A stretch of DNA of 64,000 bases from Algibacter amylolyticus (GTDB lineage Bacteria > Bacteroidota > Bacteroidia > Flavobacteriales > Flavobacteriaceae): contig NZ_JACHGE010000002.1 in assembly GCF_014202225.1 (NCBI RefSeq), positions 614,636-678,635 of the forward strand. The letters are read 5' to 3'. Positions 1 through 64,000 of the stretch are shown one piece after another. Position numbers and translations under genes: made by a program. A model generated the notes under the pieces. It saw only the letters and a list, made by a program, of their open reading frames with translations, was not told where the DNA came from and did no database searches. Each line of letters starts with the position of its first letter. Within the stretch, counting starts at the first letter, position 1.

Positions 1-178
1 GGGTGTTGATAATGGCTCAAAGGATAATATTCAAGATTTTCAATCGAATAAAATCATAACTTCCAAAGGAAAAGCATTATTGTTAGTACAGGCTTTAAAA
101 GATAAAAAAGGAAAGATTAATATAAAAGCTAAAGCATCAAATCTTAAAAGTAATTTGGTGGTAATTCAAGTTGAATAA
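1..178 (+). CDS. C-terminal fragment of a GH2 glycoside hydrolase (partial, 5' end outside window)
   Basis: The frame starting at base 2 is open to a TAA at 176-178 and encodes about 58 residues. They read like the C-terminal Ig-like domain of Bacteroidota GH2 beta-galactosidase-type enzymes: a V-D-N-G-S stretch, then G-K-A-L-L-L-V-Q and a final I-N-I-K-A-K-A-S-N-L segment, resembling the ends of the two complete GH2 proteins encoded at 1044-3545 and 29426-31915. It is convergent with the P450 operon. The catalytic part lies outside the window, so activity cannot be judged. The GH2 family call is an inference from this short tail. Confidence 0.6.
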   Translation, partial: GVDNGSKDNIQDFQSNKIITSKGKALLLVQALKDKKGKINIKAKASNLKSNLVVIQVE

Positions 179-190
179 TTAATCTAATTT

Positions 191-224
191 ATGCTCCTGA
201 AGGTTTTCAAGCTTTCAGGAGCAT
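191..224. terminator. Bidirectional hairpin terminator between convergent genes
   Basis: Bases 191-203 pair with 212-224 (arm ATGCTCCTGAAGG, one G-T pair, loop of 8). It lies between the stop of the left-edge gene and the stop of the esterase gene. The A/T-rich flanks are only weak T-tracts, but the position suits termination on both strands. Confidence 0.7.
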
Positions 225-230
225 TAAAAA

Positions 231-1034
231 TTAAGTATTAATATTATTGAAAAATAACAAGGACTTTTTAATATGTTCTTGCCAATAAGTCCATTCATGA
301 GCTCCTTCAAATTCCTCATAGACATGAGGGATTTTTTGTGCTATTAATTGGTTGTTAAGTTTTCTGTTATGTTCAATTAAGAGGTCGTTTTTTCCACAAT
401 CAAATCGGGTAGGCGGCAAGTTGTTTTTATTACTTAGCATCATATCAAAAACAGAAGTTTCTGTTTGTCCGTTTTCGGTGTAAAGGGCTTCATCTTCTTC
501 CACAAATAAATGCATTTGTGTAATATCAGTTATGGAAGAATGTCCGGAAATAGCACTATAAGTTTCGGGATGTTTTGCTCCTAAACGTAAAGCGCCATAG
601 CCACCCATAGATAACCCTGAGATGAACAAATTAGATTTAGTACTCGTACAATCAATATTTTCAATAATAGCGTTATTTACATCTTCAACAATCCAGTTTT
701 CAAAGTTTTTACTATTGTGTGGTAAATATGCAGAACCATCGCCCCATAAGCCATCCGAAGGCATAGCAATAACCATAGGCTTTAAGATACCAAGTTCCAT
801 CATTTTTAATGCCGTAAAATGAACACCAGCTTTGTGCGCCCAAATCCAAGCACTTCCATAAACACCATGCAATAATGTTACAATAGGAATATCGTTAAGA
901 TTCTTCATTGGTGGTACAAATACACAAATATCGCCACGACCTTTTAAATTAGGCGTTTTTACTGTTATAAACCGAAGATTATTACTTTCAAATTCTGGAT
1001 TTGATAGTTCTGTTGTTCTAAATTTTGATTCCAT
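231..1034 (-). CDS. Alpha/beta-hydrolase esterase (esterase D / S-formylglutathione hydrolase-like family)
   Basis: This 267-residue protein has the esterase PF00756 pattern: LLHGVYG oxyanion segment near residue 55, nucleophile serine in G-L-S-M-G-G-Y-G near residue 144, and a late histidine in EGAHEWTYW near residue 248. No signal peptide is visible, so it is probably cytoplasmic. The family includes FrmB/FghA-type S-formylglutathione hydrolases, tributyrin esterases and carbohydrate esterases. It is the last gene of the P450 operon, 9 bp after the GH2 gene. P450 O-demethylation releases formaldehyde and the operon also carries a class III-like alcohol dehydrogenase, so a role in formaldehyde handling is attractive but inferred. 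Removal of an acyl group from an oligosaccharide is the main alternative. Confidence 0.7.
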   Translation of the reverse strand: MESKFRTTELSNPEFESNNLRFITVKTPNLKGRGDICVFVPPMKNLNDIPIVTLLHGVYGSAWIWAHKAGVHFTALKMMELGILKPMVIAMPSDGLWGDGSAYLPHNSKNFENWIVEDVNNAIIENIDCTSTKSNLFISGLSMGGYGALRLGAKHPETYSAISGHSSITDITQMHLFVEEDEALYTENGQTETSVFDMMLSNKNNLPPTRFDCGKNDLLIEHNRKLNNQLIAQKIPHVYEEFEGAHEWTYWQEHIKKSLLFFNNINT

Positions 1035-1043
1035 ACTGCTTGC

Positions 1044-3545
1044 TTAGTTTACAATAACTGCTGTATTTGTGCCTTCTAACTCACCTGAAACTGTTTTTAA
1101 TACAATGGCTCCTTTTGATTTGGATTGTACATAAATAACAGCTTGTCCGTTAAAAAAATCTCTAGTAGGTTTCGATAGGTTTTGTACATTGGTTGGATCG
1201 CCATTTCCTGATGCTAAAAATTGAGCGGCACCACTAACTTCAATACTCATGGTTTTGTTGTAATGTGGGTTTAAATTTCCGTCTTTGTCTACCACAGAAA
1301 CCACGTACACGGCAACTTCACCATCGTTTATTTTTTGTACTTCATTTTTAATATGAATATGATGAGGTTTGCCAGGAGTAACTCGTTTAGTTTCTGCTAC
1401 TTTCTTACCTTTTTTGTTATATCCAACAACTTTAACTTCACCAGGCTCGTAAACAACATGCTCCCAAACCATAGCATAGGCTTTTAACTGAGCCATAGTT
1501 GTACCACCCGAAGCTTCTTTTTTTATGTCTTTAGCTAGAAATTCTGGTACAAGTGGTTTTTCCTTCGTTTTAATACCATAACTTTTGCCGTTTACAAACA
1601 GTTCAGCTTTGTCGTAAGTGGTATAGCAAACCACAGGGATTTCTTTACCTGCCATTTCAGGGAGTGACCAATGCGGGAAGACATGTAAAACTTCAGCATC
1701 TTCATTCCATTCGCTTTTGTATAAATAGAATTTGTCTTTTTCTAAACCTACCATATCAACAGGAGCAAAGTAAGAACTTCTTGATTTTGCTGTGTGGTAT
1801 GGAGATGGTTCACCTAAATAATCGTAACCCGTCCAAATAAAATCACCGTAAACAAAATCGTTATATTCTTGTGAGGCTAATTCTTTGTATGGTGCATAAC
1901 CCCAAGGTACATTGGTGTTTTCATAGTTTCCAGGTTGACCATCGGCATATAATTCTGTATTTACAGAGGTCCCTCTTTTATTTTGTAGCGTATCAAAAAC
2001 AACAGGAAATTTATAGGAGTTTCTAGTACTTAACGCACCTCCTGTTTCACTTGCATAAAACTTTAAATTTGGATAATGTTCTCTTATTTTATGATAAATC
2101 CCTGGTTTATAATTAAATCCAGCCACATCAACTGTAGCTGCCATACCACTTTCTAAAGCATTATTAGCGGAGTTAAAGCCAGCGGTAGTAGCACGAGTGC
2201 TATCTAGTGTTTTTACAATATCATTTAGGTAAGCAGTAATGTTATTAGGGTCATGTTTGTATTGCTCCATAATTTCATTTCCAATACTCCACATAATGAT
2301 ACTTGGGTGATTTCTATCTCTTAAAATCATGTCGCTAAGATCTTTTTTAGCCCATAAATCGAACTGTTTAGAGTAACCGTTTAAAACCTTGCCTAATTGC
2401 CATTCATCAAAAGCCTCATCAATGGCTAGAATACCCATTTCATCACAAATATCTAAAGCTTCAGGTGCTGGCGGATTGTGAGAAAATCGAATAGCATTTA
2501 CGCCCATATCTTTCATCTTTTTCATTTGACGAACAAAAAGTTCCTTATGAAAAGCCGCACCAACAGGCCCGAAATCATGATGCATATTCACGCCTTTAAA
2601 ACGTGTTTTTTTATCGTTTAAATAAAAGCCGTCTAGTTCAAAACGAATACTTCTAATTCCGAAATTAGTAATATAAGAATCAACTAGGTTTCCATTTTTT
2701 AAAATTGACGTTTTTAATTTATAAAGATGAGGTGTTTTAATATCCCAAAGTTGCGGTTTTGTAACTTTAAAATCTTCAGATAGTTTCTCTTCGCCATTTA
2801 AAGAAATAGATTTTGAACTTTGTGTAATTTGTTTTCCGTTTGGATCGATAATTTCATTTAACAGCGTGTAATCACCTTCACCTAAAACTTCTAAATCTAA
2901 ATGTACTAAGGCCTGTTTTTTAGTGATTTGAGGTGTGCTAACAAAGGTTCCCCATGTTTTAATATGGGTTTTATTCATTTTAGTAATCGATACTTTTCTG
3001 TACAAACCAGCACCAGGATACCAACGCGATTGGCTATTGAAGTTTTCTAACCTAACAGCAATGGTGTTATCTCCGGGTTTTAAGAATTTAGTAATATCAA
3101 AGTAGAAAGAAATATAACCAAATGGGCGCTCACCAACATATGTGCCGTTTACGTAAACCTTAGTATTACTCATGGCTCCATCGAACATCAATTGAACTTT
3201 TTCTTCTAAATCGGCTGCCGAAATAGTATGTTTTGTTCTATACCATCCAATACCGACATAAGGTAAAGCACCTGTTCTTCCTGTTCTATATTTTGGCTTG
3301 GTTTCACCATCTTGAATCACCATGGTTAGTTGGATATCATGGGTGAAGTTAAAATCTTCTTTTACTGCCCAATCATTAGGTACGGTAACGTTTTCCCATT
3401 CCGCATCATCAAAATTTTCTTGAAAAGCCGCTCCATAATCGTAATTAGAAAACTTCCAGTCTTTTAGAATTTCAACGGTTCTACTTTGAGCCGTTAACAA
3501 GTTAATGGTACAAATTAAGATTATGATTGATGCGTATTTTTTCAT
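1044..3545 (-). CDS. GH2 family exo-glycosidase (beta-galactosidase-like), exported
   Basis: An 833-residue protein with an N-terminal signal peptide ending LLTAQ. GH2 layout: jelly-roll sugar-binding domain (residues about 25-190, with GIGWYRTKH and PGAGLYRKV), Ig-like domain, TIM barrel, then C-terminal Ig-like domains. The acid/base glutamate is in NHPSIIMWSIGNEIMEQ (near residue 426) and the nucleophile probably in FYASETGGA (near residue 500). It is closely similar in architecture to the enzyme encoded at 29426-31915. It sits between the GH16 and esterase genes in the P450 operon, so it probably removes terminal galactose-type residues from agar/porphyran oligosaccharides in the periplasm. 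The exact substrate cannot be read from sequence. Confidence 0.88.
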   Translation of the reverse strand: MKKYASIIILICTINLLTAQSRTVEILKDWKFSNYDYGAAFQENFDDAEWENVTVPNDWAVKEDFNFTHDIQLTMVIQDGETKPKYRTGRTGALPYVGIGWYRTKHTISAADLEEKVQLMFDGAMSNTKVYVNGTYVGERPFGYISFYFDITKFLKPGDNTIAVRLENFNSQSRWYPGAGLYRKVSITKMNKTHIKTWGTFVSTPQITKKQALVHLDLEVLGEGDYTLLNEIIDPNGKQITQSSKSISLNGEEKLSEDFKVTKPQLWDIKTPHLYKLKTSILKNGNLVDSYITNFGIRSIRFELDGFYLNDKKTRFKGVNMHHDFGPVGAAFHKELFVRQMKKMKDMGVNAIRFSHNPPAPEALDICDEMGILAIDEAFDEWQLGKVLNGYSKQFDLWAKKDLSDMILRDRNHPSIIMWSIGNEIMEQYKHDPNNITAYLNDIVKTLDSTRATTAGFNSANNALESGMAATVDVAGFNYKPGIYHKIREHYPNLKFYASETGGALSTRNSYKFPVVFDTLQNKRGTSVNTELYADGQPGNYENTNVPWGYAPYKELASQEYNDFVYGDFIWTGYDYLGEPSPYHTAKSRSSYFAPVDMVGLEKDKFYLYKSEWNEDAEVLHVFPHWSLPEMAGKEIPVVCYTTYDKAELFVNGKSYGIKTKEKPLVPEFLAKDIKKEASGGTTMAQLKAYAMVWEHVVYEPGEVKVVGYNKKGKKVAETKRVTPGKPHHIHIKNEVQKINDGEVAVYVVSVVDKDGNLNPHYNKTMSIEVSGAAQFLASGNGDPTNVQNLSKPTRDFFNGQAVIYVQSKSKGAIVLKTVSGELEGTNTAVIVN

Positions 3546-3570
3546 TTTGTATACTATTTTATTTGAAGTT

Positions 3571-4437
3571 TTAGTCTTTTGAATCTACTAACTTATAAGT
3601 TCTTATATAATCAATGAAAGCAGTTCGGTCTTCTTTGTTTGCACTAGCAACTTTTCCGCCATCTTCAGGAATTGGATTCCAGTCGTAACTTTCAATAGAA
3701 AAATGAATGAAGAGTTGTTGATCAAAATCTACAGGTGGTTTTATGGTATATACATGTTTTCCGTCGAGGTAGAATAACAGTTCGGTTGGACTTTTCCACC
3801 AACAACCATACGTATAGAATTTGTCAGAATTTTTAACCTCAGGAAGTATCATGTCTTGACTTCTAGTAGCTTCGTTACATTCTGTTTTTCTAAAAATGGT
3901 ATTAGAATGCATTATTTTGTCCCAAATTTTCCCCCAGTCTTTAGCTAGAGGCGATACACTTCCAACAGATTCTGTAATGTCTATTTCGTGTTTTTTACCA
4001 CAATTATTTCTAGACATTAACCAAAAGCCACCGCCCATTTCGGTTTTACTCATTTTGAATTTAGATTCAAAATAATGACCGTATGAAATAGGTTGAACCG
4101 CTCTAATGATACCACCGTAATAGTTGTAAATAGATGGTGTTTTATATTTTAAGCTAGTGATGGTTTTATCTAATTTTCCAACTTCAATTTCCATGAAACC
4201 TTTGTTGACTTTGATAGAGCTTTCTTTGAATAGGGCAGGAGGTCTTCCAATCCATCCGAAGTCTGGATGCTTTTCAGGATCGCCTATCCATTTTTTATTA
4301 TCTAATTTTTTTCCATCAAATTCATCGGAAAGATTATCGATTTTTACCCATTTTTTTCCTTCCGGAGCAGGTGTTTGCGCATATAACCCGCTGTTAAATA
4401 ATGTACAAGTAAATAATATTATATAGAGCTTTTTCAT
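3571..4437 (-). CDS. GH16 endo-galactanase (beta-porphyranase/agarase type), exported
   Basis: The start is the ATG at 4437; the upstream TTG adds only two residues. The 288-residue product has a signal peptide ending LYAQ and one GH16 domain. The catalytic ExDxxE motif appears as HEIDITESVG near residue 150, preceded by GGGFWLMSRN. The C-terminal segment with FSIESYDWNPIPEDGG resembles the ETYDWNP region of marine beta-agarases and porphyranases. Family knowledge predicts endo-cleavage of beta-1,4 galactose linkages in agar or porphyran. There is no T9SS tail or lipobox, so it may be periplasmic. Agarase and porphyranase specificity cannot be separated by eye, but the P450 and L-galactose genes nearby favour porphyran. 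Confidence 0.85.
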   Translation of the reverse strand: MKKLYIILFTCTLFNSGLYAQTPAPEGKKWVKIDNLSDEFDGKKLDNKKWIGDPEKHPDFGWIGRPPALFKESSIKVNKGFMEIEVGKLDKTITSLKYKTPSIYNYYGGIIRAVQPISYGHYFESKFKMSKTEMGGGFWLMSRNNCGKKHEIDITESVGSVSPLAKDWGKIWDKIMHSNTIFRKTECNEATRSQDMILPEVKNSDKFYTYGCWWKSPTELLFYLDGKHVYTIKPPVDFDQQLFIHFSIESYDWNPIPEDGGKVASANKEDRTAFIDYIRTYKLVDSKD

Positions 4438-4452
4438 TTTCAATTAAATTTT

Positions 4453-5568
4453 TTATTCAAAAACAATAACACCTTTTGCGTTTTTACCAGTAAGCATATC
4501 ATCAAATGCCTGTTGTAAATTTTCTAACGGATAGGTTCGCGTTATCATTTCATCTAGCATTAATTCACCTTTATCATAGAGGTTTGTTAATTTAGGGAAG
4601 TCTATTTGCGGGCGACATTTACCGTACAAAGGGTTAATGTAGATTTTATCCCATTCAAACAATCGCATATCGATATTGATCTCTTGCTCGATACCACTTA
4701 CTTGAACTGCTGTTCCTGCATTTCTAATCATGGCTAAAGGTGCAGCTCCTAATTCTGGAATGGCGGTACATTCAAAAGCATAATCGGCACCTCTACCGTT
4801 GGTCATTTTTTTAACTTCTTCCGAAGCTTTTATTAAACCTGTATCATTTTTATCGGACAATATAGTGTGAGTTGCGCCAAATTGTTTTGCCATTTCTAAT
4901 CGCTCCTGATTGATATCGATAGCAATAATTTTAGCAGCACCAGATATTCTGGCACCTTGAATAACGTTAAGGCCAACACCTCCTGTGCCTAAAACAACAG
5001 CCGAACTACCAGCTTGAAGTTTTGCAGAATTTACTACCGAGCCATAACCCGTCATAACACCACAGCTTATAATACTAGCGGAAGGCATTGGTATATTATT
5101 TTCAATCTTTACGCAAGCGGATTCTTTTACTAAAGTATATTCTGAAATGGTACCTATATTAAATGAACGCTCTATAGGTTCGTTGTCCCAAAGTGTGCCT
5201 TCAATATGAGCATGACCTGGTGTATAGCCATTGCCACCAGCGGTTACTGGGGAGTTGTTTTCGCAAATATGTTGGTTTCCTTCTTGACATTGAAAACACG
5301 TCATGCAAGGAGTGGCCCAATTTAAAATAACAGCATCACCTACATTTACGCTCGAAACAGCGCTACCTATTGCGGTAACAAGTCCGGCGCCTTCATGCCC
5401 CATAACAATAGGTTTTCCCCAGTTTAGAGAATCGTGATCTGTATGGCATAAACCAGCAGCTTTTATTTTAACGATAACTTCATCTGGTTTAGGATCTGCA
5501 ACGGTTACGGTATCAATAATGAAAGTGCCGTCTCCCTTTGCAATGGCTGCTTTTGATGTAATAGGCAT
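4453..5568 (-). CDS. Zinc-dependent alcohol dehydrogenase, class III-like, of the P450 demethylation operon
   Basis: A 371-residue medium-chain dehydrogenase. Catalytic zinc ligands are visible in GLCHTD (near residue 42), GHEGAG and SCGVMTGYG. The structural zinc site is C-x2-C-x2-C-x7-C (CMTCFQCQEGNQHIC). The cofactor loop is LGTGGVGLN with an acidic residue after beta-2 (AIDIN), suggesting NAD(H). The overall pattern matches class III (formaldehyde dehydrogenase-type) enzymes. It lies between the GH16 and ferredoxin reductase genes with gaps of 12-15 bp. A zinc alcohol dehydrogenase is a regular partner in marine P450 clusters acting on 6-O-methyl-D-galactose; oxidation of the released one-carbon product is a reasonable inference, though Bacteroidota generally lack glutathione. 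Confidence 0.85.
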   Translation of the reverse strand: MPITSKAAIAKGDGTFIIDTVTVADPKPDEVIVKIKAAGLCHTDHDSLNWGKPIVMGHEGAGLVTAIGSAVSSVNVGDAVILNWATPCMTCFQCQEGNQHICENNSPVTAGGNGYTPGHAHIEGTLWDNEPIERSFNIGTISEYTLVKESACVKIENNIPMPSASIISCGVMTGYGSVVNSAKLQAGSSAVVLGTGGVGLNVIQGARISGAAKIIAIDINQERLEMAKQFGATHTILSDKNDTGLIKASEEVKKMTNGRGADYAFECTAIPELGAAPLAMIRNAGTAVQVSGIEQEINIDMRLFEWDKIYINPLYGKCRPQIDFPKLTNLYDKGELMLDEMITRTYPLENLQQAFDDMLTGKNAKGVIVFE

Positions 5569-5580
5569 AATTTTATTTTT

Positions 5581-6828
5581 TTAAGCTAAAAAGCTGTTTG
5601 GTTTAAATGGTATGGATAAATCTGAGATTTTAGATTTGTCTAGTTTTTGTTTTGATTTGATGAATTTTGTTCCCAACACATAAGCTTTGGCAAAATTAAC
5701 GGCGTCTACAGCTAGTAATTCGTCGTCTTTAAAGTACCAGGTTGAAAAGCTGTTTTTGGCTTCTTCTTGGCGTATAATAATCTGATTATAACCTTTTGAA
5801 AGACCTACAATTTGAAGTTTTACATCGAATTGATCCGACCAAAACCAAGGAATAGTATCGTAAACTACTTCTTGCTCACAAATGGCTTTTGCTGCAGTTT
5901 TAGCTTGGTCTACCGCATTTTGAACAGATTCTAAACGCAAATGATATTTGTAATGCGGATTAAAATGATACGTACAATCGCCAATAGCATAAATATCAGT
6001 ATCATTCGTTTTGGCGGTTTCATCTACTTTAATACCGTTTTCAATGACAATTCCGGCATTTTGAGCTAGTTCACTATTCACTTTAATACCAACTCCAACA
6101 ACAATTAAATCGGCATTTAATTTAGTGCCATCATCACAAACCACAACGTTGTGATCATCTTTGTTTTCAATAGAAATTACATTTTTACTGGTGAGAATTT
6201 TAACACCATTATTTTGATGTAATTGCGTGAAAAAGTCTGACATTACTGGTGCTGTAACTCGGGCTAAAACACGTTCTTCTCTTTCTAAAACAACAACATT
6301 TGCACCTAGTTTTTTTAATGATGCGGCGGTTTCTAAACCTATATATCCTCCACCAATAATTACAGCTCTTTTTGTAAGTGATTTATTTATGGTTTTTCTA
6401 ATATTAATAGCATCTTCAGCAGTACGCATTGGAAAAACGTTTTTTGCCAAATCTAGACCTTGAATAGGAGGGAGGAACGGTCGAGCGCCTGTTGCAATTA
6501 CTAATTTATCATACTGTTGTACGCTACCATTAGCAAGCGTAATTGTTTTTTCTTCTTTGTTTATAGTGTTTACAGCGATACCTAATTTTAAAACAATGTT
6601 ATCGGTTTTATAGTTTTCCTTCGGAAATAATAAACTTTGTTCCGTTCCTTCTTCACTAGTCAAATAGGCTTTAGAAAGTGGTGGACGATGATAAGGGAAT
6701 TCCTTATCGTTATCATACAGGATAATTTCTCCTTCCCAACCTTCTCTTCGAAGTGCAAAGGCAAAATTAACACCGGCATGACTTGCTCCAATTACTATAC
6801 AAACCTTATTTTGTGTTGTGCTGCTCAT
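5581..6828 (-). CDS. FAD-dependent ferredoxin reductase (putidaredoxin reductase-like)
   Basis: The chosen start is ATG at 6828; the longer frame begins at a TTG that overlaps the ferredoxin gene. The roughly 415-residue protein has an FAD-binding GASHAGVNFA Rossmann motif at the N-terminus, the ATGARP segment near residue 115, a second GGGYIGLETA NAD-binding motif near residue 160 and the FAD motif YAIGDC near residue 283. This is the layout of class I P450 electron-transfer reductases, which move electrons from NADH to a 2Fe-2S ferredoxin. It is encoded directly after the ferredoxin (7 bp) and the P450, so the three make a self-contained three-component monooxygenase. Confidence 0.92.
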   Translation of the reverse strand: MSSTTQNKVCIVIGASHAGVNFAFALRREGWEGEIILYDNDKEFPYHRPPLSKAYLTSEEGTEQSLLFPKENYKTDNIVLKLGIAVNTINKEEKTITLANGSVQQYDKLVIATGARPFLPPIQGLDLAKNVFPMRTAEDAINIRKTINKSLTKRAVIIGGGYIGLETAASLKKLGANVVVLEREERVLARVTAPVMSDFFTQLHQNNGVKILTSKNVISIENKDDHNVVVCDDGTKLNADLIVVGVGIKVNSELAQNAGIVIENGIKVDETAKTNDTDIYAIGDCTYHFNPHYKYHLRLESVQNAVDQAKTAAKAICEQEVVYDTIPWFWSDQFDVKLQIVGLSKGYNQIIIRQEEAKNSFSTWYFKDDELLAVDAVNFAKAYVLGTKFIKSKQKLDKSKISDLSIPFKPNSFLA

Positions 6829-6835
6829 TAAAATG

Positions 6836-7144
6836 TTATTTAGCAACGGTTAAGATAAGTCCGTCTAGATCTTCACTAACTTTCATTTGACAAGATAAAC
6901 GACTGTATTCACTTACGTTATCATCAAATTCTAGCATATCATTTTCAAGTTCATCAGGCGCTCCCGTTTTGTCCCATTGTTCTGGATTAACATGTACATG
7001 GCAAGTTGCGCATGAGCAAACGCCACCGCAGTCGCCATCAATACCTTTAATTTTATTTTGAACTGCTAATTCCATCACAGACCCTGTAGAACCTTCTACA
7101 ATTGTTGTATTTCCATCACTTGTTATAAATGTTATTTTAGCCAT
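6836..7144 (-). CDS. 2Fe-2S ferredoxin (putidaredoxin/adrenodoxin type)
   Basis: A 102-residue ferredoxin. The cluster ligands are C-x5-C-x2-C in DCGGVCSCATCHVHV and a distal cysteine in RLSCQM near residue 86. Length and spacing match vertebrate/putidaredoxin-type ferredoxins that serve P450 enzymes, not plant-type ones. It lies between reductase and P450 genes with gaps of 7 and 12 bp, and would carry electrons between them in the cytoplasm. Confidence 0.93.
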   Translation of the reverse strand: MAKITFITSDGNTTIVEGSTGSVMELAVQNKIKGIDGDCGGVCSCATCHVHVNPEQWDKTGAPDELENDMLEFDDNVSEYSRLSCQMKVSEDLDGLILTVAK

Positions 7145-7156
7145 TTTCGTTTTTTT

Positions 7157-8317
7157 TTAGAGTTTATTAAATTTTACTTGAATACTATCAAAGCCAACTT
7201 TACGCTTAAATTCATCAAGATTTTCTATGTTTTCTTCACAATCTAAAATCTCCATAGATTTTACTTTTTGTGTAAGTACAGTTAACAAAATTCTCATAAT
7301 TTGACGCGCGTGAGTGGCACCTAAACAGTTATGAGTTCCGAATCCAAAAGCAACATGCGGATTTACTTTTCGGTCTAAAACCACCTCGTTTGCTTTTTCA
7401 AAAACACGCTCATCTCTATTTGCCGAAGCCCAACACATAGATATTCTGCTTTGTGCTTTTAAAGCATGCTCACAAACTTGAGTGTCTTCTGTAACAACGC
7501 GTCCCATTTGTGTTAATGGCGAGAAGTAACGTATAAGTTCTTCGATGGCAGTGTTCATTATTTCAGGCTCATCACGCAAACGCTCTAAAGCTTGCGGATG
7601 CTCTGCAAAATAAGCTATGGAGTTTGTTACTGCATTAATAACCGTATCTCTACCTCCTGCAAAGGTTAAAATCATGACTCCTTTTGCTTCTTCCTTAGTT
7701 AATTTTGTACCATTATTTTCTGAAGCCAATAGTACAGAGTACAAATCATTTCCAGGGTTAGCAATAGCTTTATCTAATTCTGCATCAATATAATCATATA
7801 AAATATTAGCTTTACTACTATCTAGTGCAGTGTCTTCGCTTCTAAATACATGAGTTCCCCAAGAAATCCATAAATCTGCTTTTTCCGGAGGCACATTTAA
7901 TAATATAGTTAAGGCTCTAGATTGTAGTTTTAAAGCAAATTCTTCAACAACTTCAATTGTTTCTTTTGATAATGCTTCATCAACTACATTGTTAATGATT
8001 TGAGATAGGTTTTCTTGATATTTTGCTTCTAAAGGGCGCTTAAACCAAGGTTCTACTATATCTCTATAGCCTTTATGTTCTGGCGGATCCACTTCAAAAG
8101 GAATTTGACGCGTGTCTCTAATATGAACTTCAGAAGGAACTACAATTCTGCCAACTTCTTCACCTCCAGATTGAAATGTTTTCCAATTATGAGCACATTT
8201 ACGAACATCTTTATGACCTAATACCATAGTTACAGGATCGTTTTGGTCATTCATTTCTCCAATTCCTTTTTCAAGTCTTGCTTTTTTGAACGGGTCTGAA
8301 ATTTTGCTTTTTTCCAT
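7157..8317 (-). CDS. Cytochrome P450, predicted 6-O-methyl-D-galactose demethylase
   Basis: The ATG at 8317 is preferred over the upstream TTG at 8335. The soluble 386-residue protein has the I-helix motif LTFAGGRDTV, the ExxR helix in EELIRYFSP, and the haem ligand cysteine in FGFGTHNCLGATHAR (near residue 335). No membrane anchor is present. In marine Bacteroidota a P450 in the company of ferredoxin, ferredoxin reductase and zinc alcohol dehydrogenase within an agar/porphyran locus oxidatively removes the methyl group of 6-O-methyl-D-galactose, giving D-galactose and formaldehyde. That assignment here rests on family and neighbourhood. The gene heads the minus-strand operon, facing the AraC regulator across about 125 bp. 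Confidence 0.9.
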   Translation of the reverse strand: MEKSKISDPFKKARLEKGIGEMNDQNDPVTMVLGHKDVRKCAHNWKTFQSGGEEVGRIVVPSEVHIRDTRQIPFEVDPPEHKGYRDIVEPWFKRPLEAKYQENLSQIINNVVDEALSKETIEVVEEFALKLQSRALTILLNVPPEKADLWISWGTHVFRSEDTALDSSKANILYDYIDAELDKAIANPGNDLYSVLLASENNGTKLTKEEAKGVMILTFAGGRDTVINAVTNSIAYFAEHPQALERLRDEPEIMNTAIEELIRYFSPLTQMGRVVTEDTQVCEHALKAQSRISMCWASANRDERVFEKANEVVLDRKVNPHVAFGFGTHNCLGATHARQIMRILLTVLTQKVKSMEILDCEENIENLDEFKRKVGFDSIQVKFNKL

Positions 8318-8377
8318 GATTTGAATTTTTAACAAAATTGAATATAATATGCGATGTATTTATAACCTTTTTTAGCT

Positions 8378-8392
8378 AATAAGTAACTTATT
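8378..8392. promoter_or_regulatory. Inverted repeat in the P450/AraC divergent promoter region (candidate operator)
   Basis: AATAAGTAACTTATT is a perfect palindrome with 7-base arms around one central base. It lies at the middle of the 8318-8442 intergenic region between the divergent P450 and AraC-family genes. Its use as an operator is inferred from position only. Confidence 0.4.
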
Positions 8393-8407
8393 CTGTTTAT
8401 AAAAGTG

Positions 8408-8415
8408 TATTTTTG
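8408..8415 (+). promoter_or_regulatory. Candidate -7 box (TAnnTTTG) of the AraC-family gene
   Basis: TATTTTTG fits the Bacteroidota -7 consensus and lies 27 bp before the ATG at 8443. No clear -33 TTG element was found at the usual spacing. Confidence 0.45.
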
Positions 8416-8442
8416 ATTTAATAGTGATAAAATAGAATATTT

Positions 8443-9282
8443 ATGGAGGCAGTATTAGAACAAATTGAGTTAGGTAAAAAGCAATCTATTTTGGCTTTTG
8501 AATATAATGCTCCTCATTTTGATACGCCTTGGCACTTTCATCCTCAGCATGAGTTAACTTATATTGAAGAAAGTGTTGGTACTAAATATATTGGTGATTA
8601 TGTTGGGTTTTATGAACCTGGTGAGTTGGTGTTACTCCGTTCTAATTTACCACATTGCTGGAAAAACCATAGTGATGCTAGCAAACAATCTAAATCTATT
8701 GTAATCCAATGGAATAAAGGTGTTTATGCAAAAGTACCAGAATTGCAACCTTTGTTTAGCATGTTAACTAGCGCATCTCGAGGTGTTATTTTTGATAAAG
8801 AGGATGCCGCATTATTTTTACCAAGGATTAAAAAAATGTCTCAATTAGATAGTCATCAATTATATATTGAGTTATTGAATCTGCTTTCAGATTTATCAGA
8901 ATGTGATTATACTACATTATCTAATGCCCATTTTATTGACGATTTACCTATTGAATTTGGCAGCAGAATGAGTAAAATTCATGATTTTATTGAAAAGCGA
9001 TTTCATGAAAAAATTTATTTGAAAGAATTGGCAGATTTAGTGAGCATGTCGGAACAGTCGTTTTCACGATTTTTTAGTAAAATGATGGGACGTCCGTTTT
9101 TTACATTTCTTAATGAATACCGAATTAATATTGCTAGCAGAATGCTGATTGATACCGATTTAACAATTGCCCAAATTGGTTATGCTTGCGGTTATGAATC
9201 GTTACCATTTTTTCATAAACAATTTCAAAAGTTTATGCATGTATCGCCATTAAAATTCAGAAAAAAACATGCTACTATATAG
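8443..9282 (+). CDS. AraC-family transcriptional regulator with N-terminal cupin
   Basis: A 279-residue protein. The N-terminal half is a cupin-like sensor (DTPWHFHPQHELTYI near residue 27, then a GELVLLRSNLPHCW segment). The C-terminal 100 residues form two AraC helix-turn-helix units (LKELADLVSMSEQSFSRFF and TIAQIGYACGYESLPFFHKQF). It is divergent from the P450 operon and probably activates it in response to a small sugar ligand bound by the cupin. This differs from the membrane HTCS encoded at 36888-41171, so the P450 operon may answer to a cytoplasmic signal such as a methylated or free galactose. The ligand is unknown. Confidence 0.88.
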   Translation: MEAVLEQIELGKKQSILAFEYNAPHFDTPWHFHPQHELTYIEESVGTKYIGDYVGFYEPGELVLLRSNLPHCWKNHSDASKQSKSIVIQWNKGVYAKVPELQPLFSMLTSASRGVIFDKEDAALFLPRIKKMSQLDSHQLYIELLNLLSDLSECDYTTLSNAHFIDDLPIEFGSRMSKIHDFIEKRFHEKIYLKELADLVSMSEQSFSRFFSKMMGRPFFTFLNEYRINIASRMLIDTDLTIAQIGYACGYESLPFFHKQFQKFMHVSPLKFRKKHATI

Positions 9283-9426
9283 CTTAAAATTAGGCCTAGG
9301 TTTACTAGTGGATATGGAATTTGAATTTTTATTTTACCTGCACTATGAGAATTAAATCTTAAAAAGCTTCAAGTTTTAAATATTTCTATATATTTATTGA
9401 CAATACATGTTTTCATCAATCCTTAT

Positions 9427-10977
9427 ATGATAAAAAAGATATTTTTTTCTATTTATATTCTATGCTTTACGCTCCTTTTCATTTCTTGTAATAAATCTAA
9501 AAATAACAAGGCATCAGAAAATCCAATACAAGTTTTAACAAATGGGAAGCAATTGGCAGAAATGCATTGTGCCCGCTGTCATCAATTTCCAAAAGCCGAG
9601 ATATTACCTAAAAGATATTGGAAGGAAGTATTACCTATTATGGGGCTTCATTATGGGAAAATAAAGGAAGGGAAATTTTTCTCAGATTTTGGTAATAAAG
9701 TGGCAAAAGAAAGACTTTTATCTTCGGGGTTATTTCCTCAAACAGATATAATTACTGATGAAGACTGGGAAGCTATAATGGCTTATTATAATGACAATGC
9801 TCCTGAAAATCTCCCAAGGGAGCTTAAACCAGTTTTTAATTATAATATGTCTCAGTTTAGTAAGGAGGCTTTACCTTGGAAAAGTTTAGGAGATGGCTTA
9901 ACATACATGAATTTTAATGATGGGAATTATGAAATTGGTTTTAATTCAGAAAATATTTCTCAGTACATTAAAATAGACAAAAACGCCAAGGCATTTGAAA
10001 AATCGGAACTTCCTTTTCCTCTGGTTGATGTTGTTAAAAATGGAAATGCCGAACTTTTGCTCATTTTAGGAAGAATGATAAATATTGATGCCCCTACGGG
10101 GCAAGTTTTAGTTAAAAACAAAGGTGTTTTTAAATTTATTGACAACCTTGAAAGACCCATAGATCTTGTTTTGGAAGATTTTGATAACGATGGGAGTATT
10201 GATATACTAATTGCCGAATTCGGTAAATATTTAGGTGGAATTAACATTTATAAACAAGTAGCCGACAGTATAAAGAAAACGACTATTCATCCAAAACCTG
10301 GTGCTACAAAATTTGTTGTAAAAGACGTAAATAATGATGGACTTAAAGATTTTTATGCCTTAGTGGCCCAAGAAGACGAAAGTATTTATCTATTTATAAA
10401 TGAAGGACAATTGAAATTTAGCAAAAAACGATTGTTACAATTGCCACCATATTATGGTACGTCTTATTTTGAATTACTGGATTTTGATAATGATGGAGAT
10501 GATGACATTATTTGTTCTAGTGGAGATAGTGAAGACTTTACAAGCTCAATAAAACCATTTCATGGTGTTAGGTTATTTGAAAATGATGGAAAGAATAATT
10601 ACAATCAGGTTTGGTTTCATAAACAAGAAGGAGCTTACGGCACTGTTTCTGCCGATTTTGATAATGATGGTGATATAGATATTGCATCTATTGGTTATTA
10701 TGCTTCAACAAAAAATAAAGATCAAGAAAGTTTCTTGTATTTTGAAAATGTAAGCAGTTCAGACGAAAAATGGAAGTTTAAACCTTTTGCTTTTAAAGGT
10801 TTAACCAATGAATGCTACATGCTTATTAAAGCAAGAGATATTGATAATGATGGTGATTTAGATATTTTGCTTGGTAGTAATTCAGGTATTTTTTTAGATA
10901 AAAAGAAGGCGCTTAAAACAAAAGAATGGCAAACTAAAGGTGGTGCCATTACTATTTTAAGGAATAATTTAAAATGA
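9427..10977 (+). CDS. Lipoprotein with c-type haem site and FG-GAP/VCBS repeats
   Basis: The start is ATG at 9427, which places a lipobox (LLFISC) after a hydrophobic leader; the longer frame starts at TTG and spoils the signal. The roughly 516-residue protein has one CxxCH haem-binding motif (HCARCHQFP) near residue 50. It then carries five DxDxDG-type calcium loops typical of FG-GAP/VCBS beta-propeller repeats (DFDNDGSID, DVNNDGLKD, DFDNDGDDD, DFDNDGDID, DIDNDGDLD). It is probably anchored in the outer membrane. Such monohaem-propeller proteins are seen beside carbohydrate loci in Bacteroidota but I know no proven function. It stands alone between the AraC gene and a terminator shared with the GH16 gene. 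Confidence 0.75.
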   Translation: MIKKIFFSIYILCFTLLFISCNKSKNNKASENPIQVLTNGKQLAEMHCARCHQFPKAEILPKRYWKEVLPIMGLHYGKIKEGKFFSDFGNKVAKERLLSSGLFPQTDIITDEDWEAIMAYYNDNAPENLPRELKPVFNYNMSQFSKEALPWKSLGDGLTYMNFNDGNYEIGFNSENISQYIKIDKNAKAFEKSELPFPLVDVVKNGNAELLLILGRMINIDAPTGQVLVKNKGVFKFIDNLERPIDLVLEDFDNDGSIDILIAEFGKYLGGINIYKQVADSIKKTTIHPKPGATKFVVKDVNNDGLKDFYALVAQEDESIYLFINEGQLKFSKKRLLQLPPYYGTSYFELLDFDNDGDDDIICSSGDSEDFTSSIKPFHGVRLFENDGKNNYNQVWFHKQEGAYGTVSADFDNDGDIDIASIGYYASTKNKDQESFLYFENVSSSDEKWKFKPFAFKGLTNECYMLIKARDIDNDGDLDILLGSNSGIFLDKKKALKTKEWQTKGGAITILRNNLK

Positions 10978-11072
10978 TAATTTCGATACCTATATTTCTA
11001 TCATTTCTTAATATAAATTAACCTGTGCTTAAATGATGTTTTTAAGTAATCTCTGTTCCTTATAAAAATAAA

Positions 11073-11101
11073 AAAGGTAGCAATCTTAAATTGCTACCTT
11101 T
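11073..11101. terminator. Bidirectional hairpin terminator
   Basis: AAAGGTAGCAA (11073-11083) pairs perfectly with TTGCTACCTTT (11091-11101), extended by one further pair, loop of 5-7 bases. A-rich sequence precedes and T-rich sequence follows, so it can serve the haem lipoprotein gene and the convergent GH16 gene. Confidence 0.8.
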
Positions 11102-11122
11102 AGTATTTATCTAGATTAAATT

Positions 11123-14100
11123 TTAATTTTTTATCACCTTTATAACTTGTTTGTTATCTATTGATAAAAAGTACAGACCAGGAATTAAAAAATCACCCTT
11201 CAATCTGTTTGACGAGCCTGATAAAACTTGTTGACCCTGTATATTATATAACTTCCAAGGTATATTAGTATCTATATCTATTAATAATTCACTAGTAAAT
11301 GGGTTAGGAGAAACCACAATTTCCTTATTTTTTTTTAAATTTGATACGGATAGTGATCCTTCACTAACAATTTTAGCTTCAGAACTCCCTACAGCAAAAC
11401 CAGTATCACCATCAACCGACATAAAAATTAATAATATTAATTTATTATCAGTAGGTAAATCTTCTGTTGTAGGTACTGGGCTCCCATCACTAAACGTTGT
11501 CGGTATGGTAAATTGATAAGTAGTTGTAGCTGCATTAGCCGATGTGCCTTCTATAGCAACATTAAAAGTAGATGTATTTACAGGATTATCATTTCCATCA
11601 ACTTGCCTTAACATAGTTGCTACATAATGTAAATCTTCTTCCACCTCATTAACTACTCCTGTAGCATATGTAACAATAATATCTACTGTTTGATTAAGTT
11701 CAAAAGTTGGATCTGTGTCACCCGATAGTATATAATCTGATTTATTATCGAAAGTAATTGAACGGTTTCTAGGGGCTGGTGGGGCTAGTATAATATCTAC
11801 AGAGCCATCAGCAAAACCTGTATCGCCATTAACCGACATAAAAACTAGTAATTTTAATTTATGACCAGCTGGTAAATCAGACGTTCTAACTACAGGACTA
11901 CCATCGCTAAACGTAGTGGGGATAGTAAATTGATATGTACTAGTACCTACATTATCTGCTGTACCTTCAATAACAACATTAAAAGCACTTGTTTTTACTG
12001 CTGCTCCGCTAGCATCTACTTCTCTTAACATGGTTGCTACATAATGTAAGTCTTCTTCAACTTCATTGGCTACTCCGGTAGCGTATGTGGTAGTGATATC
12101 AAAAGTTTGCCCGAGATCGAAAGTTGGTACCGTTTCACCTGCTAATATATAATCTGATTTATTATCAAAAGTTATGGAGCGTTCCCTTGGAGCTGGCGGT
12201 GTTAGTATAATTTCTTCAGACCCATCTGCAAAACTAGTATCACCATCTACAGACATAAAAATTATTAATTTTAAGTTATGACCAACTGGTAAATTATCTG
12301 TTCTAATAACGGGACTATCGTCGTTGTATGTTGTGGGTATTGTAAATTGATAAGTGGTCGTAGCTGCATTAGCCGAAGTGCCTTCTATAGCAACGTTAAA
12401 AGCACTTGTTTTTACCGTTGCACCACTAGCATCTACTTGCCTTAACATAGTTGCAATATAACCTAAATCTTCTTCAATGCCATTTGATATACCTGTTGCA
12501 TATGTAACCGTAACATCAAATGTTTCACTAAGTTCAAAACTAGGTACAGTTTCACCTGCTAAAATATAATCTGATTTATTATCAAAAGTTATAGAACGCT
12601 CACGAGGTGCTTGTAGAACTAAAATAATTTCTTCTGAAGCATCTGCAAAAGCTGCGTCTCCATCAACCGACATATAGAAAAGTAATTTCAATTTATGACC
12701 AGTTGGCAAATTAGCAGAACTAGGTATTGGAGTTGTTCCATCATTAAAAGTAGTAGGGATTTCATATTGAATTGAAGTAGAAGTTGCATTTACTTCATTA
12801 CCTGTTATAGGAGATATGAAACTACTAACACCTACAACTTGGTCATTTTCATCTAATTGTTGAATTTGTGTTGCCACATAGTTTAAATCTTCTTCTATTC
12901 CTCCTGCAATACCTGTTGCATAGGTGACATCAATTTCTGTACGCTCTCCAATAGTAAAGGTTGGTAAAGCATCTCCTGAAAGAATATAATTCGACTTATT
13001 ATCAAAAGATAGACTACGGGCTCTATCTCCTGTCGGCTCTGGTTTGTAAACTCTTATCCAATCTACTAACATGGTGTTATCAGTAGCATTTAATATTTCG
13101 GTATTATTAGGTGAGCGATTTGCCTCGGCTTGCCAACTTTGATCCTCTGTGTTGATTATGATATCCATTTCTTTAGAAAATCTTCTATCGTTACCTAAAT
13201 AATTAAATGGATCGATAACACTTATTTCAGAAAGCTTTTTTGCCTCCTCAAGACTTGAAGCTACAGTCATTGCTTGATAACCAGTTTTCTGGCCACTTTC
13301 AAATCTTACTAATTGTCCATTTTGTTCTGTACTAGTAACAGCAGTAGGATACGTGTATTCCCAAGTGCCGTCGGGTAAACGAGATGCTACGGCATCATTA
13401 TTTATTACCCTCACTAATTCGCCATCAATATAGTACTCTAAAATAGTAGGGGATTTCCAATAAATTCCTATTCGTATATCAACACCTCCCCATTGAGTTA
13501 CTCCATCTTTACGATACCAACTATTCCAATCAGCGGGTTGATAATCTTTAAATGGGCTTCTAACAAATACATGATGACTTAAATGTACACTAGGTGCAAA
13601 AAAACTATTTCTATTATCGCTCATGGGGCCACCATAGCACTCAATAATATCAATTTCTTGCGTATCATCAGGGCTTAATAACCAAACATCTGTAGCTAAC
13701 GCTGAATTCATTACCCTAACCTTTGCTTCAACAAAAACAGGATATATAACTCTTTTTGCCCCAGTAATACAAGCAGCGCGTGTTTCTGGTCTTGTAACAT
13801 TACCAAAGGTTTTCATAACAGGAACACCATTATTAAACTCACGGTCATTTAAAAGTCTTAAAAAACCACCTGAAACTGATACGTTTTCTTCCTCCCAATT
13901 TGTAGGCCCAGGACCTTGATAGTTATTATGAAAAAAATTAATCCATTTATCGGAATCACTTACAGGACCAAAATTAGTTCTGGTAGTTGTTGCGTTAAAA
14001 GTATAATTAAAATCATCTGAGGCATCATTGTCAATTATCCATGCATTACCAGCGCCTGCATCTGCAGGTATAGGAATTGCTGCCCAATCTTGAGCATTTA

Positions 14101-14170
14101 CAACCATGCAAACTAATGAAAAGAGTAATACTGCGGTGACTCTAAAGTTAAAGTGTTTTGTGAATTTCAT
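11123..14170 (-). CDS. Secreted GH16 endo-galactanase with four tandem repeat domains and T9SS tail
   Basis: The start is ATG at 14170, giving a signal peptide (MKFTKHFNF... ending VVNAQ); the longer frame adds 25 unlikely residues. The 1015-residue protein has a GH16 domain (residues about 30-380) with catalytic EIDIIE in TQEIDIIECYGG near residue 175, as in agarases/porphyranases. Four tandem repeats of about 139 residues follow, each beginning near R-S-[IL]-[TS]-F-D-N-K-S and including D-[LY]-x-[VY]-[VI]-A-T and F-M-S-V-[DN]-G-D. A type IX sorting domain ends the protein (VVSPNPFTSELLID to the final lysine-rich end). It is probably a cell-surface or released enzyme making the first cut in the polymer. 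It stands alone with its own upstream region of about 340 bp. Confidence 0.87.
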   Translation of the reverse strand: MKFTKHFNFRVTAVLLFSLVCMVVNAQDWAAIPIPADAGAGNAWIIDNDASDDFNYTFNATTTRTNFGPVSDSDKWINFFHNNYQGPGPTNWEEENVSVSGGFLRLLNDREFNNGVPVMKTFGNVTRPETRAACITGAKRVIYPVFVEAKVRVMNSALATDVWLLSPDDTQEIDIIECYGGPMSDNRNSFFAPSVHLSHHVFVRSPFKDYQPADWNSWYRKDGVTQWGGVDIRIGIYWKSPTILEYYIDGELVRVINNDAVASRLPDGTWEYTYPTAVTSTEQNGQLVRFESGQKTGYQAMTVASSLEEAKKLSEISVIDPFNYLGNDRRFSKEMDIIINTEDQSWQAEANRSPNNTEILNATDNTMLVDWIRVYKPEPTGDRARSLSFDNKSNYILSGDALPTFTIGERTEIDVTYATGIAGGIEEDLNYVATQIQQLDENDQVVGVSSFISPITGNEVNATSTSIQYEIPTTFNDGTTPIPSSANLPTGHKLKLLFYMSVDGDAAFADASEEIILVLQAPRERSITFDNKSDYILAGETVPSFELSETFDVTVTYATGISNGIEEDLGYIATMLRQVDASGATVKTSAFNVAIEGTSANAATTTYQFTIPTTYNDDSPVIRTDNLPVGHNLKLIIFMSVDGDTSFADGSEEIILTPPAPRERSITFDNKSDYILAGETVPTFDLGQTFDITTTYATGVANEVEEDLHYVATMLREVDASGAAVKTSAFNVVIEGTADNVGTSTYQFTIPTTFSDGSPVVRTSDLPAGHKLKLLVFMSVNGDTGFADGSVDIILAPPAPRNRSITFDNKSDYILSGDTDPTFELNQTVDIIVTYATGVVNEVEEDLHYVATMLRQVDGNDNPVNTSTFNVAIEGTSANAATTTYQFTIPTTFSDGSPVPTTEDLPTDNKLILLIFMSVDGDTGFAVGSSEAKIVSEGSLSVSNLKKNKEIVVSPNPFTSELLIDIDTNIPWKLYNIQGQQVLSGSSNRLKGDFLIPGLYFLSIDNKQVIKVIKN
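11360..13022 (-). repeat. Four in-frame tandem repeats of about 417 bp within the GH16 gene
   Basis: Unit boundaries fall near 13022, 12605, 12188 and 11769, with the last unit ending near 11360. Units 2-4 are very alike at protein and DNA level; unit 1 (nearest the catalytic domain) is the most diverged. This is a coding repeat and suggests expansion of a binding or spacer domain. Confidence 0.8.
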
Positions 14171-14508
14171 AAATAATTTATTTAATTTAGTTGTCCACAA
14201 ACTTACTTTAAAATGCACTCGAGTCACTATTACTTTACTAGACATAAACTTGACATTTATAGGTTATTCCCATAAATATTTGGGTTAATCTTTTAAAATT
14301 TAAGTAATTGCTTTATTAAGAGTTTTGCTAATAAGTGTCTTAAAAAAAACTACACAAATAAATAGTATAGTAGGGGGGCATTATGAATATTAAACCAAAG
14401 AAGGAATAAAGTTCATGACGCATGATTACAAAAATGTAATGAATTTAATAAGACCACCAATTGTTAAGGTAATACTATAAAGTAAGTATTAGTGTTTTAG
14501 GCAAATAA
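14171..14508. other. Intergenic region upstream of the GH16 gene
   Basis: A 338 bp A/T-rich gap between the sulfatase stop and the GH16 start, both on the minus strand. On the minus strand TAAGTTTG at 14205-14198 fits the TAnnTTTG -7 box and lies 27 bp before the ATG, so it is a candidate promoter. No terminator hairpin, RNA gene or convincing small gene was seen. A run of six G residues sits at about 14373. Confidence 0.4.
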
Positions 14509-16152
14509 CTAATGCTTACCTTTTGGATACAAATCATTTGTGTATCTAAAAACTTCAGCTTTTCTGGTACCTCTGGCTTGTGTAATTTCAATTTTCCATT
14601 GCGCTCTTAGTGTATTTAAAACCTCAGCATGCTCTTGGTTATTCACTAAATTATGAAGCTCTGCAGGATCCTTTTTTAAATGGTATAATTCTTCGTAAAC
14701 TGGTTGTTCATTATTTAAAGGCGCATCAATATAATCGCGATAAACAGCAATACCTGGGTCGTGCATATTATAAAGCATCTCGTTTACAGGTATGCCTAAT
14801 TCTTTAGCATATTTGATTTCTTTAGTAGCAGAGAAATTATTGTTTTTATAATATCTAATGTATTTCCAGTCTTTATTTTGAACCGATTCGCAACGTGGAT
14901 TTCCAAAATGGGTAGACCATAAGTTTTCGGTAAACACATAGTCTCTAACTTCTTTTTTACCGCCATTTGCCAAGTTAGAAATATTTTTTCCTTGAAAACT
15001 ACTTGGTTTTTTAATGCCGGCCATTTCTAACATAGTAGGAGCGATATCAATGGTTTGCACGAGCGCATCACTTTTTTTGCCTCTATTTTTCTTAGGTGTG
15101 TTGGGATTGAAAATAATAATAGGTACGTGTGTTGTTTGCTCATAACACAAAGCTTTACCTCCTAAGCCTTGTTGGCCGCCAAATAAACCATGATCTGAAG
15201 TGAAAATAATTATGGTGTTTTTGTGCAGTTTTAATGCTTTTAGTTTTGCTGTAAGGTTACCTATCAATCTGTCAATACCCGTCATGGCTTGTAATTCTCG
15301 AATGTAACGCTCTTTAAGGTCTTTAGGGGTATCTACATAATTATAGCCTGTTTGTCTATCTTCTGTATGTAAAAGATTTTCAGGCAGTTTAGGTGTTTTT
15401 ATATCGGCTTTTGCAATATAATTTTTGTGTAAAGGAATTTCTAAATCTCTGTATAAGGTTTTATAGATAGTATCATCAGAATCTTTTTGCTTCATAGTAC
15501 GCGTACTGGCACCATGAGGTAAATTGAAATTAATGGATAGCATGAAAGGTTTGTCCGATGGTCTTTCTTCTAAAAAATGCAAAGCACCTTTTAGTTTTCG
15601 AGCATTTGGATCTAAAAATTCATCTACCCCTTCATTTATAATTTCGGGTTGTGTAAATGCAATAGCATCGTTAAAAATGTTATGATTATCCTTAGGGTAA
15701 AATCCTAAATGGCCATGACCGGCATACCAATAATCGAAACTTTTTTCCATGAGTCCACTGTTATATCCACCTTTTCCAATTGGTGCGTGGTTTTTTCCAA
15801 TCCATCCTGTATAATAGCCATTATTACGCATAACTACAGGGTACGAATTTTTCCATGCCGTATCTGAAACACTTGTTCCAGAATTAAAATTAACACCATG
15901 TTTACGTTCATATTGACTTAATAGAATGGATATTCTACTTGGTGTGCAAATGGCGCTAGTTACATGAGCATTGGTAAATAAAGTTCCGTTATTGGCTAGT
16001 TTATCAATATGAGGTGTTTGCACTATGGCGTTTCCTGTACAGCCTAATAAATCGTAAGATTGATCGTCGGTTAAAATGAAAATGATGTTTGGCTTTTGCT
16101 GAGCTTGTAAAATTCCAGAGAATATTAGAAATATTAGAGTTATTTTTTTCAT
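14509..16152 (-). CDS. S1-family sulfatase, exported
   Basis: A 547-residue protein with signal peptide ending GILQAQ. The N-terminal IIFILTDDQ segment supplies calcium-binding aspartates. The formylglycine motif is C-T-P-S-R (AICTPSR, near residue 69), followed by WIGKNHAP with the conserved lysine and histidine, and TSDHGLFGG late in the core. These are the marks of type I sulfatases; the cysteine must be converted to formylglycine by a maturase not present in this window. It is the last gene of the run starting at the Crp-like regulator, 66 bp after the SDR gene. The sulfate position it removes is not readable from sequence; L-galactose-6-sulfate in porphyran is the contextual candidate. 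Confidence 0.88.
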   Translation of the reverse strand: MKKITLIFLIFSGILQAQQKPNIIFILTDDQSYDLLGCTGNAIVQTPHIDKLANNGTLFTNAHVTSAICTPSRISILLSQYERKHGVNFNSGTSVSDTAWKNSYPVVMRNNGYYTGWIGKNHAPIGKGGYNSGLMEKSFDYWYAGHGHLGFYPKDNHNIFNDAIAFTQPEIINEGVDEFLDPNARKLKGALHFLEERPSDKPFMLSINFNLPHGASTRTMKQKDSDDTIYKTLYRDLEIPLHKNYIAKADIKTPKLPENLLHTEDRQTGYNYVDTPKDLKERYIRELQAMTGIDRLIGNLTAKLKALKLHKNTIIIFTSDHGLFGGQQGLGGKALCYEQTTHVPIIIFNPNTPKKNRGKKSDALVQTIDIAPTMLEMAGIKKPSSFQGKNISNLANGGKKEVRDYVFTENLWSTHFGNPRCESVQNKDWKYIRYYKNNNFSATKEIKYAKELGIPVNEMLYNMHDPGIAVYRDYIDAPLNNEQPVYEELYHLKKDPAELHNLVNNQEHAEVLNTLRAQWKIEITQARGTRKAEVFRYTNDLYPKGKH

Positions 16153-16218
16153 TTGTTAAGTACTAAATATTATATGGTTATTTCGAAAATCAATCTATAA
16201 ATTTTGGTTAGATCTATG

Positions 16219-16935
16219 TTATGGATTTGTAGACCATAGCGCGGCACTTTTAAGCATTGCTCGTCTTGGTAATTTTAGACCTGCAACTATTAAATCAGCA
16301 AAATCTTCTGGTTGTAACACATTTTCTGAACCTTTATCTAGCATGCCCAATTCAACAGTCATATCTGTTTCTATAGTGCTTGGTGTTAACGTATTTAGTC
16401 GAATGTTGTTTTTACGAACCTCTTTCATTAGTGATTCAGACATACCGATAACAGCAAACTTTGATGCGCAATACGCCGATATATTTGGGTTTCCATTTAA
16501 TCCTGCTGTAGACGATACATTAATAATATCCCCTTCATTTTTATCTATTAAATGTGGTAAAACTTCTTTGGTAACATAATACATACCCATAACGTTGGTT
16601 TGAATAATTTCACTCCATTGCTCAACAGGCATTTCATTGAAAGAACCAATAGCGGCAATACCTGCGTTATTCACTAAAATATCTACACCGCCTAAATTGC
16701 TAATAATATGTTTAATGTTAGTTTTTACGTCTTCATAATTACCAACATCAAAAACAGCATATGTGGCTCTAACACCAAGTGCCTCAATTTTAGAAACAGT
16801 TTCTTTTAAAAGGCTTTCCGTTCTCCCGGTAATGGCTACGTTTATACCCTGTTTAGCAAAAGCAATTGCCGTAGCTTTTCCTAAACCTCTTCCGCCTCCG
16901 GTTATTATGGCATTTTTGTTTTTTAAGTTTTCCAT
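16219..16935 (-). CDS. Short-chain dehydrogenase/reductase (classical SDR)
   Basis: A 238-residue cytoplasmic protein with the TGGGRGLGKA cofactor loop at residue 11, NNAG near residue 90, catalytic serine in NVSSTAG and the Y-x-x-x-K pair in AYCASKFAV near residue 155. Arginine after the second strand (TGRTES) points to NADP(H). It is similar to FabG-type 3-oxoacyl reductases and to many sugar or polyol reductases, so the substrate is open. It lies 13 bp after the beta-propeller-Dabb gene, implying co-transcription with it and with the GlcG-like gene. Confidence 0.85.
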   Translation of the reverse strand: MENLKNKNAIITGGGRGLGKATAIAFAKQGINVAITGRTESLLKETVSKIEALGVRATYAVFDVGNYEDVKTNIKHIISNLGGVDILVNNAGIAAIGSFNEMPVEQWSEIIQTNVMGMYYVTKEVLPHLIDKNEGDIINVSSTAGLNGNPNISAYCASKFAVIGMSESLMKEVRKNNIRLNTLTPSTIETDMTVELGMLDKGSENVLQPEDFADLIVAGLKLPRRAMLKSAALWSTNP

Positions 16936-16948
16936 TTCTTTAAGAATA

Positions 16949-18475
16949 TTAATTGTTTTTTGTCCAATAGTCCATTACAAAAACATCACCTATAATTGGG
17001 CCTACCTCATTAACTAATTTTAAATGCGCTTTATGAAAGAGGTAAATTTCTCTGTCGTGTTCACTATTAAACGTTATTGTAAAAGTGTGAGTAAAACCTT
17101 TACTAGCGCCTTCGGTACTATCATTTACTCCCCATTCTATATGAGCGATTTCCGGAATTTCATTTTTTAAATCTAAAAAAACTTTAACAGCCGTATCAAT
17201 TTGTGCATCTGTTGCATCTTCTTTATATTTTAAGTTTACTATGTGCCTTAAAACTTTGCCCTCTCTATTTATTTTAGGAGCTATTTTGTAACTGGCTATT
17301 TTACCTAAATCGAACCTGAAGGAACCTGCAATTAAGAAATTGTTATCTTCAATTTTATGAGACCTTAACCCATAGTAGATTGAAAAACCAGTTTCTAAAT
17401 AATTAATAGGCGTAAGGATACCTTCTTTATTTAGCTTTAATAATTGAATGCTAGCATCGTCTCTTGTGCCAACTGCTAGAATAGCTTCAGCATTATTTGT
17501 TGAGATAATTTCAATTCTTGTCTGCCCCTGTAGCTTTGTAGTTTCATCATCTTTAAGAACAAAATGCGGAACTAAAGCTCCTTTTTTATTCACTTTAAAA
17601 ACACTTACACCATCACCATGATACACAAAATCGGTTTTTTTTATAAAACCACCTCGCTTATAATATTTGTGATGTCTGTGTCCTACAATTACAAATTTAT
17701 TTTCTGCTATGGTAACCCCAGTTACGGGGTAAGCGCCTGTTAAATATCTATCTGTATTGTTATCCCTAATATTATTTATGTTCTTGAAAGTTCCGTCATC
17801 ATAGACTCTGAAACTACTTACACCATTGTCTTGAAAACCGCCTGTGTATAAATAGGTCTTTCCTTTAATGTTATGCACAAACATGCCTATGATACCATCT
17901 GTATGAATGGTTTCGTCGTCTTTCATAGACTGCACATGGGTTAGCTTCCCATCATTATGTATTTTAAAACTACTTAACCCAGGAGTTTCTTCTAAACCGC
18001 CTATAAAAAGGTACGATGCTTTTTTCATGTGAACGACCTGTAACGTAATAGCTGTTCCTAAATATGTTTTATCGGTGTCTTCAACTAAAGCAACACGTTC
18101 TAAAGATCCGTTGTTTAAAATTTTAAATGTTTCAATGACATTGCCATGCTTATTAGCCACAAAAAGAAAATCTTTTCCATTAATACGATCTGCAACCATA
18201 CCTCGAGCAGGTCCTTTTTTCATATGAAGTTCATGATTGCTGATAGGGGTTAGTATGCCTTCTTTATCTAAACTATAGACATCAATATTACCAACGCCAC
18301 CTGCAAATACATAATGAGAGCCGTCTTTCTCGTAACTGGTTACAGAAACTGTGTTTTTTCCAGATATACTTTTGAAGTCTTTTCGGTAAAGCATGACATC
18401 ATCAGATATCTGGGAGAAGCTTATTTGTGATAACACTAAAAGGCCAAGAAGAAGTATGTTTTTTATAAGATTCAT
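16949..18475 (-). CDS. Exported beta-propeller protein fused to a C-terminal Dabb (stress-responsive A/B barrel) domain
   Basis: A 508-residue protein with signal peptide ending ISFSQ. Residues about 30-400 are repeated beta-propeller blades (recurring patterns such as SSFKIHNDGKL, SSFRVYDDGTF, SVFKVNKKGAL, lactonase/LVIVD-like). Residues about 405-505 match the Dabb family: VLRHIVNLKYKED, then IPEIAHIEWGVN, GFTHTFTITF and HKAHLKLV. Each half is a known family; I do not know a characterised protein with this fusion. It follows the GlcG-like gene by 4 bp, so the two are surely co-transcribed. Function unknown; Dabb domains often bind or cleave small aromatic or sugar compounds, or mediate dimerisation. 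Confidence 0.75.
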   Translation of the reverse strand: MNLIKNILLLGLLVLSQISFSQISDDVMLYRKDFKSISGKNTVSVTSYEKDGSHYVFAGGVGNIDVYSLDKEGILTPISNHELHMKKGPARGMVADRINGKDFLFVANKHGNVIETFKILNNGSLERVALVEDTDKTYLGTAITLQVVHMKKASYLFIGGLEETPGLSSFKIHNDGKLTHVQSMKDDETIHTDGIIGMFVHNIKGKTYLYTGGFQDNGVSSFRVYDDGTFKNINNIRDNNTDRYLTGAYPVTGVTIAENKFVIVGHRHHKYYKRGGFIKKTDFVYHGDGVSVFKVNKKGALVPHFVLKDDETTKLQGQTRIEIISTNNAEAILAVGTRDDASIQLLKLNKEGILTPINYLETGFSIYYGLRSHKIEDNNFLIAGSFRFDLGKIASYKIAPKINREGKVLRHIVNLKYKEDATDAQIDTAVKVFLDLKNEIPEIAHIEWGVNDSTEGASKGFTHTFTITFNSEHDREIYLFHKAHLKLVNEVGPIIGDVFVMDYWTKNN

Positions 18476-18479
18476 GTTT

Positions 18480-18980
18480 TTAGTTTTTTAAGTTATTTAA
18501 AATAGCATTTGCTCCTGCAATGGCAATATCACGATCTTGTTCTATAGTGCCACCACTAACACCAATAGCTCCAATAATATTTTTATTTTGATTTATTATC
18601 GGGATCCCTCCGGGGAATGTAATTAAGCCACCATTAGAATGTTCAATGTTATAAATAATTCCTCCTGGTTGACTAAGTTTTCCTAAATCGCCTGTAGCTA
18701 TATTGAAGTAGCGTGATGTTTTTGCTTTTTTTATAGCAATGTCAATACTTCCAAGAAACGATTCGTCCATTCTTATAAACGATTTTAGGTTTGCGCCAGC
18801 ATCAACTACGGCAATGTTAACGAGAACATTTAATTCTTCTGCTTTTTGTTTTGCTATTAAAAGCGCTTTTAAGGCATCGTTATGTGTAATATCATTTGAT
18901 ATTTGAGCATTTGCCAAACTTGATGTTAATGAGACCATAATTAGAATGACACAAATTTTAAAATGTTTTAATGAATTCAT
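18480..18980 (-). CDS. Exported GlcG/HbpS-family protein (DUF336 type)
   Basis: A 166-residue protein with a signal peptide ending SLANAQ. The body matches the GlcG/HbpS family: an N-terminal helix followed by NIAVVDAGANLKSFIRMD (residues about 55-73), SIDIAIKKAKTSRYF, then a glycine-rich FPGGIPI and IGAIGVSGGTIEQD segment. Family members include the haem-degrading sensor partner HbpS and unannotated proteins found beside oxidative catabolic genes. It is the first gene of a short unit with the propeller-Dabb and SDR genes, just downstream of a Crp-like regulator gene. Haem or small-molecule binding in the periplasm is an inference. Confidence 0.75.
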   Translation of the reverse strand: MNSLKHFKICVILIMVSLTSSLANAQISNDITHNDALKALLIAKQKAEELNVLVNIAVVDAGANLKSFIRMDESFLGSIDIAIKKAKTSRYFNIATGDLGKLSQPGGIIYNIEHSNGGLITFPGGIPIINQNKNIIGAIGVSGGTIEQDRDIAIAGANAILNNLKN

Positions 18981-19068
18981 TTTTCTGATTTTTTATGAAT
19001 TACAAAAATTAGAAACCATTAATAGAAAACAGTTGAACAAGTTCAACATGTAAAATAATAGTATTAAA

Positions 19069-19641
19069 TTAAGATTGCCTTTTTATCTTACTTAAAAATT
19101 CGTGCCGAATACCAAGGTAACCTGCTATTTGTTTATCTGTAAGTTTTGATGCAATGTCTGGATACTTTTCAATAAAATGGAAATATCTCTCTTTTGCTGT
19201 GAATGAATGATTATTTATTAATCGCCTTTGCCATGAAACCAGAGCTTTTTGAGACATAATTCTAAAAAGTTTTTCAACCTTTGGAAACCTATCGTATAGC
19301 GCTATTTTATCTTGCTTATTAATTAAAAGAACCTTACTGTCTTCTAAAGCTTGCATATTTAAGTTAGAAGGAATTTGGTTCATAAAACTATCAATATCCA
19401 TTAGCCACCAATCTTTAGCGGCAAAGTATAAAGTGTTCTCATTACCTTTTTTATCGATAATGAATATTCTGAAACAACCTTCTAAAACAAAACCTTCGAA
19501 TTTGCATATTTCACCTTGGGTTAACAAGAATTCTTTTTTTTTAATGGATTTGGAGTGAAATAGTTGGGTAAATTCTTCTAATTCTGTTTTAGAAAAAGCT
19601 ACATTTTTTGTTATATTTTTTATTAATAAATCGTTTGTCAT
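19069..19641 (-). CDS. Crp/Fnr-family transcriptional regulator
   Basis: A 190-residue protein with an N-terminal cyclic-nucleotide-binding-like beta barrel (KKEFLLTQGEICKFEGFVLEGCFRIF in two stretches at residues about 35-60) and a short C-terminal helix-turn-helix (TDKQIAGYLGIRHEFLSKIKR). The ligand-binding arginine pair of true cAMP receptors is absent, as usual in Bacteroidota. It lies between the sulfatase and GlcG-like genes on the same strand, 88 bp before the latter, so it may control the GlcG/propeller/SDR unit. Target and signal are unknown. Confidence 0.85.
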   Translation of the reverse strand: MTNDLLIKNITKNVAFSKTELEEFTQLFHSKSIKKKEFLLTQGEICKFEGFVLEGCFRIFIIDKKGNENTLYFAAKDWWLMDIDSFMNQIPSNLNMQALEDSKVLLINKQDKIALYDRFPKVEKLFRIMSQKALVSWQRRLINNHSFTAKERYFHFIEKYPDIASKLTDKQIAGYLGIRHEFLSKIKRQS

Positions 19642-19683
19642 TAAAAGCGTAGTTCTAAATTTTTATATCACTATGTATTCATG

Positions 19684-21504
19684 TTATATTTTTTTGATGT
19701 ACGCATAGTATACTGTGTTATTTTGTTCTGTTTTATCTAAAAAATTAGCTGTAAACTTAGTTTTTCCTGCTTTTAATGAAACGGTAAATGTGGTTGATAC
19801 ATCAGTTTCATTTACATCCTTTTCAAATTTAAGTTGATTGTCAAACTCAATGGTAGCTTTTACAAAACTCAAGTTTTTTCCTTTTGGAATATCGTTTTCC
19901 AAACCGGGTAGTTCTTCTTTTGTTATAGCAGGTGTTGTTGCATTTATAGCTAAATTTGATTCTATAGGATAACGTCTTAAAGACACCTCGTAATTGCCGC
20001 TTTTTAAAATATCGACACTCCAGTACCCATTACCAATTACACCTTCTCTAATATAAATTTGGTTCCAAGGATAAGCGCCCGATTCTGCATGAATATCATG
20101 CGCAGTAAGTGTTATTGGGTTCTCATGTTCTGAACCTAGTTTAAAGTAAACTTCTTTATCAAAATCTTTAGAAACTTGCGTCCACCAGTTTTCATAAAAG
20201 GCTTTCATTTCATTTACTTTTTCAGGATGTTTAGCTGCAATATCATTTTGCTGTCCTTGATCTGTAGAAATGTTATATAGTTCTTTTCCGTTTATCAATC
20301 TCCAATTTCCTTGCATAACGGCAGAGTTTTTCCATTTTTTAGGATGTTGAACACGTTGCGAATCTGTTACTAGCATTCTGTTTTTTAAGGTGTCTTTTCC
20401 TCTTAAAAGTGGCACTAAACTTTGTCCGTCTAAAGGTTGATGGTTTTTTGGTAAATCAATGCCACACAAATCTGCTAAAGTGGGCATAATATCTAATTGT
20501 GCGGTTAATGTATTTATATCTTTAGGCGTTGTGATTTTTCCGTTTTTCCAATGAATAAAAAACGGGACTCTATGTCCACCTTCATATTCACTTCCTTTGG
20601 TACCACGCATATCAGCATTAAACCCTGTAATCCTGCCTTTTTTATTGTAATACCCAGAAGAGGTACCATTATCGGTCATGAAAATTAGAATGGTATTATC
20701 GGCTACATTTAATTCTTTCAGTTTGTTTCTTAGTTTACCAAAATTATCATCAATATTGGTAATCATTCCGTAAAAACGTTTTTGGGTATCTGCCAAAACA
20801 TCTTTACCTAAATCTTTATATAAATTGTAATATTCCATAGGTACATTGTATGGACCATGTGGAGCATTTGGAGCGATATAGCAGAAAAAAGGATTGTCTT
20901 TATTCTTCTCTATAAAATTTAGAGCTTCGTTGAAAAACACATCTGTGCAATAGCCCTGATATTTTTGAGGTTTTCCGTTATGAAAATAAGTGTCGTTAAA
21001 ATAGGTGTTGTTCCAATAATCTGGTGTTTGTTGTACGCCACCACCACCGTGCATTACGGTTTCTTGAAAACCTCTATCTTCTGGTCTAAACGGGTAGTTG
21101 TCTCCTAAATGCCATTTTCCAAAACCACCGGTTTTATACCCAGCTTCGGCAAACATATTGGCCATAGTTTTTTCATTTTCTCTCAACAATGACCAGCCTC
21201 CAACGGTATGCCAAACTCCTGTGCTATTGGCGTATCTAGCCGTCATTAATCCAGATCGAGTAGGAGCGCAGGTAGGGCCCACATGAAAATTAGTTAAATG
21301 ATAGCTTTCTTTGTGGAAGTTATCAATATTTGGTGTTTTTATAATTGTATTTCCATGTGCACCAACATCTCCGTAACCTTGATCGTCGGTAACAATAAGA
21401 ATAACGTTCGGTTTAGATGTGTTTTCGGTTTGGGGATTCTGCTTATTTTTAACACCACAACTTGTAATGATTAAAAAACAGACTAAAACTTTTATAATTT
21501 TCAT
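19684..21504 (-). CDS. S1-family sulfatase, lipoprotein
   Basis: The start is ATG at 21504, which gives a clean lipoprotein signal (MKIIKVLVCFLIITSC); the longer frame adds nine residues and overlaps the GH86 stop. The 606-residue protein has ILIVTDDQGYGDVG at the N-terminus, a formylglycine motif C-A-P-T-R (GPTCAPTRSG near residue 75), GGFGKWHLGD and MTDNGTSSGY. Residues beyond about 450 form a C-terminal extension with beta-strand character. It is encoded 16 bp after the GH86 gene and is probably translated with it, so it would act on the oligosaccharides that GH86 releases. Confidence 0.87.
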   Translation of the reverse strand: MKIIKVLVCFLIITSCGVKNKQNPQTENTSKPNVILIVTDDQGYGDVGAHGNTIIKTPNIDNFHKESYHLTNFHVGPTCAPTRSGLMTARYANSTGVWHTVGGWSLLRENEKTMANMFAEAGYKTGGFGKWHLGDNYPFRPEDRGFQETVMHGGGGVQQTPDYWNNTYFNDTYFHNGKPQKYQGYCTDVFFNEALNFIEKNKDNPFFCYIAPNAPHGPYNVPMEYYNLYKDLGKDVLADTQKRFYGMITNIDDNFGKLRNKLKELNVADNTILIFMTDNGTSSGYYNKKGRITGFNADMRGTKGSEYEGGHRVPFFIHWKNGKITTPKDINTLTAQLDIMPTLADLCGIDLPKNHQPLDGQSLVPLLRGKDTLKNRMLVTDSQRVQHPKKWKNSAVMQGNWRLINGKELYNISTDQGQQNDIAAKHPEKVNEMKAFYENWWTQVSKDFDKEVYFKLGSEHENPITLTAHDIHAESGAYPWNQIYIREGVIGNGYWSVDILKSGNYEVSLRRYPIESNLAINATTPAITKEELPGLENDIPKGKNLSFVKATIEFDNQLKFEKDVNETDVSTTFTVSLKAGKTKFTANFLDKTEQNNTVYYAYIKKI

Positions 21505-21520
21505 CTTATTGATTCTCAGT

Positions 21521-23329
21521 TTAGTTTTCAATATTTAATATCACAGAGCTTACAAATCCCCCAGTATCAGGAAAAGTTAATTCTACTGTGTTATTTCCGT
21601 TTTTAGTGTTTTTTATATTTGTAGGAATTGGGATAACTCCAAAGAACTGTTCTCTTCCTGCTTGGTCGTACCCTGCCCAATTAGATGGCACATCTACAGT
21701 TATTCCATTAATTTTAACAGTAGGTTTTTTACTTAAATTATGAGCTCTACCAAGTCCCATTTTTATTGTGGCATTACCTTTTTTACTTGTTTTTACATGC
21801 TCAATAGTAAAAGTTATTGGTTGTTTTGCTGTAATAGGTTGTAAGCAGGTGTTTGAATAATTATTAGTTTCGGTAACCGAGTTTGTAAATTTGGTAGGAT
21901 TAATATCATAATCTAAAATTATGGTTTCGCCTGCTTGTAAAGTGATTTCTGATAATGTGTTTTTTTCTTTAACATACAGAAGCTGTGGTATTCCATTTTC
22001 TGAAATAAAAGAGCGTCTAATAGTTAAATTTTTAATTAGCGCCTTGCTTTGTTTTAGATAATCTAGATTTATAGTTTGCTCATTGTCTGCTAAATTATTG
22101 ATGGCGACATACGCTTTTTCTTTTTCACTAAAAGCATTTACCTGAATATCAGGGTTATTAGATGTGGTGTAAATCCTATTACCATTAACATCCTTCCATA
22201 ATTCCCAAAACTTTTTTAGATGGGTGTATTCATAAGTTTCGTTTTTAGTTTTTCGTATTAATACCCATGGGTAAGGGTGGCCTTCTTTGTTTTCTTCAGA
22301 TTTATAAAACCATGCTGCTTTACCAGTAATAAAAGGAACAGCTTTTAATAAACGGTCTGGTTTATCCAAAAGGGACATTAATATTTTGTTGTAAGACATT
22401 AGGCATACACCATTAAGTTCTGGCGAATATGGTTTGCCTTGTAATCCTTTTGCTGTAAAACCATATTCTGAGATTAAATGTGGTTTTACTTTACCCCATT
22501 TTTGATAGCTGTAAGATTCAATTAAATCTAGAATAGCTTCAGAGTTGCTACCAGATCTATAATTAAAACTGCCTTCAACATTTCTACCATCGTAAATATG
22601 AGTTGCAAAAAAGTCCATGTTTTCACCAGCCAAATCCATAAAAACTTTCATTCTTGTATTCCAAATGGCAAAATTATTTTTGTCATATTCTGGCCATGCT
22701 GCACTATAACCTCCAACAAGTATATTGGGAACTTTTGCTTTAACTTTTTCGGCAACTATTTTGTGAAATTTAGACATTTCGATAATAACGTCGTTTGTTT
22801 CTTGGTAAGTTTTAACAAAGTCTTTAGCGTGTACAAAAGGTTCATTCATTACTTCATAATATTTAGGCATTACAGGGTATGCGTGTTTAATGTATTCTGC
22901 ATTAAATGCTGCTGCTTTTTGGTAATCTCCTTTATATTGAAATGCTTCTCTTGGATGGTTTGTAATGATTAGATCTTCGGTTTTATACTTGTTATAGAGA
23001 AGTGCTTTTTTATATCTATTAGAATTGGTTATACCTAAATTTTGTGCATTTTCAATAGATAAATTATTTTTATTGATTTTTGAATAGGGGCGTGGGCCTC
23101 CAAAAGTTCTTCCAAACTTAATGCCTAAATCATCGAATAAATATTCGGGATTATCTGCTAATCCATTATCCGTATAAGACCCATGCATTGCAAAGTATTT
23201 TTCTCTATTTAATTCGCTTTCAGAACCTATAAATTTTTGAGTAGTAAAATCTATATTAACTGTGTTGTTTTGAGAAAATCCTACTAATGCTATTAGATAG
23301 ATAACAAAAAATAAATGATATCTTTTCAT
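21521..23329 (-). CDS. GH86 family beta-porphyranase/agarase
   Basis: A 602-residue protein with signal peptide ending LVGFSQ. The catalytic barrel shows a conserved N-E pair in YEVMNEPFVHAKDF near residue 165 (acid/base) and HLISEYGFTAKG near residue 290 (nucleophile), as in GH86 enzymes. The C-terminal 200 residues look like beta-sandwich domains. GH86 members cut beta-1,4 linkages in agarose or porphyran; no other substrate class is known to me for this family, so the gene is one of the strongest pointers to the polysaccharide. It lies between a GH2 gene (88 bp) and a sulfatase gene (16 bp) on the same strand. Confidence 0.85.
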   Translation of the reverse strand: MKRYHLFFVIYLIALVGFSQNNTVNIDFTTQKFIGSESELNREKYFAMHGSYTDNGLADNPEYLFDDLGIKFGRTFGGPRPYSKINKNNLSIENAQNLGITNSNRYKKALLYNKYKTEDLIITNHPREAFQYKGDYQKAAAFNAEYIKHAYPVMPKYYEVMNEPFVHAKDFVKTYQETNDVIIEMSKFHKIVAEKVKAKVPNILVGGYSAAWPEYDKNNFAIWNTRMKVFMDLAGENMDFFATHIYDGRNVEGSFNYRSGSNSEAILDLIESYSYQKWGKVKPHLISEYGFTAKGLQGKPYSPELNGVCLMSYNKILMSLLDKPDRLLKAVPFITGKAAWFYKSEENKEGHPYPWVLIRKTKNETYEYTHLKKFWELWKDVNGNRIYTTSNNPDIQVNAFSEKEKAYVAINNLADNEQTINLDYLKQSKALIKNLTIRRSFISENGIPQLLYVKEKNTLSEITLQAGETIILDYDINPTKFTNSVTETNNYSNTCLQPITAKQPITFTIEHVKTSKKGNATIKMGLGRAHNLSKKPTVKINGITVDVPSNWAGYDQAGREQFFGVIPIPTNIKNTKNGNNTVELTFPDTGGFVSSVILNIEN

Positions 23330-23417
23330 AATTGTTTTTAATTTAGTTAAACGACTTATAATGTTTTTACATAGTTACTACTGATAAAAGCCATAAAAAC
23401 GACTTTCCTAAACATCA

Positions 23418-26294
23418 TTACTTTATTTGTTTTAGTATGAAACCATTTAGCCATAATGTTCCTTTGGCATTGATACTTTTAAATTTTAAAGTAACAGCTT
23501 CAGAGCCATTTGATGTAAAGGTTGACTGTATTGAAATTGGTTTACGCTCACCACTGCTAGAATTATCATAATAATTCACAATATGATCGTCGGATGTGCG
23601 TGTAAAACTTCCATCTACATCTTCAATAGTAACTTCTATGTCGTTGGTTAATTTAATATCCGTTTTTCTGGCATGGTGAAAGGTTTCTATAGCATATTTA
23701 CCAGCTTTTAAGTTCGTTAGTTTTAGAGTGATTTCTCCTTTTTCAACAAATACACCATCTGTACCCACAAAACTTAAATCACCAATCATACTAGTACCAT
23801 TTCCTAACCAATTTATATTTTGATCCGCACTTATTTCTACTTGTGTATTGGTTTCTTTTAAGTTGTATTTTAATTCGTTCTTAGAGTTGCCTGTCCATTC
23901 TTGCCATTCAAATTGCACCAATTGTTTATCGCCACCAATATCTACGCGTTCTATTGGATAATCGAAAATAGGTTGGGCTTGGTTTGTAATTTCGTTGGTG
24001 TTAAATTTTACGGTATTAATTGTTGCTTTTCCTGACTTTAAACCTTTCGCTTTTGCAGTAATGGTTATGGTACCTGTTGCATTAGTTCCTTTTACATATA
24101 TAGCGGCTACACCATTGTACACTAGAGCAGGATTGGCATAAATTTTTCCATTATCAATTATTTCGCCAGCGCCAGATATTGAGAACTGAACTTCGTTTTT
24201 TGTGGTGGTAACGACTTCGCCATTTTCATCTAGAATAGAAGCATATACCAATCTAATATCCGATCCGCCTGCATAAAATGGTTGATCTGTGATGTTATAT
24301 TCAACTTTTATATGATGTGGTTTGCCTTCTTTTTGTCTTGTAAATTCAGTTACTTTTTCTCCGTTTGAATATCCAATAGCTTTTAAGGTGCCTTTTTTCC
24401 AATTATGTTTGAATGTAAATGAAGGATGATTTAAATTGGTTTTTGTAACATCATTATCCGGTAATTGTCTTGCTATTAGTGTTCCATCTTGATATAATTC
24501 TACTTCTTGACAGTTACTAAAAACTCTAACTTTCCCGTCTTTTGAAGCTGTTTCATCTGCAATATGAACTATTGGTTTTTTTACAAGTTCTGATTGATAC
24601 CAGTAATAAACTGGCTTCGGGACTCTATAAGGAGACAGCACGCCATAAGTGGTCATGAAATCTCGCGACCATTGATCATCGTTAATATCGGGTTGTAAAT
24701 GATTGTAATCTGCACCCAACCAAGTAATGGCTGCAAAATTATTTTTATTGCCTTTGTATCTTGAAATATGAAATTGATTGACTTCAGCATTTGGAGAACT
24801 TCCGTGTTCCATAACCATAGTAAACGCACTTTCAGGGAATTCTGTTCTTCTATAATCCATTGTGGCATGAACATCTGTAATGCCTTCATTTTTTGGACCA
24901 TCCCATGGCGCAGAAGCCGAGGCTGTTAATCTAAAAGGGTCTTCTTCTTTGGCAACAGTTTGCATTCTAGGTACAGGACCTCTATGATTGATACCTGCTC
25001 CCCAAACTATAATTGACGGATGATTTCTATGGTTACGAATCATGGTTCTGGTTGCTTTTTCTAAGTTTTCGAACCAAGTATCATCGCCCCATTCAATCCA
25101 AGTAGATGGTTCTTCATAAACAAAAATCCCTAATTCATCACAGGCATTAATAAAAGCATCATCTTGTGTGTAATGTGATAATCTTATAATGTTCATTCCT
25201 GCTTTTTTATACTGTAAAGCTTCATTATAATGAAATGAATTTGGAACGGCATCGCCAATATTAGGATAACTTTGATGGCGATTGGCACCTACTAAAAAAA
25301 GTGGCTCTCCATTTAAAACGAACCCTTTGCCTTTTTCTAAAGAAAATTTTCTGAATCCGAATTTGTTTTCTACAAAATCTACAGGTGTTTCTTCGTTATA
25401 AATAACAGAATTTACACGGTATAAATATGGTGTATCTGGAGACCATAAATGATAATCTTCTTCAACGGTTGCAGATTGCCTAAATGTATATGATGAGTTT
25501 GCAGCAATAGTTACTTCTGAAATGAGCTTCTTAATTACAAAACCATCTTTATTAATAATATTGGTTACTATCTTACTGTTTTTATCTGTTGAATTTTCAT
25601 TTTTTACAGTGGTTTTAATAGTAACTGTACCGTTGTTTTTGTTTACAGTTGGTGTTGTAATGTGCACGCCAGCATCAAAATTTTCCCAATTGAAATTAAT
25701 ATGTAGTTTATTTGTGGTTACTAAGTAAACATCTCTGTAGAGTCCTCCAAATTTTACATAATCTGTTCTATGAGGATCGGGAGCAATAGTTTGGTTATAG
25801 GTGTTATCTGCTTTTATAGCAATGGTATTTTCTTGTCCGAATTTTACAAAATTGGTAATATCAAAATGAAAAGGAGTATAGCCATTTACAGCATAATTAC
25901 CCACTTTTTCTCCATTAACCCATAACTCTGTTGCGTTATGTACGGCTTCAAACTCTAAAAATATTTTTTGAGAAGTATTAGCTTCAATCTTCAGTTTTTT
26001 TCTATACCAACTAATATCTCTTAAATAGTTTTCTTGTACCCAAGTTTCTTTAATACTATCCAGCTCATAAGAAACTAATTGCGGGTTATGTGGTACAGAA
26101 ACATCTTCCCAATTACTATCATCAAAGTTTATGCTTGTTGGTTTCGCTTTAAGATCTCCTAAATGGAATTTCCATCCTAAATTTAGGTTTGTTTTTGTCC
26201 TGTCTCCAGCCTCAAAACCTTTTGGTAAATTATTACTTTGGGCAAAATTAAAATGACCAATTAGAAGTCCGATAATTAAGAATTTGATTTTCAT
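23418..26294 (-). CDS. GH2-family glycosidase with an atypical active site (acid/base Glu replaced by Asn)
   Basis: The start is ATG at 26294, giving a signal peptide ending HFNFAQ. The roughly 958-residue protein has normal GH2 order: sugar-binding domain with DISWYRKKL, Ig-like domain, TIM barrel, then two or more C-terminal beta domains. In the barrel the usual W-S-x-G-N-E motif reads VWGAGINHRG, so the acid/base glutamate position holds asparagine (codon 24987-24989, residue 436). The nucleophile segment VMEHGSSPN is kept. It follows a promoter with a candidate activator site and precedes the GH86 gene. It may use a different acid, act on a special glycoside, or be a binding protein. Confidence 0.82.
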   Translation of the reverse strand: MKIKFLIIGLLIGHFNFAQSNNLPKGFEAGDRTKTNLNLGWKFHLGDLKAKPTSINFDDSNWEDVSVPHNPQLVSYELDSIKETWVQENYLRDISWYRKKLKIEANTSQKIFLEFEAVHNATELWVNGEKVGNYAVNGYTPFHFDITNFVKFGQENTIAIKADNTYNQTIAPDPHRTDYVKFGGLYRDVYLVTTNKLHINFNWENFDAGVHITTPTVNKNNGTVTIKTTVKNENSTDKNSKIVTNIINKDGFVIKKLISEVTIAANSSYTFRQSATVEEDYHLWSPDTPYLYRVNSVIYNEETPVDFVENKFGFRKFSLEKGKGFVLNGEPLFLVGANRHQSYPNIGDAVPNSFHYNEALQYKKAGMNIIRLSHYTQDDAFINACDELGIFVYEEPSTWIEWGDDTWFENLEKATRTMIRNHRNHPSIIVWGAGINHRGPVPRMQTVAKEEDPFRLTASASAPWDGPKNEGITDVHATMDYRRTEFPESAFTMVMEHGSSPNAEVNQFHISRYKGNKNNFAAITWLGADYNHLQPDINDDQWSRDFMTTYGVLSPYRVPKPVYYWYQSELVKKPIVHIADETASKDGKVRVFSNCQEVELYQDGTLIARQLPDNDVTKTNLNHPSFTFKHNWKKGTLKAIGYSNGEKVTEFTRQKEGKPHHIKVEYNITDQPFYAGGSDIRLVYASILDENGEVVTTTKNEVQFSISGAGEIIDNGKIYANPALVYNGVAAIYVKGTNATGTITITAKAKGLKSGKATINTVKFNTNEITNQAQPIFDYPIERVDIGGDKQLVQFEWQEWTGNSKNELKYNLKETNTQVEISADQNINWLGNGTSMIGDLSFVGTDGVFVEKGEITLKLTNLKAGKYAIETFHHARKTDIKLTNDIEVTIEDVDGSFTRTSDDHIVNYYDNSSSGERKPISIQSTFTSNGSEAVTLKFKSINAKGTLWLNGFILKQIK

Positions 26295-26321
26295 TTTTTG
26301 TTGTATAAAATTTATCCATAC

Positions 26322-26329
26322 CAAAAATA
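26322..26329 (-). promoter_or_regulatory. Candidate -7 box (TAnnTTTG) of the GH2-GH86-sulfatase unit
   Basis: On the minus strand 26329-26322 reads TATTTTTG, 27 bp before the ATG at 26294. No good -33 TTG was found, which would suit an activator-dependent promoter. Confidence 0.45.
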
Positions 26330-26371
26330 TTTATTCTTATCTCGTGCGGTAATTAGATATGGATAGAATGA

Positions 26372-26387
26372 TAGAACATATGGTCTA
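26372..26387. promoter_or_regulatory. Near-palindromic candidate activator site
   Basis: TAGAACATATGGTCTA is a 16-base palindrome with one mismatched pair, 42 bp upstream of the -7 box at 26329-26322. Its TAGAACATAT half is also present in the larger palindrome at 41315-41339 before the L-sugar operon. Binding by the HTCS is a guess. Confidence 0.4.
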
Positions 26388-26395
26388 AAATGAAA

Positions 26396-26425
26396 AAAGG
26401 CTTTGAATTTTCATCCAAAGCCTTT
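26396..26425 (-). terminator. Rho-independent terminator of the sulfatase/GH2 operon
   Basis: AAAGGCTTTG (26396-26405) pairs with CAAAGCCTTT (26416-26425), loop of 10. On the minus strand a run of T follows. It lies 23 bp after the stop at 26448. Confidence 0.85.
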
Positions 26426-26447
26426 CTTATTAATACTATTTTTTAGT

Positions 26448-28019
26448 TTATTTTAATTCGAGTTCTTTAATTTCAATGTCGGATTTACCTCTTAATTTGT
26501 GGTAGGCTGCAGTCAATTCAGCTAATTTGTCTTTGTTAGTATTTGCTAAATCATTTTTCTGAGCTCTATCTTCTTTTAAATTATAAAGTTGATATTCATT
26601 AGAAATTCCTAATTCAATGTTTACTTGCTTATTAATTGGCTTTCCTTCGTAAGGCGGAATTAATACCCAGTCCCCACTGCGTAATGCTGTTTTTTGACCA
26701 GCCTCTAAAATTAAGTTTTTTCGACCCTGGTTAGATTTTCCTAAAAAGGCATTTAATAGTTGTTCACTATCATCTGTTTTTTCAGTACTACCAGTTAAAT
26801 GTGCTAAAGAGCTAAATAAATCTAACTGACAAACCACAGCATCTGATACCGTTGGCTCAATAGTTCCTTTCCAGTATGTAATAAATGGCACATGTGTACC
26901 TGCATCAAACAAGCTATATTTTCCACCTCTTAAACCTCCGGTAGGAGAGTGGTTTCCTAATTTCTCTACAGCATCATCATTATATCCATCATTTAATACC
27001 GGGCCATTATCACTAGATAAAACAATAAGTGTATTTTCTAAGATTTCTTCTGTTTCAAGAGTTTTAATGAATTCTCCAATAACCCAATCGGCCTCTAAAA
27101 TAACATCGCCACGTGGTCCCATACCAGATTTCCCAACAAAGCGCGGGTGTGGTGTGCGTGGTACATGTGGTTGTTGTAAGGCATAGTATAAAAAGAATGG
27201 ATTTTCCTTATGTTTTTTTACATAGGTTTGCGCTTCTTTTAAAAAGTGGTCTGCCATGTCTACATCGTTCCATTTTGCAGCTTCGCCACCTTTCATGTAT
27301 CCAATTCTAGGTATTCCGTTTACAATGCTGTTATTATGGCCATGGTGCCATTCCATAGATAAAAGTTCTGGATTATCTTTTCCTGTAGGCTCTCCTTCAA
27401 AATTTGTTTTGTAACTAATTTCAATAGGATCGTTGGGATCTAAACCGTCTACATGACCGTTTCTTATATACACAGTTGGCACTCTATCTTGTGTTGCAGC
27501 CATAATATACGATTCTTCAAAACCAACTTCATTTGGCCCAGGAGATACGCGTTCATTCCAATTTACATTTCCTCTACCTAAACCTAGATGCCATTTACCA
27601 ACGATAGCAGTTTGATAGCCTTGTTGCTTTAACATTTTAGGAACTGTAGTTTGTTCTGTACTTATAATTAATGGAGCTGTACCTGGTAAAATAGCAGCAT
27701 CTTTATTCCTCCATGGATATATACCTGTTAAAATCCCGAAACGGCTAGGAGTACAGGTTGCTGATGTTGCATAACCGTTTGTAAAACGTACACCACCATT
27801 GGCTAATTTATCGATGTTGGGCGTAGAGATTTCTGTTGCTCCATTTGCGCTGATGTCACCATAACCCAAATCATCCAAATAAATGAAAACAATATTTGGT
27901 TTGGTTTCTGTTTTTTGAGGTGCTTCTTGCTTCTTTTCGTTTTTACAGCTTACGGATAAAGCAAGCGTAATTATCATAATAGAGCATTTAAAAAATGTTG
28001 GTTTAAATAGTTGAATCAT
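26448..28019 (-). CDS. S1-family sulfatase, lipoprotein
   Basis: A 523-residue protein with lipobox ALSVSC after a hydrophobic leader. Motifs: FIYLDDLGYGDIS, formylglycine site C-T-P-S-R (ATCTPSRFGILTG near residue 90), IVGKWHLGLG, and SSDNGPVLND. This order and length match arylsulfatase A-like S1 enzymes. It is the last gene of the five-gene operon that starts at 36735, 12 bp after the next sulfatase, and is followed by a strong terminator. Which sulfate ester it removes cannot be told from sequence. Confidence 0.88.
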   Translation of the reverse strand: MIQLFKPTFFKCSIMIITLALSVSCKNEKKQEAPQKTETKPNIVFIYLDDLGYGDISANGATEISTPNIDKLANGGVRFTNGYATSATCTPSRFGILTGIYPWRNKDAAILPGTAPLIISTEQTTVPKMLKQQGYQTAIVGKWHLGLGRGNVNWNERVSPGPNEVGFEESYIMAATQDRVPTVYIRNGHVDGLDPNDPIEISYKTNFEGEPTGKDNPELLSMEWHHGHNNSIVNGIPRIGYMKGGEAAKWNDVDMADHFLKEAQTYVKKHKENPFFLYYALQQPHVPRTPHPRFVGKSGMGPRGDVILEADWVIGEFIKTLETEEILENTLIVLSSDNGPVLNDGYNDDAVEKLGNHSPTGGLRGGKYSLFDAGTHVPFITYWKGTIEPTVSDAVVCQLDLFSSLAHLTGSTEKTDDSEQLLNAFLGKSNQGRKNLILEAGQKTALRSGDWVLIPPYEGKPINKQVNIELGISNEYQLYNLKEDRAQKNDLANTNKDKLAELTAAYHKLRGKSDIEIKELELK

Positions 28020-28031
28020 AAAGAAATAGCT

Positions 28032-29423
28032 TTAGTTTGAGTTTGTTGATTTTTTTCTAGTTTGTTCCCATCTTTTTTCTTCTTTAAGCACATTTTCTGC
28101 ATGTGGATCAAGCCAGTTAGGATCAATATTTTTAGCATCCCATTTTTTATAAGCAGCTTCTAGATTGGCTATGATTTTTGAATTACCATCCGAAATATCA
28201 TAACGTTCTAAACTGTCCTTTTTTAAATTAAACAGTAGGGTTTTGTTTTTATAAGCACTCTTGTATAGTTTGTAATCTCCTTTTCTTACTGCATATTCAA
28301 AGTTTCCAGAAGACCTCCAAAAAAGTTCATCGTGTGGTGCCGATTTTACTTTATTTGTAATATATGGCAATAAATCTACTCCATCTAGTTGTTTTTCTTT
28401 TCTTGCCTTAGCTCCAGCCGCATTTAAGAATGTAGGAAATAAATCTAAAGATGATACAATATTTTGATAATGTTGATTCTCTTTAATTTTCTTTGGCCAA
28501 GTCATGAAAAATGGCACTTTTATACCGCCTTCAAATAACATCCCTTTATGACCTCTATATGGTCTGTTATCTGCATGTTCAATTCTACCGCCATTATCGC
28601 TTAAAAATACAATAATAGTATTGTCTTTAATATTATTGGCTACCAAAGTAGAATCTATTCTACCAACATTATTATCAACAGCGTTTACCATGGCAGCATA
28701 AATACTTCTACCAGCGTATTCAATATGTTTTGTTTTTTCTAGATATTCTCTAGTTGCTTGATCTGGCGAATGAGGTGCATTATAGGCTAAATACATAAAA
28801 AAAGGTTTGTCATCTTTTTTAGAAATATACTTAATAGCTTCATCTGTAAAATCGTCAGTAAGGTACTTTAATTCGTTTTCAGGAACAACTTTACCATTTC
28901 TATATATGGTTTGAATATCATTTTTGGATTTCCCCCAATAGTTCATGCCGCCTCCAGGAAAACCAAACCAATGATCGAAACCTTGATTAGGAGGATATAA
29001 ATCTGGATGATCTCCAAGATGCCATTTTCCAATAGCACTAGTTCTATAGCCTTGTTCTTTTAATGCTTCAGACATCATTTTTTCTGATAAAGGAGTTCCT
29101 ACTGTTGCATCATTTTCTTGATGATAAGGCATGTTACAATCATGACCAAAACGAGCTTGATAACGCCCCGTTAATAAACCAGCTCTCGACGGACTGCAAT
29201 AAGGGTGAGATACGTAGCCGTTTGTAAATACAACACCTTGAGAGGCTAACCTGTCTAGATTTTGAGTTGGGATGTCTGTGCTGCCATTAAAACCAACATC
29301 GGCCCAACCTTGATCGTCGGTTAGGATCACAATAATGTTAGGTTTGTCTTGACCAAATGTATTATTTATGGAGGTAAATAATATTAAAAATAAAAGGCCT
29401 AAAGTTCTTTTTCTGAAATTCAT
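28032..29423 (-). CDS. S1-family sulfatase, exported
   Basis: A 463-residue protein with signal peptide ending NNTFGQ. Motifs: IVILTDDQGWADVG, formylglycine site C-S-P-S-R (PYCSPSRAGLLTGRY near residue 75), IGKWHLGDHP and LSDNGGRIEH. It is the compact S1 core without an extra C-terminal domain. The gene starts 2 bp after the stop of the upstream GH2 gene, so the two are tightly coupled. This suggests that sulfate removal and galactoside cleavage alternate on the same oligosaccharide, an inference from order. Confidence 0.88.
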   Translation of the reverse strand: MNFRKRTLGLLFLILFTSINNTFGQDKPNIIVILTDDQGWADVGFNGSTDIPTQNLDRLASQGVVFTNGYVSHPYCSPSRAGLLTGRYQARFGHDCNMPYHQENDATVGTPLSEKMMSEALKEQGYRTSAIGKWHLGDHPDLYPPNQGFDHWFGFPGGGMNYWGKSKNDIQTIYRNGKVVPENELKYLTDDFTDEAIKYISKKDDKPFFMYLAYNAPHSPDQATREYLEKTKHIEYAGRSIYAAMVNAVDNNVGRIDSTLVANNIKDNTIIVFLSDNGGRIEHADNRPYRGHKGMLFEGGIKVPFFMTWPKKIKENQHYQNIVSSLDLFPTFLNAAGAKARKEKQLDGVDLLPYITNKVKSAPHDELFWRSSGNFEYAVRKGDYKLYKSAYKNKTLLFNLKKDSLERYDISDGNSKIIANLEAAYKKWDAKNIDPNWLDPHAENVLKEEKRWEQTRKKSTNSN

Positions 29424-29425
29424 TT

Positions 29426-31915
29426 TTACTTAGTGTTTACAATTATGTTATCTACCGCTAAACCAATAGAAGTTGCTTTTATATTTATGGTTCCTGCTTT
29501 TTCGGTGCCTTTAATAATTGCTAAACATTTACCGTAGAAAGCTTTGATGTGATCTTCTTTAAATGATTCTAATGATGCAGAGTTACCATTCCCCACAGAT
29601 TCTAAAACACCATTTCCGGTTATTTCAAAATTCACTAGGTTTTCAGCATTCGGGCATAAGTTACCATCCTTATCTTCAATTCTAACGGTTATAAAAGACA
29701 AGTCTTTTCCGTCTGCATCGATTTCAGTTCTATCAGCTATTAATCTGATTTTAGCAGGTTTTCCAGCTGTTTTAATTTCTTTGGTAGCAGCAACTTCACC
29801 GTTTTTATAAGCAACCACTTTAATGCTACCCGGTTGGTAAGGCACATTCCAAGACAATCTGTATTTTGACTTAAACATACCTCTTTTAAATCCGTACCCT
29901 GAATCTAAAAAGCCTCTGTATTCTGTGTGCACGTCGGTTAAATCTTTTCCTTTTACTCTTTTTCCGTAAGATTTTCCGTTTACAAATAGTTCAACTTCAT
30001 CACAATTGGTATAGGCGTAAACAGGAATAGTTTCTCCCTTTTTAGCTTCCCAATTCCAGTGAGGTAAAACGTGAACCATCGGTTCTGTTGTCCATTGACT
30101 TTGGTATAAATAAAATCTATCTTTTGGAAATCCACATAAATCTACAGGAGCAAAATAAGAGGCGTGAGATGGCCAATCGTCATTCCAATAACCATTGGTT
30201 GTATTATCTCGACCACCATAAGGCGTTGGTTCTCCTAAATAATCAAAACCTGTCCAAATAAACTCTCCTAAAGAATGTGGATTTGCTTCTTGAGCAGCAA
30301 ATTCAACATCTGGAGAATATGCCCAAGATGGTCCAACAGTAACATCGTAACTAGAAACCTGGTTGGTTTCCTTTTTAACCTTGTAATCTAAGGGTATATC
30401 GTAATAACCTCTTGTACTGGTTTGAGAAGATGTTTCAGATCCATAAAAAATCATATCCGGGTTTTGTTCTCTAATTTCACCGTAATATGCCGGTTTGTAG
30501 TTTACACCAACAACATCTATTTGATACGCTAATTTATTTGTAAATGATGCAGGATAGTAATTAAAACCAGCAGTTGTTGGTCTAGTGTTATCTTCATCAT
30601 GGCAAATATCATTAAGCATTTTTGCTATTTTCCAACCATCTGGTTTACCTTGCTCTAAAATTTCGTTACCAATACTCCACATAATAACAGAAGGATGATT
30701 ACGATCTCTTTTTATCATATCTCGTAAATCGGTTTCTGCCCATTCATCAAAATAATTACTGTAGCCATTAGGTACTTTTGGTAGTTTCCATTCATCAAAA
30801 GCTTCATCAATAACAACAATACCTAATCTATCGCAAACTTGTAGCATTTCTGTAGATGGCGGGTTATGACTTGTTCTTAGAGCATTAGCGCCCATAGATT
30901 GCATAATTTGCATTTGACGCTCTGTAGCTCTATAATTTACAGCGGCTCCTAGAGGTCCTAAATCGTGATGCATACAAACACCGTTTAGTTCTACAGCTTT
31001 TCCGTTAAGGTAAAAACCTTCTTTTTTAAATTCAATTTGTCTAATACCAAATTCTGTTTCAAACTCATCTACAACGTGACCATCAATTTTAACTCGGCTA
31101 ATGGCTTTGTATAAATTAGGAACACCAATATCCCAAAGTTTTGGGTTGCTTACTTCAATGTCTTGAATTTGTTTTCCTTCGGAATTTTTTTCTAGTTGAA
31201 TAGTTTGAGTAGATACCGCAACACTATTATTTTCTGTATCTAAAATAGTTGTCTCTAAAGTAGCTTCCGTATTAGAATCTGTTGCGTTTTTTATTTTAGT
31301 TTCAATTTTAACAGTTGCTTGTTCTGCAGTTGCGTTTGGCGTTGTAATATAGGTTCCCCATTGCGGAATATGTACGGCATTGTTTATTTTTAAGCGTACA
31401 TTACGATAAATACCAGCACCAGGATACCATCTTTCCGATAGGACTTCTGGAGCACATTGTACTGCAATAACGTTATCTTCTCCAAACTTGATATGCGGTG
31501 TTAAATCGTACTCAAAACCACTATAACCATAATGCCTTTTACCAACATTGTGGCCATTAATAAATACGGTAGAATTATCCATTACACCATCAAATTCTAT
31601 AGAAATTTGCTTGTTTTTATGGTTAGAATCAACAGTAAAATGTTTTCTATACCAAGCAATGCCATCTATTGGTAAACCACCATTTCGGGCATTGTGCTTA
31701 TTATCAAAAGGACCTTCAATAGCCCAATCGTGTGGTACATTTAATTTTCTCCAACTACTATCATCTAAAGTGATGCTTTCACCTTGAGGAATAGTGTCTT
31801 TTTTAAATAACCAATTCTTGTTAAAGTCTTTATCGGTAATTAACGTTGGTTTGTTCTCATTACATGAAAACATAAATAGAATTAAAATGAATACTAATAT
31901 TTTATGAAATTGCAT
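29426..31915 (-). CDS. GH2 family exo-glycosidase, lipoprotein
   Basis: An 829-residue protein with lipobox LFMFSC. GH2 domain order is complete: IDGIAWYRKHF in the sugar-binding domain, NHPSVIMWSIGNEILEQ with the acid/base glutamate near residue 414, and FYGSETSSQ with the probable nucleophile. C-terminal Ig-like domains end with a GNG-containing repeat. It is a paralogue of the enzyme encoded at 1044-3545 (same length and motif spacing), differing in being lipid-anchored. It lies between a LacZ-like GH2 gene (14 bp) and a sulfatase gene (2 bp), and probably trims desulfated galactan oligosaccharides at the inner face of the outer membrane. Confidence 0.88.
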   Translation of the reverse strand: MQFHKILVFILILFMFSCNENKPTLITDKDFNKNWLFKKDTIPQGESITLDDSSWRKLNVPHDWAIEGPFDNKHNARNGGLPIDGIAWYRKHFTVDSNHKNKQISIEFDGVMDNSTVFINGHNVGKRHYGYSGFEYDLTPHIKFGEDNVIAVQCAPEVLSERWYPGAGIYRNVRLKINNAVHIPQWGTYITTPNATAEQATVKIETKIKNATDSNTEATLETTILDTENNSVAVSTQTIQLEKNSEGKQIQDIEVSNPKLWDIGVPNLYKAISRVKIDGHVVDEFETEFGIRQIEFKKEGFYLNGKAVELNGVCMHHDLGPLGAAVNYRATERQMQIMQSMGANALRTSHNPPSTEMLQVCDRLGIVVIDEAFDEWKLPKVPNGYSNYFDEWAETDLRDMIKRDRNHPSVIMWSIGNEILEQGKPDGWKIAKMLNDICHDEDNTRPTTAGFNYYPASFTNKLAYQIDVVGVNYKPAYYGEIREQNPDMIFYGSETSSQTSTRGYYDIPLDYKVKKETNQVSSYDVTVGPSWAYSPDVEFAAQEANPHSLGEFIWTGFDYLGEPTPYGGRDNTTNGYWNDDWPSHASYFAPVDLCGFPKDRFYLYQSQWTTEPMVHVLPHWNWEAKKGETIPVYAYTNCDEVELFVNGKSYGKRVKGKDLTDVHTEYRGFLDSGYGFKRGMFKSKYRLSWNVPYQPGSIKVVAYKNGEVAATKEIKTAGKPAKIRLIADRTEIDADGKDLSFITVRIEDKDGNLCPNAENLVNFEITGNGVLESVGNGNSASLESFKEDHIKAFYGKCLAIIKGTEKAGTINIKATSIGLAVDNIIVNTK

Positions 31916-31929
31916 AATTCAATTAGGGT

Positions 31930-35199
<3,270 letters not shown>

Positions 35200-35220
35200 T
35201 TATTTATAAAAATTAAATAC

Positions 35221-36735
35221 TTATAATGTTTTATTTAAAGCCGAAATGTCTAATGGATCGTCCATGTCTTTTTGAAGCTTTAATAGTTGATTGAATAATG
35301 TTTTTACGCGTTCTCTTTGTTCAGGGTTTTTAGAAATGTCATGTATTTCCTCGGGATCTTTTTTAAGATCGAATAACAATACTTTTTCAATTTTAGGGTA
35401 TACCAAAAGTTTATATCCGTCTTTTCTAATCATCCTTTGGGCATCTTTATAAGCACCGTAAATAGCATGGTAATTACTAGTTTTCTTAGCACCTTTGGCA
35501 ATGTCTAAAAAAGTATTAAACTCAATATACTTTGGTTTTTCTACACCTGCAATATCTAGTGAAGTGGCCATGGCATCTTGCAAATACACATCTACATTCG
35601 TTTTTTTATTCTTAGGGATATCTGGTCCTAAAATTATCATTGGTGGTCTAATACTATGGTCAAATAAGCTTTGTTTACCTATTAAACCATGTCTTCCCAT
35701 AGCTAAACCATGATCTGCAGTGAAAATAATATAGGTGTTGTCCATTTTACCAGAAGCTTTAAGCACTTCAATTATTTTACCTATTTGTGCATCTACGTGT
35801 GTAATACTCGCGTAATATTCTTTGGTATGTGTTTTTACAGCTAATTCAGTTCTTGGAAAAGGCGCTAAGGCTTCATCTCTAACATTTATACCGCTAGCAA
35901 TATCCTCATTAAAAGGGTACTTTAGTAAATAACTTTCGGGTAGTGATATGCTGTCTAAGTTATACATATCAAAATACTCTTTTGGAGCTTGCCTCGGATC
36001 GTGAGGGGCATTAAAAGCTAAGTACATAAAAAAGGGATTGTCTTTAGTTTTTGCTTCATCTATAAAAGATATAGCATCATCTTTTAATACTTCACTCCAA
36101 TGTTTTCCGCCTTCCCAAAAACCACCTTTAGACGTGTCAAAAGAACTCCAAGTGGTGTCGTTAATAGATTTTGGTCGGTTATAACCATTAGGCATAATAG
36201 CTTCGTAATCTGGATTTTTTGTTTTAGATAGCGAATCGAATTTTGCAACCATTTCCCAATGATCCCAAGTGTCTTTTGGCATTCCCGGACGCACATGTTT
36301 GGTATGTTGAAAAACCTGGTTTGCAGGTGCATCTACATGCCATTTACCTGTCATGTATGTATCATAACCATTTGTTTCTAGAAGTTTTCCCCAGGTTTTA
36401 TTTAAGGAGTCTTTTTTTATCCAATTTTTTCTGAAGTTATTTACATTCCAAACAGATCTACCAGAAATTAACATGGCTCTAGAGGCAGCACAAACGGCGC
36501 CACTCCAAGCTCCCATGTTGTAAGCATTTGTAAATGTGGTTCCTTCTTTAACCAACAAATCCATTGTTGGGGTAATTATTTCATTATTCCCAAGTGCATG
36601 AATAGAAGAGTAAGTTTGATCGTCGGTAAAAATGAAGACGATGTTTGGCTTTACTTTAAAAGCTTCTTTTTCAACCTTTTTGTTACATGAAGAAATAGCA
36701 ACTATTAAAAATAAAAAACAGATTTTAATTTTCAT
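35221..36735 (-). CDS. S1-family sulfatase, lipoprotein, C-A-A-S-R formylglycine site
   Basis: A 504-residue protein with lipobox AISSC. Motifs: IVFIFTDDQTYSSIHALG, formylglycine site C-A-A-S-R (GAVCAASRAM near residue 78), TGKWHVDAP and FTADHGLAMGRHG. Alanine replaces the usual proline at the third position, a variant accepted in some S1 subfamilies. Residues AWSGAVC before the site also differ from the other four sulfatases here. It is the first gene of the operon running to 26448 and lies about 150 bp from the stop of the HTCS gene. Confidence 0.88.
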   Translation of the reverse strand: MKIKICFLFLIVAISSCNKKVEKEAFKVKPNIVFIFTDDQTYSSIHALGNNEIITPTMDLLVKEGTTFTNAYNMGAWSGAVCAASRAMLISGRSVWNVNNFRKNWIKKDSLNKTWGKLLETNGYDTYMTGKWHVDAPANQVFQHTKHVRPGMPKDTWDHWEMVAKFDSLSKTKNPDYEAIMPNGYNRPKSINDTTWSSFDTSKGGFWEGGKHWSEVLKDDAISFIDEAKTKDNPFFMYLAFNAPHDPRQAPKEYFDMYNLDSISLPESYLLKYPFNEDIASGINVRDEALAPFPRTELAVKTHTKEYYASITHVDAQIGKIIEVLKASGKMDNTYIIFTADHGLAMGRHGLIGKQSLFDHSIRPPMIILGPDIPKNKKTNVDVYLQDAMATSLDIAGVEKPKYIEFNTFLDIAKGAKKTSNYHAIYGAYKDAQRMIRKDGYKLLVYPKIEKVLLFDLKKDPEEIHDISKNPEQRERVKTLFNQLLKLQKDMDDPLDISALNKTL

Positions 36736-36887
36736 GTTTCACGTATAGAAATAAAATTAGTATTTTTTTTTGATCACAAGTCTAATAGAGACTCGTGAGA
36801 AAACTTCTAGAAAAAGTTACAATACAAATTTGATATTTCTATATTTAAATGCGAATCACAGATGGTTTTTAAAGGGTAACAAATGTT

Positions 36888-39800
36888 TTAAGCATCTGTT
36901 TCCTCTTTATTGGCATCATCAGAATCTGAAAGACTTATGTACTTGCTAGGGATAACTCCAAATTGCTTTTTAAAGCATTTAGAAAAGTATGAGGCCGTGT
37001 TAAAACCAGTCATGTACATGATTTCTTTAACAGAAAGGTCGCTGGTTTCTAATAACTGTACAGCGCGTTTTAAACGAATATTTCTAATAAACTCACTAGA
37101 TGAAAGCCCGGTAAGTTCTTTGGTTTTTAAATATAAGTTACTTCTACTCATATTCATTTCTTTTACAAACATTTCAACGCTAAATTCTGAATTCATCATG
37201 TGTTTTTCAACAATTTCAATAGCATTTTGAAGGAAAGATTCATCGGAAGATGTTACTGTAATCTCATTCGGTTGTAAAGTAATATCTCTATTAAAACGCT
37301 TTCTTAATTCTTCACGATGTTTTAAAATATTCGAAATTTTTAACTCCAAAAGTTCTAAATCAAATGGCTTTCTTATATAAGCATCTGCACCTGTTTTTAG
37401 ACCTTCAATTTCTTTTTCTTGAGATGTTTTTGCGGTTAACATTACCACAGGAATATGACTAGTTTCTTGAGAGCTTTTAAGCTGATTACAAAATTCTATA
37501 CCATCCATAACAGGCATAACTAAATCTGTAATTACAATGTTAGGCATAAATTTATTTGCTAATTCTAAGCCTTTTTGGCCATTTTCAGCTTCGTAAACAT
37601 AATACTTTTCTCCAAATCCTTTTTTAATGAAAGATCTAATGTCTGCATTATCATCTATAATTAATAATATAGGTAGCTTAGATCTTGATCTCGATATGTT
37701 TTGGTCAACAATATCATCCATAAAACTTATGGCATGAGAGTCGGCATCTTCTTTAGTAAGGAAAGTGTTGGATTCAAAAACCTCATGAAAATTTGTTTCA
37801 TTGTTCGTATTAAAATTTTCTTTGTCTTTTGGCAGCCATACTATAAATTTCGATCCATTTTCCGAATCGCTAATTACTTTTATAATCCCTTGGTGCAACT
37901 CTACAAGGTTTTTTGTAAAAGAAAGTCCAATACCAGTGCCTTTTGTGTCTTTTTGCTTAGTGATACCTATTTCGGTATAAAAGCGCTCAAAAATATGCTG
38001 AATTCTATGTGCAGGTATCCCAGGACCAGAATCTTTAACTTGAATTACAACGTATTTAGATTGCTCTATATCCATTAAAATACCTTCAGGTTCAGTGAAA
38101 TCTTCACCATCAAATATATCTAAGCTGATAGCGCCTTCTTCCGGAGTAAATTTAAATGCGTTTGATAGTAAATTATTTATTATTTTTTCAACAGCATCAG
38201 GATCAAACCAAGTTAAAATGGAATGTTTTGAAGCATCTATTTTAAAAAAGATATTCTTCTTTTTGCTTAAAAATTGAAAAGGTTCTCCTATTTCTTTTAG
38301 AAATTCAACAATATCACTTTTACTTAAATTCAGATTCATTTTACCCTGATCCATTTTTCTGAAATCTAATAACTGGTTTATTAATCTCAGTAAATAGTCG
38401 GTGTTTTTGCGCATAATTCCGTACTGGTCGTTGGTTTCCTTAGGACTGATGGTTTCACCTTTTTTTATTAGGTAATCTAAAGGACCTTTTATTAGGGTTA
38501 ATGGCGTTCTGAATTCATGCGATATATTAGTAAAGAATTCCAGTTTTAAACGGTGAATTTCTTCATTTTTTTCTTTCTCAAATTGGTTGAGTTCCAATTG
38601 ATGCTTTTTAGCAGAACGTATAATAGTATATCTTCTATAAGCTAAAAGAAGACCTATAGCGATTAGCAAGTAAAGAAATTTAGCTGCATTGGTACGCCAC
38701 CAAGGTGGAATTACATTTATCTTTAATTCTACAGGAGTTTCATCCCAAATATTATCATTGTTTGATGCCTTAACCTTTAGCGTATAAGTTCCTGGTTCTA
38801 GGTTGGTATAAGTGGCATATCGATTGTCTGATGTTGTGTAAATCCAGTCTTTATCAAAGCCTGCAAGTTTGTATGCGTATTTGTTTTTACTAGAGGCGGC
38901 ATAGTGTAGTGCGGCAAATTCGAAGGAAAAACTATTTTCAATGTATTTTAATTCAATCTCGTCTATGGAGTTTATAGATTTGTTTAAAATTACGCGTCCG
39001 TTGATTTCTTCACCAATAGAAACGGGTTTATTAAAAATAGAAAAGGCAGTAAGTACAGTTTCTGCTTTTATTTTGTTGCTAATAATGTCTTCTGGATAAA
39101 ATGCATTAAATCCGTTTACACCACCAAAAAGCATTTTACCGTCCTTAGTTTTAAAGGCAGATAATTCACTGAATTCGTTGCTTTGCAAGCCATCATTTAC
39201 ATCGTAATTTTGAAAGGTTTCATTCTCGGTATTAAATTTTGATAATCCTTTATTTGTAGAAAGCCACAGGTTTTTTTGATCGTCTTCTAAAATCCCTTTA
39301 ATAACATTATTGGGCAGTCCATCTTTTTCAGAATATGCTTTAAAACTAATCTTCTTATCTGTTACAATCAGCTTATTCAATCCGCCTCCAAAAGTCCCAA
39401 TGTAGAGATCTCCAGATTTGGTTTCAAAAACAGTTAAAATATAGTTGTGGCTTATAGACGTTTTGTCTTTTGGATTGTTTTTGTAAATATTGAATTTTGG
39501 ATTTTTTACATGAATTTGATCCGGCGTTAATCTAGATAAACCATTACCAGTAGCAAACCAAATGTTTCCTTTTGAATCTTGAAAAATATCACGAATAATG
39601 TTGTTAGAAATACTAAATTTCTTGTTTGGATTGTTAGAGAGTATGTCTTTCTTAAAACTAATGCCGTCTTCATTAATTAATCGCCTATGTACACCTCCAT
39701 TGTAGGTGCCTATCCAAATATTTCTATCTTTATCCTGAAGCAAAGAAAAGACGCCGTTTGGAAATTCTTTTAAAGGTTTTAAATCATTATCTGTTAGAAT

Positions 39801-41171
39801 ATTCGTGTGTGATAATTCTATTTCAAATAACCCAGGAGAACCTTCACCACCAATAAGTACTTTTTTGGAATCTTTTAAATGTATTTCTTCAATGGCAAAT
39901 ACCTTGCTTAGTTTTGTTAAATGATGAAATTGATTATAATTTTTTTCATTTGCTGTTTTACTCAAAAAATTTAAGCCACCGCCTTCGGTACCGATCCATA
40001 AGTTTTCGTTACTGTCTTCAAAAATAGAACGGACTTTATCGTTACTTAAACTACCAGGATCTAAGCTGTTTTTAATATGTGTAAATTGTTTTTTGTGAGG
40101 ATCAATTTTGTTAATACCACCGCCATTAGTTCCAACCCATACAATACCGGCGTGATCAATAAATATTGATCTTACAGCATTTTTACTCAGGCTAAAACTA
40201 GGGTTTTTTGGGTCATATTTATATTTGCCAATTAACTCTGGTGTTTTTGTTTCAGAGAAATTCATGAATTCCAAAAGACCATCATCTGTTCCTGCCCAAA
40301 TATGATTATCATTTATAGAAACGGCATTGTATGATCCTTTACCTATTAATTGAACCTCTTCAATGTCACTATTAACAACATATCGATATAATCCATCATT
40401 AGTACCTAAAATTAAATTACCATAACTGTCTTCATTTATCGTTTTTACATCAAAATAGGGTAAATTAATAAGGTTGTTCACGTGATGGAAATAAAAATCT
40501 CCATTTTTATCTCTCGATAATTTTGATAAACCGTTAATACCTCCAAACCAAACTTGGTGTTTACTATCTTCATAAACTGTGCTTATATTGTTTTTAGACC
40601 TTGTTGGTTTAGAACTATTTTGATAGAGGTTGAAATGTTCAAATTTTAAAGAGTCTATTGGTTTAGAGAGATCAGCCATATCTATACCTTCATTACTACC
40701 AACCCATAATCTATGGCTGCTATCACGAAAAAGCACTCTAATATGGTCGCTTTTTATACTATCCGGATTGTTTGGGTCACTTTTAAAAGATTTAAACTCT
40801 TCAGTTTGTTTATCAAAATAATTTAAACCTCCACCTGTTGTAGCAATCCATAAGTTACCTTTGCTATCGTCAATAATTTTCCAAATTAAGTTACTGCTTA
40901 TGCTCTTTGGATTTTTAGAATCTGGTTTAAATATTCTAAAGTTGTAGCCATCATATTTGTTTAATCCGTCATGCGTACCAAACCACATAAAAAGGTTGTC
41001 GTCTTGAAATATGGTATTAACGTCACTTTGAGACAAACCATTTTCAGTTGTAAAATGCTCAAATTTTACCGTATTTTGGGCATAACAATACGATACAGTT
41101 ATCAATAATAAATAAATTATTAGATTGCTGTATTTTTTTTTTTTGTATTGTTTATTGAAGCTTTTCGTCAT
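36888..41171 (-). CDS. Hybrid two-component system sensor/regulator (HTCS)
   Basis: A 1427-residue protein. An N-terminal signal/anchor (LLLITVSYCYAQ) is followed by about 14 two-component-regulator-propeller blades (repeats such as IWIGTEGGGLN, LWVGSNEG), forming a two-propeller periplasmic sensor, then a Y_Y_Y domain (residues about 740-815) and one membrane segment near 830-850. The histidine kinase has phosphate-accepting histidine in NISHEFRTPLTLI (near 885) and DSGPGIPAHR. A receiver domain has ILLIIDDNAD and aspartate in VITDLVMPVMDG (near 1216). An AraC helix-turn-helix domain ends it (IMYMTGFNTASYFSKCFKKQFG). HTCS proteins bind oligosaccharides and switch on their PUL; this one sits between the sulfatase/GH2 operon and the L-sugar operon. 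Confidence 0.95.
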   Translation of the reverse strand: MTKSFNKQYKKKKYSNLIIYLLLITVSYCYAQNTVKFEHFTTENGLSQSDVNTIFQDDNLFMWFGTHDGLNKYDGYNFRIFKPDSKNPKSISSNLIWKIIDDSKGNLWIATTGGGLNYFDKQTEEFKSFKSDPNNPDSIKSDHIRVLFRDSSHRLWVGSNEGIDMADLSKPIDSLKFEHFNLYQNSSKPTRSKNNISTVYEDSKHQVWFGGINGLSKLSRDKNGDFYFHHVNNLINLPYFDVKTINEDSYGNLILGTNDGLYRYVVNSDIEEVQLIGKGSYNAVSINDNHIWAGTDDGLLEFMNFSETKTPELIGKYKYDPKNPSFSLSKNAVRSIFIDHAGIVWVGTNGGGINKIDPHKKQFTHIKNSLDPGSLSNDKVRSIFEDSNENLWIGTEGGGLNFLSKTANEKNYNQFHHLTKLSKVFAIEEIHLKDSKKVLIGGEGSPGLFEIELSHTNILTDNDLKPLKEFPNGVFSLLQDKDRNIWIGTYNGGVHRRLINEDGISFKKDILSNNPNKKFSISNNIIRDIFQDSKGNIWFATGNGLSRLTPDQIHVKNPKFNIYKNNPKDKTSISHNYILTVFETKSGDLYIGTFGGGLNKLIVTDKKISFKAYSEKDGLPNNVIKGILEDDQKNLWLSTNKGLSKFNTENETFQNYDVNDGLQSNEFSELSAFKTKDGKMLFGGVNGFNAFYPEDIISNKIKAETVLTAFSIFNKPVSIGEEINGRVILNKSINSIDEIELKYIENSFSFEFAALHYAASSKNKYAYKLAGFDKDWIYTTSDNRYATYTNLEPGTYTLKVKASNNDNIWDETPVELKINVIPPWWRTNAAKFLYLLIAIGLLLAYRRYTIIRSAKKHQLELNQFEKEKNEEIHRLKLEFFTNISHEFRTPLTLIKGPLDYLIKKGETISPKETNDQYGIMRKNTDYLLRLINQLLDFRKMDQGKMNLNLSKSDIVEFLKEIGEPFQFLSKKKNIFFKIDASKHSILTWFDPDAVEKIINNLLSNAFKFTPEEGAISLDIFDGEDFTEPEGILMDIEQSKYVVIQVKDSGPGIPAHRIQHIFERFYTEIGITKQKDTKGTGIGLSFTKNLVELHQGIIKVISDSENGSKFIVWLPKDKENFNTNNETNFHEVFESNTFLTKEDADSHAISFMDDIVDQNISRSRSKLPILLIIDDNADIRSFIKKGFGEKYYVYEAENGQKGLELANKFMPNIVITDLVMPVMDGIEFCNQLKSSQETSHIPVVMLTAKTSQEKEIEGLKTGADAYIRKPFDLELLELKISNILKHREELRKRFNRDITLQPNEITVTSSDESFLQNAIEIVEKHMMNSEFSVEMFVKEMNMSRSNLYLKTKELTGLSSSEFIRNIRLKRAVQLLETSDLSVKEIMYMTGFNTASYFSKCFKKQFGVIPSKYISLSDSDDANKEETDA

Positions 41172-41465
41172 ATTAACAAATATATAAATTAAACAGAGAA
41201 AAACTAGGTGTTTTAATTTAACTAGAATACACGTGTTATTGATGTTTTTGCTTAAAACACTGTAAATTAGATTATTAACTTTGTGTTTCTTATTGATGGA
41301 TTTAAAATTATAACATATGTTCTAGCTTTTAGAACATATACTATAACCCAAAACACTTTTATCAACGAACTTTATCGAATATTACAAATAGTGTTTAATG
41401 CTTATTGTTAACTGTAAGTGTTAAATAGAAAAAAATAGTTTTATTAGAAATTTTATCTACAAAAA
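41172..41465. promoter_or_regulatory. Divergent promoter region of the HTCS and the L-sugar operon
   Basis: A 294 bp A/T-rich region. TAACTTTG at 41276-41283 (+) and TATATTTG on the minus strand at 41184-41177 fit the TAnnTTTG box, although the latter is very close to the HTCS start and the former far from 41466. The main feature is the palindrome at 41315-41339, listed separately. Confidence 0.45.
41315..41339. promoter_or_regulatory. Perfect inverted repeat, candidate operator of the L-sugar operon
   Basis: ATATGTTCTA and TAGAACATAT are exact reverse complements separated by five bases. The element lies near the centre of the HTCS/dehydrogenase intergenic region and shares TAGAACATAT with the site at 26372-26381. 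A dimeric regulator is likely; which one is unknown. Confidence 0.55.
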
Positions 41466-42476
41466 ATGAAATATATAGTTTGCGAAAAACCCGGAGAATT
41501 CATCTTAAAAGAAAAAGAGGCGCCCGTTAGAAAAGCTGGGGAAGCTTTATTAAAAATAAATAAAGTAGGCATTTGTGGTACCGATTTACATGCTTACAGT
41601 GGTAATCAGGCCTTTTTTACTTATCCAAGAATTTTAGGACACGAATTAGCTTCGGAAGTTTTAGAAATCGATGAAAATGCAAAAGGAATCAAAGCCGGAG
41701 ATAAAGTTGTGGTTATGCCTTATGTAAGCTGTGGCGAGTGTATTGCTTGTAGAAACGGCAAAACTAATTGTTGCACAAATATTCGCGTTTTAGGTGTACA
41801 TGCCGATGGTGGTATGCAAGAACAAATTACCGTTCCTGCTAATATATTATTACCTGCCAATAATCTTTCAAACGATCAAATGGCTATTGTAGAACCTTTA
41901 GCTATTGGCGCTCATGCTATTAGGAGAGCAGATATTAAAGCAGGAGAAACTGTAGTGGTTGTGGGTTGCGGTCCTATCGGGATTGGTATTATGAAACTCG
42001 CACAAATTGCAGGCGCGAAAGTAATAGCCTTGGATATGAACGAAGACCGATTAAAATATGCTAAAGAAAATATAGGTGTAGATTATGTTGTAAACGTGAG
42101 TAACGATCCTGTAAAGCAAATTGAAGAGATAACCAATGGCGACTTAGCCACTGCTGTATTTGATGCTTCGGGAAATAAATTTGCTTTAGAGGCCTGTCCA
42201 GATTATATGGCTCATGGCGGACGCTTTGTTTTAGTAGGTCTTTCCAAAGGAGAATTAACATACACACATCCAAAAGTACACGCCAAAGAAATGACTTTAA
42301 TGTGCAGCAGAAATGCCACAACAGAAGATTTTAAGCACGTCATTAGTGTACTAGATCAATTTCCAACAGAATCTTTTATTACGCACAGCGTACCATTTAC
42401 AGAAATGATAGCCAATTTTGATAGTTGGTTAAAACCAGAAACGGGTGTTATAAAAGCAACTGTAAATTTCAATTAG
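41466..42476 (+). CDS. Zinc-dependent sugar-acid dehydrogenase, LgoD-like (predicted L-galactonate 5-dehydrogenase)
   Basis: A 336-residue medium-chain dehydrogenase. Catalytic zinc ligands occur in VGICGTDLHAYSGN (near residue 37) and RILGHELASE; the structural zinc site is C-x2-C-x2-C-x7-C (CGECIACRNGKTNCC). The nucleotide loop is VGCGPIGIG with a following LDMN aspartate, suggesting NAD. The stretch with HAYSGNQAFFTYPRILGHE closely resembles what I recall of E. coli LgoD (YjjN), which oxidises L-galactonate to D-tagaturonate. It is first in a seven-gene operon with UxaB and UxaA, the enzymes that consume D-tagaturonate and D-altronate. L-fuconate is an alternative substrate because it differs only by a 6-deoxy group. 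Confidence 0.8.
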   Translation: MKYIVCEKPGEFILKEKEAPVRKAGEALLKINKVGICGTDLHAYSGNQAFFTYPRILGHELASEVLEIDENAKGIKAGDKVVVMPYVSCGECIACRNGKTNCCTNIRVLGVHADGGMQEQITVPANILLPANNLSNDQMAIVEPLAIGAHAIRRADIKAGETVVVVGCGPIGIGIMKLAQIAGAKVIALDMNEDRLKYAKENIGVDYVVNVSNDPVKQIEEITNGDLATAVFDASGNKFALEACPDYMAHGGRFVLVGLSKGELTYTHPKVHAKEMTLMCSRNATTEDFKHVISVLDQFPTESFITHSVPFTEMIANFDSWLKPETGVIKATVNFN

Positions 42477-42479
42477 AAA

Positions 42480-44132
42480 ATGTCTAATAATTACGTACAA
42501 ATAGATCCTAAAGACAATATTATTGTCGCCATAACGCCTTTGCAAAAAAGCATGTTTATAGATGTTGCAGGTCAAACGTTTACTTTACAAGAAGGTATTA
42601 AGCAAAAACATAAATTTGCTTTGTACGATTTTAAAGTGGGCGATGCCATTTATATGTATGGTGTTTTAATTGGAAAAGCTGTGTTACCTATAAAAAGAGG
42701 AACAGCTATTACTATTGAAAATGTAAAACACGCTTCCGCGGAATTTAACGCTTCACAAGAAAAAATATCTTGGTCGGCTCCTGATGCTTCTGCTTTTGAA
42801 AATCGCACATTTAACGGCTATCACAGAGAAGACGGAAAAGTAGGTACAGCCAATTATTGGTTAGTAATTCCGTTAACCTTCTGTGAAAACAGAAATATTG
42901 ATGTTTTGGAAGGGGCACTTTCAGAACAATTAGGTTACGAAACCAAAAAAGATTTCGCTGTAGATACCGATGCATTAATTAAGCAATATAAAACAGGAGG
43001 TTCTGATACCGATATTCTAAACACACCTATTATAACAACTAAGGAAGAAATAGAACAAAACAGAACCTTCCCGAATGTTGATGGTATTAAATTTTTAAAG
43101 CATGATGGTGGTTGTGGCGGTATTCGTCAAGACTCCGAAACACTTTGCAAGTTACTAGCGGGTTATATTACAAACCCAAATGTTGCTGGAGCAACCGTTT
43201 TTAGTTTAGGTTGCCAAAATGCGCAAATAGAAATGTTACAAAGCGCTATTAATGCTATAGACCCTAATTGTAAAAAAACGGTTCATTATTTAGAACAGCA
43301 ACGCAGTTCTAGCGAACGCCAATTAATAGAGGAGGCTGTAAAACATACTTTTTTAGGATTAATACAAGCTAATAAAACAGTCCGTAAACCGGCACAATTA
43401 AGTAAACTTGTATTAGGTTTAGAATGTGGCGGGTCCGATGGGTTTTCTGGTATTTCAGCGAATCCAGCTTTAGGTTATGCTTCCGATTTATTGGTTGCTT
43501 TGGGCGGAAGTCCTGTGCTTTCTGAATTTCCAGAATTAAACGGTGTTGAACAAGACATTATTAATAGGTGTGTTACAGATGAGGATTCTAAAAAATTCTA
43601 TGGTCTAATGCGTGCGTATTCAGCAGCTGCTGTTGCCGTTGGGTCGGGTTTTGAAAATAACCCTTCACCTGGAAATATAAAAGATGGTTTAATAACCGAT
43701 GCCATGAAATCTGCAGGAGCAGCAAAAAAAGGAGGTACATCGCCTGTTGTTGCTGTATTAGATTATACCGAGCAGGTTATAAAACCGGGTTTAAATTTAT
43801 TGTGTACACCTGGAAACGATGTAGAATCTACAACCGGTTTAGTCGGTTCAGGCTGCAACGTTGTGGTGTTTACTACAGGTTTAGGCACACCAACTGGAAA
43901 TCCGGTGGCACCTGTTTTAAAGATGTCGAGCAATACCAATTTATACGAGCGTATGAATGACATTATAGATATTAATGCAGGTACCGTAATTACTGGCGAA
44001 GACACCATCCAAAGCATGGGCGAAAAAATATTAGACCATATTATTAAGGTGGCTAGTGGAGAAGTAGCTTCAAAAGCAGTTCTGCACGGTAATAACGATT
44101 TTATTCCATGGAAACGTGGTGTTTCATTGTAA
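42480..44132 (+). CDS. uxaA: UxaA-family altronate dehydratase
   Basis: A 550-residue protein beginning 3 bp after the dehydrogenase stop. Residues 1-90 are the small N-terminal SAF-like domain; the large dehydratase domain follows, with FNGYHREDGKVGTANYW, the KHDGGCGGIRQDS cluster near residue 208, and LECGGSDGFSGISANPA near residue 316. It is full length for UxaA/GarD enzymes (about 500-550). The family removes water from D-altronate or D-galactarate to give 2-keto-3-deoxy acids, using an iron centre. In this operon it would take D-altronate made by UxaB to 2-keto-3-deoxygluconate. L-fuconate dehydration is the alternative use. Confidence 0.88.
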   Translation: MSNNYVQIDPKDNIIVAITPLQKSMFIDVAGQTFTLQEGIKQKHKFALYDFKVGDAIYMYGVLIGKAVLPIKRGTAITIENVKHASAEFNASQEKISWSAPDASAFENRTFNGYHREDGKVGTANYWLVIPLTFCENRNIDVLEGALSEQLGYETKKDFAVDTDALIKQYKTGGSDTDILNTPIITTKEEIEQNRTFPNVDGIKFLKHDGGCGGIRQDSETLCKLLAGYITNPNVAGATVFSLGCQNAQIEMLQSAINAIDPNCKKTVHYLEQQRSSSERQLIEEAVKHTFLGLIQANKTVRKPAQLSKLVLGLECGGSDGFSGISANPALGYASDLLVALGGSPVLSEFPELNGVEQDIINRCVTDEDSKKFYGLMRAYSAAAVAVGSGFENNPSPGNIKDGLITDAMKSAGAAKKGGTSPVVAVLDYTEQVIKPGLNLLCTPGNDVESTTGLVGSGCNVVVFTTGLGTPTGNPVAPVLKMSSNTNLYERMNDIIDINAGTVITGEDTIQSMGEKILDHIIKVASGEVASKAVLHGNNDFIPWKRGVSL

Positions 44133-44147
44133 AATAATTTTAAAAAA

Positions 44148-45608
44148 ATGACAAAATTAAATAGAACTACAGCAAACAAACCTATGCAGCACCCTGTGCG
44201 TATTATGCAATTTGGAGGAGGTAATTTTTTAAGAGCCTTTTGCGATTGGATGTTTGATGTTTTAAATAAAACCACCGATTTTAATGGGAGTATAGTGGTT
44301 GTAAAGCCTACTAAACGTGGCGATTATACAGAGCTAAGAACTCAGGACGGTTTGTTTCATGTAGCTCTAGACGGCGTAAGAAATGGCAAGTTGGTTTCCG
44401 AAGTAACTTTAGTAGAATCTGTTAGTGGCGTGATTCAACCTTATATACAGTGGGATGAGTATTTAGCTTTGGCAGAACAACCTCAATTGCGTTTTGTGGT
44501 ATCAAACACTACCGAAGCGGGAATTAAGTTTTCTGAAACTGATAAACTAACCGATTGTCCACCACACGAGTTCCCTGCAAAGTTAACCCTGTGGTTACAT
44601 CATCGTTTTAATCATTTTAATGGAGCAGCAGATAAAGGTTGTATTTTATTACCATGCGAATTGATTGAAAATAATGGCGATGCCTTATTAAAAACTATTT
44701 TAGAATATGCTGAACTTTGGAATTTATCCGAAGCCTTTAAAACTTGGATAGTAAACCATAATCATTTTTGTAGTACGTTGGTCGATCGTATTGTTTCCGG
44801 TTTCCCTGAAGGAAGAAAAGCTGAATTCTCGCAACAAATTGGTTTTGATGATGATTTATTAGTAGCTGGAGAAGATTACCACAGTTGGGTAATTAAAGGG
44901 CCTGCTTTAGTTCAAGACGAATTGCCTTTTTCTAAAACCGATTTAAACGTTCAGTTTGTAAACGATTTATCGAATTATCGAGAAATGAAAGTTCGTATTT
45001 TAAACGGAGCGCACACTTCACTGGTGCCTGTTGGATATTTAGCAGGATTACGAACAGTAAAGGAAAGTATGGATGATGAAGTTGTAAAAAATCATGTTTT
45101 GCAAGTGTTATCAAATGAAGTAAAACCAACCTTAACTAATTTTTCAGAAAGTGAAATTGATGCCTTTATTGCTTCTGTTATCGACAGGTTTAAAAACCCA
45201 ACATTAAAACATTATTTATTAGCTATTTCATTAAATAGCACCTCTAAATTTCAAGCGCGACTATTGCCTGCTTTTAGAGAGTATACCGCTTTAAACGGAA
45301 CTTTTCCGAAGCGCATTGCGTTTTCATTAGCTTGCATGATTCGTTTTTATAAAGGAGAATTCAATAATGAAACTATTGTTCTAAACGACGACCCTAAGGC
45401 TTTGGAATTCTTTAAGAAGGAATGGAATAAAGTTGATTCAGAAGAGCAAAATTTAAGACAATTAGTTCAAAACACATTAGCAAATAAAATGATTGTAGGC
45501 GACGATTTATCTGGATATAATGGTTTAGCAACTTTCATTACAGATAAGATTAAAGCGATTGAAACTCATGGTGTTTCATCCGTGTTTAGTACATCAACAG
45601 CACATTAA
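44148..45608 (+). CDS. uxaB: Tagaturonate reductase / mannitol dehydrogenase family (UxaB)
   Basis: A 486-residue long-chain polyol dehydrogenase, the normal size for UxaB. The N-terminal Rossmann segment is RIMQFGGGNFLRAF (residues about 15-28); VVSNTTEAGI follows near residue 122, and the substrate domain has VRILNGAHTSLVPVGYLAG near residue 282, containing the catalytic lysine/asparagine/histidine surroundings of this family. UxaB reduces D-tagaturonate to D-altronate with NADH. Placed between UxaA and a sugar lactonase gene, it fits step four of the inferred L-galactose route. No signal peptide, so cytoplasmic. Confidence 0.9.
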   Translation: MTKLNRTTANKPMQHPVRIMQFGGGNFLRAFCDWMFDVLNKTTDFNGSIVVVKPTKRGDYTELRTQDGLFHVALDGVRNGKLVSEVTLVESVSGVIQPYIQWDEYLALAEQPQLRFVVSNTTEAGIKFSETDKLTDCPPHEFPAKLTLWLHHRFNHFNGAADKGCILLPCELIENNGDALLKTILEYAELWNLSEAFKTWIVNHNHFCSTLVDRIVSGFPEGRKAEFSQQIGFDDDLLVAGEDYHSWVIKGPALVQDELPFSKTDLNVQFVNDLSNYREMKVRILNGAHTSLVPVGYLAGLRTVKESMDDEVVKNHVLQVLSNEVKPTLTNFSESEIDAFIASVIDRFKNPTLKHYLLAISLNSTSKFQARLLPAFREYTALNGTFPKRIAFSLACMIRFYKGEFNNETIVLNDDPKALEFFKKEWNKVDSEEQNLRQLVQNTLANKMIVGDDLSGYNGLATFITDKIKAIETHGVSSVFSTSTAH

Positions 45609-45618
45609 TAGATTAAAT

Positions 45619-46446
45619 ATGATTATTGATTCACATCAACACTTTTGGTATTACAAACCAGAAAAGCATGGCTGGATAGACGATAATATGTCGGTTATTC
45701 GTCGTGATTTTACACCTTCAGATTTAAAGACCGTTTATAAAGAAAACGGTATTGACGGTTGTGTAGCTGTACAAGCCGATCAAACCTTAGCCGAAACCGA
45801 ATTTTTATTAAGCCTGTCGGCTAAAAACGATTTTATAAAAGGCGTTGTAGGTTGGGTAGATTTGCAAGACGAACAAGTTGCCGATGTTTTAGAAGAGTAT
45901 GGACGTCATAATAAAATAAAAGGGTTTCGCCACATTGTGCAAGGTGAAGCCGATCATAATTTTGTGCTACGTCCTAAGTTCATGCGAGGAATTTCAGCAT
46001 TAGAAAAACATCAATTTACCTATGATATTTTAGTATTTCCACATCAATTAGGTTCGACTTTAGAATTCGTTAGAAAATTTCCAAATCAGAAATTCGTAAT
46101 CGATCATATCGCAAAACCTTACATAAAAGATGGTTTTTTCGATGGTTGGGCCTCAATGATGACAGAAATAGGAAAACATGAGAATGTATCATGTAAACTA
46201 TCAGGTATGATTACCGAAGCCGATTTTAAAACCTGGACGGCAGCACAGCTAGAACCATATATGCAAGTCGTTTTAAAGGCTTTTGGAAGCTATAGACTCT
46301 TATTTGGATCCGATTGGCCGGTGTGTTTAGTAGCAGGGAATTACAAACAAGTAAAAGATTTAATAACGGACTTTATAGCAAGTTTAAGCGCCACAGAACA
46401 GGCAGATATAATGGGCCAAAATGCGATAAAGTTTTATAATTTATAA
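45619..46446 (+). CDS. Amidohydrolase, L-fucono/L-galactono-lactonase family
   Basis: The start is ATG at 45619, ten bases after the UxaB stop; the longer frame overlaps UxaB and adds 20 residues before the usual N-terminus. The 275-residue product opens with IDSHQHFWYY, the metal-binding H-x-H of amidohydrolase 2 proteins, has FVIDHIAKP near residue 160 and ends the barrel with FGSDWPVC near residue 232. This matches L-fuconolactone/L-rhamnonolactone hydrolases. It would open L-galactono-lactone made by the SDR encoded next. In-line order lactonase-SDR-permease supports a sugar-lactone step. Confidence 0.87.
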   Translation: MIIDSHQHFWYYKPEKHGWIDDNMSVIRRDFTPSDLKTVYKENGIDGCVAVQADQTLAETEFLLSLSAKNDFIKGVVGWVDLQDEQVADVLEEYGRHNKIKGFRHIVQGEADHNFVLRPKFMRGISALEKHQFTYDILVFPHQLGSTLEFVRKFPNQKFVIDHIAKPYIKDGFFDGWASMMTEIGKHENVSCKLSGMITEADFKTWTAAQLEPYMQVVLKAFGSYRLLFGSDWPVCLVAGNYKQVKDLITDFIASLSATEQADIMGQNAIKFYNL

Positions 46447-46448
46447 TT

Positions 46449-47240
46449 ATGGATTTAGGATTAAAAGGAAAAATAGTAGTTGTTACAGGAGCAGCAGGAA
46501 TAAAAGGAAGTATTGGAGAAACTATTGTACAATCTTTAGCCAATGAAGGAGCAATTCCTGTAATAGTTTGTAGAAACGACAGAGGGTTTGGCTACGAAAA
46601 AGAGCTGCAAGAAAAAGGTGTTGATGCCTTATTTGTAAAAACAGATTTATCGGATTATAAACAAATAGAGCGAGCTGCCAAAGTAATAGAAACCAAATAC
46701 GGTAAAATTGATGCCTTAATAAACAATGTAGGTGTTAATGATGGTGCTGGCTTAGATGCTTCGATGGACGATTTTATGTATTCTTTAAAATTAAACATGG
46801 TTAGTTTTTTTGCTATGACTAAATATTGCCTACCTATGCTAAAGAAAACCAAAGGTAACATTCTAAATATAGGTTCTAAAGTGGCACTAACAGGCCAAGG
46901 AGGTACTTCGGGATATGCGGCATCTAAGGGAGGTGTGTTTGGATTAACAAGGGAATGGGCTGTAGATTTAATTTCGTTCGGTATCCGTTCTAACGCTATT
47001 GTTATAGCCGAAAGTTGGACCCCTGCTTATGATACGTGGATAAAATCATTAGATAATGGCGAGGAAAAATTAAAGGCTATTGTTAAGAAAATTCCTTTAG
47101 AAAACAGAATGACTATGCCTAATGAAATTGCCGATCAATGTTTATTTACTATTTCAGAGAAGTCATCACACACAACAGGTCAATTTATTACTGTAGATGG
47201 CGGTTATGTGCATTTAGACAGGTCTTTATTAACAGAATAA
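46449..47240 (+). CDS. SDR sugar dehydrogenase (predicted L-galactose/L-fucose 1-dehydrogenase)
   Basis: A 263-residue protein starting 2 bp after the lactonase stop. It has an expanded cofactor loop VTGAAGIKGSIGE at residue 12, NNVGVND near residue 92, the catalytic serine in NIGSKVAL and Y-x-x-x-K in GYAASKGG near residue 156. The C-terminal ends with TVDGGYVH. The neighbouring lactonase and FucP genes imply oxidation of an L-sugar at C1 to its lactone. L-fucose and L-galactose share ring configuration, and enzymes of this type often accept both; red-algal context favours L-galactose. Confidence 0.83.
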   Translation: MDLGLKGKIVVVTGAAGIKGSIGETIVQSLANEGAIPVIVCRNDRGFGYEKELQEKGVDALFVKTDLSDYKQIERAAKVIETKYGKIDALINNVGVNDGAGLDASMDDFMYSLKLNMVSFFAMTKYCLPMLKKTKGNILNIGSKVALTGQGGTSGYAASKGGVFGLTREWAVDLISFGIRSNAIVIAESWTPAYDTWIKSLDNGEEKLKAIVKKIPLENRMTMPNEIADQCLFTISEKSSHTTGQFITVDGGYVHLDRSLLTE

Positions 47241-47274
47241 TCAATTATTTAAACCAACTAAAAAAAACACATAA

Positions 47275-48597
47275 ATGAGCAACTTAAAAAGTAAAATACC
47301 TGTAGTTAGAAAAGAGTTACTTTTCCCTTTTATTATTATAACATCGCTATTTGCATTATGGGGAATTGCTAATGATTTAACTAATCCCATGGTATCTGCA
47401 TTTAAAAAAGTAATGCCAGAATTATCTAATGCTCAAGCATCATTAGTACAGTTTGCATTTTATATAGGTTATTTTTTTATGGCACTTCCTGCGGCATTAT
47501 TTATTAGAAAATATAGTTATAAGTCGGGAATAATTTTAGGATTGTGTTTATATGCCATTGGAGCTTTTTTGTTTTATCCGGCAGCAGCAAATCAAGAATT
47601 TAATTATTTTTTAATTTCGCTTTGGGTTATCACTTGCGGATTAGCTTTTTTAGAGACCACTTCAAATCCACTTATATTAGCACTTGGGGATAAAGAAACT
47701 GCTACGCAGCGTTTAAATTTAGCTCAGGCTTTTAATCCAATTGGTTCGTTAACGGGAATGATAATCGCGCAAGTTTTTGTTATTAGCGCTTTGCAATCTG
47801 ACGATTATTCTACTGAAGCTTATAATGCTTTAGCTTCGGAAGAATTAGCTGCTATTAGAGAAAATGATTTAAGTATTATTAGTTTACCCTATATAGGATT
47901 AGGAGTTTTAGTTTTGGTAATTATGGCTATTATTATATTTACCAAAATGCCAAAAACTGCAGAGGAAGATAAAATGTCGATTTCAGAATCTTTCAAAAAA
48001 TTATTCTCCAATAGCAACTATAAATTTGGTGTTTTAGCACAAGCTTTTTATGTTGGAGCGCAGATTATGTGTTGGACGTATATTTTTCAGTATGTAGATA
48101 ATATTAATGAAACTTTAGGATTGGAACTAACAGCAACTTATTTTAACGTTACAGCTATGATCTTGTTTTTAGTTGGGCGCTGGATTGGTACTGCTTTAAT
48201 GAAAACTATAAATCCTTCAAAATTATTAATGTTTTTTGGTATTGGAGGAGTTATATGTTGTACCGGAGCCATTATTTTATCTGGAATGGCTGGTTTAATT
48301 TCTTTAGTAGCTATTTCAGTATTTATGTCTATTATGTTCCCAACTATTTATGGAATTGCTCTAAAAGATATGGGAGACGAGGCTAAAATTGGATCCGCTG
48401 GTTTGGTTATGGCCATTGTTGGTGGTGCTTTAATGCCTGTATTGCAAGGTAGTATTTTAGATTGGGGTGGTCCTGGTTTTGCAGATGAACGTGTTTTAGG
48501 GTTTATTCCTGAAGTTAATTTCTCTTTTGTTTTACCACTTATCTGTTTGGCTATTGTTGCTTGTTACGGTTATTCAACTTATAAAACTTCAAAATAA
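47275..48597 (+). CDS. fucP: FucP-type sugar:proton symporter (major facilitator superfamily)
   Basis: A 440-residue membrane protein with about 12 hydrophobic segments. The N-terminal FALWGIANDLTNPMV and the GLAFLETTSNPLILALG segment near residue 123 are typical of the FucP/GluP sugar symporters, as is the RLNLAQAFNPIGS loop near residue 147. FucP carries L-fucose and also L-galactose across the inner membrane with protons. It follows the SDR gene by 34 bp and is the only inner-membrane sugar transporter in the window, so it probably imports the monosaccharide released in the periplasm. Confidence 0.92.
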   Translation: MSNLKSKIPVVRKELLFPFIIITSLFALWGIANDLTNPMVSAFKKVMPELSNAQASLVQFAFYIGYFFMALPAALFIRKYSYKSGIILGLCLYAIGAFLFYPAAANQEFNYFLISLWVITCGLAFLETTSNPLILALGDKETATQRLNLAQAFNPIGSLTGMIIAQVFVISALQSDDYSTEAYNALASEELAAIRENDLSIISLPYIGLGVLVLVIMAIIIFTKMPKTAEEDKMSISESFKKLFSNSNYKFGVLAQAFYVGAQIMCWTYIFQYVDNINETLGLELTATYFNVTAMILFLVGRWIGTALMKTINPSKLLMFFGIGGVICCTGAIILSGMAGLISLVAISVFMSIMFPTIYGIALKDMGDEAKIGSAGLVMAIVGGALMPVLQGSILDWGGPGFADERVLGFIPEVNFSFVLPLICLAIVACYGYSTYKTSK

Positions 48598-48603
48598 AAA
48601 CGT

Positions 48604-48945
48604 ATGAGTACTAAAAGACACTGTTTTTCTTGTGATTTAAAAGACGATTCTAAATTAATTGCTGAATATAAGGAGCATCACGCAGCAGGTAATGCTTGGC
48701 CAGAAATCACAAAAAGTATAAAAGATGCGGGCATTATAGATATGGAAATTTACCTTATAGGAAACCGTATGTTTATGATTATGGAGGTGGATGATACGTT
48801 TGATCCTGTGAATAAGGCAGAACAAGACGTCATCAACCCAAAAGTCCAAGAATGGGAAAACTTAATGTGGGATTATCAACAAGAATTGCCTTGGGCCAAA
48901 AGTGGTGAAAAATGGATGGCACTAGAACAAATATTTAAATTATAA
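48604..48945 (+). CDS. L-sugar mutarotase (RhaM / PF05336 family)
   Basis: A 113-residue single-domain protein. The pattern matches RhaM-like mutarotases: CFSCDLKDD, EYKEHHAAGNAWPEI near residue 22, IYLIGNRMFMIMEVDD near residue 50 and a final EKWMALEQIFKL. These enzymes interconvert alpha and beta anomers of L-rhamnose or L-fucose so that the dehydrogenase can use both. It is the last gene of the operon, 6 bp after FucP, and is followed by a terminator. Confidence 0.88.
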   Translation: MSTKRHCFSCDLKDDSKLIAEYKEHHAAGNAWPEITKSIKDAGIIDMEIYLIGNRMFMIMEVDDTFDPVNKAEQDVINPKVQEWENLMWDYQQELPWAKSGEKWMALEQIFKL

Positions 48946-49017
48946 GGATAGTACTTAAATTCCTTTATGAGCAGATGTAAGGCTTATTTGAAATAATTCC
49001 ATGCATTACCAATAAAA

Positions 49018-49059
49018 ACTAAAAAAGCTATAAACACTGTGTTTATAGCCTTTTTTAGT
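49018..49059. terminator. Bidirectional hairpin terminator after the L-sugar operon
   Basis: ACTAAAAAAGCTATAAAC (49018-49035) pairs with GTTTATAGCCTTTTTTAGT (49041-49059) with one bulged base and a 5-base loop. Poly-A and poly-T flanks suit termination from both sides, between the mutarotase gene and the convergent FAD reductase gene. Confidence 0.85.
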
Positions 49060-49131
49060 TTAATAAATATCTAGAAAAGAGTAGCTTTTGACAAGCTTAT
49101 GCTTCCTGATTTTTAAAAGGAAACACATCTT

Positions 49132-49860
49132 TTATTCCAATCCTTTTTTCTCTGGGTTCCAAAACGGTTTTATATTAATTCGTTTAGTATTCCAATTTAA
49201 TTCTTTTCTTAAATATTGATTTAGAGCTAAACAAACACGACTGTCTCCGGCAATATATACCATTTTATCACCTTTCATTTTTGGTATTATGTCTTTGGCT
49301 AAACTCAAAATTTCTTTAGTTGAGTTTTGCTTCAAGCTATGAAAATTGAAAGGTTTAGAACCATCACAATCTGCAAATAAATCGTTAATGTCTTCACTAT
49401 AAATTAAACTTTCAACTTGTTTATTATCTGGTAAATTTCTGTTTAAAATATATAAATGTGATAATGCTGATAAATCTCCAATCATTAAATAGCTATCAGC
49501 ATCATCATTTAGTAAAAAGTTTCCTTTCTTCCATTTAAAATAAACGAAATCACCAACCTTGACATCGCCAACCCATTTGGCTCCAATTCCTTTGCTTTCT
49601 GTTGCAATTGCCAAGTCTAAAGTGCCTTCTGCTTTATTAATATTCCAAACACTGTAGCTCCTTACTTTATCTTTTAAGGTTAAGTTATCATTGCCAATTC
49701 CAATTCCTAATCGTAAAAAATATCCAGGTTTGAATTCTGTTTTTTTTATGGCATCACTTTTCAGCTGAATTTTAAAAACGGAAGGCGATAACATGTCCTT
49801 TTTGCTAATAACAGCCTCTTCTAAGATCACTTTTTTTAATATGTTTTCTATTAAACTCAT
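49132..49860 (-). CDS. Siderophore-interacting-protein-like FAD/NAD(P)H reductase
   Basis: A 242-residue cytoplasmic protein. The N-terminal FAD domain has the RSYSVWN motif near residue 66, where R-x-Y-S contacts flavin, preceded by FKPGYFLRLGI; the NAD(P)H half carries YLMIGDLSALSHLY near residue 123 and VYIAGDSRVCLALN near residue 205. This is the SIP/ViuB family, which reduces ferric siderophores or passes electrons to membrane haems. It is encoded 7 bp after a ferric-reductase-like membrane protein, so the two probably make one electron-transfer unit. Confidence 0.8.
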   Translation of the reverse strand: MSLIENILKKVILEEAVISKKDMLSPSVFKIQLKSDAIKKTEFKPGYFLRLGIGIGNDNLTLKDKVRSYSVWNINKAEGTLDLAIATESKGIGAKWVGDVKVGDFVYFKWKKGNFLLNDDADSYLMIGDLSALSHLYILNRNLPDNKQVESLIYSEDINDLFADCDGSKPFNFHSLKQNSTKEILSLAKDIIPKMKGDKMVYIAGDSRVCLALNQYLRKELNWNTKRINIKPFWNPEKKGLE

Positions 49861-49867
49861 GGTAGGG

Positions 49868-50497
49868 CTATTGTTTTACAGGTTTCTTCTTTAATCGTCT
49901 TTCTATAAGTTTCTCTTTTATAGTCGGTATTCTAATTACAAAACCTAGGCCAACAATTACAGCATAAATAATCCAAGTTTTATCTAAAATGGCAACATGA
50001 ACTAAGCTTAAAAAAATGGCGAGGTATGCAAAACTTTGTAATTTTTTCCATCGCTTTTTTAGCTTTTTCATGGATTTTCTATTCGATGTAAATAGCAATG
50101 GAATAAGTATTAAAATAGCAATAAACCCAGCTAAATAGTTAAACTGAGTAAAGGTTTCTAATAGGCCTTCTGCAATTACAAATATGGTAAAGTGTAATAA
50201 ACTCCATATTGCGGTTGCAATTCCCATGGCTTGCCTCACAAAAAGATTGTTTACTCCAAAAAGGATGTAAAATGGTGTTAAAGTTAAAACGGCAGTCATC
50301 CAACGGATGGCAAATTCACCGGATATATGATAGAGCATTTCGAGGGTTGTTTTTCCTTCGCTTGTAGCTTTTTCTATCAATGAAATGGAGATTCCATTTG
50401 AAAAATCTAGGTTAACCATTTTTATAATGGCAAGCAAGGGTAATACAGCTAAGAGGCTAACAGTAACCCACCCGTAGTTTCTTTTTAATACGTTCAT
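49868..50497 (-). CDS. Ferric reductase-like transmembrane protein (MsrQ/YedZ-like)
   Basis: A 209-residue membrane protein with about six hydrophobic helices and a basic C-terminus. Conserved-looking histidines lie in LYHISGEFAIRW (near residue 57), SLLHFTIF (near 97) and SLVHVAI (near 164), suitable for haem b binding as in MsrQ and the ferric reductase domain. Usual partners of MsrQ are the MsrP sulfoxide reductase, absent here; instead the neighbour is a SIP-type FAD reductase. Ferric iron reduction or haem-dependent electron export are both possible. Confidence 0.75.
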   Translation of the reverse strand: MNVLKRNYGWVTVSLLAVLPLLAIIKMVNLDFSNGISISLIEKATSEGKTTLEMLYHISGEFAIRWMTAVLTLTPFYILFGVNNLFVRQAMGIATAIWSLLHFTIFVIAEGLLETFTQFNYLAGFIAILILIPLLFTSNRKSMKKLKKRWKKLQSFAYLAIFLSLVHVAILDKTWIIYAVIVGLGFVIRIPTIKEKLIERRLKKKPVKQ

Positions 50498-51203
50498 TAA
50501 TACTTCTTTTTTTTAAATATGAATAACTCTAGCTGAAAATACTGTTTTGAATGTTTTTTCTAGTTTATTTTCATGTCTTAATATGTTAATAGGACTAATA
50601 AATACTATTAATTAGAGTTTTTTTTCTTTTTAAATTATTGGACGAAAATAAAAAAACTAAAACCTATAAAAAAGATGAAAATGGTTGTTAAAATGGTTAA
50701 AGTTGAACCATTACTTTGATTTGAGTAATTTCACAAAGTATTTCTTGGTCTAATTTTAGCTTCCTTTCTTCCTATTGTTATGGCTAACCAATTGTCTCCT
50801 GCTTAAGTGGTTAATAACTATTTTAGTGAACGAATGTTAGCGGTTGTTTCTGGCATCTTGCAAGCTTGACAATTCAATTAGTATAAAAGTACTTTTCGTT
50901 CTAAGTTTAATTCTCTAAATTTTTCATGTACAGTTATTCTTCAGTGAATGGAAGTTTTATCACTTTTATCGACTTAGAATCCTCTGGGGTAGAATAGTCG
51001 TGAGAATGTAGAATGATGCAACGATACTCAGCTTTTGTTCGAACTAAAGATATCTAATTTTTGTATATAAACGGTTTCTAGTAGGTTAGTAAGCAGATAC
51101 TAGAAGTTAATTCGGTGCGTAGAATTATTTAAAAATTTACGCACCGAATACCGCACCTTTTATTTGATATTATTTGAAATCATATGAAGTTATGGAAAAT
51201 GTA
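50498..51203. other. Non-coding, apparently decayed region next to tRNA-Ser
   Basis: About 700 bp without a credible gene. A minus-strand open fragment at 51053-50934 (no start, ends TAA) encodes about 39 residues including EYRCIILHSHDYSTPEDSK, which has the look of a real protein end and may be a gene remnant; I do not recognise it. A strong inverted repeat lies at 51110-51149. No RNA gene or promoter was evident. Confidence 0.4.
51110..51149. repeat. Inverted repeat (hairpin) in the decayed region
   Basis: ATTCGGTGCGTA (51110-51121) is the exact reverse complement of TACGCACCGAAT (51138-51149), and pairing can extend inward with one bulge. A related GCACC copy follows at about 51153-51157. 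There is no T-tract, so it is not a typical terminator. Confidence 0.6.
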
Positions 51204-51236
51204 AAAAGCCCATAAACATAATGTTTATGGGCTTTT
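51204..51236 (-). terminator. Terminator downstream of tRNA-Ser
   Basis: AAAAGCCCATAAACAT (51204-51219) and ATGTTTATGGGCTTTT (51221-51236) form a long perfect stem; T residues follow on the minus strand. It lies 24 bp past the 3' end of the tRNA gene. Confidence 0.85.
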
Positions 51237-51259
51237 AGTCGAATTTAAACAATTCCTTG

Positions 51260-51344
51260 CGGAGAATGAGGGATTCGAACCCCCGGAGGTGTGACCCTCA
51301 ACAGTTTTCAAGACTGCCGCATTCGACCACTCTGCCAATTCTCC
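51260..51344 (-). tRNA. tRNA-Ser (anticodon TGA)
   Basis: The minus strand gives a 7 bp acceptor stem (GGAGAAT with ATTCTCC), a D arm, an anticodon loop CTTGAAA with anticodon TGA, a long variable arm typical of class II tRNAs and a T arm with TTCGAAT. CCA is not encoded. The anticodon reads UCA serine codons. Confidence 0.95.
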
Positions 51345-51504
51345 TTGAGTGCCTCATCAGGTATTCCCTGAATGCGGGTGCAAATATAAGAGCCTTTTTC
51401 CTTGTATTCAAATAAAATCTAAACTTTTTTTATAATAAATTTTAAGTGCTTCAAAATCTGCATATTTTGCATGCTAATATTATAATAAATAGAAAAGCAA
51501 ACCC

Positions 51505-51512
51505 TATTTTTG
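51505..51512 (+). promoter_or_regulatory. Candidate -7 box of the nitroreductase gene
   Basis: TATTTTTG fits TAnnTTTG and lies 20 bp before the ATG at 51533. No -33 element at standard spacing was found. Confidence 0.4.
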
Positions 51513-51532
51513 CAAAAATAGATTACTCATTA

Positions 51533-52162
51533 ATGGATACCATACAACAGCTAAAGTGGCGTTATGCAACAAAAAAATTCGACGCCACCAAAAAACTAAC
51601 CAAGGCCAAATTAAATATCATAACAGAAGCCTTTAATTTAACCGCAACATCATTTGGTCTACAAACCATAAAACTAGTTGTACTCGAAAATAAAACAGTC
51701 AGAGAGCCACTAGTAGCGCACTCATACAATCAAAAACAAGTGCTAGAAGCCTCGCATTTATTGGTCATCTGCATACAAGATAATATAGAGGAAATCGATG
51801 TTTCCAACTATTACCAAAACATAAAAAACACGCGTAACACGCCCGAAAACATATTAAAACCCTACCGCGAAGGTTTAGTAAGCATGATGCAAGGTAAATC
51901 GCAGCAAGAACGTCAAGAGTGGTCCAAAAACCAAGCATACATTGCACTAGGGAACTTGCTCACTGTTTGCGCCATGGAAGAAATCGATTCCTGTCCCATG
52001 GAAGGCTTTATACCAGCCAAATACGACCAAATCCTTAAATTAAACCAAAAAGGACTAAAATCCGTATTACTTTTACCCATAGGTTATCGCGCAGAAGACG
52101 ACATGTTTTCAACCCTAAAAAAAGTTAGAAAACCAATCGAAGAAGCCGTAATAAACATATAA
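51533..52162 (+). CDS. NAD(P)H nitroreductase (NfsB-like FMN enzyme)
   Basis: The start is ATG at 51533, giving MDTIQQLKWRYATKKFD, the usual N-terminus of NfsB-type enzymes; the longer frame adds 29 residues across the candidate promoter. The 209-residue product has the FMN-contacting R-Y-A-T-K-K-F-D segment, TATSFGLQ near residue 40, and LGNLLTVCAMEEIDSCPMEGF near residues 140-160. This family reduces nitroaromatics, quinones or dihydropteridine with NAD(P)H. It stands alone beside the tRNA and is not obviously tied to polysaccharide use. Confidence 0.88.
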   Translation: MDTIQQLKWRYATKKFDATKKLTKAKLNIITEAFNLTATSFGLQTIKLVVLENKTVREPLVAHSYNQKQVLEASHLLVICIQDNIEEIDVSNYYQNIKNTRNTPENILKPYREGLVSMMQGKSQQERQEWSKNQAYIALGNLLTVCAMEEIDSCPMEGFIPAKYDQILKLNQKGLKSVLLLPIGYRAEDDMFSTLKKVRKPIEEAVINI

Positions 52163-52166
52163 ATAA

Positions 52167-52258
52167 TTTGGGCGTTACCACAAGGGTCGGGCTTTACGCT
52201 ATATCTTTTTTTGCCATATATGGCAGCAAAAAAAGGATGCCGCTACAATCCCTAACGC
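52167..52258. repeat. REP-like intergenic palindromic element
   Basis: Between the nitroreductase and DegT genes is a GC-richer block with GCGTTA at 52172-52177 mirrored by TAACGC at 52253-52258, and an internal hairpin built from a T-run, the perfect palindrome TGCCATATATGGCA (52212-52225) and an A-run. The layout, with GGGCTTTACGCTATATC and CCGCTACAATCCCTAACGC parts, resembles a dispersed intergenic repeat that I recall from many Flavobacteriaceae genomes. Only one copy is in this window. Confidence 0.55.
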
Positions 52259-52296
52259 AAAGGCAAGGTCCCAATCAACATAAAACAAAATAGAAT

Positions 52297-53490
52297 ATGC
52301 CAGGATTTGAATTATTTGGAGATTTAGAAAGAAAACAAGTAAACGATGTATTAGATAACGGCGTACTTATGCGCTACGGTTTCGATGGTATGCGTAATGG
52401 CCACTGGAAAGCAAAAGAGCTAGAAACCGAACTTCAAAACACATTTCAATCCAAACACGTACAATTAGTATCATCGGGTACAGCAGCCGTATCGGTAGCC
52501 TTAGCATCAGCAGGAGTAGGAGCGGGAGACGAGGTAATCATGCCAACCTTCACCTTTGTAGCCAGTTTCGAGGCTATAATGATGCTTGGAGCAATACCCG
52601 TTTTGGTCGATATAGACGATACCTTAGGATTAAACCCAGAAGCAGTAGAGCAAGCCATTACACCAAATACAAAAGCCATCATGGTAGTACAAATGTGCGG
52701 AAGTATGGCAAATATGGATGCATTGCAAACCATTGCAGAAAAACATAATATATTACTAGTCGAAGATGCATGTCAAGCCATTGGCGGAACCTATAAAGGC
52801 AAGCCACTAGGAAGCATAGGCGATTTAGGCTGTTTCTCATTCGATTTTGTAAAAACCATAACCTGTGGCGAAGGCGGAGCCGTAATAACCAACAACAAAG
52901 ACTATTACTTAAATGCCGACCATTATAGCGATCATGGTCACGATCATGTAGGAAACGATAGAGGAGCCGAAACACACCCCTTTTTAGGCTATAACTTTCG
53001 TATTTCAGAGCTTCATGCAGCAGTAGGATTAGCTCAAGTAAAACGCTTACCAGAATTTTTAGAACTTCAAAAAAAGAATTTCAATATATTAAGAGACGCT
53101 TTATCTCAAATTCCAGAAGTTACTTTTAGAACCGTACCAGAAGGCGGCGTAGAAAGTTGTGCCTTCTTAAACTTCTTCTTACCAGATCTAGAAACCACCA
53201 GAAAAGTTATTCAAGCTTTTAAGACAGAAGGTGTCGATGTATGTTGGAATTATTACGATAATAACTGGCATTACATTCGCGAATGGAACCATTTAAAAGA
53301 CTTAAAATCGTTATTTCCAATCTCTAAAGAGGTTAAAGAAGGTTTAAGTTACCTTAAAACAAAAACCTTCGCAAAATCCGATCATTATATTGGCAGAAAC
53401 ATATCGTGTTTAATAAAATTATCATGGACCGAGGCAGAGGTTAAGGAGCGTGCTTCTAAAATGGTTAAAGCAATAAAAGAAAATATTTAG
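52297..53490 (+). CDS. DegT/DnrJ/EryC1/StrS-family aminotransferase
   Basis: A 397-residue PLP enzyme. Marks of the family: SSGTAAVSVALASAGVGAGDEV near residue 48, MPTFTFVASFEA, VEDACQAIGGTYKGKPLG near residue 155, and FSFDFVKTITCGEGG with the PLP-binding lysine near residue 188. These enzymes aminate nucleotide-linked or free keto sugars, or cyclitols. No sugar-nucleotide or glycosyltransferase genes lie near it, so it is an orphan here. The tail is relatively long and tryptophan-rich (CWNYYDNNWHYIREWNHL), a pattern that may mark a distinct subfamily. A strong terminator follows. Confidence 0.85.
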   Translation: MPGFELFGDLERKQVNDVLDNGVLMRYGFDGMRNGHWKAKELETELQNTFQSKHVQLVSSGTAAVSVALASAGVGAGDEVIMPTFTFVASFEAIMMLGAIPVLVDIDDTLGLNPEAVEQAITPNTKAIMVVQMCGSMANMDALQTIAEKHNILLVEDACQAIGGTYKGKPLGSIGDLGCFSFDFVKTITCGEGGAVITNNKDYYLNADHYSDHGHDHVGNDRGAETHPFLGYNFRISELHAAVGLAQVKRLPEFLELQKKNFNILRDALSQIPEVTFRTVPEGGVESCAFLNFFLPDLETTRKVIQAFKTEGVDVCWNYYDNNWHYIREWNHLKDLKSLFPISKEVKEGLSYLKTKTFAKSDHYIGRNISCLIKLSWTEAEVKERASKMVKAIKENI

Positions 53491-53551
53491 TGCTTTATAA
53501 ATTAGTTATAGAACAAAGTTATCTATAAATACTTTAAGCATTTAAACTTGT

Positions 53552-53600
53552 AAAAATCCTATTAAAAACTTTAATCACTAAAGTTTTTAATAGGATTTTT
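53552..53600 (+). terminator. Rho-independent terminator of the DegT gene
   Basis: A perfect 21 bp stem: 53552-53572 pairs with 53580-53600, loop of 7, followed by T-rich sequence. A-rich on the other side, so it may work both ways. Confidence 0.85.
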
Positions 53601-54020
53601 TATGCTTGTAAGTGTGTTAAATACTTAATAAAAAATACAAGCCAATTAATTAGGTTAAAAATAACTGTATCTAATTAGCATTTCAATACATCATATTATT
53701 TCCCTTAAATGCAAATTCAAAAAACCCGAAAAATGGTCTTGGGTTCTTTATTTAACTAAATAAAAACCTCTTGAGTTCCTTGTTATCAATAGCCTGTTAC
53801 ATATATGGTATCAATTGTTACATATGTGATATTCCTTTATACCATGTAGGTTTATATTTGGAAAAATTAATAGCGTAACACTTAGCCTAAATTAAAAGTG
53901 CTAAATAAAATTAGACTTTACTAGGTAATAATCAATCTCTCCCAAAGCAAATAGTTTTCTAAATACTAATCATTTAGAAAAGGTGTTTACAATTAAAATT
54001 AACAGCTATAAAATAACGCT
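53601..54020. other. Intergenic region before the secreted-protein cluster
   Basis: A 420 bp A/T-rich region. TGTTACATAT occurs twice, starting at 53795 and 53816 (21 bp apart, two helical turns), and TATATTTG at 53853-53860 fits the -7 box, 160 bp before the first gene. A weak AACCC/GGGTT hairpin lies near 53727-53750. No gene was seen. Confidence 0.45.
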
Positions 54021-55262
54021 ATGAAACATTATTACACATTTTTTGTATTGGCATTTATATTGGGTTTTCTAAACAGTAATGCGCAAACCGAATTTAGAAA
54101 AGACTCAACTCATATTTACTCATGGTTTAATGGGGATTGGCTGCACCAAACCCGAGAACTTTATACGTTTAGCTACGAGGGTAATAAAGAAACAAATCTA
54201 TTACGATTGCATGCCAGTGGCAATAATTGGGTTAATTATTATCAGCGTAATAAGGATTATGATGCATCAAATAATATTACAGAAAGTATTCAACAAAATT
54301 GGAGAGATGGAGCTTGGGTCGATGCATCAAGAGATACCTATGTTTACGATGGCATGGGCAATGAAATTCGATTCCAGTATGCCATAAAAATTGATGGAAT
54401 ATGGACTGTTTTTAGAAGAGAAATTAGCGCTTACAACGGCAATACACTAAGCTCTAAAACCTTTGAGAATAGAAATGGTGGTAATGATTTGGTGCCAGAA
54501 AAAAGATTTTTATACGATTATGGACTTACTTTTTACACCCTTCAAGAGGAGATAGAACAAATCTATTATGCCGATGTTGATGTTTGGCAAAATGTAGGGA
54601 AAATAAAGTATACCTATACAGACTTTAATGAAATTGAAAAGGTAGAGGACATCGGTTTCAATCAACAAGACGGTGCTTTTAATGATTTTGCAACGTTGCA
54701 AACATTTTTCAACTACAATGTTTTACAACAATTGGAAAGTCAAGTTTATCAAATTCATATAAATGAAGGTTATAGAAATCAAGAACAATATCTTTTTGTT
54801 TACGAGTTAGGAAACCAAACAGAATTTATAAGGCAAGAATGGGATAATACTAATAGCATATGGAAAAATGCATCCAGAATACTACGCACTTTCGATGCTA
54901 ATAATAATGAAACATCATTAATATACCAATCCTGGAAAAGCGATATCGAATCCTGGCAAGGTTTCACACGTATAGATTCTTTTTGGAGTGCTTCTGAAGC
55001 TTTTGATGTTACACTTACTACTAATAAACCCAAAGATATGGATTATGCTATTTCGGTATATCCAAATCCAACTTCAAATTTTATAACTATTAATAGTACT
55101 TCGCCAGTAAATTATGTAACGTTTTTTAATCTTCACGGAAAACGACTGTTTTTAAGCAAAAACCAAACAAAAATTGATGTAAGCCAATTAGAGTCAGGTT
55201 TGTATTTGGCTAAAATAGAATATGGGAGTAATACAATTACAAAAAAGGTAATTATTAATTAA
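54021..55262 (+). CDS. T9SS-secreted protein of unknown function with repeated W/Y-rich units
   Basis: A 413-residue protein with signal peptide ending NSNAQ and a type IX sorting domain at the C-terminus (SVYPNPTSNFITINS onwards to KKVIIN). The body holds about six degenerate repeats of roughly 45 residues, each with a W-x-[ND] or I-W pair, an F/Y-D-x-x-x-N-E/L turn and alternating hydrophobic residues (RDTYVYDGMGNE, FLYDYG, YTYTDFNEIEKVE, RTFDANNNETS). The look is a beta-rich surface protein. No catalytic motif was recognised. It opens a run of six small exported-protein genes on the same strand. Confidence 0.75.
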   Translation: MKHYYTFFVLAFILGFLNSNAQTEFRKDSTHIYSWFNGDWLHQTRELYTFSYEGNKETNLLRLHASGNNWVNYYQRNKDYDASNNITESIQQNWRDGAWVDASRDTYVYDGMGNEIRFQYAIKIDGIWTVFRREISAYNGNTLSSKTFENRNGGNDLVPEKRFLYDYGLTFYTLQEEIEQIYYADVDVWQNVGKIKYTYTDFNEIEKVEDIGFNQQDGAFNDFATLQTFFNYNVLQQLESQVYQIHINEGYRNQEQYLFVYELGNQTEFIRQEWDNTNSIWKNASRILRTFDANNNETSLIYQSWKSDIESWQGFTRIDSFWSASEAFDVTLTTNKPKDMDYAISVYPNPTSNFITINSTSPVNYVTFFNLHGKRLFLSKNQTKIDVSQLESGLYLAKIEYGSNTITKKVIIN

Positions 55263-55277
55263 AAAATAGAAAAAATT

Positions 55278-56174
55278 ATGTTTACGATTAAGCTAAAAAT
55301 CAAAACCATTGTAAAAGGATTAATCATGCTATGTTTTGTAGCAATTACTCAATTAGTAAGTGCCCAACAAGGCTTTAACTATAAAGCCATTTTAAAAGAT
55401 GCCGATGACAATGTGCTAAGCAATACTTACATGACGGTACAATTTAGCATTCATCAAAACACAGCATCGGGGGCTGTAGTATATCAAGAAGACCATAATT
55501 ACACCACCGATGCTAACGGACTAGTAATACTAAACATAGGTACAGACACCACTCCAAGTATAGGTGACTTTAGCACTATTGAATGGGGTAAATACCCTCA
55601 TTTTTTACAAACAAGCATTACTTATAGCGGTGGCACTATTAATTTTGATGCCACCGAGTTTATGGCAGTGCCTTATGCTAAACATTCTCAAATTGCAGAA
55701 AGAATTATTACACTTCCTGAACCTTATATTTTAGGAAGAAGTTCAATAAGCTCTAATGCAAGATTTCAATATAATGGAAAACACGGATGGCAGGCTGCAC
55801 AAAAAATGTGTGAAGCAACCTATCCTGGAGATCCTAATGTACGTGCTTTTACTCTAGAGCAAATAACCCAAGCCATAGTTTTAGGAAACTATGATGAAGC
55901 TAATTTAAGTAGTATTGATCAAGTACGATTTTGGGCAATTACACCAATTACCTACAATGTAAATAATACCTATTTTCCAAGTGCTCATGAAAATAATGCT
56001 CAAGGGCTCAATATTAACGCTGGAGATAGTGGTCGAGGAACAATAGGAGAAATACGTATCGAAGATTCAACTTTTATAGAAAACGGGAGTAATCCTTTTA
56101 AAACGTATTTAAAAGTGTTTAATGGGATTGGTCCAAATTTTAATTATCCATGTATGTGTGGTACATATAAATAA
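55278..56174 (+). CDS. Exported protein with flavobacterial 'GFNYKAI' N-terminal domain
   Basis: A 298-residue protein with signal peptide ending QLVSAQ. Residues about 32-135 form a conserved beta-rich module (QGFNYKAILKDADDNVL, TTDANGLVILNIG, IEWGKYPHFLQ, AVPYAKHS) also present in the protein encoded at 56889-57671. I know this module from the N-termini of many flavobacterial surface and tail-fibre-like proteins. The C-terminal half (WQAAQKMCEATYP, ARAFT-like VRAFTLEQITQ, CMCGTYK end) contains cysteines that may pair. It starts 15 bp after the previous stop. Function unknown. Confidence 0.72.
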   Translation: MFTIKLKIKTIVKGLIMLCFVAITQLVSAQQGFNYKAILKDADDNVLSNTYMTVQFSIHQNTASGAVVYQEDHNYTTDANGLVILNIGTDTTPSIGDFSTIEWGKYPHFLQTSITYSGGTINFDATEFMAVPYAKHSQIAERIITLPEPYILGRSSISSNARFQYNGKHGWQAAQKMCEATYPGDPNVRAFTLEQITQAIVLGNYDEANLSSIDQVRFWAITPITYNVNNTYFPSAHENNAQGLNINAGDSGRGTIGEIRIEDSTFIENGSNPFKTYLKVFNGIGPNFNYPCMCGTYK

Positions 56175-56265
56175 TTTCGGTCTTGAATTTATATAGATAT
56201 TACTGCGAAAATCTTAATTTAAGTTAGTTATAAATTTAATGGTATACAAACTTTAATCTAAACCC

Positions 56266-56871
56266 ATGAAAGCATTCAAAGTCATTTTACTACTCTCCAT
56301 ACTTGTTTTGTCTTGTAAAAATGACACAAAAACAACGGTTGAAAATAAAACGCCAGAGGCAGAGGTCGTTAAAAAAGAAACGCCGCGTGAAACCATTAAA
56401 AAACAGGAAGGTACATTTCTCTGTAACATAAACGGTGAAGCTTGGAATTATACCAAAGCCTCGGGTATTGTAAGCCGGCATAAAAAAACGCAAAAGCGCA
56501 CAGCTATTATTACGTTTACAAAACAATTAGAAAAAGGTAAGGAAAGTGTGCAGCTTTTTTATGATGGCGATACTGATTTATTAGAAGAAGCTACAGCCAT
56601 TCTTAAAACACCAAAAAAAGGTGGCGGAACTATGAGTGCCATGTATCAACTTAAAGTAAAAGGAGGCAAGCGTGTTCCAGAAAGTAAAATTAGCGGCACC
56701 TTAGATTTATCGAACCTAAATGCTTCAGGAACTGCGGAGGTATCACACATGAAAATTCGTTTTGAAGAAGATAAATTAGCAGATGAAGCCATGGGAACAC
56801 TGTCCTTTACACCAATTAGTTTTAGTGGTGTAGGTTACTCAGATGCAGAAAAACTATTTCAAACTAAATAA
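56266..56871 (+). CDS. Lipoprotein of unknown function
   Basis: A 201-residue protein with lipobox LVLSC after a short hydrophobic leader and a charged, lysine/glutamate-rich linker (residues about 22-50). The following domain begins with GTFLCNINGEAWNYTKASG and is rich in short beta strands with glycine-lysine turns; FLCNINGEAW resembles the start of small DUF6252-like lipoproteins of Flavobacteriia, a tentative match. It lies 91 bp after the previous gene and 17 bp before a paralogue-bearing one. Confidence 0.65.
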   Translation: MKAFKVILLLSILVLSCKNDTKTTVENKTPEAEVVKKETPRETIKKQEGTFLCNINGEAWNYTKASGIVSRHKKTQKRTAIITFTKQLEKGKESVQLFYDGDTDLLEEATAILKTPKKGGGTMSAMYQLKVKGGKRVPESKISGTLDLSNLNASGTAEVSHMKIRFEEDKLADEAMGTLSFTPISFSGVGYSDAEKLFQTK

Positions 56872-56888
56872 TTTAAAACGATTTAATT

Positions 56889-57671
56889 ATGAAAACAAAA
56901 ATGACGCTATTCATCATGTTTTTAACAACCATGGCTTTTGCTCAAAAAGGTATTAATTATAAGGCTATTATAACAGACGGAAGTGGTAATTTAATAGCCA
57001 ACACAAAAATAGAGGTGCAGTTTAATATATTAAAAAGTGCTGCGCAAACCAATGTGTATTCTGAAATTCACGAACCAACTACCGATGATAAAGGCATTAT
57101 AGTTATCAATATTGGAGAAGGAACATTAAATACTGGAAGTCCAGATTTTACAAGTATAGAGTGGGGCATAGACACTCATTTTCTAAATGTTTTAATTGAT
57201 AAAGGAGATGGTTTAGTTGATATGGGAACAACTGAGTTTAAGGCTGTGCCTTATGCTTTAAATGTTGCTAAAAAGCAGCATGTACTAAGTGTTCCAGCAG
57301 CTGTGTTTTATCCCAATAATGAGGTGTGTTCTTTTTTCAATTCAATAGGTCCGGGTGGAGCAGAAATAACTAATACCAATGGGTCTACATCAGTATGCGT
57401 ATTACAGGCTTCAGTACAATTGCCTCATGGCGTACATATAGATACTTTTACAGTGTATTACATTGATAATTCGGAGGCTCAACTAGCAATACAATTAATT
57501 AAAGAAAGTTTTGAACCTGGTTTTGCTTTAGTTTCAGATATTATTGAAACGACTGGAAATTCGACTGATATTATCGAAGAAACGGTAGCACTCGATCATG
57601 TTGTAGATAACAATAATGGCGGGTATTTTGTTCGAGTATATTGTAGAAATTGGGACGCTTTTGGGGCATAG
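56889..57671 (+). CDS. Exported protein with 'GINYKAI' N-terminal domain, paralogous module to the one encoded at 55278-56174
   Basis: A 260-residue protein with signal peptide ending MAFAQ. Residues about 20-125 repeat the module of the protein encoded at 55278-56174 (KGINYKAIITDGSGNLI, TTDDKGIIVINIGEG, IEWGIDTHFLN, AVPYALNVA). The C-terminal part differs: ASVQLPHGVHIDTFTVYYIDN and a late FVRVYCRN segment suggest a beta-sandwich domain. There is no T9SS tail or lipobox. The shared module with unlike C-terminal domains suggests a common docking or assembly part. Function unknown. Confidence 0.72.
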   Translation: MKTKMTLFIMFLTTMAFAQKGINYKAIITDGSGNLIANTKIEVQFNILKSAAQTNVYSEIHEPTTDDKGIIVINIGEGTLNTGSPDFTSIEWGIDTHFLNVLIDKGDGLVDMGTTEFKAVPYALNVAKKQHVLSVPAAVFYPNNEVCSFFNSIGPGGAEITNTNGSTSVCVLQASVQLPHGVHIDTFTVYYIDNSEAQLAIQLIKESFEPGFALVSDIIETTGNSTDIIEETVALDHVVDNNNGGYFVRVYCRNWDAFGA

Positions 57672-57737
57672 AAAATTAAAGGTGTAAAAATTGTATACAC
57701 GTATTAATAATTAAAAACAGACTAAAAAAATAAAATC

Positions 57738-58199
57738 ATGAAAACAAAAATTATAATATTAAGTCTATTAATTTCCTATTTGGGAAATTCTCAAGCCATA
57801 GACAAATTTAGTATAGATTCTGGAGGAGGATTAGCAAGTGCTGATGGCATCCAAATGGTTTACACAATTGGTGAAGTTAATGTGCAAGAATTGCGTGTTA
57901 ATAGTATGCTTCTTTCCGAAGGTTTTATTAATGGTGATATGGAGCAAATCACTTTATCTTCAAATAATTTAGAGTTTGAATCGGGTTTTAAAATATACCC
58001 AAACCCTACATCAGATGTTATTAATATAGAATCCTCGCACCCAATAGATAAAATTAATATGTATAACTTATTAGGAAAAAAAGTGCTCTCTGTTAATAAT
58101 ACAAATAGGGTAGCGCTAGATGGTTTACCTGTAGGTATCTATTTGATAAATGTACAATATAACAATGCGATGATTACAGAAAAAGTTATTATAAAATAA
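57738..58199 (+). CDS. Small T9SS-sorted secreted protein
   Basis: A 153-residue protein with signal peptide ending LGNSQ. Residues about 20-75 form a short N-terminal domain (GGGLASADGIQMVYTIGEVNV) found before sorting domains in many flavobacterial proteins, and residues about 85-153 are a type IX sorting domain (FKIYPNPTSDVINIES to EKVIIK). Almost nothing else remains between the two, so its task may be structural or adaptor-like. It is 66 bp downstream of the previous gene. Confidence 0.75.
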   Translation: MKTKIIILSLLISYLGNSQAIDKFSIDSGGGLASADGIQMVYTIGEVNVQELRVNSMLLSEGFINGDMEQITLSSNNLEFESGFKIYPNPTSDVINIESSHPIDKINMYNLLGKKVLSVNNTNRVALDGLPVGIYLINVQYNNAMITEKVIIK

Positions 58200-58268
58200 T
58201 ATAAATCTGAATGTAAAATAGAATAAAAATTAAAAGTAGTCTTAAATAAATTTAAAATAATCAGTATT

Positions 58269-58787
58269 ATGAAAACAAAAACAATCAACATCAAATTAAG
58301 AAGTTTAACTATAATTTTTCTCGCATTACTAGCGTTTAATTGCAGTGATGATGAAGATGAGAAAGTAACTACCGTTGAGGTGTGGAAAGTGACTTCAATA
58401 ACTACAGAAAATGTTTATGATTTTAACAAAGACGGAACTGAATCGAATGATTTGTTTTCGGAATTGGATTGTACATTTAATCAAACCCTGACATTTAAAA
58501 GTGATAAAACTGGGCTTTTTTCAGCGGCAAGTACTTTAGCACTTTATGTTGGAGCAGATGGAAATACGGTTGAAGCTGCTTGTATTCAAGGAGAAAGTTT
58601 TAATGCAGATCTCACATGGTCAGAAACAGAAAGTAATAGAACATTATTAATAAATGGAGAAAGTATTGTTGGAACTATATCAGGTTCTCAACTAATTTAT
58701 AATTCTGAAATACCCGTGTATTCAGATGACTCCGGGGATTCTATTGAATATTACGAAGGTATTAGATTTGTTTATGATTTACAATAA
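58269..58787 (+). CDS. Lipocalin-like lipoprotein
   Basis: A 172-residue protein with lipobox LLAFNC followed by an acidic SDDEDEK linker typical of Bacteroidota surface lipoproteins. The rest fits the lipocalin-like pattern: VEVWKVTSI near the start, a pair of cysteines (LDCTFNQT and AACIQGES), LTFKSDKTGLF and a closing YEGIRFVYDL strand. Ligand and role are unknown. It ends the exported-protein run and is followed by a terminator. Confidence 0.7.
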   Translation: MKTKTINIKLRSLTIIFLALLAFNCSDDEDEKVTTVEVWKVTSITTENVYDFNKDGTESNDLFSELDCTFNQTLTFKSDKTGLFSAASTLALYVGADGNTVEAACIQGESFNADLTWSETESNRTLLINGESIVGTISGSQLIYNSEIPVYSDDSGDSIEYYEGIRFVYDLQ

Positions 58788-58800
58788 GTTAAAAAAAAAT

Positions 58801-58837
58801 AAAAGGAGCACAAAGTATTTAACTTTACGCTCCTTTT
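58801..58837. terminator. Hairpin terminator between the lipoprotein gene and ribBA
   Basis: AAAAGGAGC (58801-58809) pairs with GCTCCTTTT (58829-58837), loop of 19, followed by T. The two neighbouring genes converge on it. Confidence 0.75.
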
Positions 58838-58869
58838 TATTTTAAGTCTAACTTAAAACCTTATAGGGT

Positions 58870-60030
58870 CTAGTAATTAACATAATCCACAATCTCCAAA
58901 CCATAACCAATTAAACCAACACGTTTAGTTTGTTTGGTGTTCGAGATTAATTTAAGTTTATGTATGTTTAAGTCGTGCAGTATTTGTGCACCAATACCAA
59001 AATCTCTATTATCCATATTAATTTTTGGTGCTCTAGCTACTTCATTTGGTGTTTGATGTTCCTTTAAAAAAGATAATCGACTCAATATATTCATCGATTG
59101 AATTTCTTGATTAATAAACAGTATAGCGCCTTTGCCTGCGTCATTAATAACCTTAAACATATCGTCCAATTGCTGGTCGGCATTATTGGTTAATGTGCCT
59201 AAAATATCATTATTAAATAAGGTGGAGTTAATTCTAGTAAGCACCTCTTCATTATCCTTCCATTGGCCTTTTGTTAAAGCTATATGAACTTGGTTATTAG
59301 TGGTTTGCTTATATGCTCTTAATCTAAAACTTCCAAAGCGAGTTTCAATTTGAAAATCTTCTTTTTTATCAATTAAAGAATCATGTTGCATTCTATAGGC
59401 TACTAAATCTTCAATAGAAACTATTTTTAAATCTAACTTTTTAGCAACTTTAAATAGTTCAGGTAAACGAGCCATAGAACCATCTTCATTCATGATTTCT
59501 ACTATTACGCCTGCAGGATTTAAACCCGCTAGTCTAGCAAAATCTATCGCAGCTTCGGTATGGCCTGTACGTCTTAAAACACCACCTTCTTTAGCAACTA
59601 AAGGAAAAATATGTCCCGGTCTAGCCAATTCAAAAGGTTTAGTATCATCGTTAATTAGGGCTTGTACGGTTTTTGCACGATCGCTAGCCGATATACCGGT
59701 AGTAACACCATTTCCTCTTAAATCTACCGATACTGTAAAAGCCGTTTCCATAGGATCCGTATTGTTACGAACCATCATACCTAGTTCAAGCTCTTTACAC
59801 CTGTTTTCGGTTAAAGGTGCACAAATAAGACCTCTACCATGAGTGGCCATAAAGTTTATCATTTCCGGTGTTACTTTATCGGCAGCAGCCAAAAAATCAC
59901 CTTCATTCTCACGATTTTCATCATCGACAACAATAATAACTTTTCCGTTTCTTATGTCGTCTATAGCTTCGTGTATAGTATTTAGCTTAAACTCTTGTTT
60001 TACTTTTTGTGTCATAGTGTTAACCATCAT
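58870..60030 (-). CDS. ribBA: RibBA: active-looking DHBP synthase fused to a degenerate GTP cyclohydrolase II domain
   Basis: A 386-residue protein. Residues about 15-215 are 3,4-dihydroxy-2-butanone-4-phosphate synthase (RibB) with DDENRENEGDF, MATHGRGLICAP, the RPGHIFPLVA loop and RRTGHTEAA, all intact. Residues about 225-386 align with GTP cyclohydrolase II by FGSFRLRAY and DNRDFGIGAQIL, but the zinc-binding cysteines of RibA are gone (ILGTLTNNADQQL stands where a C-D-C-G sequence is expected) and no cysteine is present in this half. Riboflavin synthesis would need a separate RibA. The GTP-binding Q-E-G-R-G-I-G loop is also lost (FINQEIQSM). Confidence 0.88.
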   Translation of the reverse strand: MMVNTMTQKVKQEFKLNTIHEAIDDIRNGKVIIVVDDENRENEGDFLAAADKVTPEMINFMATHGRGLICAPLTENRCKELELGMMVRNNTDPMETAFTVSVDLRGNGVTTGISASDRAKTVQALINDDTKPFELARPGHIFPLVAKEGGVLRRTGHTEAAIDFARLAGLNPAGVIVEIMNEDGSMARLPELFKVAKKLDLKIVSIEDLVAYRMQHDSLIDKKEDFQIETRFGSFRLRAYKQTTNNQVHIALTKGQWKDNEEVLTRINSTLFNNDILGTLTNNADQQLDDMFKVINDAGKGAILFINQEIQSMNILSRLSFLKEHQTPNEVARAPKINMDNRDFGIGAQILHDLNIHKLKLISNTKQTKRVGLIGYGLEIVDYVNY

Positions 60031-60046
60031 AATGCAAAGATATGGC

Positions 60047-62017
60047 TTATTTTAAGGATTCTAAACAATAAGCCTTTAAGTCAGTTTTCATTTTTTCTCT
60101 TAATAGAAAATGAACAATAAAGTATAAAGGCAGTCCAAGTATTAAAAGTCCAATACCAGGTTTGTTTTCTGTTTTATTGATTTGATTATAAAATTGATAG
60201 CTGTTAATTATCGATTTTATATAATACACAACAAATAATATCAATGAAATAATACTAAGTTGTGTAGATGCTGTTGCCAGCGGTACTAATTTATTATTTT
60301 TAAACACAAAGAACAGGATGAGTAACACAATACCTATAATATAAAGTACTAAGGCGAATTTAGAATGTTCTTTGTAATTTGTGCTTATAGCTTCAGTAGT
60401 GTCGTAACTTTCATTGATAGCTAAATTGCTTGCTCTTAAGTCTGAAGTGGTTAAACCTCTTGAGGTTAATAACTCAAGCGCCTTATGTTTTACAGTCTCA
60501 TCATGGTTTAACGTATCAAAATTATTAATGGTGTTAATTAGCTCTTCATTATTATAATTTTGTAAAAATTTAAAATCGACAGCATCTTTTTCTTTGATTT
60601 TAAATAGCTTTTTAAAAGGTTCTACAATACCTCCAAAATCCACTAAACCTCTATCGGCCGTTGCTCTTTTAGTTAAGAAAACACCCAATGGAAGCATGAG
60701 TAATGTTGAGAACCAAGGTGCTAGAATGGGATTGAAATCTCCAGATTTAGCACTATTCATAGCGAAAATGCCAATAAAGTGATAGGTTAAAAATAGGAGT
60801 ATAGCAATAACTAACGGTAAGCCAATACCACCTTTTCTAATTAAAGCGCCTAGAGGTGCACCAACAAAGAATAAAATTACACAGGCAAAACCTAAGGCAA
60901 ATTTTTCATGGAGCGAAATAACATGTCTATTAAGCCATGTTTTAGAAACCTTCATTGAGGCATCTCTTGTATTTATAAATTGTTTGGAGCTAATCATGGA
61001 TTTTGAAGTAACATCCACCAATTGTATTTTCTGTTTCGTATCGAATAGATCGAGAATAGGGCCATCATAATTGATGGTGTCACTAATTCTTTTTCTAGTT
61101 GGCATTTTCTGGGTAATTCCGGTACGAGTTAATAGATTTTTAGAAAATGCTTCAGTTTCATCGTTATATTTTAATACCAATGAATCGATGGTTTTGGTTA
61201 ATCCATTAACGTCTAACATGTTGTATTTGTCGGTTTGGGACTGCTCATCAAAATCGACATCATTCATATTCGATAAATCGATGTTTATAATTTTGGTTTC
61301 AAACTTACTTTTTACAAAGGGCTTTTTATTTTTATCGGCTCTCTTTTTAGGGTTAATATCGCTGTAATAATACCCGTCGGTTAAAATTAGTTTTAATACG
61401 TTAGAGTCTTCTTGACTAGCAAGTTCGCCTTTTTTAGAGGTAATTACGGTAGCGTTCGATCTGCCATCATCGCCTTTAAGGTGTATGGTAACATCCTCTA
61501 AATATTGATTTCTATCACCACTTTTCTTTTCTACCTTTATGTTATATGGTGTAGACTCTATGGGGTTAAATTGGCCTTCGGCAATAGCCATGGAAGGTTT
61601 TAGTTTAGCAATGTTTTTTCTTAAGTTATAAGAATTAAGCTCTGCCCAAGGAATAACATTGTTTGAAAAGAAAAAGGTTACAATACCCAAGCCTACAATA
61701 AAAATACTTAACCCAGACATGGCACGCTGTAACGAAATACCTGTGGATTTCATGGCTGCAAACTCATAGTTTTCTGCAAAACTACCAAACACCATAATGG
61801 ATGCTAAAAGAATGGTAAGCGGCAAAACTAAAGGGATAAGCTTAGGCATAAAATAAGCCAAAAACTTAAAAATTATTACTATATCTAAATCTTTACCGGC
61901 TAGCTCTTTTATATAAAGCCAGATGGTTTGTAAAACAAAAATCAGCATGAGTATGATAAACACGCTGAAAAAAGTTTTAAGGTATGTTGTTATTATGTAG
62001 CGATCTAGAATTTTCAC
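60047..62017 (-). CDS. LptF/LptG-family permease of the lipopolysaccharide export system
   Basis: A 656-residue protein starting at GTG (62017); the N-terminus MKILDRYIITTYLKTF is that expected of the YjgP/YjgQ family, which supports this start. Three N-terminal helices are followed by a large periplasmic beta-jellyroll domain (residues about 105-340) and three helices (about 370-455). A cytoplasmic stretch and further hydrophobic segments (about 560-650) extend it beyond the usual 360-400 residues, a long form common in Flavobacteriia. It takes LPS from the inner membrane with LptB and LptC, not seen here. It is encoded 9 bp after LolA. Confidence 0.9.
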   Translation of the reverse strand: MKILDRYIITTYLKTFFSVFIILMLIFVLQTIWLYIKELAGKDLDIVIIFKFLAYFMPKLIPLVLPLTILLASIMVFGSFAENYEFAAMKSTGISLQRAMSGLSIFIVGLGIVTFFFSNNVIPWAELNSYNLRKNIAKLKPSMAIAEGQFNPIESTPYNIKVEKKSGDRNQYLEDVTIHLKGDDGRSNATVITSKKGELASQEDSNVLKLILTDGYYYSDINPKKRADKNKKPFVKSKFETKIINIDLSNMNDVDFDEQSQTDKYNMLDVNGLTKTIDSLVLKYNDETEAFSKNLLTRTGITQKMPTRKRISDTINYDGPILDLFDTKQKIQLVDVTSKSMISSKQFINTRDASMKVSKTWLNRHVISLHEKFALGFACVILFFVGAPLGALIRKGGIGLPLVIAILLFLTYHFIGIFAMNSAKSGDFNPILAPWFSTLLMLPLGVFLTKRATADRGLVDFGGIVEPFKKLFKIKEKDAVDFKFLQNYNNEELINTINNFDTLNHDETVKHKALELLTSRGLTTSDLRASNLAINESYDTTEAISTNYKEHSKFALVLYIIGIVLLILFFVFKNNKLVPLATASTQLSIISLILFVVYYIKSIINSYQFYNQINKTENKPGIGLLILGLPLYFIVHFLLREKMKTDLKAYCLESLK

Positions 62018-62026
62018 TCGTTATGT

Positions 62027-62662
62027 CTAGTCTAATTTATTAATGTAATAATCTTGGTATTTATTAGCATCAAAGGTAAATAAGGTTTTTGATAAAGGCT
62101 CATTAGTTTTAAAAGAATTAACAGTAAGTGTTGTTTTTGTTCCGTTATCGCCAATTTGAATCAGGTTATAGATGTGTTTTGTTTGTGCATCAATACCTAA
62201 AAGAATACTTTTTATTTCGGAATTCGAGTCGATAGGTGAAAGTTTAACGTACTGTATTTTTCTGCCGTTTATATTTTGAACGATATCTAAAGTATAGGTA
62301 TAACCATCTTCATAAAAAGAAAGCATTTTACTTGGTGTAATGGCATCATTTTCTTCATCGATGTTAGATGTTATGGTTACTTCTTCATCTTCAGTACTAA
62401 TGCTGTACATGCTGTTACCATCAAAAAGTCTTGTAATACCCAGTATGTTTAATCGGTATTTTTCACCTTGCATAACCACATCTCCTTTAGTTTCTTGCTT
62501 TATGTTTTCTGAAATATTTTCTAAAGTGTACTTAAAATCTAGAGAAATATTGTCATAGCTTTTTACTTTTTCTGAAACTTCATTTAATAATGTTTTAGCC
62601 TTGTTTTGAGCAAAGGCGTTTATTGAAAGTGTAATTAATAATACAGTTAATAATTTTTTCAT
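62027..62662 (-). CDS. lolA: LolA-family outer membrane lipoprotein carrier
   Basis: A 211-residue protein with signal peptide ending NAFAQ and the LolA body: SLDFKYTLENIS near residue 40, KGDVVMQGEKYRLNI near residue 60, DGNSMYSISTEDEEVTI and a beta-rich C-terminal half. It carries lipoproteins across the periplasm to the outer membrane. Its position between ftsK and an LptF/G gene is typical of Flavobacteriia. Length is normal for the family. Confidence 0.9.
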   Translation of the reverse strand: MKKLLTVLLITLSINAFAQNKAKTLLNEVSEKVKSYDNISLDFKYTLENISENIKQETKGDVVMQGEKYRLNILGITRLFDGNSMYSISTEDEEVTITSNIDEENDAITPSKMLSFYEDGYTYTLDIVQNINGRKIQYVKLSPIDSNSEIKSILLGIDAQTKHIYNLIQIGDNGTKTTLTVNSFKTNEPLSKTLFTFDANKYQDYYINKLD

Positions 62663-62709
62663 TGAAAATTTAAATTTTTTAATTCCGCGTAAGCGAAAAG
62701 GGTACTTAA

Positions 62710-64000
62710 TTATATTTCGTTTTCTAAATGCTGATCTAAGGCAATTAAATCTGTTACTAATACTTGTCTTGCCTTACTACCTTCAAAAGGACCTACTATT
62801 CCTGCTGCTTCTAATTGATCGATTATTCTACCAGCTCTATTATAACCTAATTTTAATTTACGTTGTAATAACGAGGCCGAACCTTGTTGGGCTGTTACAA
62901 TAACTATAGCCGCATCTTTAAACAGTTTGTCTCTATCAGATATATCTATATCAAGACTTGTGCCACTTTCTTCGCCAACATACTCTGGCAGTAAATAAGC
63001 ATCTGGATATGCTTTTTGTGCACCAATAAAGTCTACTATTTTTTCAACTTCTGGCGTGTCCACAAAGGCACATTGTATCCTTATCATGTCGTTTCCTTGT
63101 GTATAAAGCATGTCTCCACGACCAATAAGCTGGTCGGCTCCTCCAGCATCTAAAATAGTTCGCGAATCGATTTTACTAGATACTCTAAAGGCAATACGAG
63201 CAGGGAAATTCGCTTTAATAATACCCGTAATTACATTAACCGAAGGACGTTGCGTTGCAATAATTAAGTGAATACCAATGGCACGTGCTAATTGTGCTAA
63301 TCGGGCAACTGGTGTTTCTACTTCTTTACCAGCAGTCATAATTAAATCGGCAAACTCATCTACTACTAAAACAATGTATGGTAAATATTGGTGCCCATCG
63401 TTAGGGTTTAGTTTTCTAGCTTTAAATTTAACGTTGTATTCTGCTATATTTCTACAAAGTGCATTTTTTAGCATTTCGTAACGGTTATCCATTTCTATAC
63501 ATAATGAGTTTAGCGTATGGATAACTTTAGTGTTATCTGTAATAATAGCATCGGCTTCGTCTGGAAGTTTTGCTAAATAATGACGTTCAATTTTATTGAA
63601 AAGCGTAAGCTCTACTTTTTTAGGATCGACTAAAACAAACTTAACTTCGGCAGGGTGTTTTTTATAAAGTAACGAGGTTAAAACGGCATTTAAACCTACC
63701 GATTTACCTTGACCCGTAGCACCAGCCATAAGCAAGTGAGGCATTTTAGCTAAATCGACTACAAAAGTTTCGTTACTAATAGTTTTACCTAAAGCAATTG
63801 GTAAATGCATTTCTGAGGCTTGAAATTTCTTTGAAGCAATAACAGAACGCATAGAAACGATAGTCGAATTTTTGTTTGGCACCTCGATACCAATAGTCCC
63901 TTTTCCAGGAATTGGAGCAATAATACGAATCCCTAATGCGGCAAGTGATAAAGCAATATCATCTTCTAAATTTTTAATTTTAGAAATACGAATTCCGGCT
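62710..64000 (-). CDS. ftsK: FtsK/SpoIIIE DNA translocase (C-terminal part; 5' end outside window)
   Basis: The frame stays open from the stop at 62710 to the window edge, beyond the GTG at 63882, so the true start lies outside. The visible roughly 430 residues hold ...LAALGIRIIAPIPGKGTIGIE at the edge, the Walker A motif GATGQGKSVGLN, Walker B-like VLVVDEFADL, and the RecA-like motor with ATQRPSVNVITG. The C-terminal gamma domain, a winged helix (QRKLKLGYNRAGRIIDQLE) that reads KOPS-type sites, ends the protein. It pumps chromosomal DNA at the division septum. It is followed by lolA, 48 bp downstream. Confidence 0.95.
   Translation of the reverse strand, partial: AGIRISKIKNLEDDIALSLAALGIRIIAPIPGKGTIGIEVPNKNSTIVSMRSVIASKKFQASEMHLPIALGKTISNETFVVDLAKMPHLLMAGATGQGKSVGLNAVLTSLLYKKHPAEVKFVLVDPKKVELTLFNKIERHYLAKLPDEADAIITDNTKVIHTLNSLCIEMDNRYEMLKNALCRNIAEYNVKFKARKLNPNDGHQYLPYIVLVVDEFADLIMTAGKEVETPVARLAQLARAIGIHLIIATQRPSVNVITGIIKANFPARIAFRVSSKIDSRTILDAGGADQLIGRGDMLYTQGNDMIRIQCAFVDTPEVEKIVDFIGAQKAYPDAYLLPEYVGEESGTSLDIDISDRDKLFKDAAIVIVTAQQGSASLLQRKLKLGYNRAGRIIDQLEAAGIVGPFEGSKARQVLVTDLIALDQHLENEI

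Follow-up and report, generated by a model that had tools for sequence, protein, structure and literature searches.

An operon beside a porphyran-type PUL in Algibacter amylolyticus that probably serves the uptake and oxidation of L-galactose

L-galactose is an uncommon, mirror-image sugar found in nori seaweed. According to passages of PMC10033563, the bulk of porphyran is D-galactose in alternation with L-galactose-6-sulfate or 3,6-anhydro-L-galactose. The enzymes that depolymerise it are well studied, and a search of the open-access literature found no account of the fate of the freed L-galactose in marine bacteria. The closest described systems come from elsewhere. In the gut bacterium Bacteroides (Phocaeicola) vulgatus L-galactose is converted to D-tagaturonate (Hobbs et al., 2014, as cited in a passage of PMC12632266), and, in further passages of the same source, Luteolibacter sp. 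LG18 runs the whole L-galactose route with the genes lguABCDEF, while two L-galactose dehydrogenases, LguA and BVU_0219, group with that of Arabidopsis. Here, we analyse a 64,000-nucleotide stretch of the Algibacter amylolyticus genome (the window), in which a seven-gene operon very probably serves the uptake and oxidation of L-galactose freed from porphyran. Passages found by term in two papers on Zobellia galactanivorans (PMC10033563 among them) make no mention of this operon. It offers a specific, testable answer on the fate of L-galactose and is conserved across marine Bacteroidota.

The operon occupies positions 41466 to 48945 of the window as seven forward-strand ORFs, each with a possible ATG start. 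Pfam and NCBIfam give, from 5' to 3', a Zn-dehydrogenase, UxaA, UxaB, an amidohydrolase, an SDR, FucP and a RhaM-type protein. With the lactonase starting at ATG 45619, the intergenic gaps are 3, 15, 10, 2, 34 and 6 bp; the alternative TTG start at 45559, from the mechanical ORF list, would make this gene overlap uxaB. The first-pass annotation had proposed a seven-gene operon with these predicted folds, and this is confirmed: the genes are real, co-directional and spaced by 2–34 bp. On the 3' side lies a stem-loop resembling a bidirectional intrinsic terminator by consensus match (49021..49055), with T tails on both strands, in a region where nine terminator-like sites were found against 5.0 expected; a sigma-70 scan was uninformative (31 sites, 31.1 expected). 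Divergent from the operon, a hybrid two-component system (HTCS) regulator (36888..41171, reverse strand), with homologues in 20 of 80 related loci (the best 80 of 222), is a candidate regulator of both the operon and the PUL.

The first gene (41466..42476) encodes an LgoD-like Zn-dependent dehydrogenase of 336 aa (PF00107, PF08240), whose best NCBIfam match, PRK10083 at 202.8 bits, lies under the cut-off of 376. Its closest solved structure is RspB (4ilk), it has a GHE motif and cysteines at 37, 89, 92, 95 and 103, and it is a putative L-galactonate 5-dehydrogenase. The UxaA-like dehydratase (42480..44132; 550 aa; PF20629, PF04295) reaches 268.8 bits against galactarate dehydratase (NCBIfam cut-off 730.85) and would act on either D-altronate or L-galactonate. 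UxaB (44148..45608; 486 aa) is assigned as tagaturonate reductase by NF002969, at 634.8 bits over a cut-off of 359, and by its position in the tree. The amidohydrolase, a lactonase of the L-fucono/L-galactono-1,5-lactonase type (45619..46446; PF04909), scores 270.3 bits against NF052480 (L-fucono-1,5-lactonase; cut-off 400); its closest solved structure is 4dlf, and it is COG3618-type at family level. The SDR sugar 1-dehydrogenase (46449..47240; 263 aa; 4gkb family) exceeds the cut-off of 300 for NF052481 (L-fucose dehydrogenase) with 352.9 bits and is predicted to oxidise L-galactose, L-fucose or both. The FucP-type sugar:H+ symporter (47275..48597; 440 aa) likewise exceeds that of TIGR00885 (508.5 bits, cut-off 280.4), and the RhaM-family mutarotase (48604..48945; 113 aa; PF05336) stays far under that of the L-rhamnose equivalog model (21.3 bits, cut-off 99.6). 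Since the lactonase, the Zn-dehydrogenase, UxaA and the RhaM-type protein score below their NCBIfam cut-offs, these four are assigned at family level only. Moreover, the SDR, the lactonase and FucP belong by sequence to L-fucose families, so that the L-galactose assignment rests on context and not on enzyme names; characterised relatives of the SDR prefer L-fucose and act weakly on L-galactose, as stated in passages of PMC6946681.

This context includes a PUL, previously annotated as porphyran-type, a description that holds for its GH86, GH2s, sulfatases and hybrid regulator, all on the reverse strand. The GH86 protein (21521..23329; PF18040, PF18206) has the GH86A beta-porphyranase 4aw7 as its best solved relative (E 2e-106) and provides the endo-beta-porphyranase of a porphyran PUL. 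Around it lie a LacZ-type GH2 beta-galactosidase (31930..35196), a GH2 with DUF4982 and C5 domains (29426..31915), another GH2 (23418..26324), two S1 sulfatases (26448–28019 and 28032–29423), an S1 sulfatase adjoining the HTCS (35221..36735) and further PUL genes (14509..21531), among them two sulfatases (14509–16152, 19684–21531), an SDR and Dabb/lactonase-like, HbpS-like and cNMP-binding proteins. On the question of S1_11 membership, the PDB search covered two of the five sulfatases of the window. That at 28032–29423 is closest to S1_19 and carrageenan sulfatases; that at 35221–36735, whose family was found in 10 of the related loci retrieved, has no close solved relative in the PDB, and its candidacy as an L-galactose-6-sulfatase is unconfirmed, the exo-L-galactose-6-sulfatase 7lha being a weak match (E 2e-29) and not the best one. 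A GH29 7 kb before the window (G000:C2:605687-607249) has as best matches 7snk and 7ljj, both BpGH29, an exo-alpha-L-galactosidase according to passages of PMC12316285, and thus supplies, at family level and outside the window, the exo-alpha-L-galactosidase of a porphyran PUL. Pfam scans of 37 proteins of the window matched neither SusC nor SusD. At 231..8335, also on the reverse strand, lies a cassette (esterase, GH2, Zn-ADH, ferredoxin reductase, ferredoxin, P450) of the 6-O-methyl-galactose demethylation type described in passages of PMC10033563; in loci of Zobellia and Arenibacter, homologues of its P450, ferredoxin reductase and ADH stand next to the operon.

In the route that we propose, each reaction and the reaction order are predictions. 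FucP would import L-galactose, the RhaM-type protein would interconvert its anomers, and the SDR would oxidise C1 to give L-galactono-1,5-lactone, the ring of which the amidohydrolase would open to L-galactonate. The LgoD-like enzyme would then oxidise C5, yielding D-tagaturonate, UxaB would reduce this to D-altronate with C5 inverted, and UxaA would dehydrate D-altronate; the order of these three steps is presumed by analogy with E. coli and Luteolibacter. An acid derived from L-fucose has no C6 hydroxyl available for phosphorylation. Only a sugar that carries this hydroxyl suits UxaB and the KDG kinase and aldolase present in related operons, which favours L-galactose over L-fucose alone. 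The front enzymes may also accept L-fucose; it is the UxaA/UxaB back end that makes this operon an L-galactose operon. As anticipated from the sequence, KDG kinase and KDPG aldolase lie outside the operon, both at G000:C4.

The same genome holds separate gene sets for related sugars. An L-fucose-type operon (G000:C8:137813-144759, locus L157) consists of a UxaA homologue (UxaA'), an SDR, FAH (L-fucose hydrolase), a lactonase, a second SDR, FucP and RhaM. The two operons have in common the module of lactonase, SDR, FucP and RhaM and differ in the back end, which in the L-fucose-type operon is UxaA'-SDR-FAH, with neither LgoD nor UxaB. Identity between them is 61.0% for UxaA, 52.2% for the lactonase, 54.5% for the sugar SDR, 55.4% for FucP and 60.6% for RhaM. 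No match to FucI was found in this genome. A galacturonate-type set, UxaC-UxaB-UxaA, lies on contig C1; UxaC occurs in the genome only at C1 and at C2:8489, and tagaturonate reductase, altronate dehydratase, KDG kinase and KDPG aldolase are all present. By Pfam, the seven genes of the operon include neither FAH nor a second SDR, as an oxidative L-fucose pathway would, nor the UxaC of a galacturonate uxaCBA operon.

Trees of the back-end enzymes, which leave out one short UxaA row and one short UxaB row, agree with this separation. The 65 UxaA linked to LgoD group in a clade of their own, separate from 17 UxaA of LgoD-less UxaA-UxaB sets, which are what we call galacturonate-type for both UxaA and UxaB (UxaC is near 5 of the 17). 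The UxaA of the operon falls in a clade apart from galacturonate-type and L-fucose-type UxaA, and its UxaB apart from galacturonate-type UxaB. The front enzymes proved unsuitable as sugar discriminators: the SDR, lactonase and LgoD trees all mix FAH-linked and UxaA+UxaB-linked rows. The SDR cofactor loop [ST]GxxGxxGSIG, present in 49/49 UxaA+UxaB-linked SDRs, was likewise rejected as a sugar marker, since 13 of 15 SDRs whose loci have both LgoD and FAH share it; it thus tracks LgoD (73/77), not the sugar.

The related loci are the best 80 of 222 relatives and are loci, not species (Tamlana fucoidanivorans and Arenibacter palladensis contribute two each; two further copies of genomes on the list were retrieved separately). 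All seven genes stand in the same order in 41 of these 80, a recurrence that is not chance, and loci ending at contig ends (e.g., L080, L103, L106, L107) lower this count. In the same sample, 11 of 50 UxaA+UxaB loci, versus 0 of 30 others, have KDG kinase and KDPG aldolase within the gene run. Of 52 loci, 7 have an AKR where the others have the SDR, and none has both or neither. This AKR matches nothing in NCBIfam or PDB at E 1e-40 and has a named match only at E 2e-20; at E <= 1e-18 it has three PDB matches, the second being L-galactose dehydrogenase 7lh6. Also among these 80, the LgoD-UxaB pair stands alone in four (L102, L122, L144, L150), UxaA is absent from L079 too, and LgoD-UxaA occurs without UxaB in seven Arenibacter loci. 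FAH-type L-fucose loci also carry LgoD homologues, some of them 68–86% identical.

Across 299 genomes of the family, GH86 porphyranase was found in 15 of the 37 with LgoD and an adjacent UxaB, versus 3 of the 262 others; put differently, 15 of 18 porphyranase genomes have a UxaB-linked LgoD. These association counts ignore shared ancestry, and the overlap is spread over 12 genera. The remaining 22/37 have no GH86 (PF18040) match. Where LgoD lacks an adjacent UxaB, FAH is present in 18/18 genomes and porphyranase in none, and porphyranase is not associated with FAH (7/18, 4.6 expected, p 0.26). FAH is nevertheless found in 22 of the 37 LgoD+UxaB genomes, against 9.5 expected, so the genes for the two sugars often travel together; in the other 15, no FAH was matched at E <= 1e-90. 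A first count had used 46 of the 91 UxaB matches. With all 91 included, a limit of 6 or 9 kb gives 37 genomes and one of 12 kb gives 38, and at every limit 15 of them have porphyranase. Among the 18 genomes with LgoD alone, one (G510) shows a 40%-identical UxaB close to LgoD at the 12 kb limit, and three (G330, G469, G573) have a UxaB of at least 50% elsewhere in the genome. The reading of the operon as an L-galactose route, already put forward in the first-pass annotation, is thus supported by the separate L-fucose-type operon, by the kinase and aldolase in related operons and by the way in which the UxaA+UxaB form tracks GH86.

This reading overlaps with a second one, in which uptake, oxidation and lactone hydrolysis are shared by two sugars, L-galactonate being finished here and L-fuconate by the C8 enzymes. 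That all front proteins belong to L-fucose families, that LgoD and this type of SDR loop are found in FAH loci too, and that FAH accompanies LgoD both with and without UxaB make such a double role a real, if less favoured, possibility; the complete paralogous front module of the L-fucose-type operon and the 15 LgoD+UxaB genomes with no FAH match speak against it. A role in L-fucose use alone, with LgoD, UxaB and UxaA acting on L-fuconate, would agree with the family names of the SDR, lactonase and FucP and is nonetheless very improbable: related operons embed KDG kinase and KDPG aldolase, an AKR can replace the SDR, and porphyranase goes with UxaB-linked LgoD and not with FAH. Hardly credible is the idea that UxaA and UxaB, established enzymes of galacturonate use, serve that sugar and merely adjoin an L-fucose front module, as the operon has no UxaC, UxaC lies at two other places in the genome, one of which has a UxaA and a UxaB of its own, and the LgoD-linked UxaA stand apart from those of LgoD-less sets. 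We discarded both of these last readings because the genome has separate gene sets and because of the UxaA and UxaB trees.

A different order of steps on the same substrate deserves separate consideration. UxaA would dehydrate L-galactonate to 2-keto-3-deoxy-L-galactonate, and the LgoD-like enzyme and UxaB would invert C5 via 2,5-diketo-3-deoxy-L-galactonate to give KDG. UxaA' occurs without LgoD or UxaB in three L-fucose-type operons (L157, L180, L181), where the substrate that this UxaA-family member dehydrates is presumably L-fuconate, the 6-deoxy counterpart of L-galactonate. Furthermore, the UxaA of the operon is 61% identical to UxaA' versus 58% to that of the galacturonate set, and joins UxaA' in a midpoint-rooted tree, whose true root is not fixed and whose long branches are flagged; passages of PMC5943477 give the same intermediates for the end of the 3,6-anhydro-L-galactose pathway. 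On the other side, tagaturonate served as the assay substrate for the Luteolibacter reductase and altronate for its dehydratase, in line with E. coli (passages of PMC12632266), and the LgoD-UxaB loci without UxaA fit an epimerisation as a unit, yet the Arenibacter loci keep LgoD-UxaA without UxaB. On balance, we consider this order unlikely. Similarly doubtful is its extension to marine Bacteroidota at large, in which two paralogous operons with a shared front (FucP, mutarotase, SDR, lactonase) would have swapped back ends, one operon serving L-fucose and the other L-galactose. In the latter UxaA would act first on L-galactonate, LgoD and UxaB would be a 2-keto-3-deoxy-L-galactonate dehydrogenase and a diketo reductase, and the two L-sugars of agar and porphyran, L-galactose and 3,6-anhydro-L-galactose, would share their final steps to KDG.

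Under the preferred L-galactose reading, UxaA and UxaB beside LgoD separate L-galactose from L-fucose operons whose front genes bear identical names, and the paralogous pair within one genome is a natural experiment in which sugar specificity shifts by exchange of the back half of a pathway.

From L-galactonate to KDG, the proposed chemistry is that of L-galactonate use by LgoD, UxaB and UxaA in E. coli, which to our knowledge begins at the acid, with no L-galactose dehydrogenase and no lactonase. The P. vulgatus pathway reportedly includes a COG3618-type lactonase, and its first enzyme is said to be an AKR; we take both LguA and BVU_0219 to be AKRs. As far as passages describing it go, P. vulgatus Bvu0219-Bvu0220-Bvu0222, from the same phylum, likewise leads from L-galactose through L-galactonate to D-tagaturonate with a dehydrogenase and an L-galactonate dehydrogenase. 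Compared with it by gene family, the Algibacter operon differs in starting with an SDR, in including UxaB and UxaA and in adjoining a porphyran PUL. The lguABCDEF cluster, in the passages of PMC12632266 on it, resembles the operon in uniting L-galactose dehydrogenase, D-altronate dehydratase, tagaturonate reductase and L-galactonate dehydrogenase, with KDG kinase outside; it differs in the plant-type affinity of LguA, in having the aldolase LguE inside, in the use of L-glucose via LguG and in belonging to Verrucomicrobiota, and the word 'lactonase' is absent from the text. In Halomonas loci for L-fucose, L-fuconate and L-galactonate, lgoD, uxaA and uxaB (or uxaF) also adjoin L-fucose oxidation genes; unlike the operon, they have a TRAP transporter for acids and L-fuconate genes in the same loci, and the paper (PMC5507952, passages) nowhere uses the term 'L-galactose'. 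The initial suggestion that the arrangement had not been described as an L-galactose pathway therefore stands only in part: the route itself is known from P. vulgatus and Luteolibacter (passages of PMC12632266), and what is new is the SDR as first step, the dedicated UxaA and UxaB paralogues, the porphyran setting and the spread through marine Bacteroidota.

At 41466-48945 the window holds seven co-directional ORFs whose folds, assigned with Pfam and NCBIfam, agree with the seven-gene operon of the first-pass annotation: a Zn-dependent dehydrogenase (the LgoD-like protein), a UxaA-type dehydratase, the tagaturonate reductase UxaB, an amidohydrolase, an SDR, a FucP symporter and a RhaM-family protein. 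All seven can start at ATG, with spacings then of 2-34 bp (taking ATG 45619, not TTG 45559, as the lactonase start), and a stem-loop with T tails lies downstream. In Algibacter lectus, the nearest named genome found, the first gene is 99% identical. In NCBIfam, the SDR exceeds the NCBI L-fucose dehydrogenase cut-off, FucP exceeds its own, and L-fucono-lactonase is the closest match of the lactonase; since these three names lean towards L-fucose, the decision between L-galactose and L-fucose must rest on context.

A hybrid two-component regulator diverges from the operon on its upstream side and is followed by a PUL encoding GH86, GH2s and sulfatases. The best solved relative of the GH86 protein is beta-porphyranase 4aw7, and the earlier claim of an adjoining porphyran-type PUL thus stands. 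The GH86 beta-agarase 8h97 aligns with this protein across the same C-terminal stretch, so that PF18040, the GH86 C-terminal domain, marks agar/porphyran GH86 and not porphyran only. At 231-8335, a cassette of P450, ferredoxin, ferredoxin reductase, Zn-ADH, GH2 and esterase resembles the type of 6-O-methyl-D-galactose demethylation genes described for porphyran users in excerpts of PMC10033563; in Zobellia and Arenibacter loci, homologues of the P450, reductase and ADH adjoin the same putative L-galactose operon. About 7 kb before the window (contig C2, 605687-607249) is a GH29; the solved structures closest to it, named alpha-L-fucosidase (7snk) and exo-alpha-L-galactosidase (7ljj), are both of BpGH29, which belongs to the porphyran PUL of B. 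plebeius according to excerpts of PMC12316285. A 1040-aa protein (11123-14245), with a weak Por secretion tail as sole Pfam match, is possibly an unrecognised PUL enzyme.

Among 299 genomes of the family, the LgoD-like protein (E <= 1e-130) occurs in 55, PF18040 in 18 and the FAH hydrolase of the L-fucose back end (E <= 1e-90) in 77. LgoD and UxaB lie within 9 kb in 37 genomes, and PF18040 is found in 15 of these versus 3 of the 262 others (Fisher p 8e-13, across 12 genera and ignoring phylogeny). The 18 genomes with LgoD lacking adjacent UxaB all have FAH and none has PF18040; PF18040 and FAH showed no association over the 299 genomes (7/18, expected 4.6, p 0.26). LgoD with UxaB is also associated with FAH (22/37, expected 9.5), which has no match in the remaining 15, and the GH86 marker is absent from 22/37, which counts against the L-galactose reading.

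The source genome carries an L-fucose-type operon on contig C8 (137813-144759; 7014-13960 in locus L157), with UxaA', SDR, FAH hydrolase, lactonase, SDR, FucP and RhaM, whose identities with the window operon are 52.2% for the lactonase, 54.5% for the sugar SDR, 55.4% for FucP and 60.6% for RhaM. Judging by family, UxaA'-SDR-FAH would form a non-phosphorylative L-fucose back end; the UxaA-family protein occupies the place expected for L-fuconate dehydratase, filled in L189 by an enolase-family enzyme. FucI was looked for in this genome and none was found. A UxaC-UxaB-UxaA set for galacturonate lies on C1. L-fucose and galacturonate each appear, then, to be served by genes of their own, with the window operon as a third, parallel set.

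In the proposed route, FucP would import L-galactose, the SDR would oxidise it, and the amidohydrolase lactonase would hydrolyse the product; C5 oxidation by the LgoD-like enzyme, reduction by UxaB and final dehydration by UxaA would then yield KDG. The main rival keeps the substrate and would let UxaA act first, as is suggested by UxaA' preceding SDR and FAH without any LgoD or UxaB. The order LgoD-like, UxaB, UxaA follows the precedent of Luteolibacter, where excerpts of PMC12632266 report assays of LguD, LguC and LguB and gene disruptions. KDG kinase and KDPG aldolase, expected to lie elsewhere, were both located on C4 (L051 9737-12822), with a PFK-family protein between them that has relatives in L115 and L131. 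Luteolibacter has a PPi-using KDG kinase (PMC12632266, in part), making the substrate of this PFK-family protein of interest.

In a quick, midpoint-rooted UxaA tree carrying a long-branch warning, 65 LgoD-linked rows including the window form a clade (SH-aLRT 95), beside groups of 4 FAH-linked rows (99) and 17 from LgoD-less UxaA-UxaB sets (100). Of the UxaB rows, 17 are of an LgoD-less type, 27 belong to the lineage of the window and 37 make up a second operon lineage. L-fucose-type and L-galactose-type contexts intermingle in the LgoD, SDR and lactonase trees. In our reading, the front module may be swapped between the two sugars, the back end determining which is used. The SDR loop reads [ST]GxxGxxGSIG in 73/77 SDRs with a same-strand LgoD within 7.5 kb, and GxxxGIG in all eight FAH-linked SDRs without one. 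In the window (46449-46560) this glycine-rich cofactor loop is lengthened (TGAAGIKGSIG), and across loci the lengthening tracks LgoD presence.

An even draw across the phylum gave an LgoD-like homologue (E <= 1e-60) in 38/296 genomes; many of the more distant among these homologues lie in different gene contexts. Among the best 80 of 222 relatives from a scan of named genomes, 41 keep the exact seven-gene order, inserts allowed, and a further six differ in having an aldo/keto reductase (AKR) for the SDR. Where lactonase and FucP are in the run (52 loci), the first-enzyme slot holds an SDR in 45 and an AKR in seven, never both or neither; at a limit of E 1e-18, the single AKR tested, from L094, has three PDB matches, among which an L-galactose dehydrogenase ranks second. 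KDG kinase and KDPG aldolase lie within the run in 11/50 loci having UxaA and UxaB versus 0/30 others; an FAH homologue is present in one of the 80, a locus without UxaA and UxaB. The 80 stretches reach no further than 10 kb from where the first gene matched, and in them homologues of GH29 (28), P450 (6) and GH86 (3) were counted. Reduced forms are LgoD-UxaA-lactonase without UxaB (Arenibacter L125, L129, L132, L136, L143, L147, L148) and LgoD-UxaB without UxaA (L102, L122, L144, L150). In L182, L183, L100 and L193-L196, LgoD homologues of 68-86% identity lie in or beside FAH-type L-fucose operons; a search for dehydratases of the UxaA type recognised one in L194 only.

The first-pass annotation had regarded the arrangement as not known as an L-galactose pathway. 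An L-galactose route in P. vulgatus was reportedly described by Hobbs in 2014. Excerpts of PMC12632266 cite that route and add one in Luteolibacter, and the route itself is hence not new. No marine or porphyran L-galactose operon was found in the open-access literature (subscription papers and preprints being outside its scope), which is not proof of absence; the main text of a Zobellia transcriptome paper, as far as excerpted, discusses an anhydrogalactose cluster and no L-galactose operon. In Halomonas, by excerpts of PMC5507952, lgoD-uxaA-uxaB adjoins L-fucose genes.
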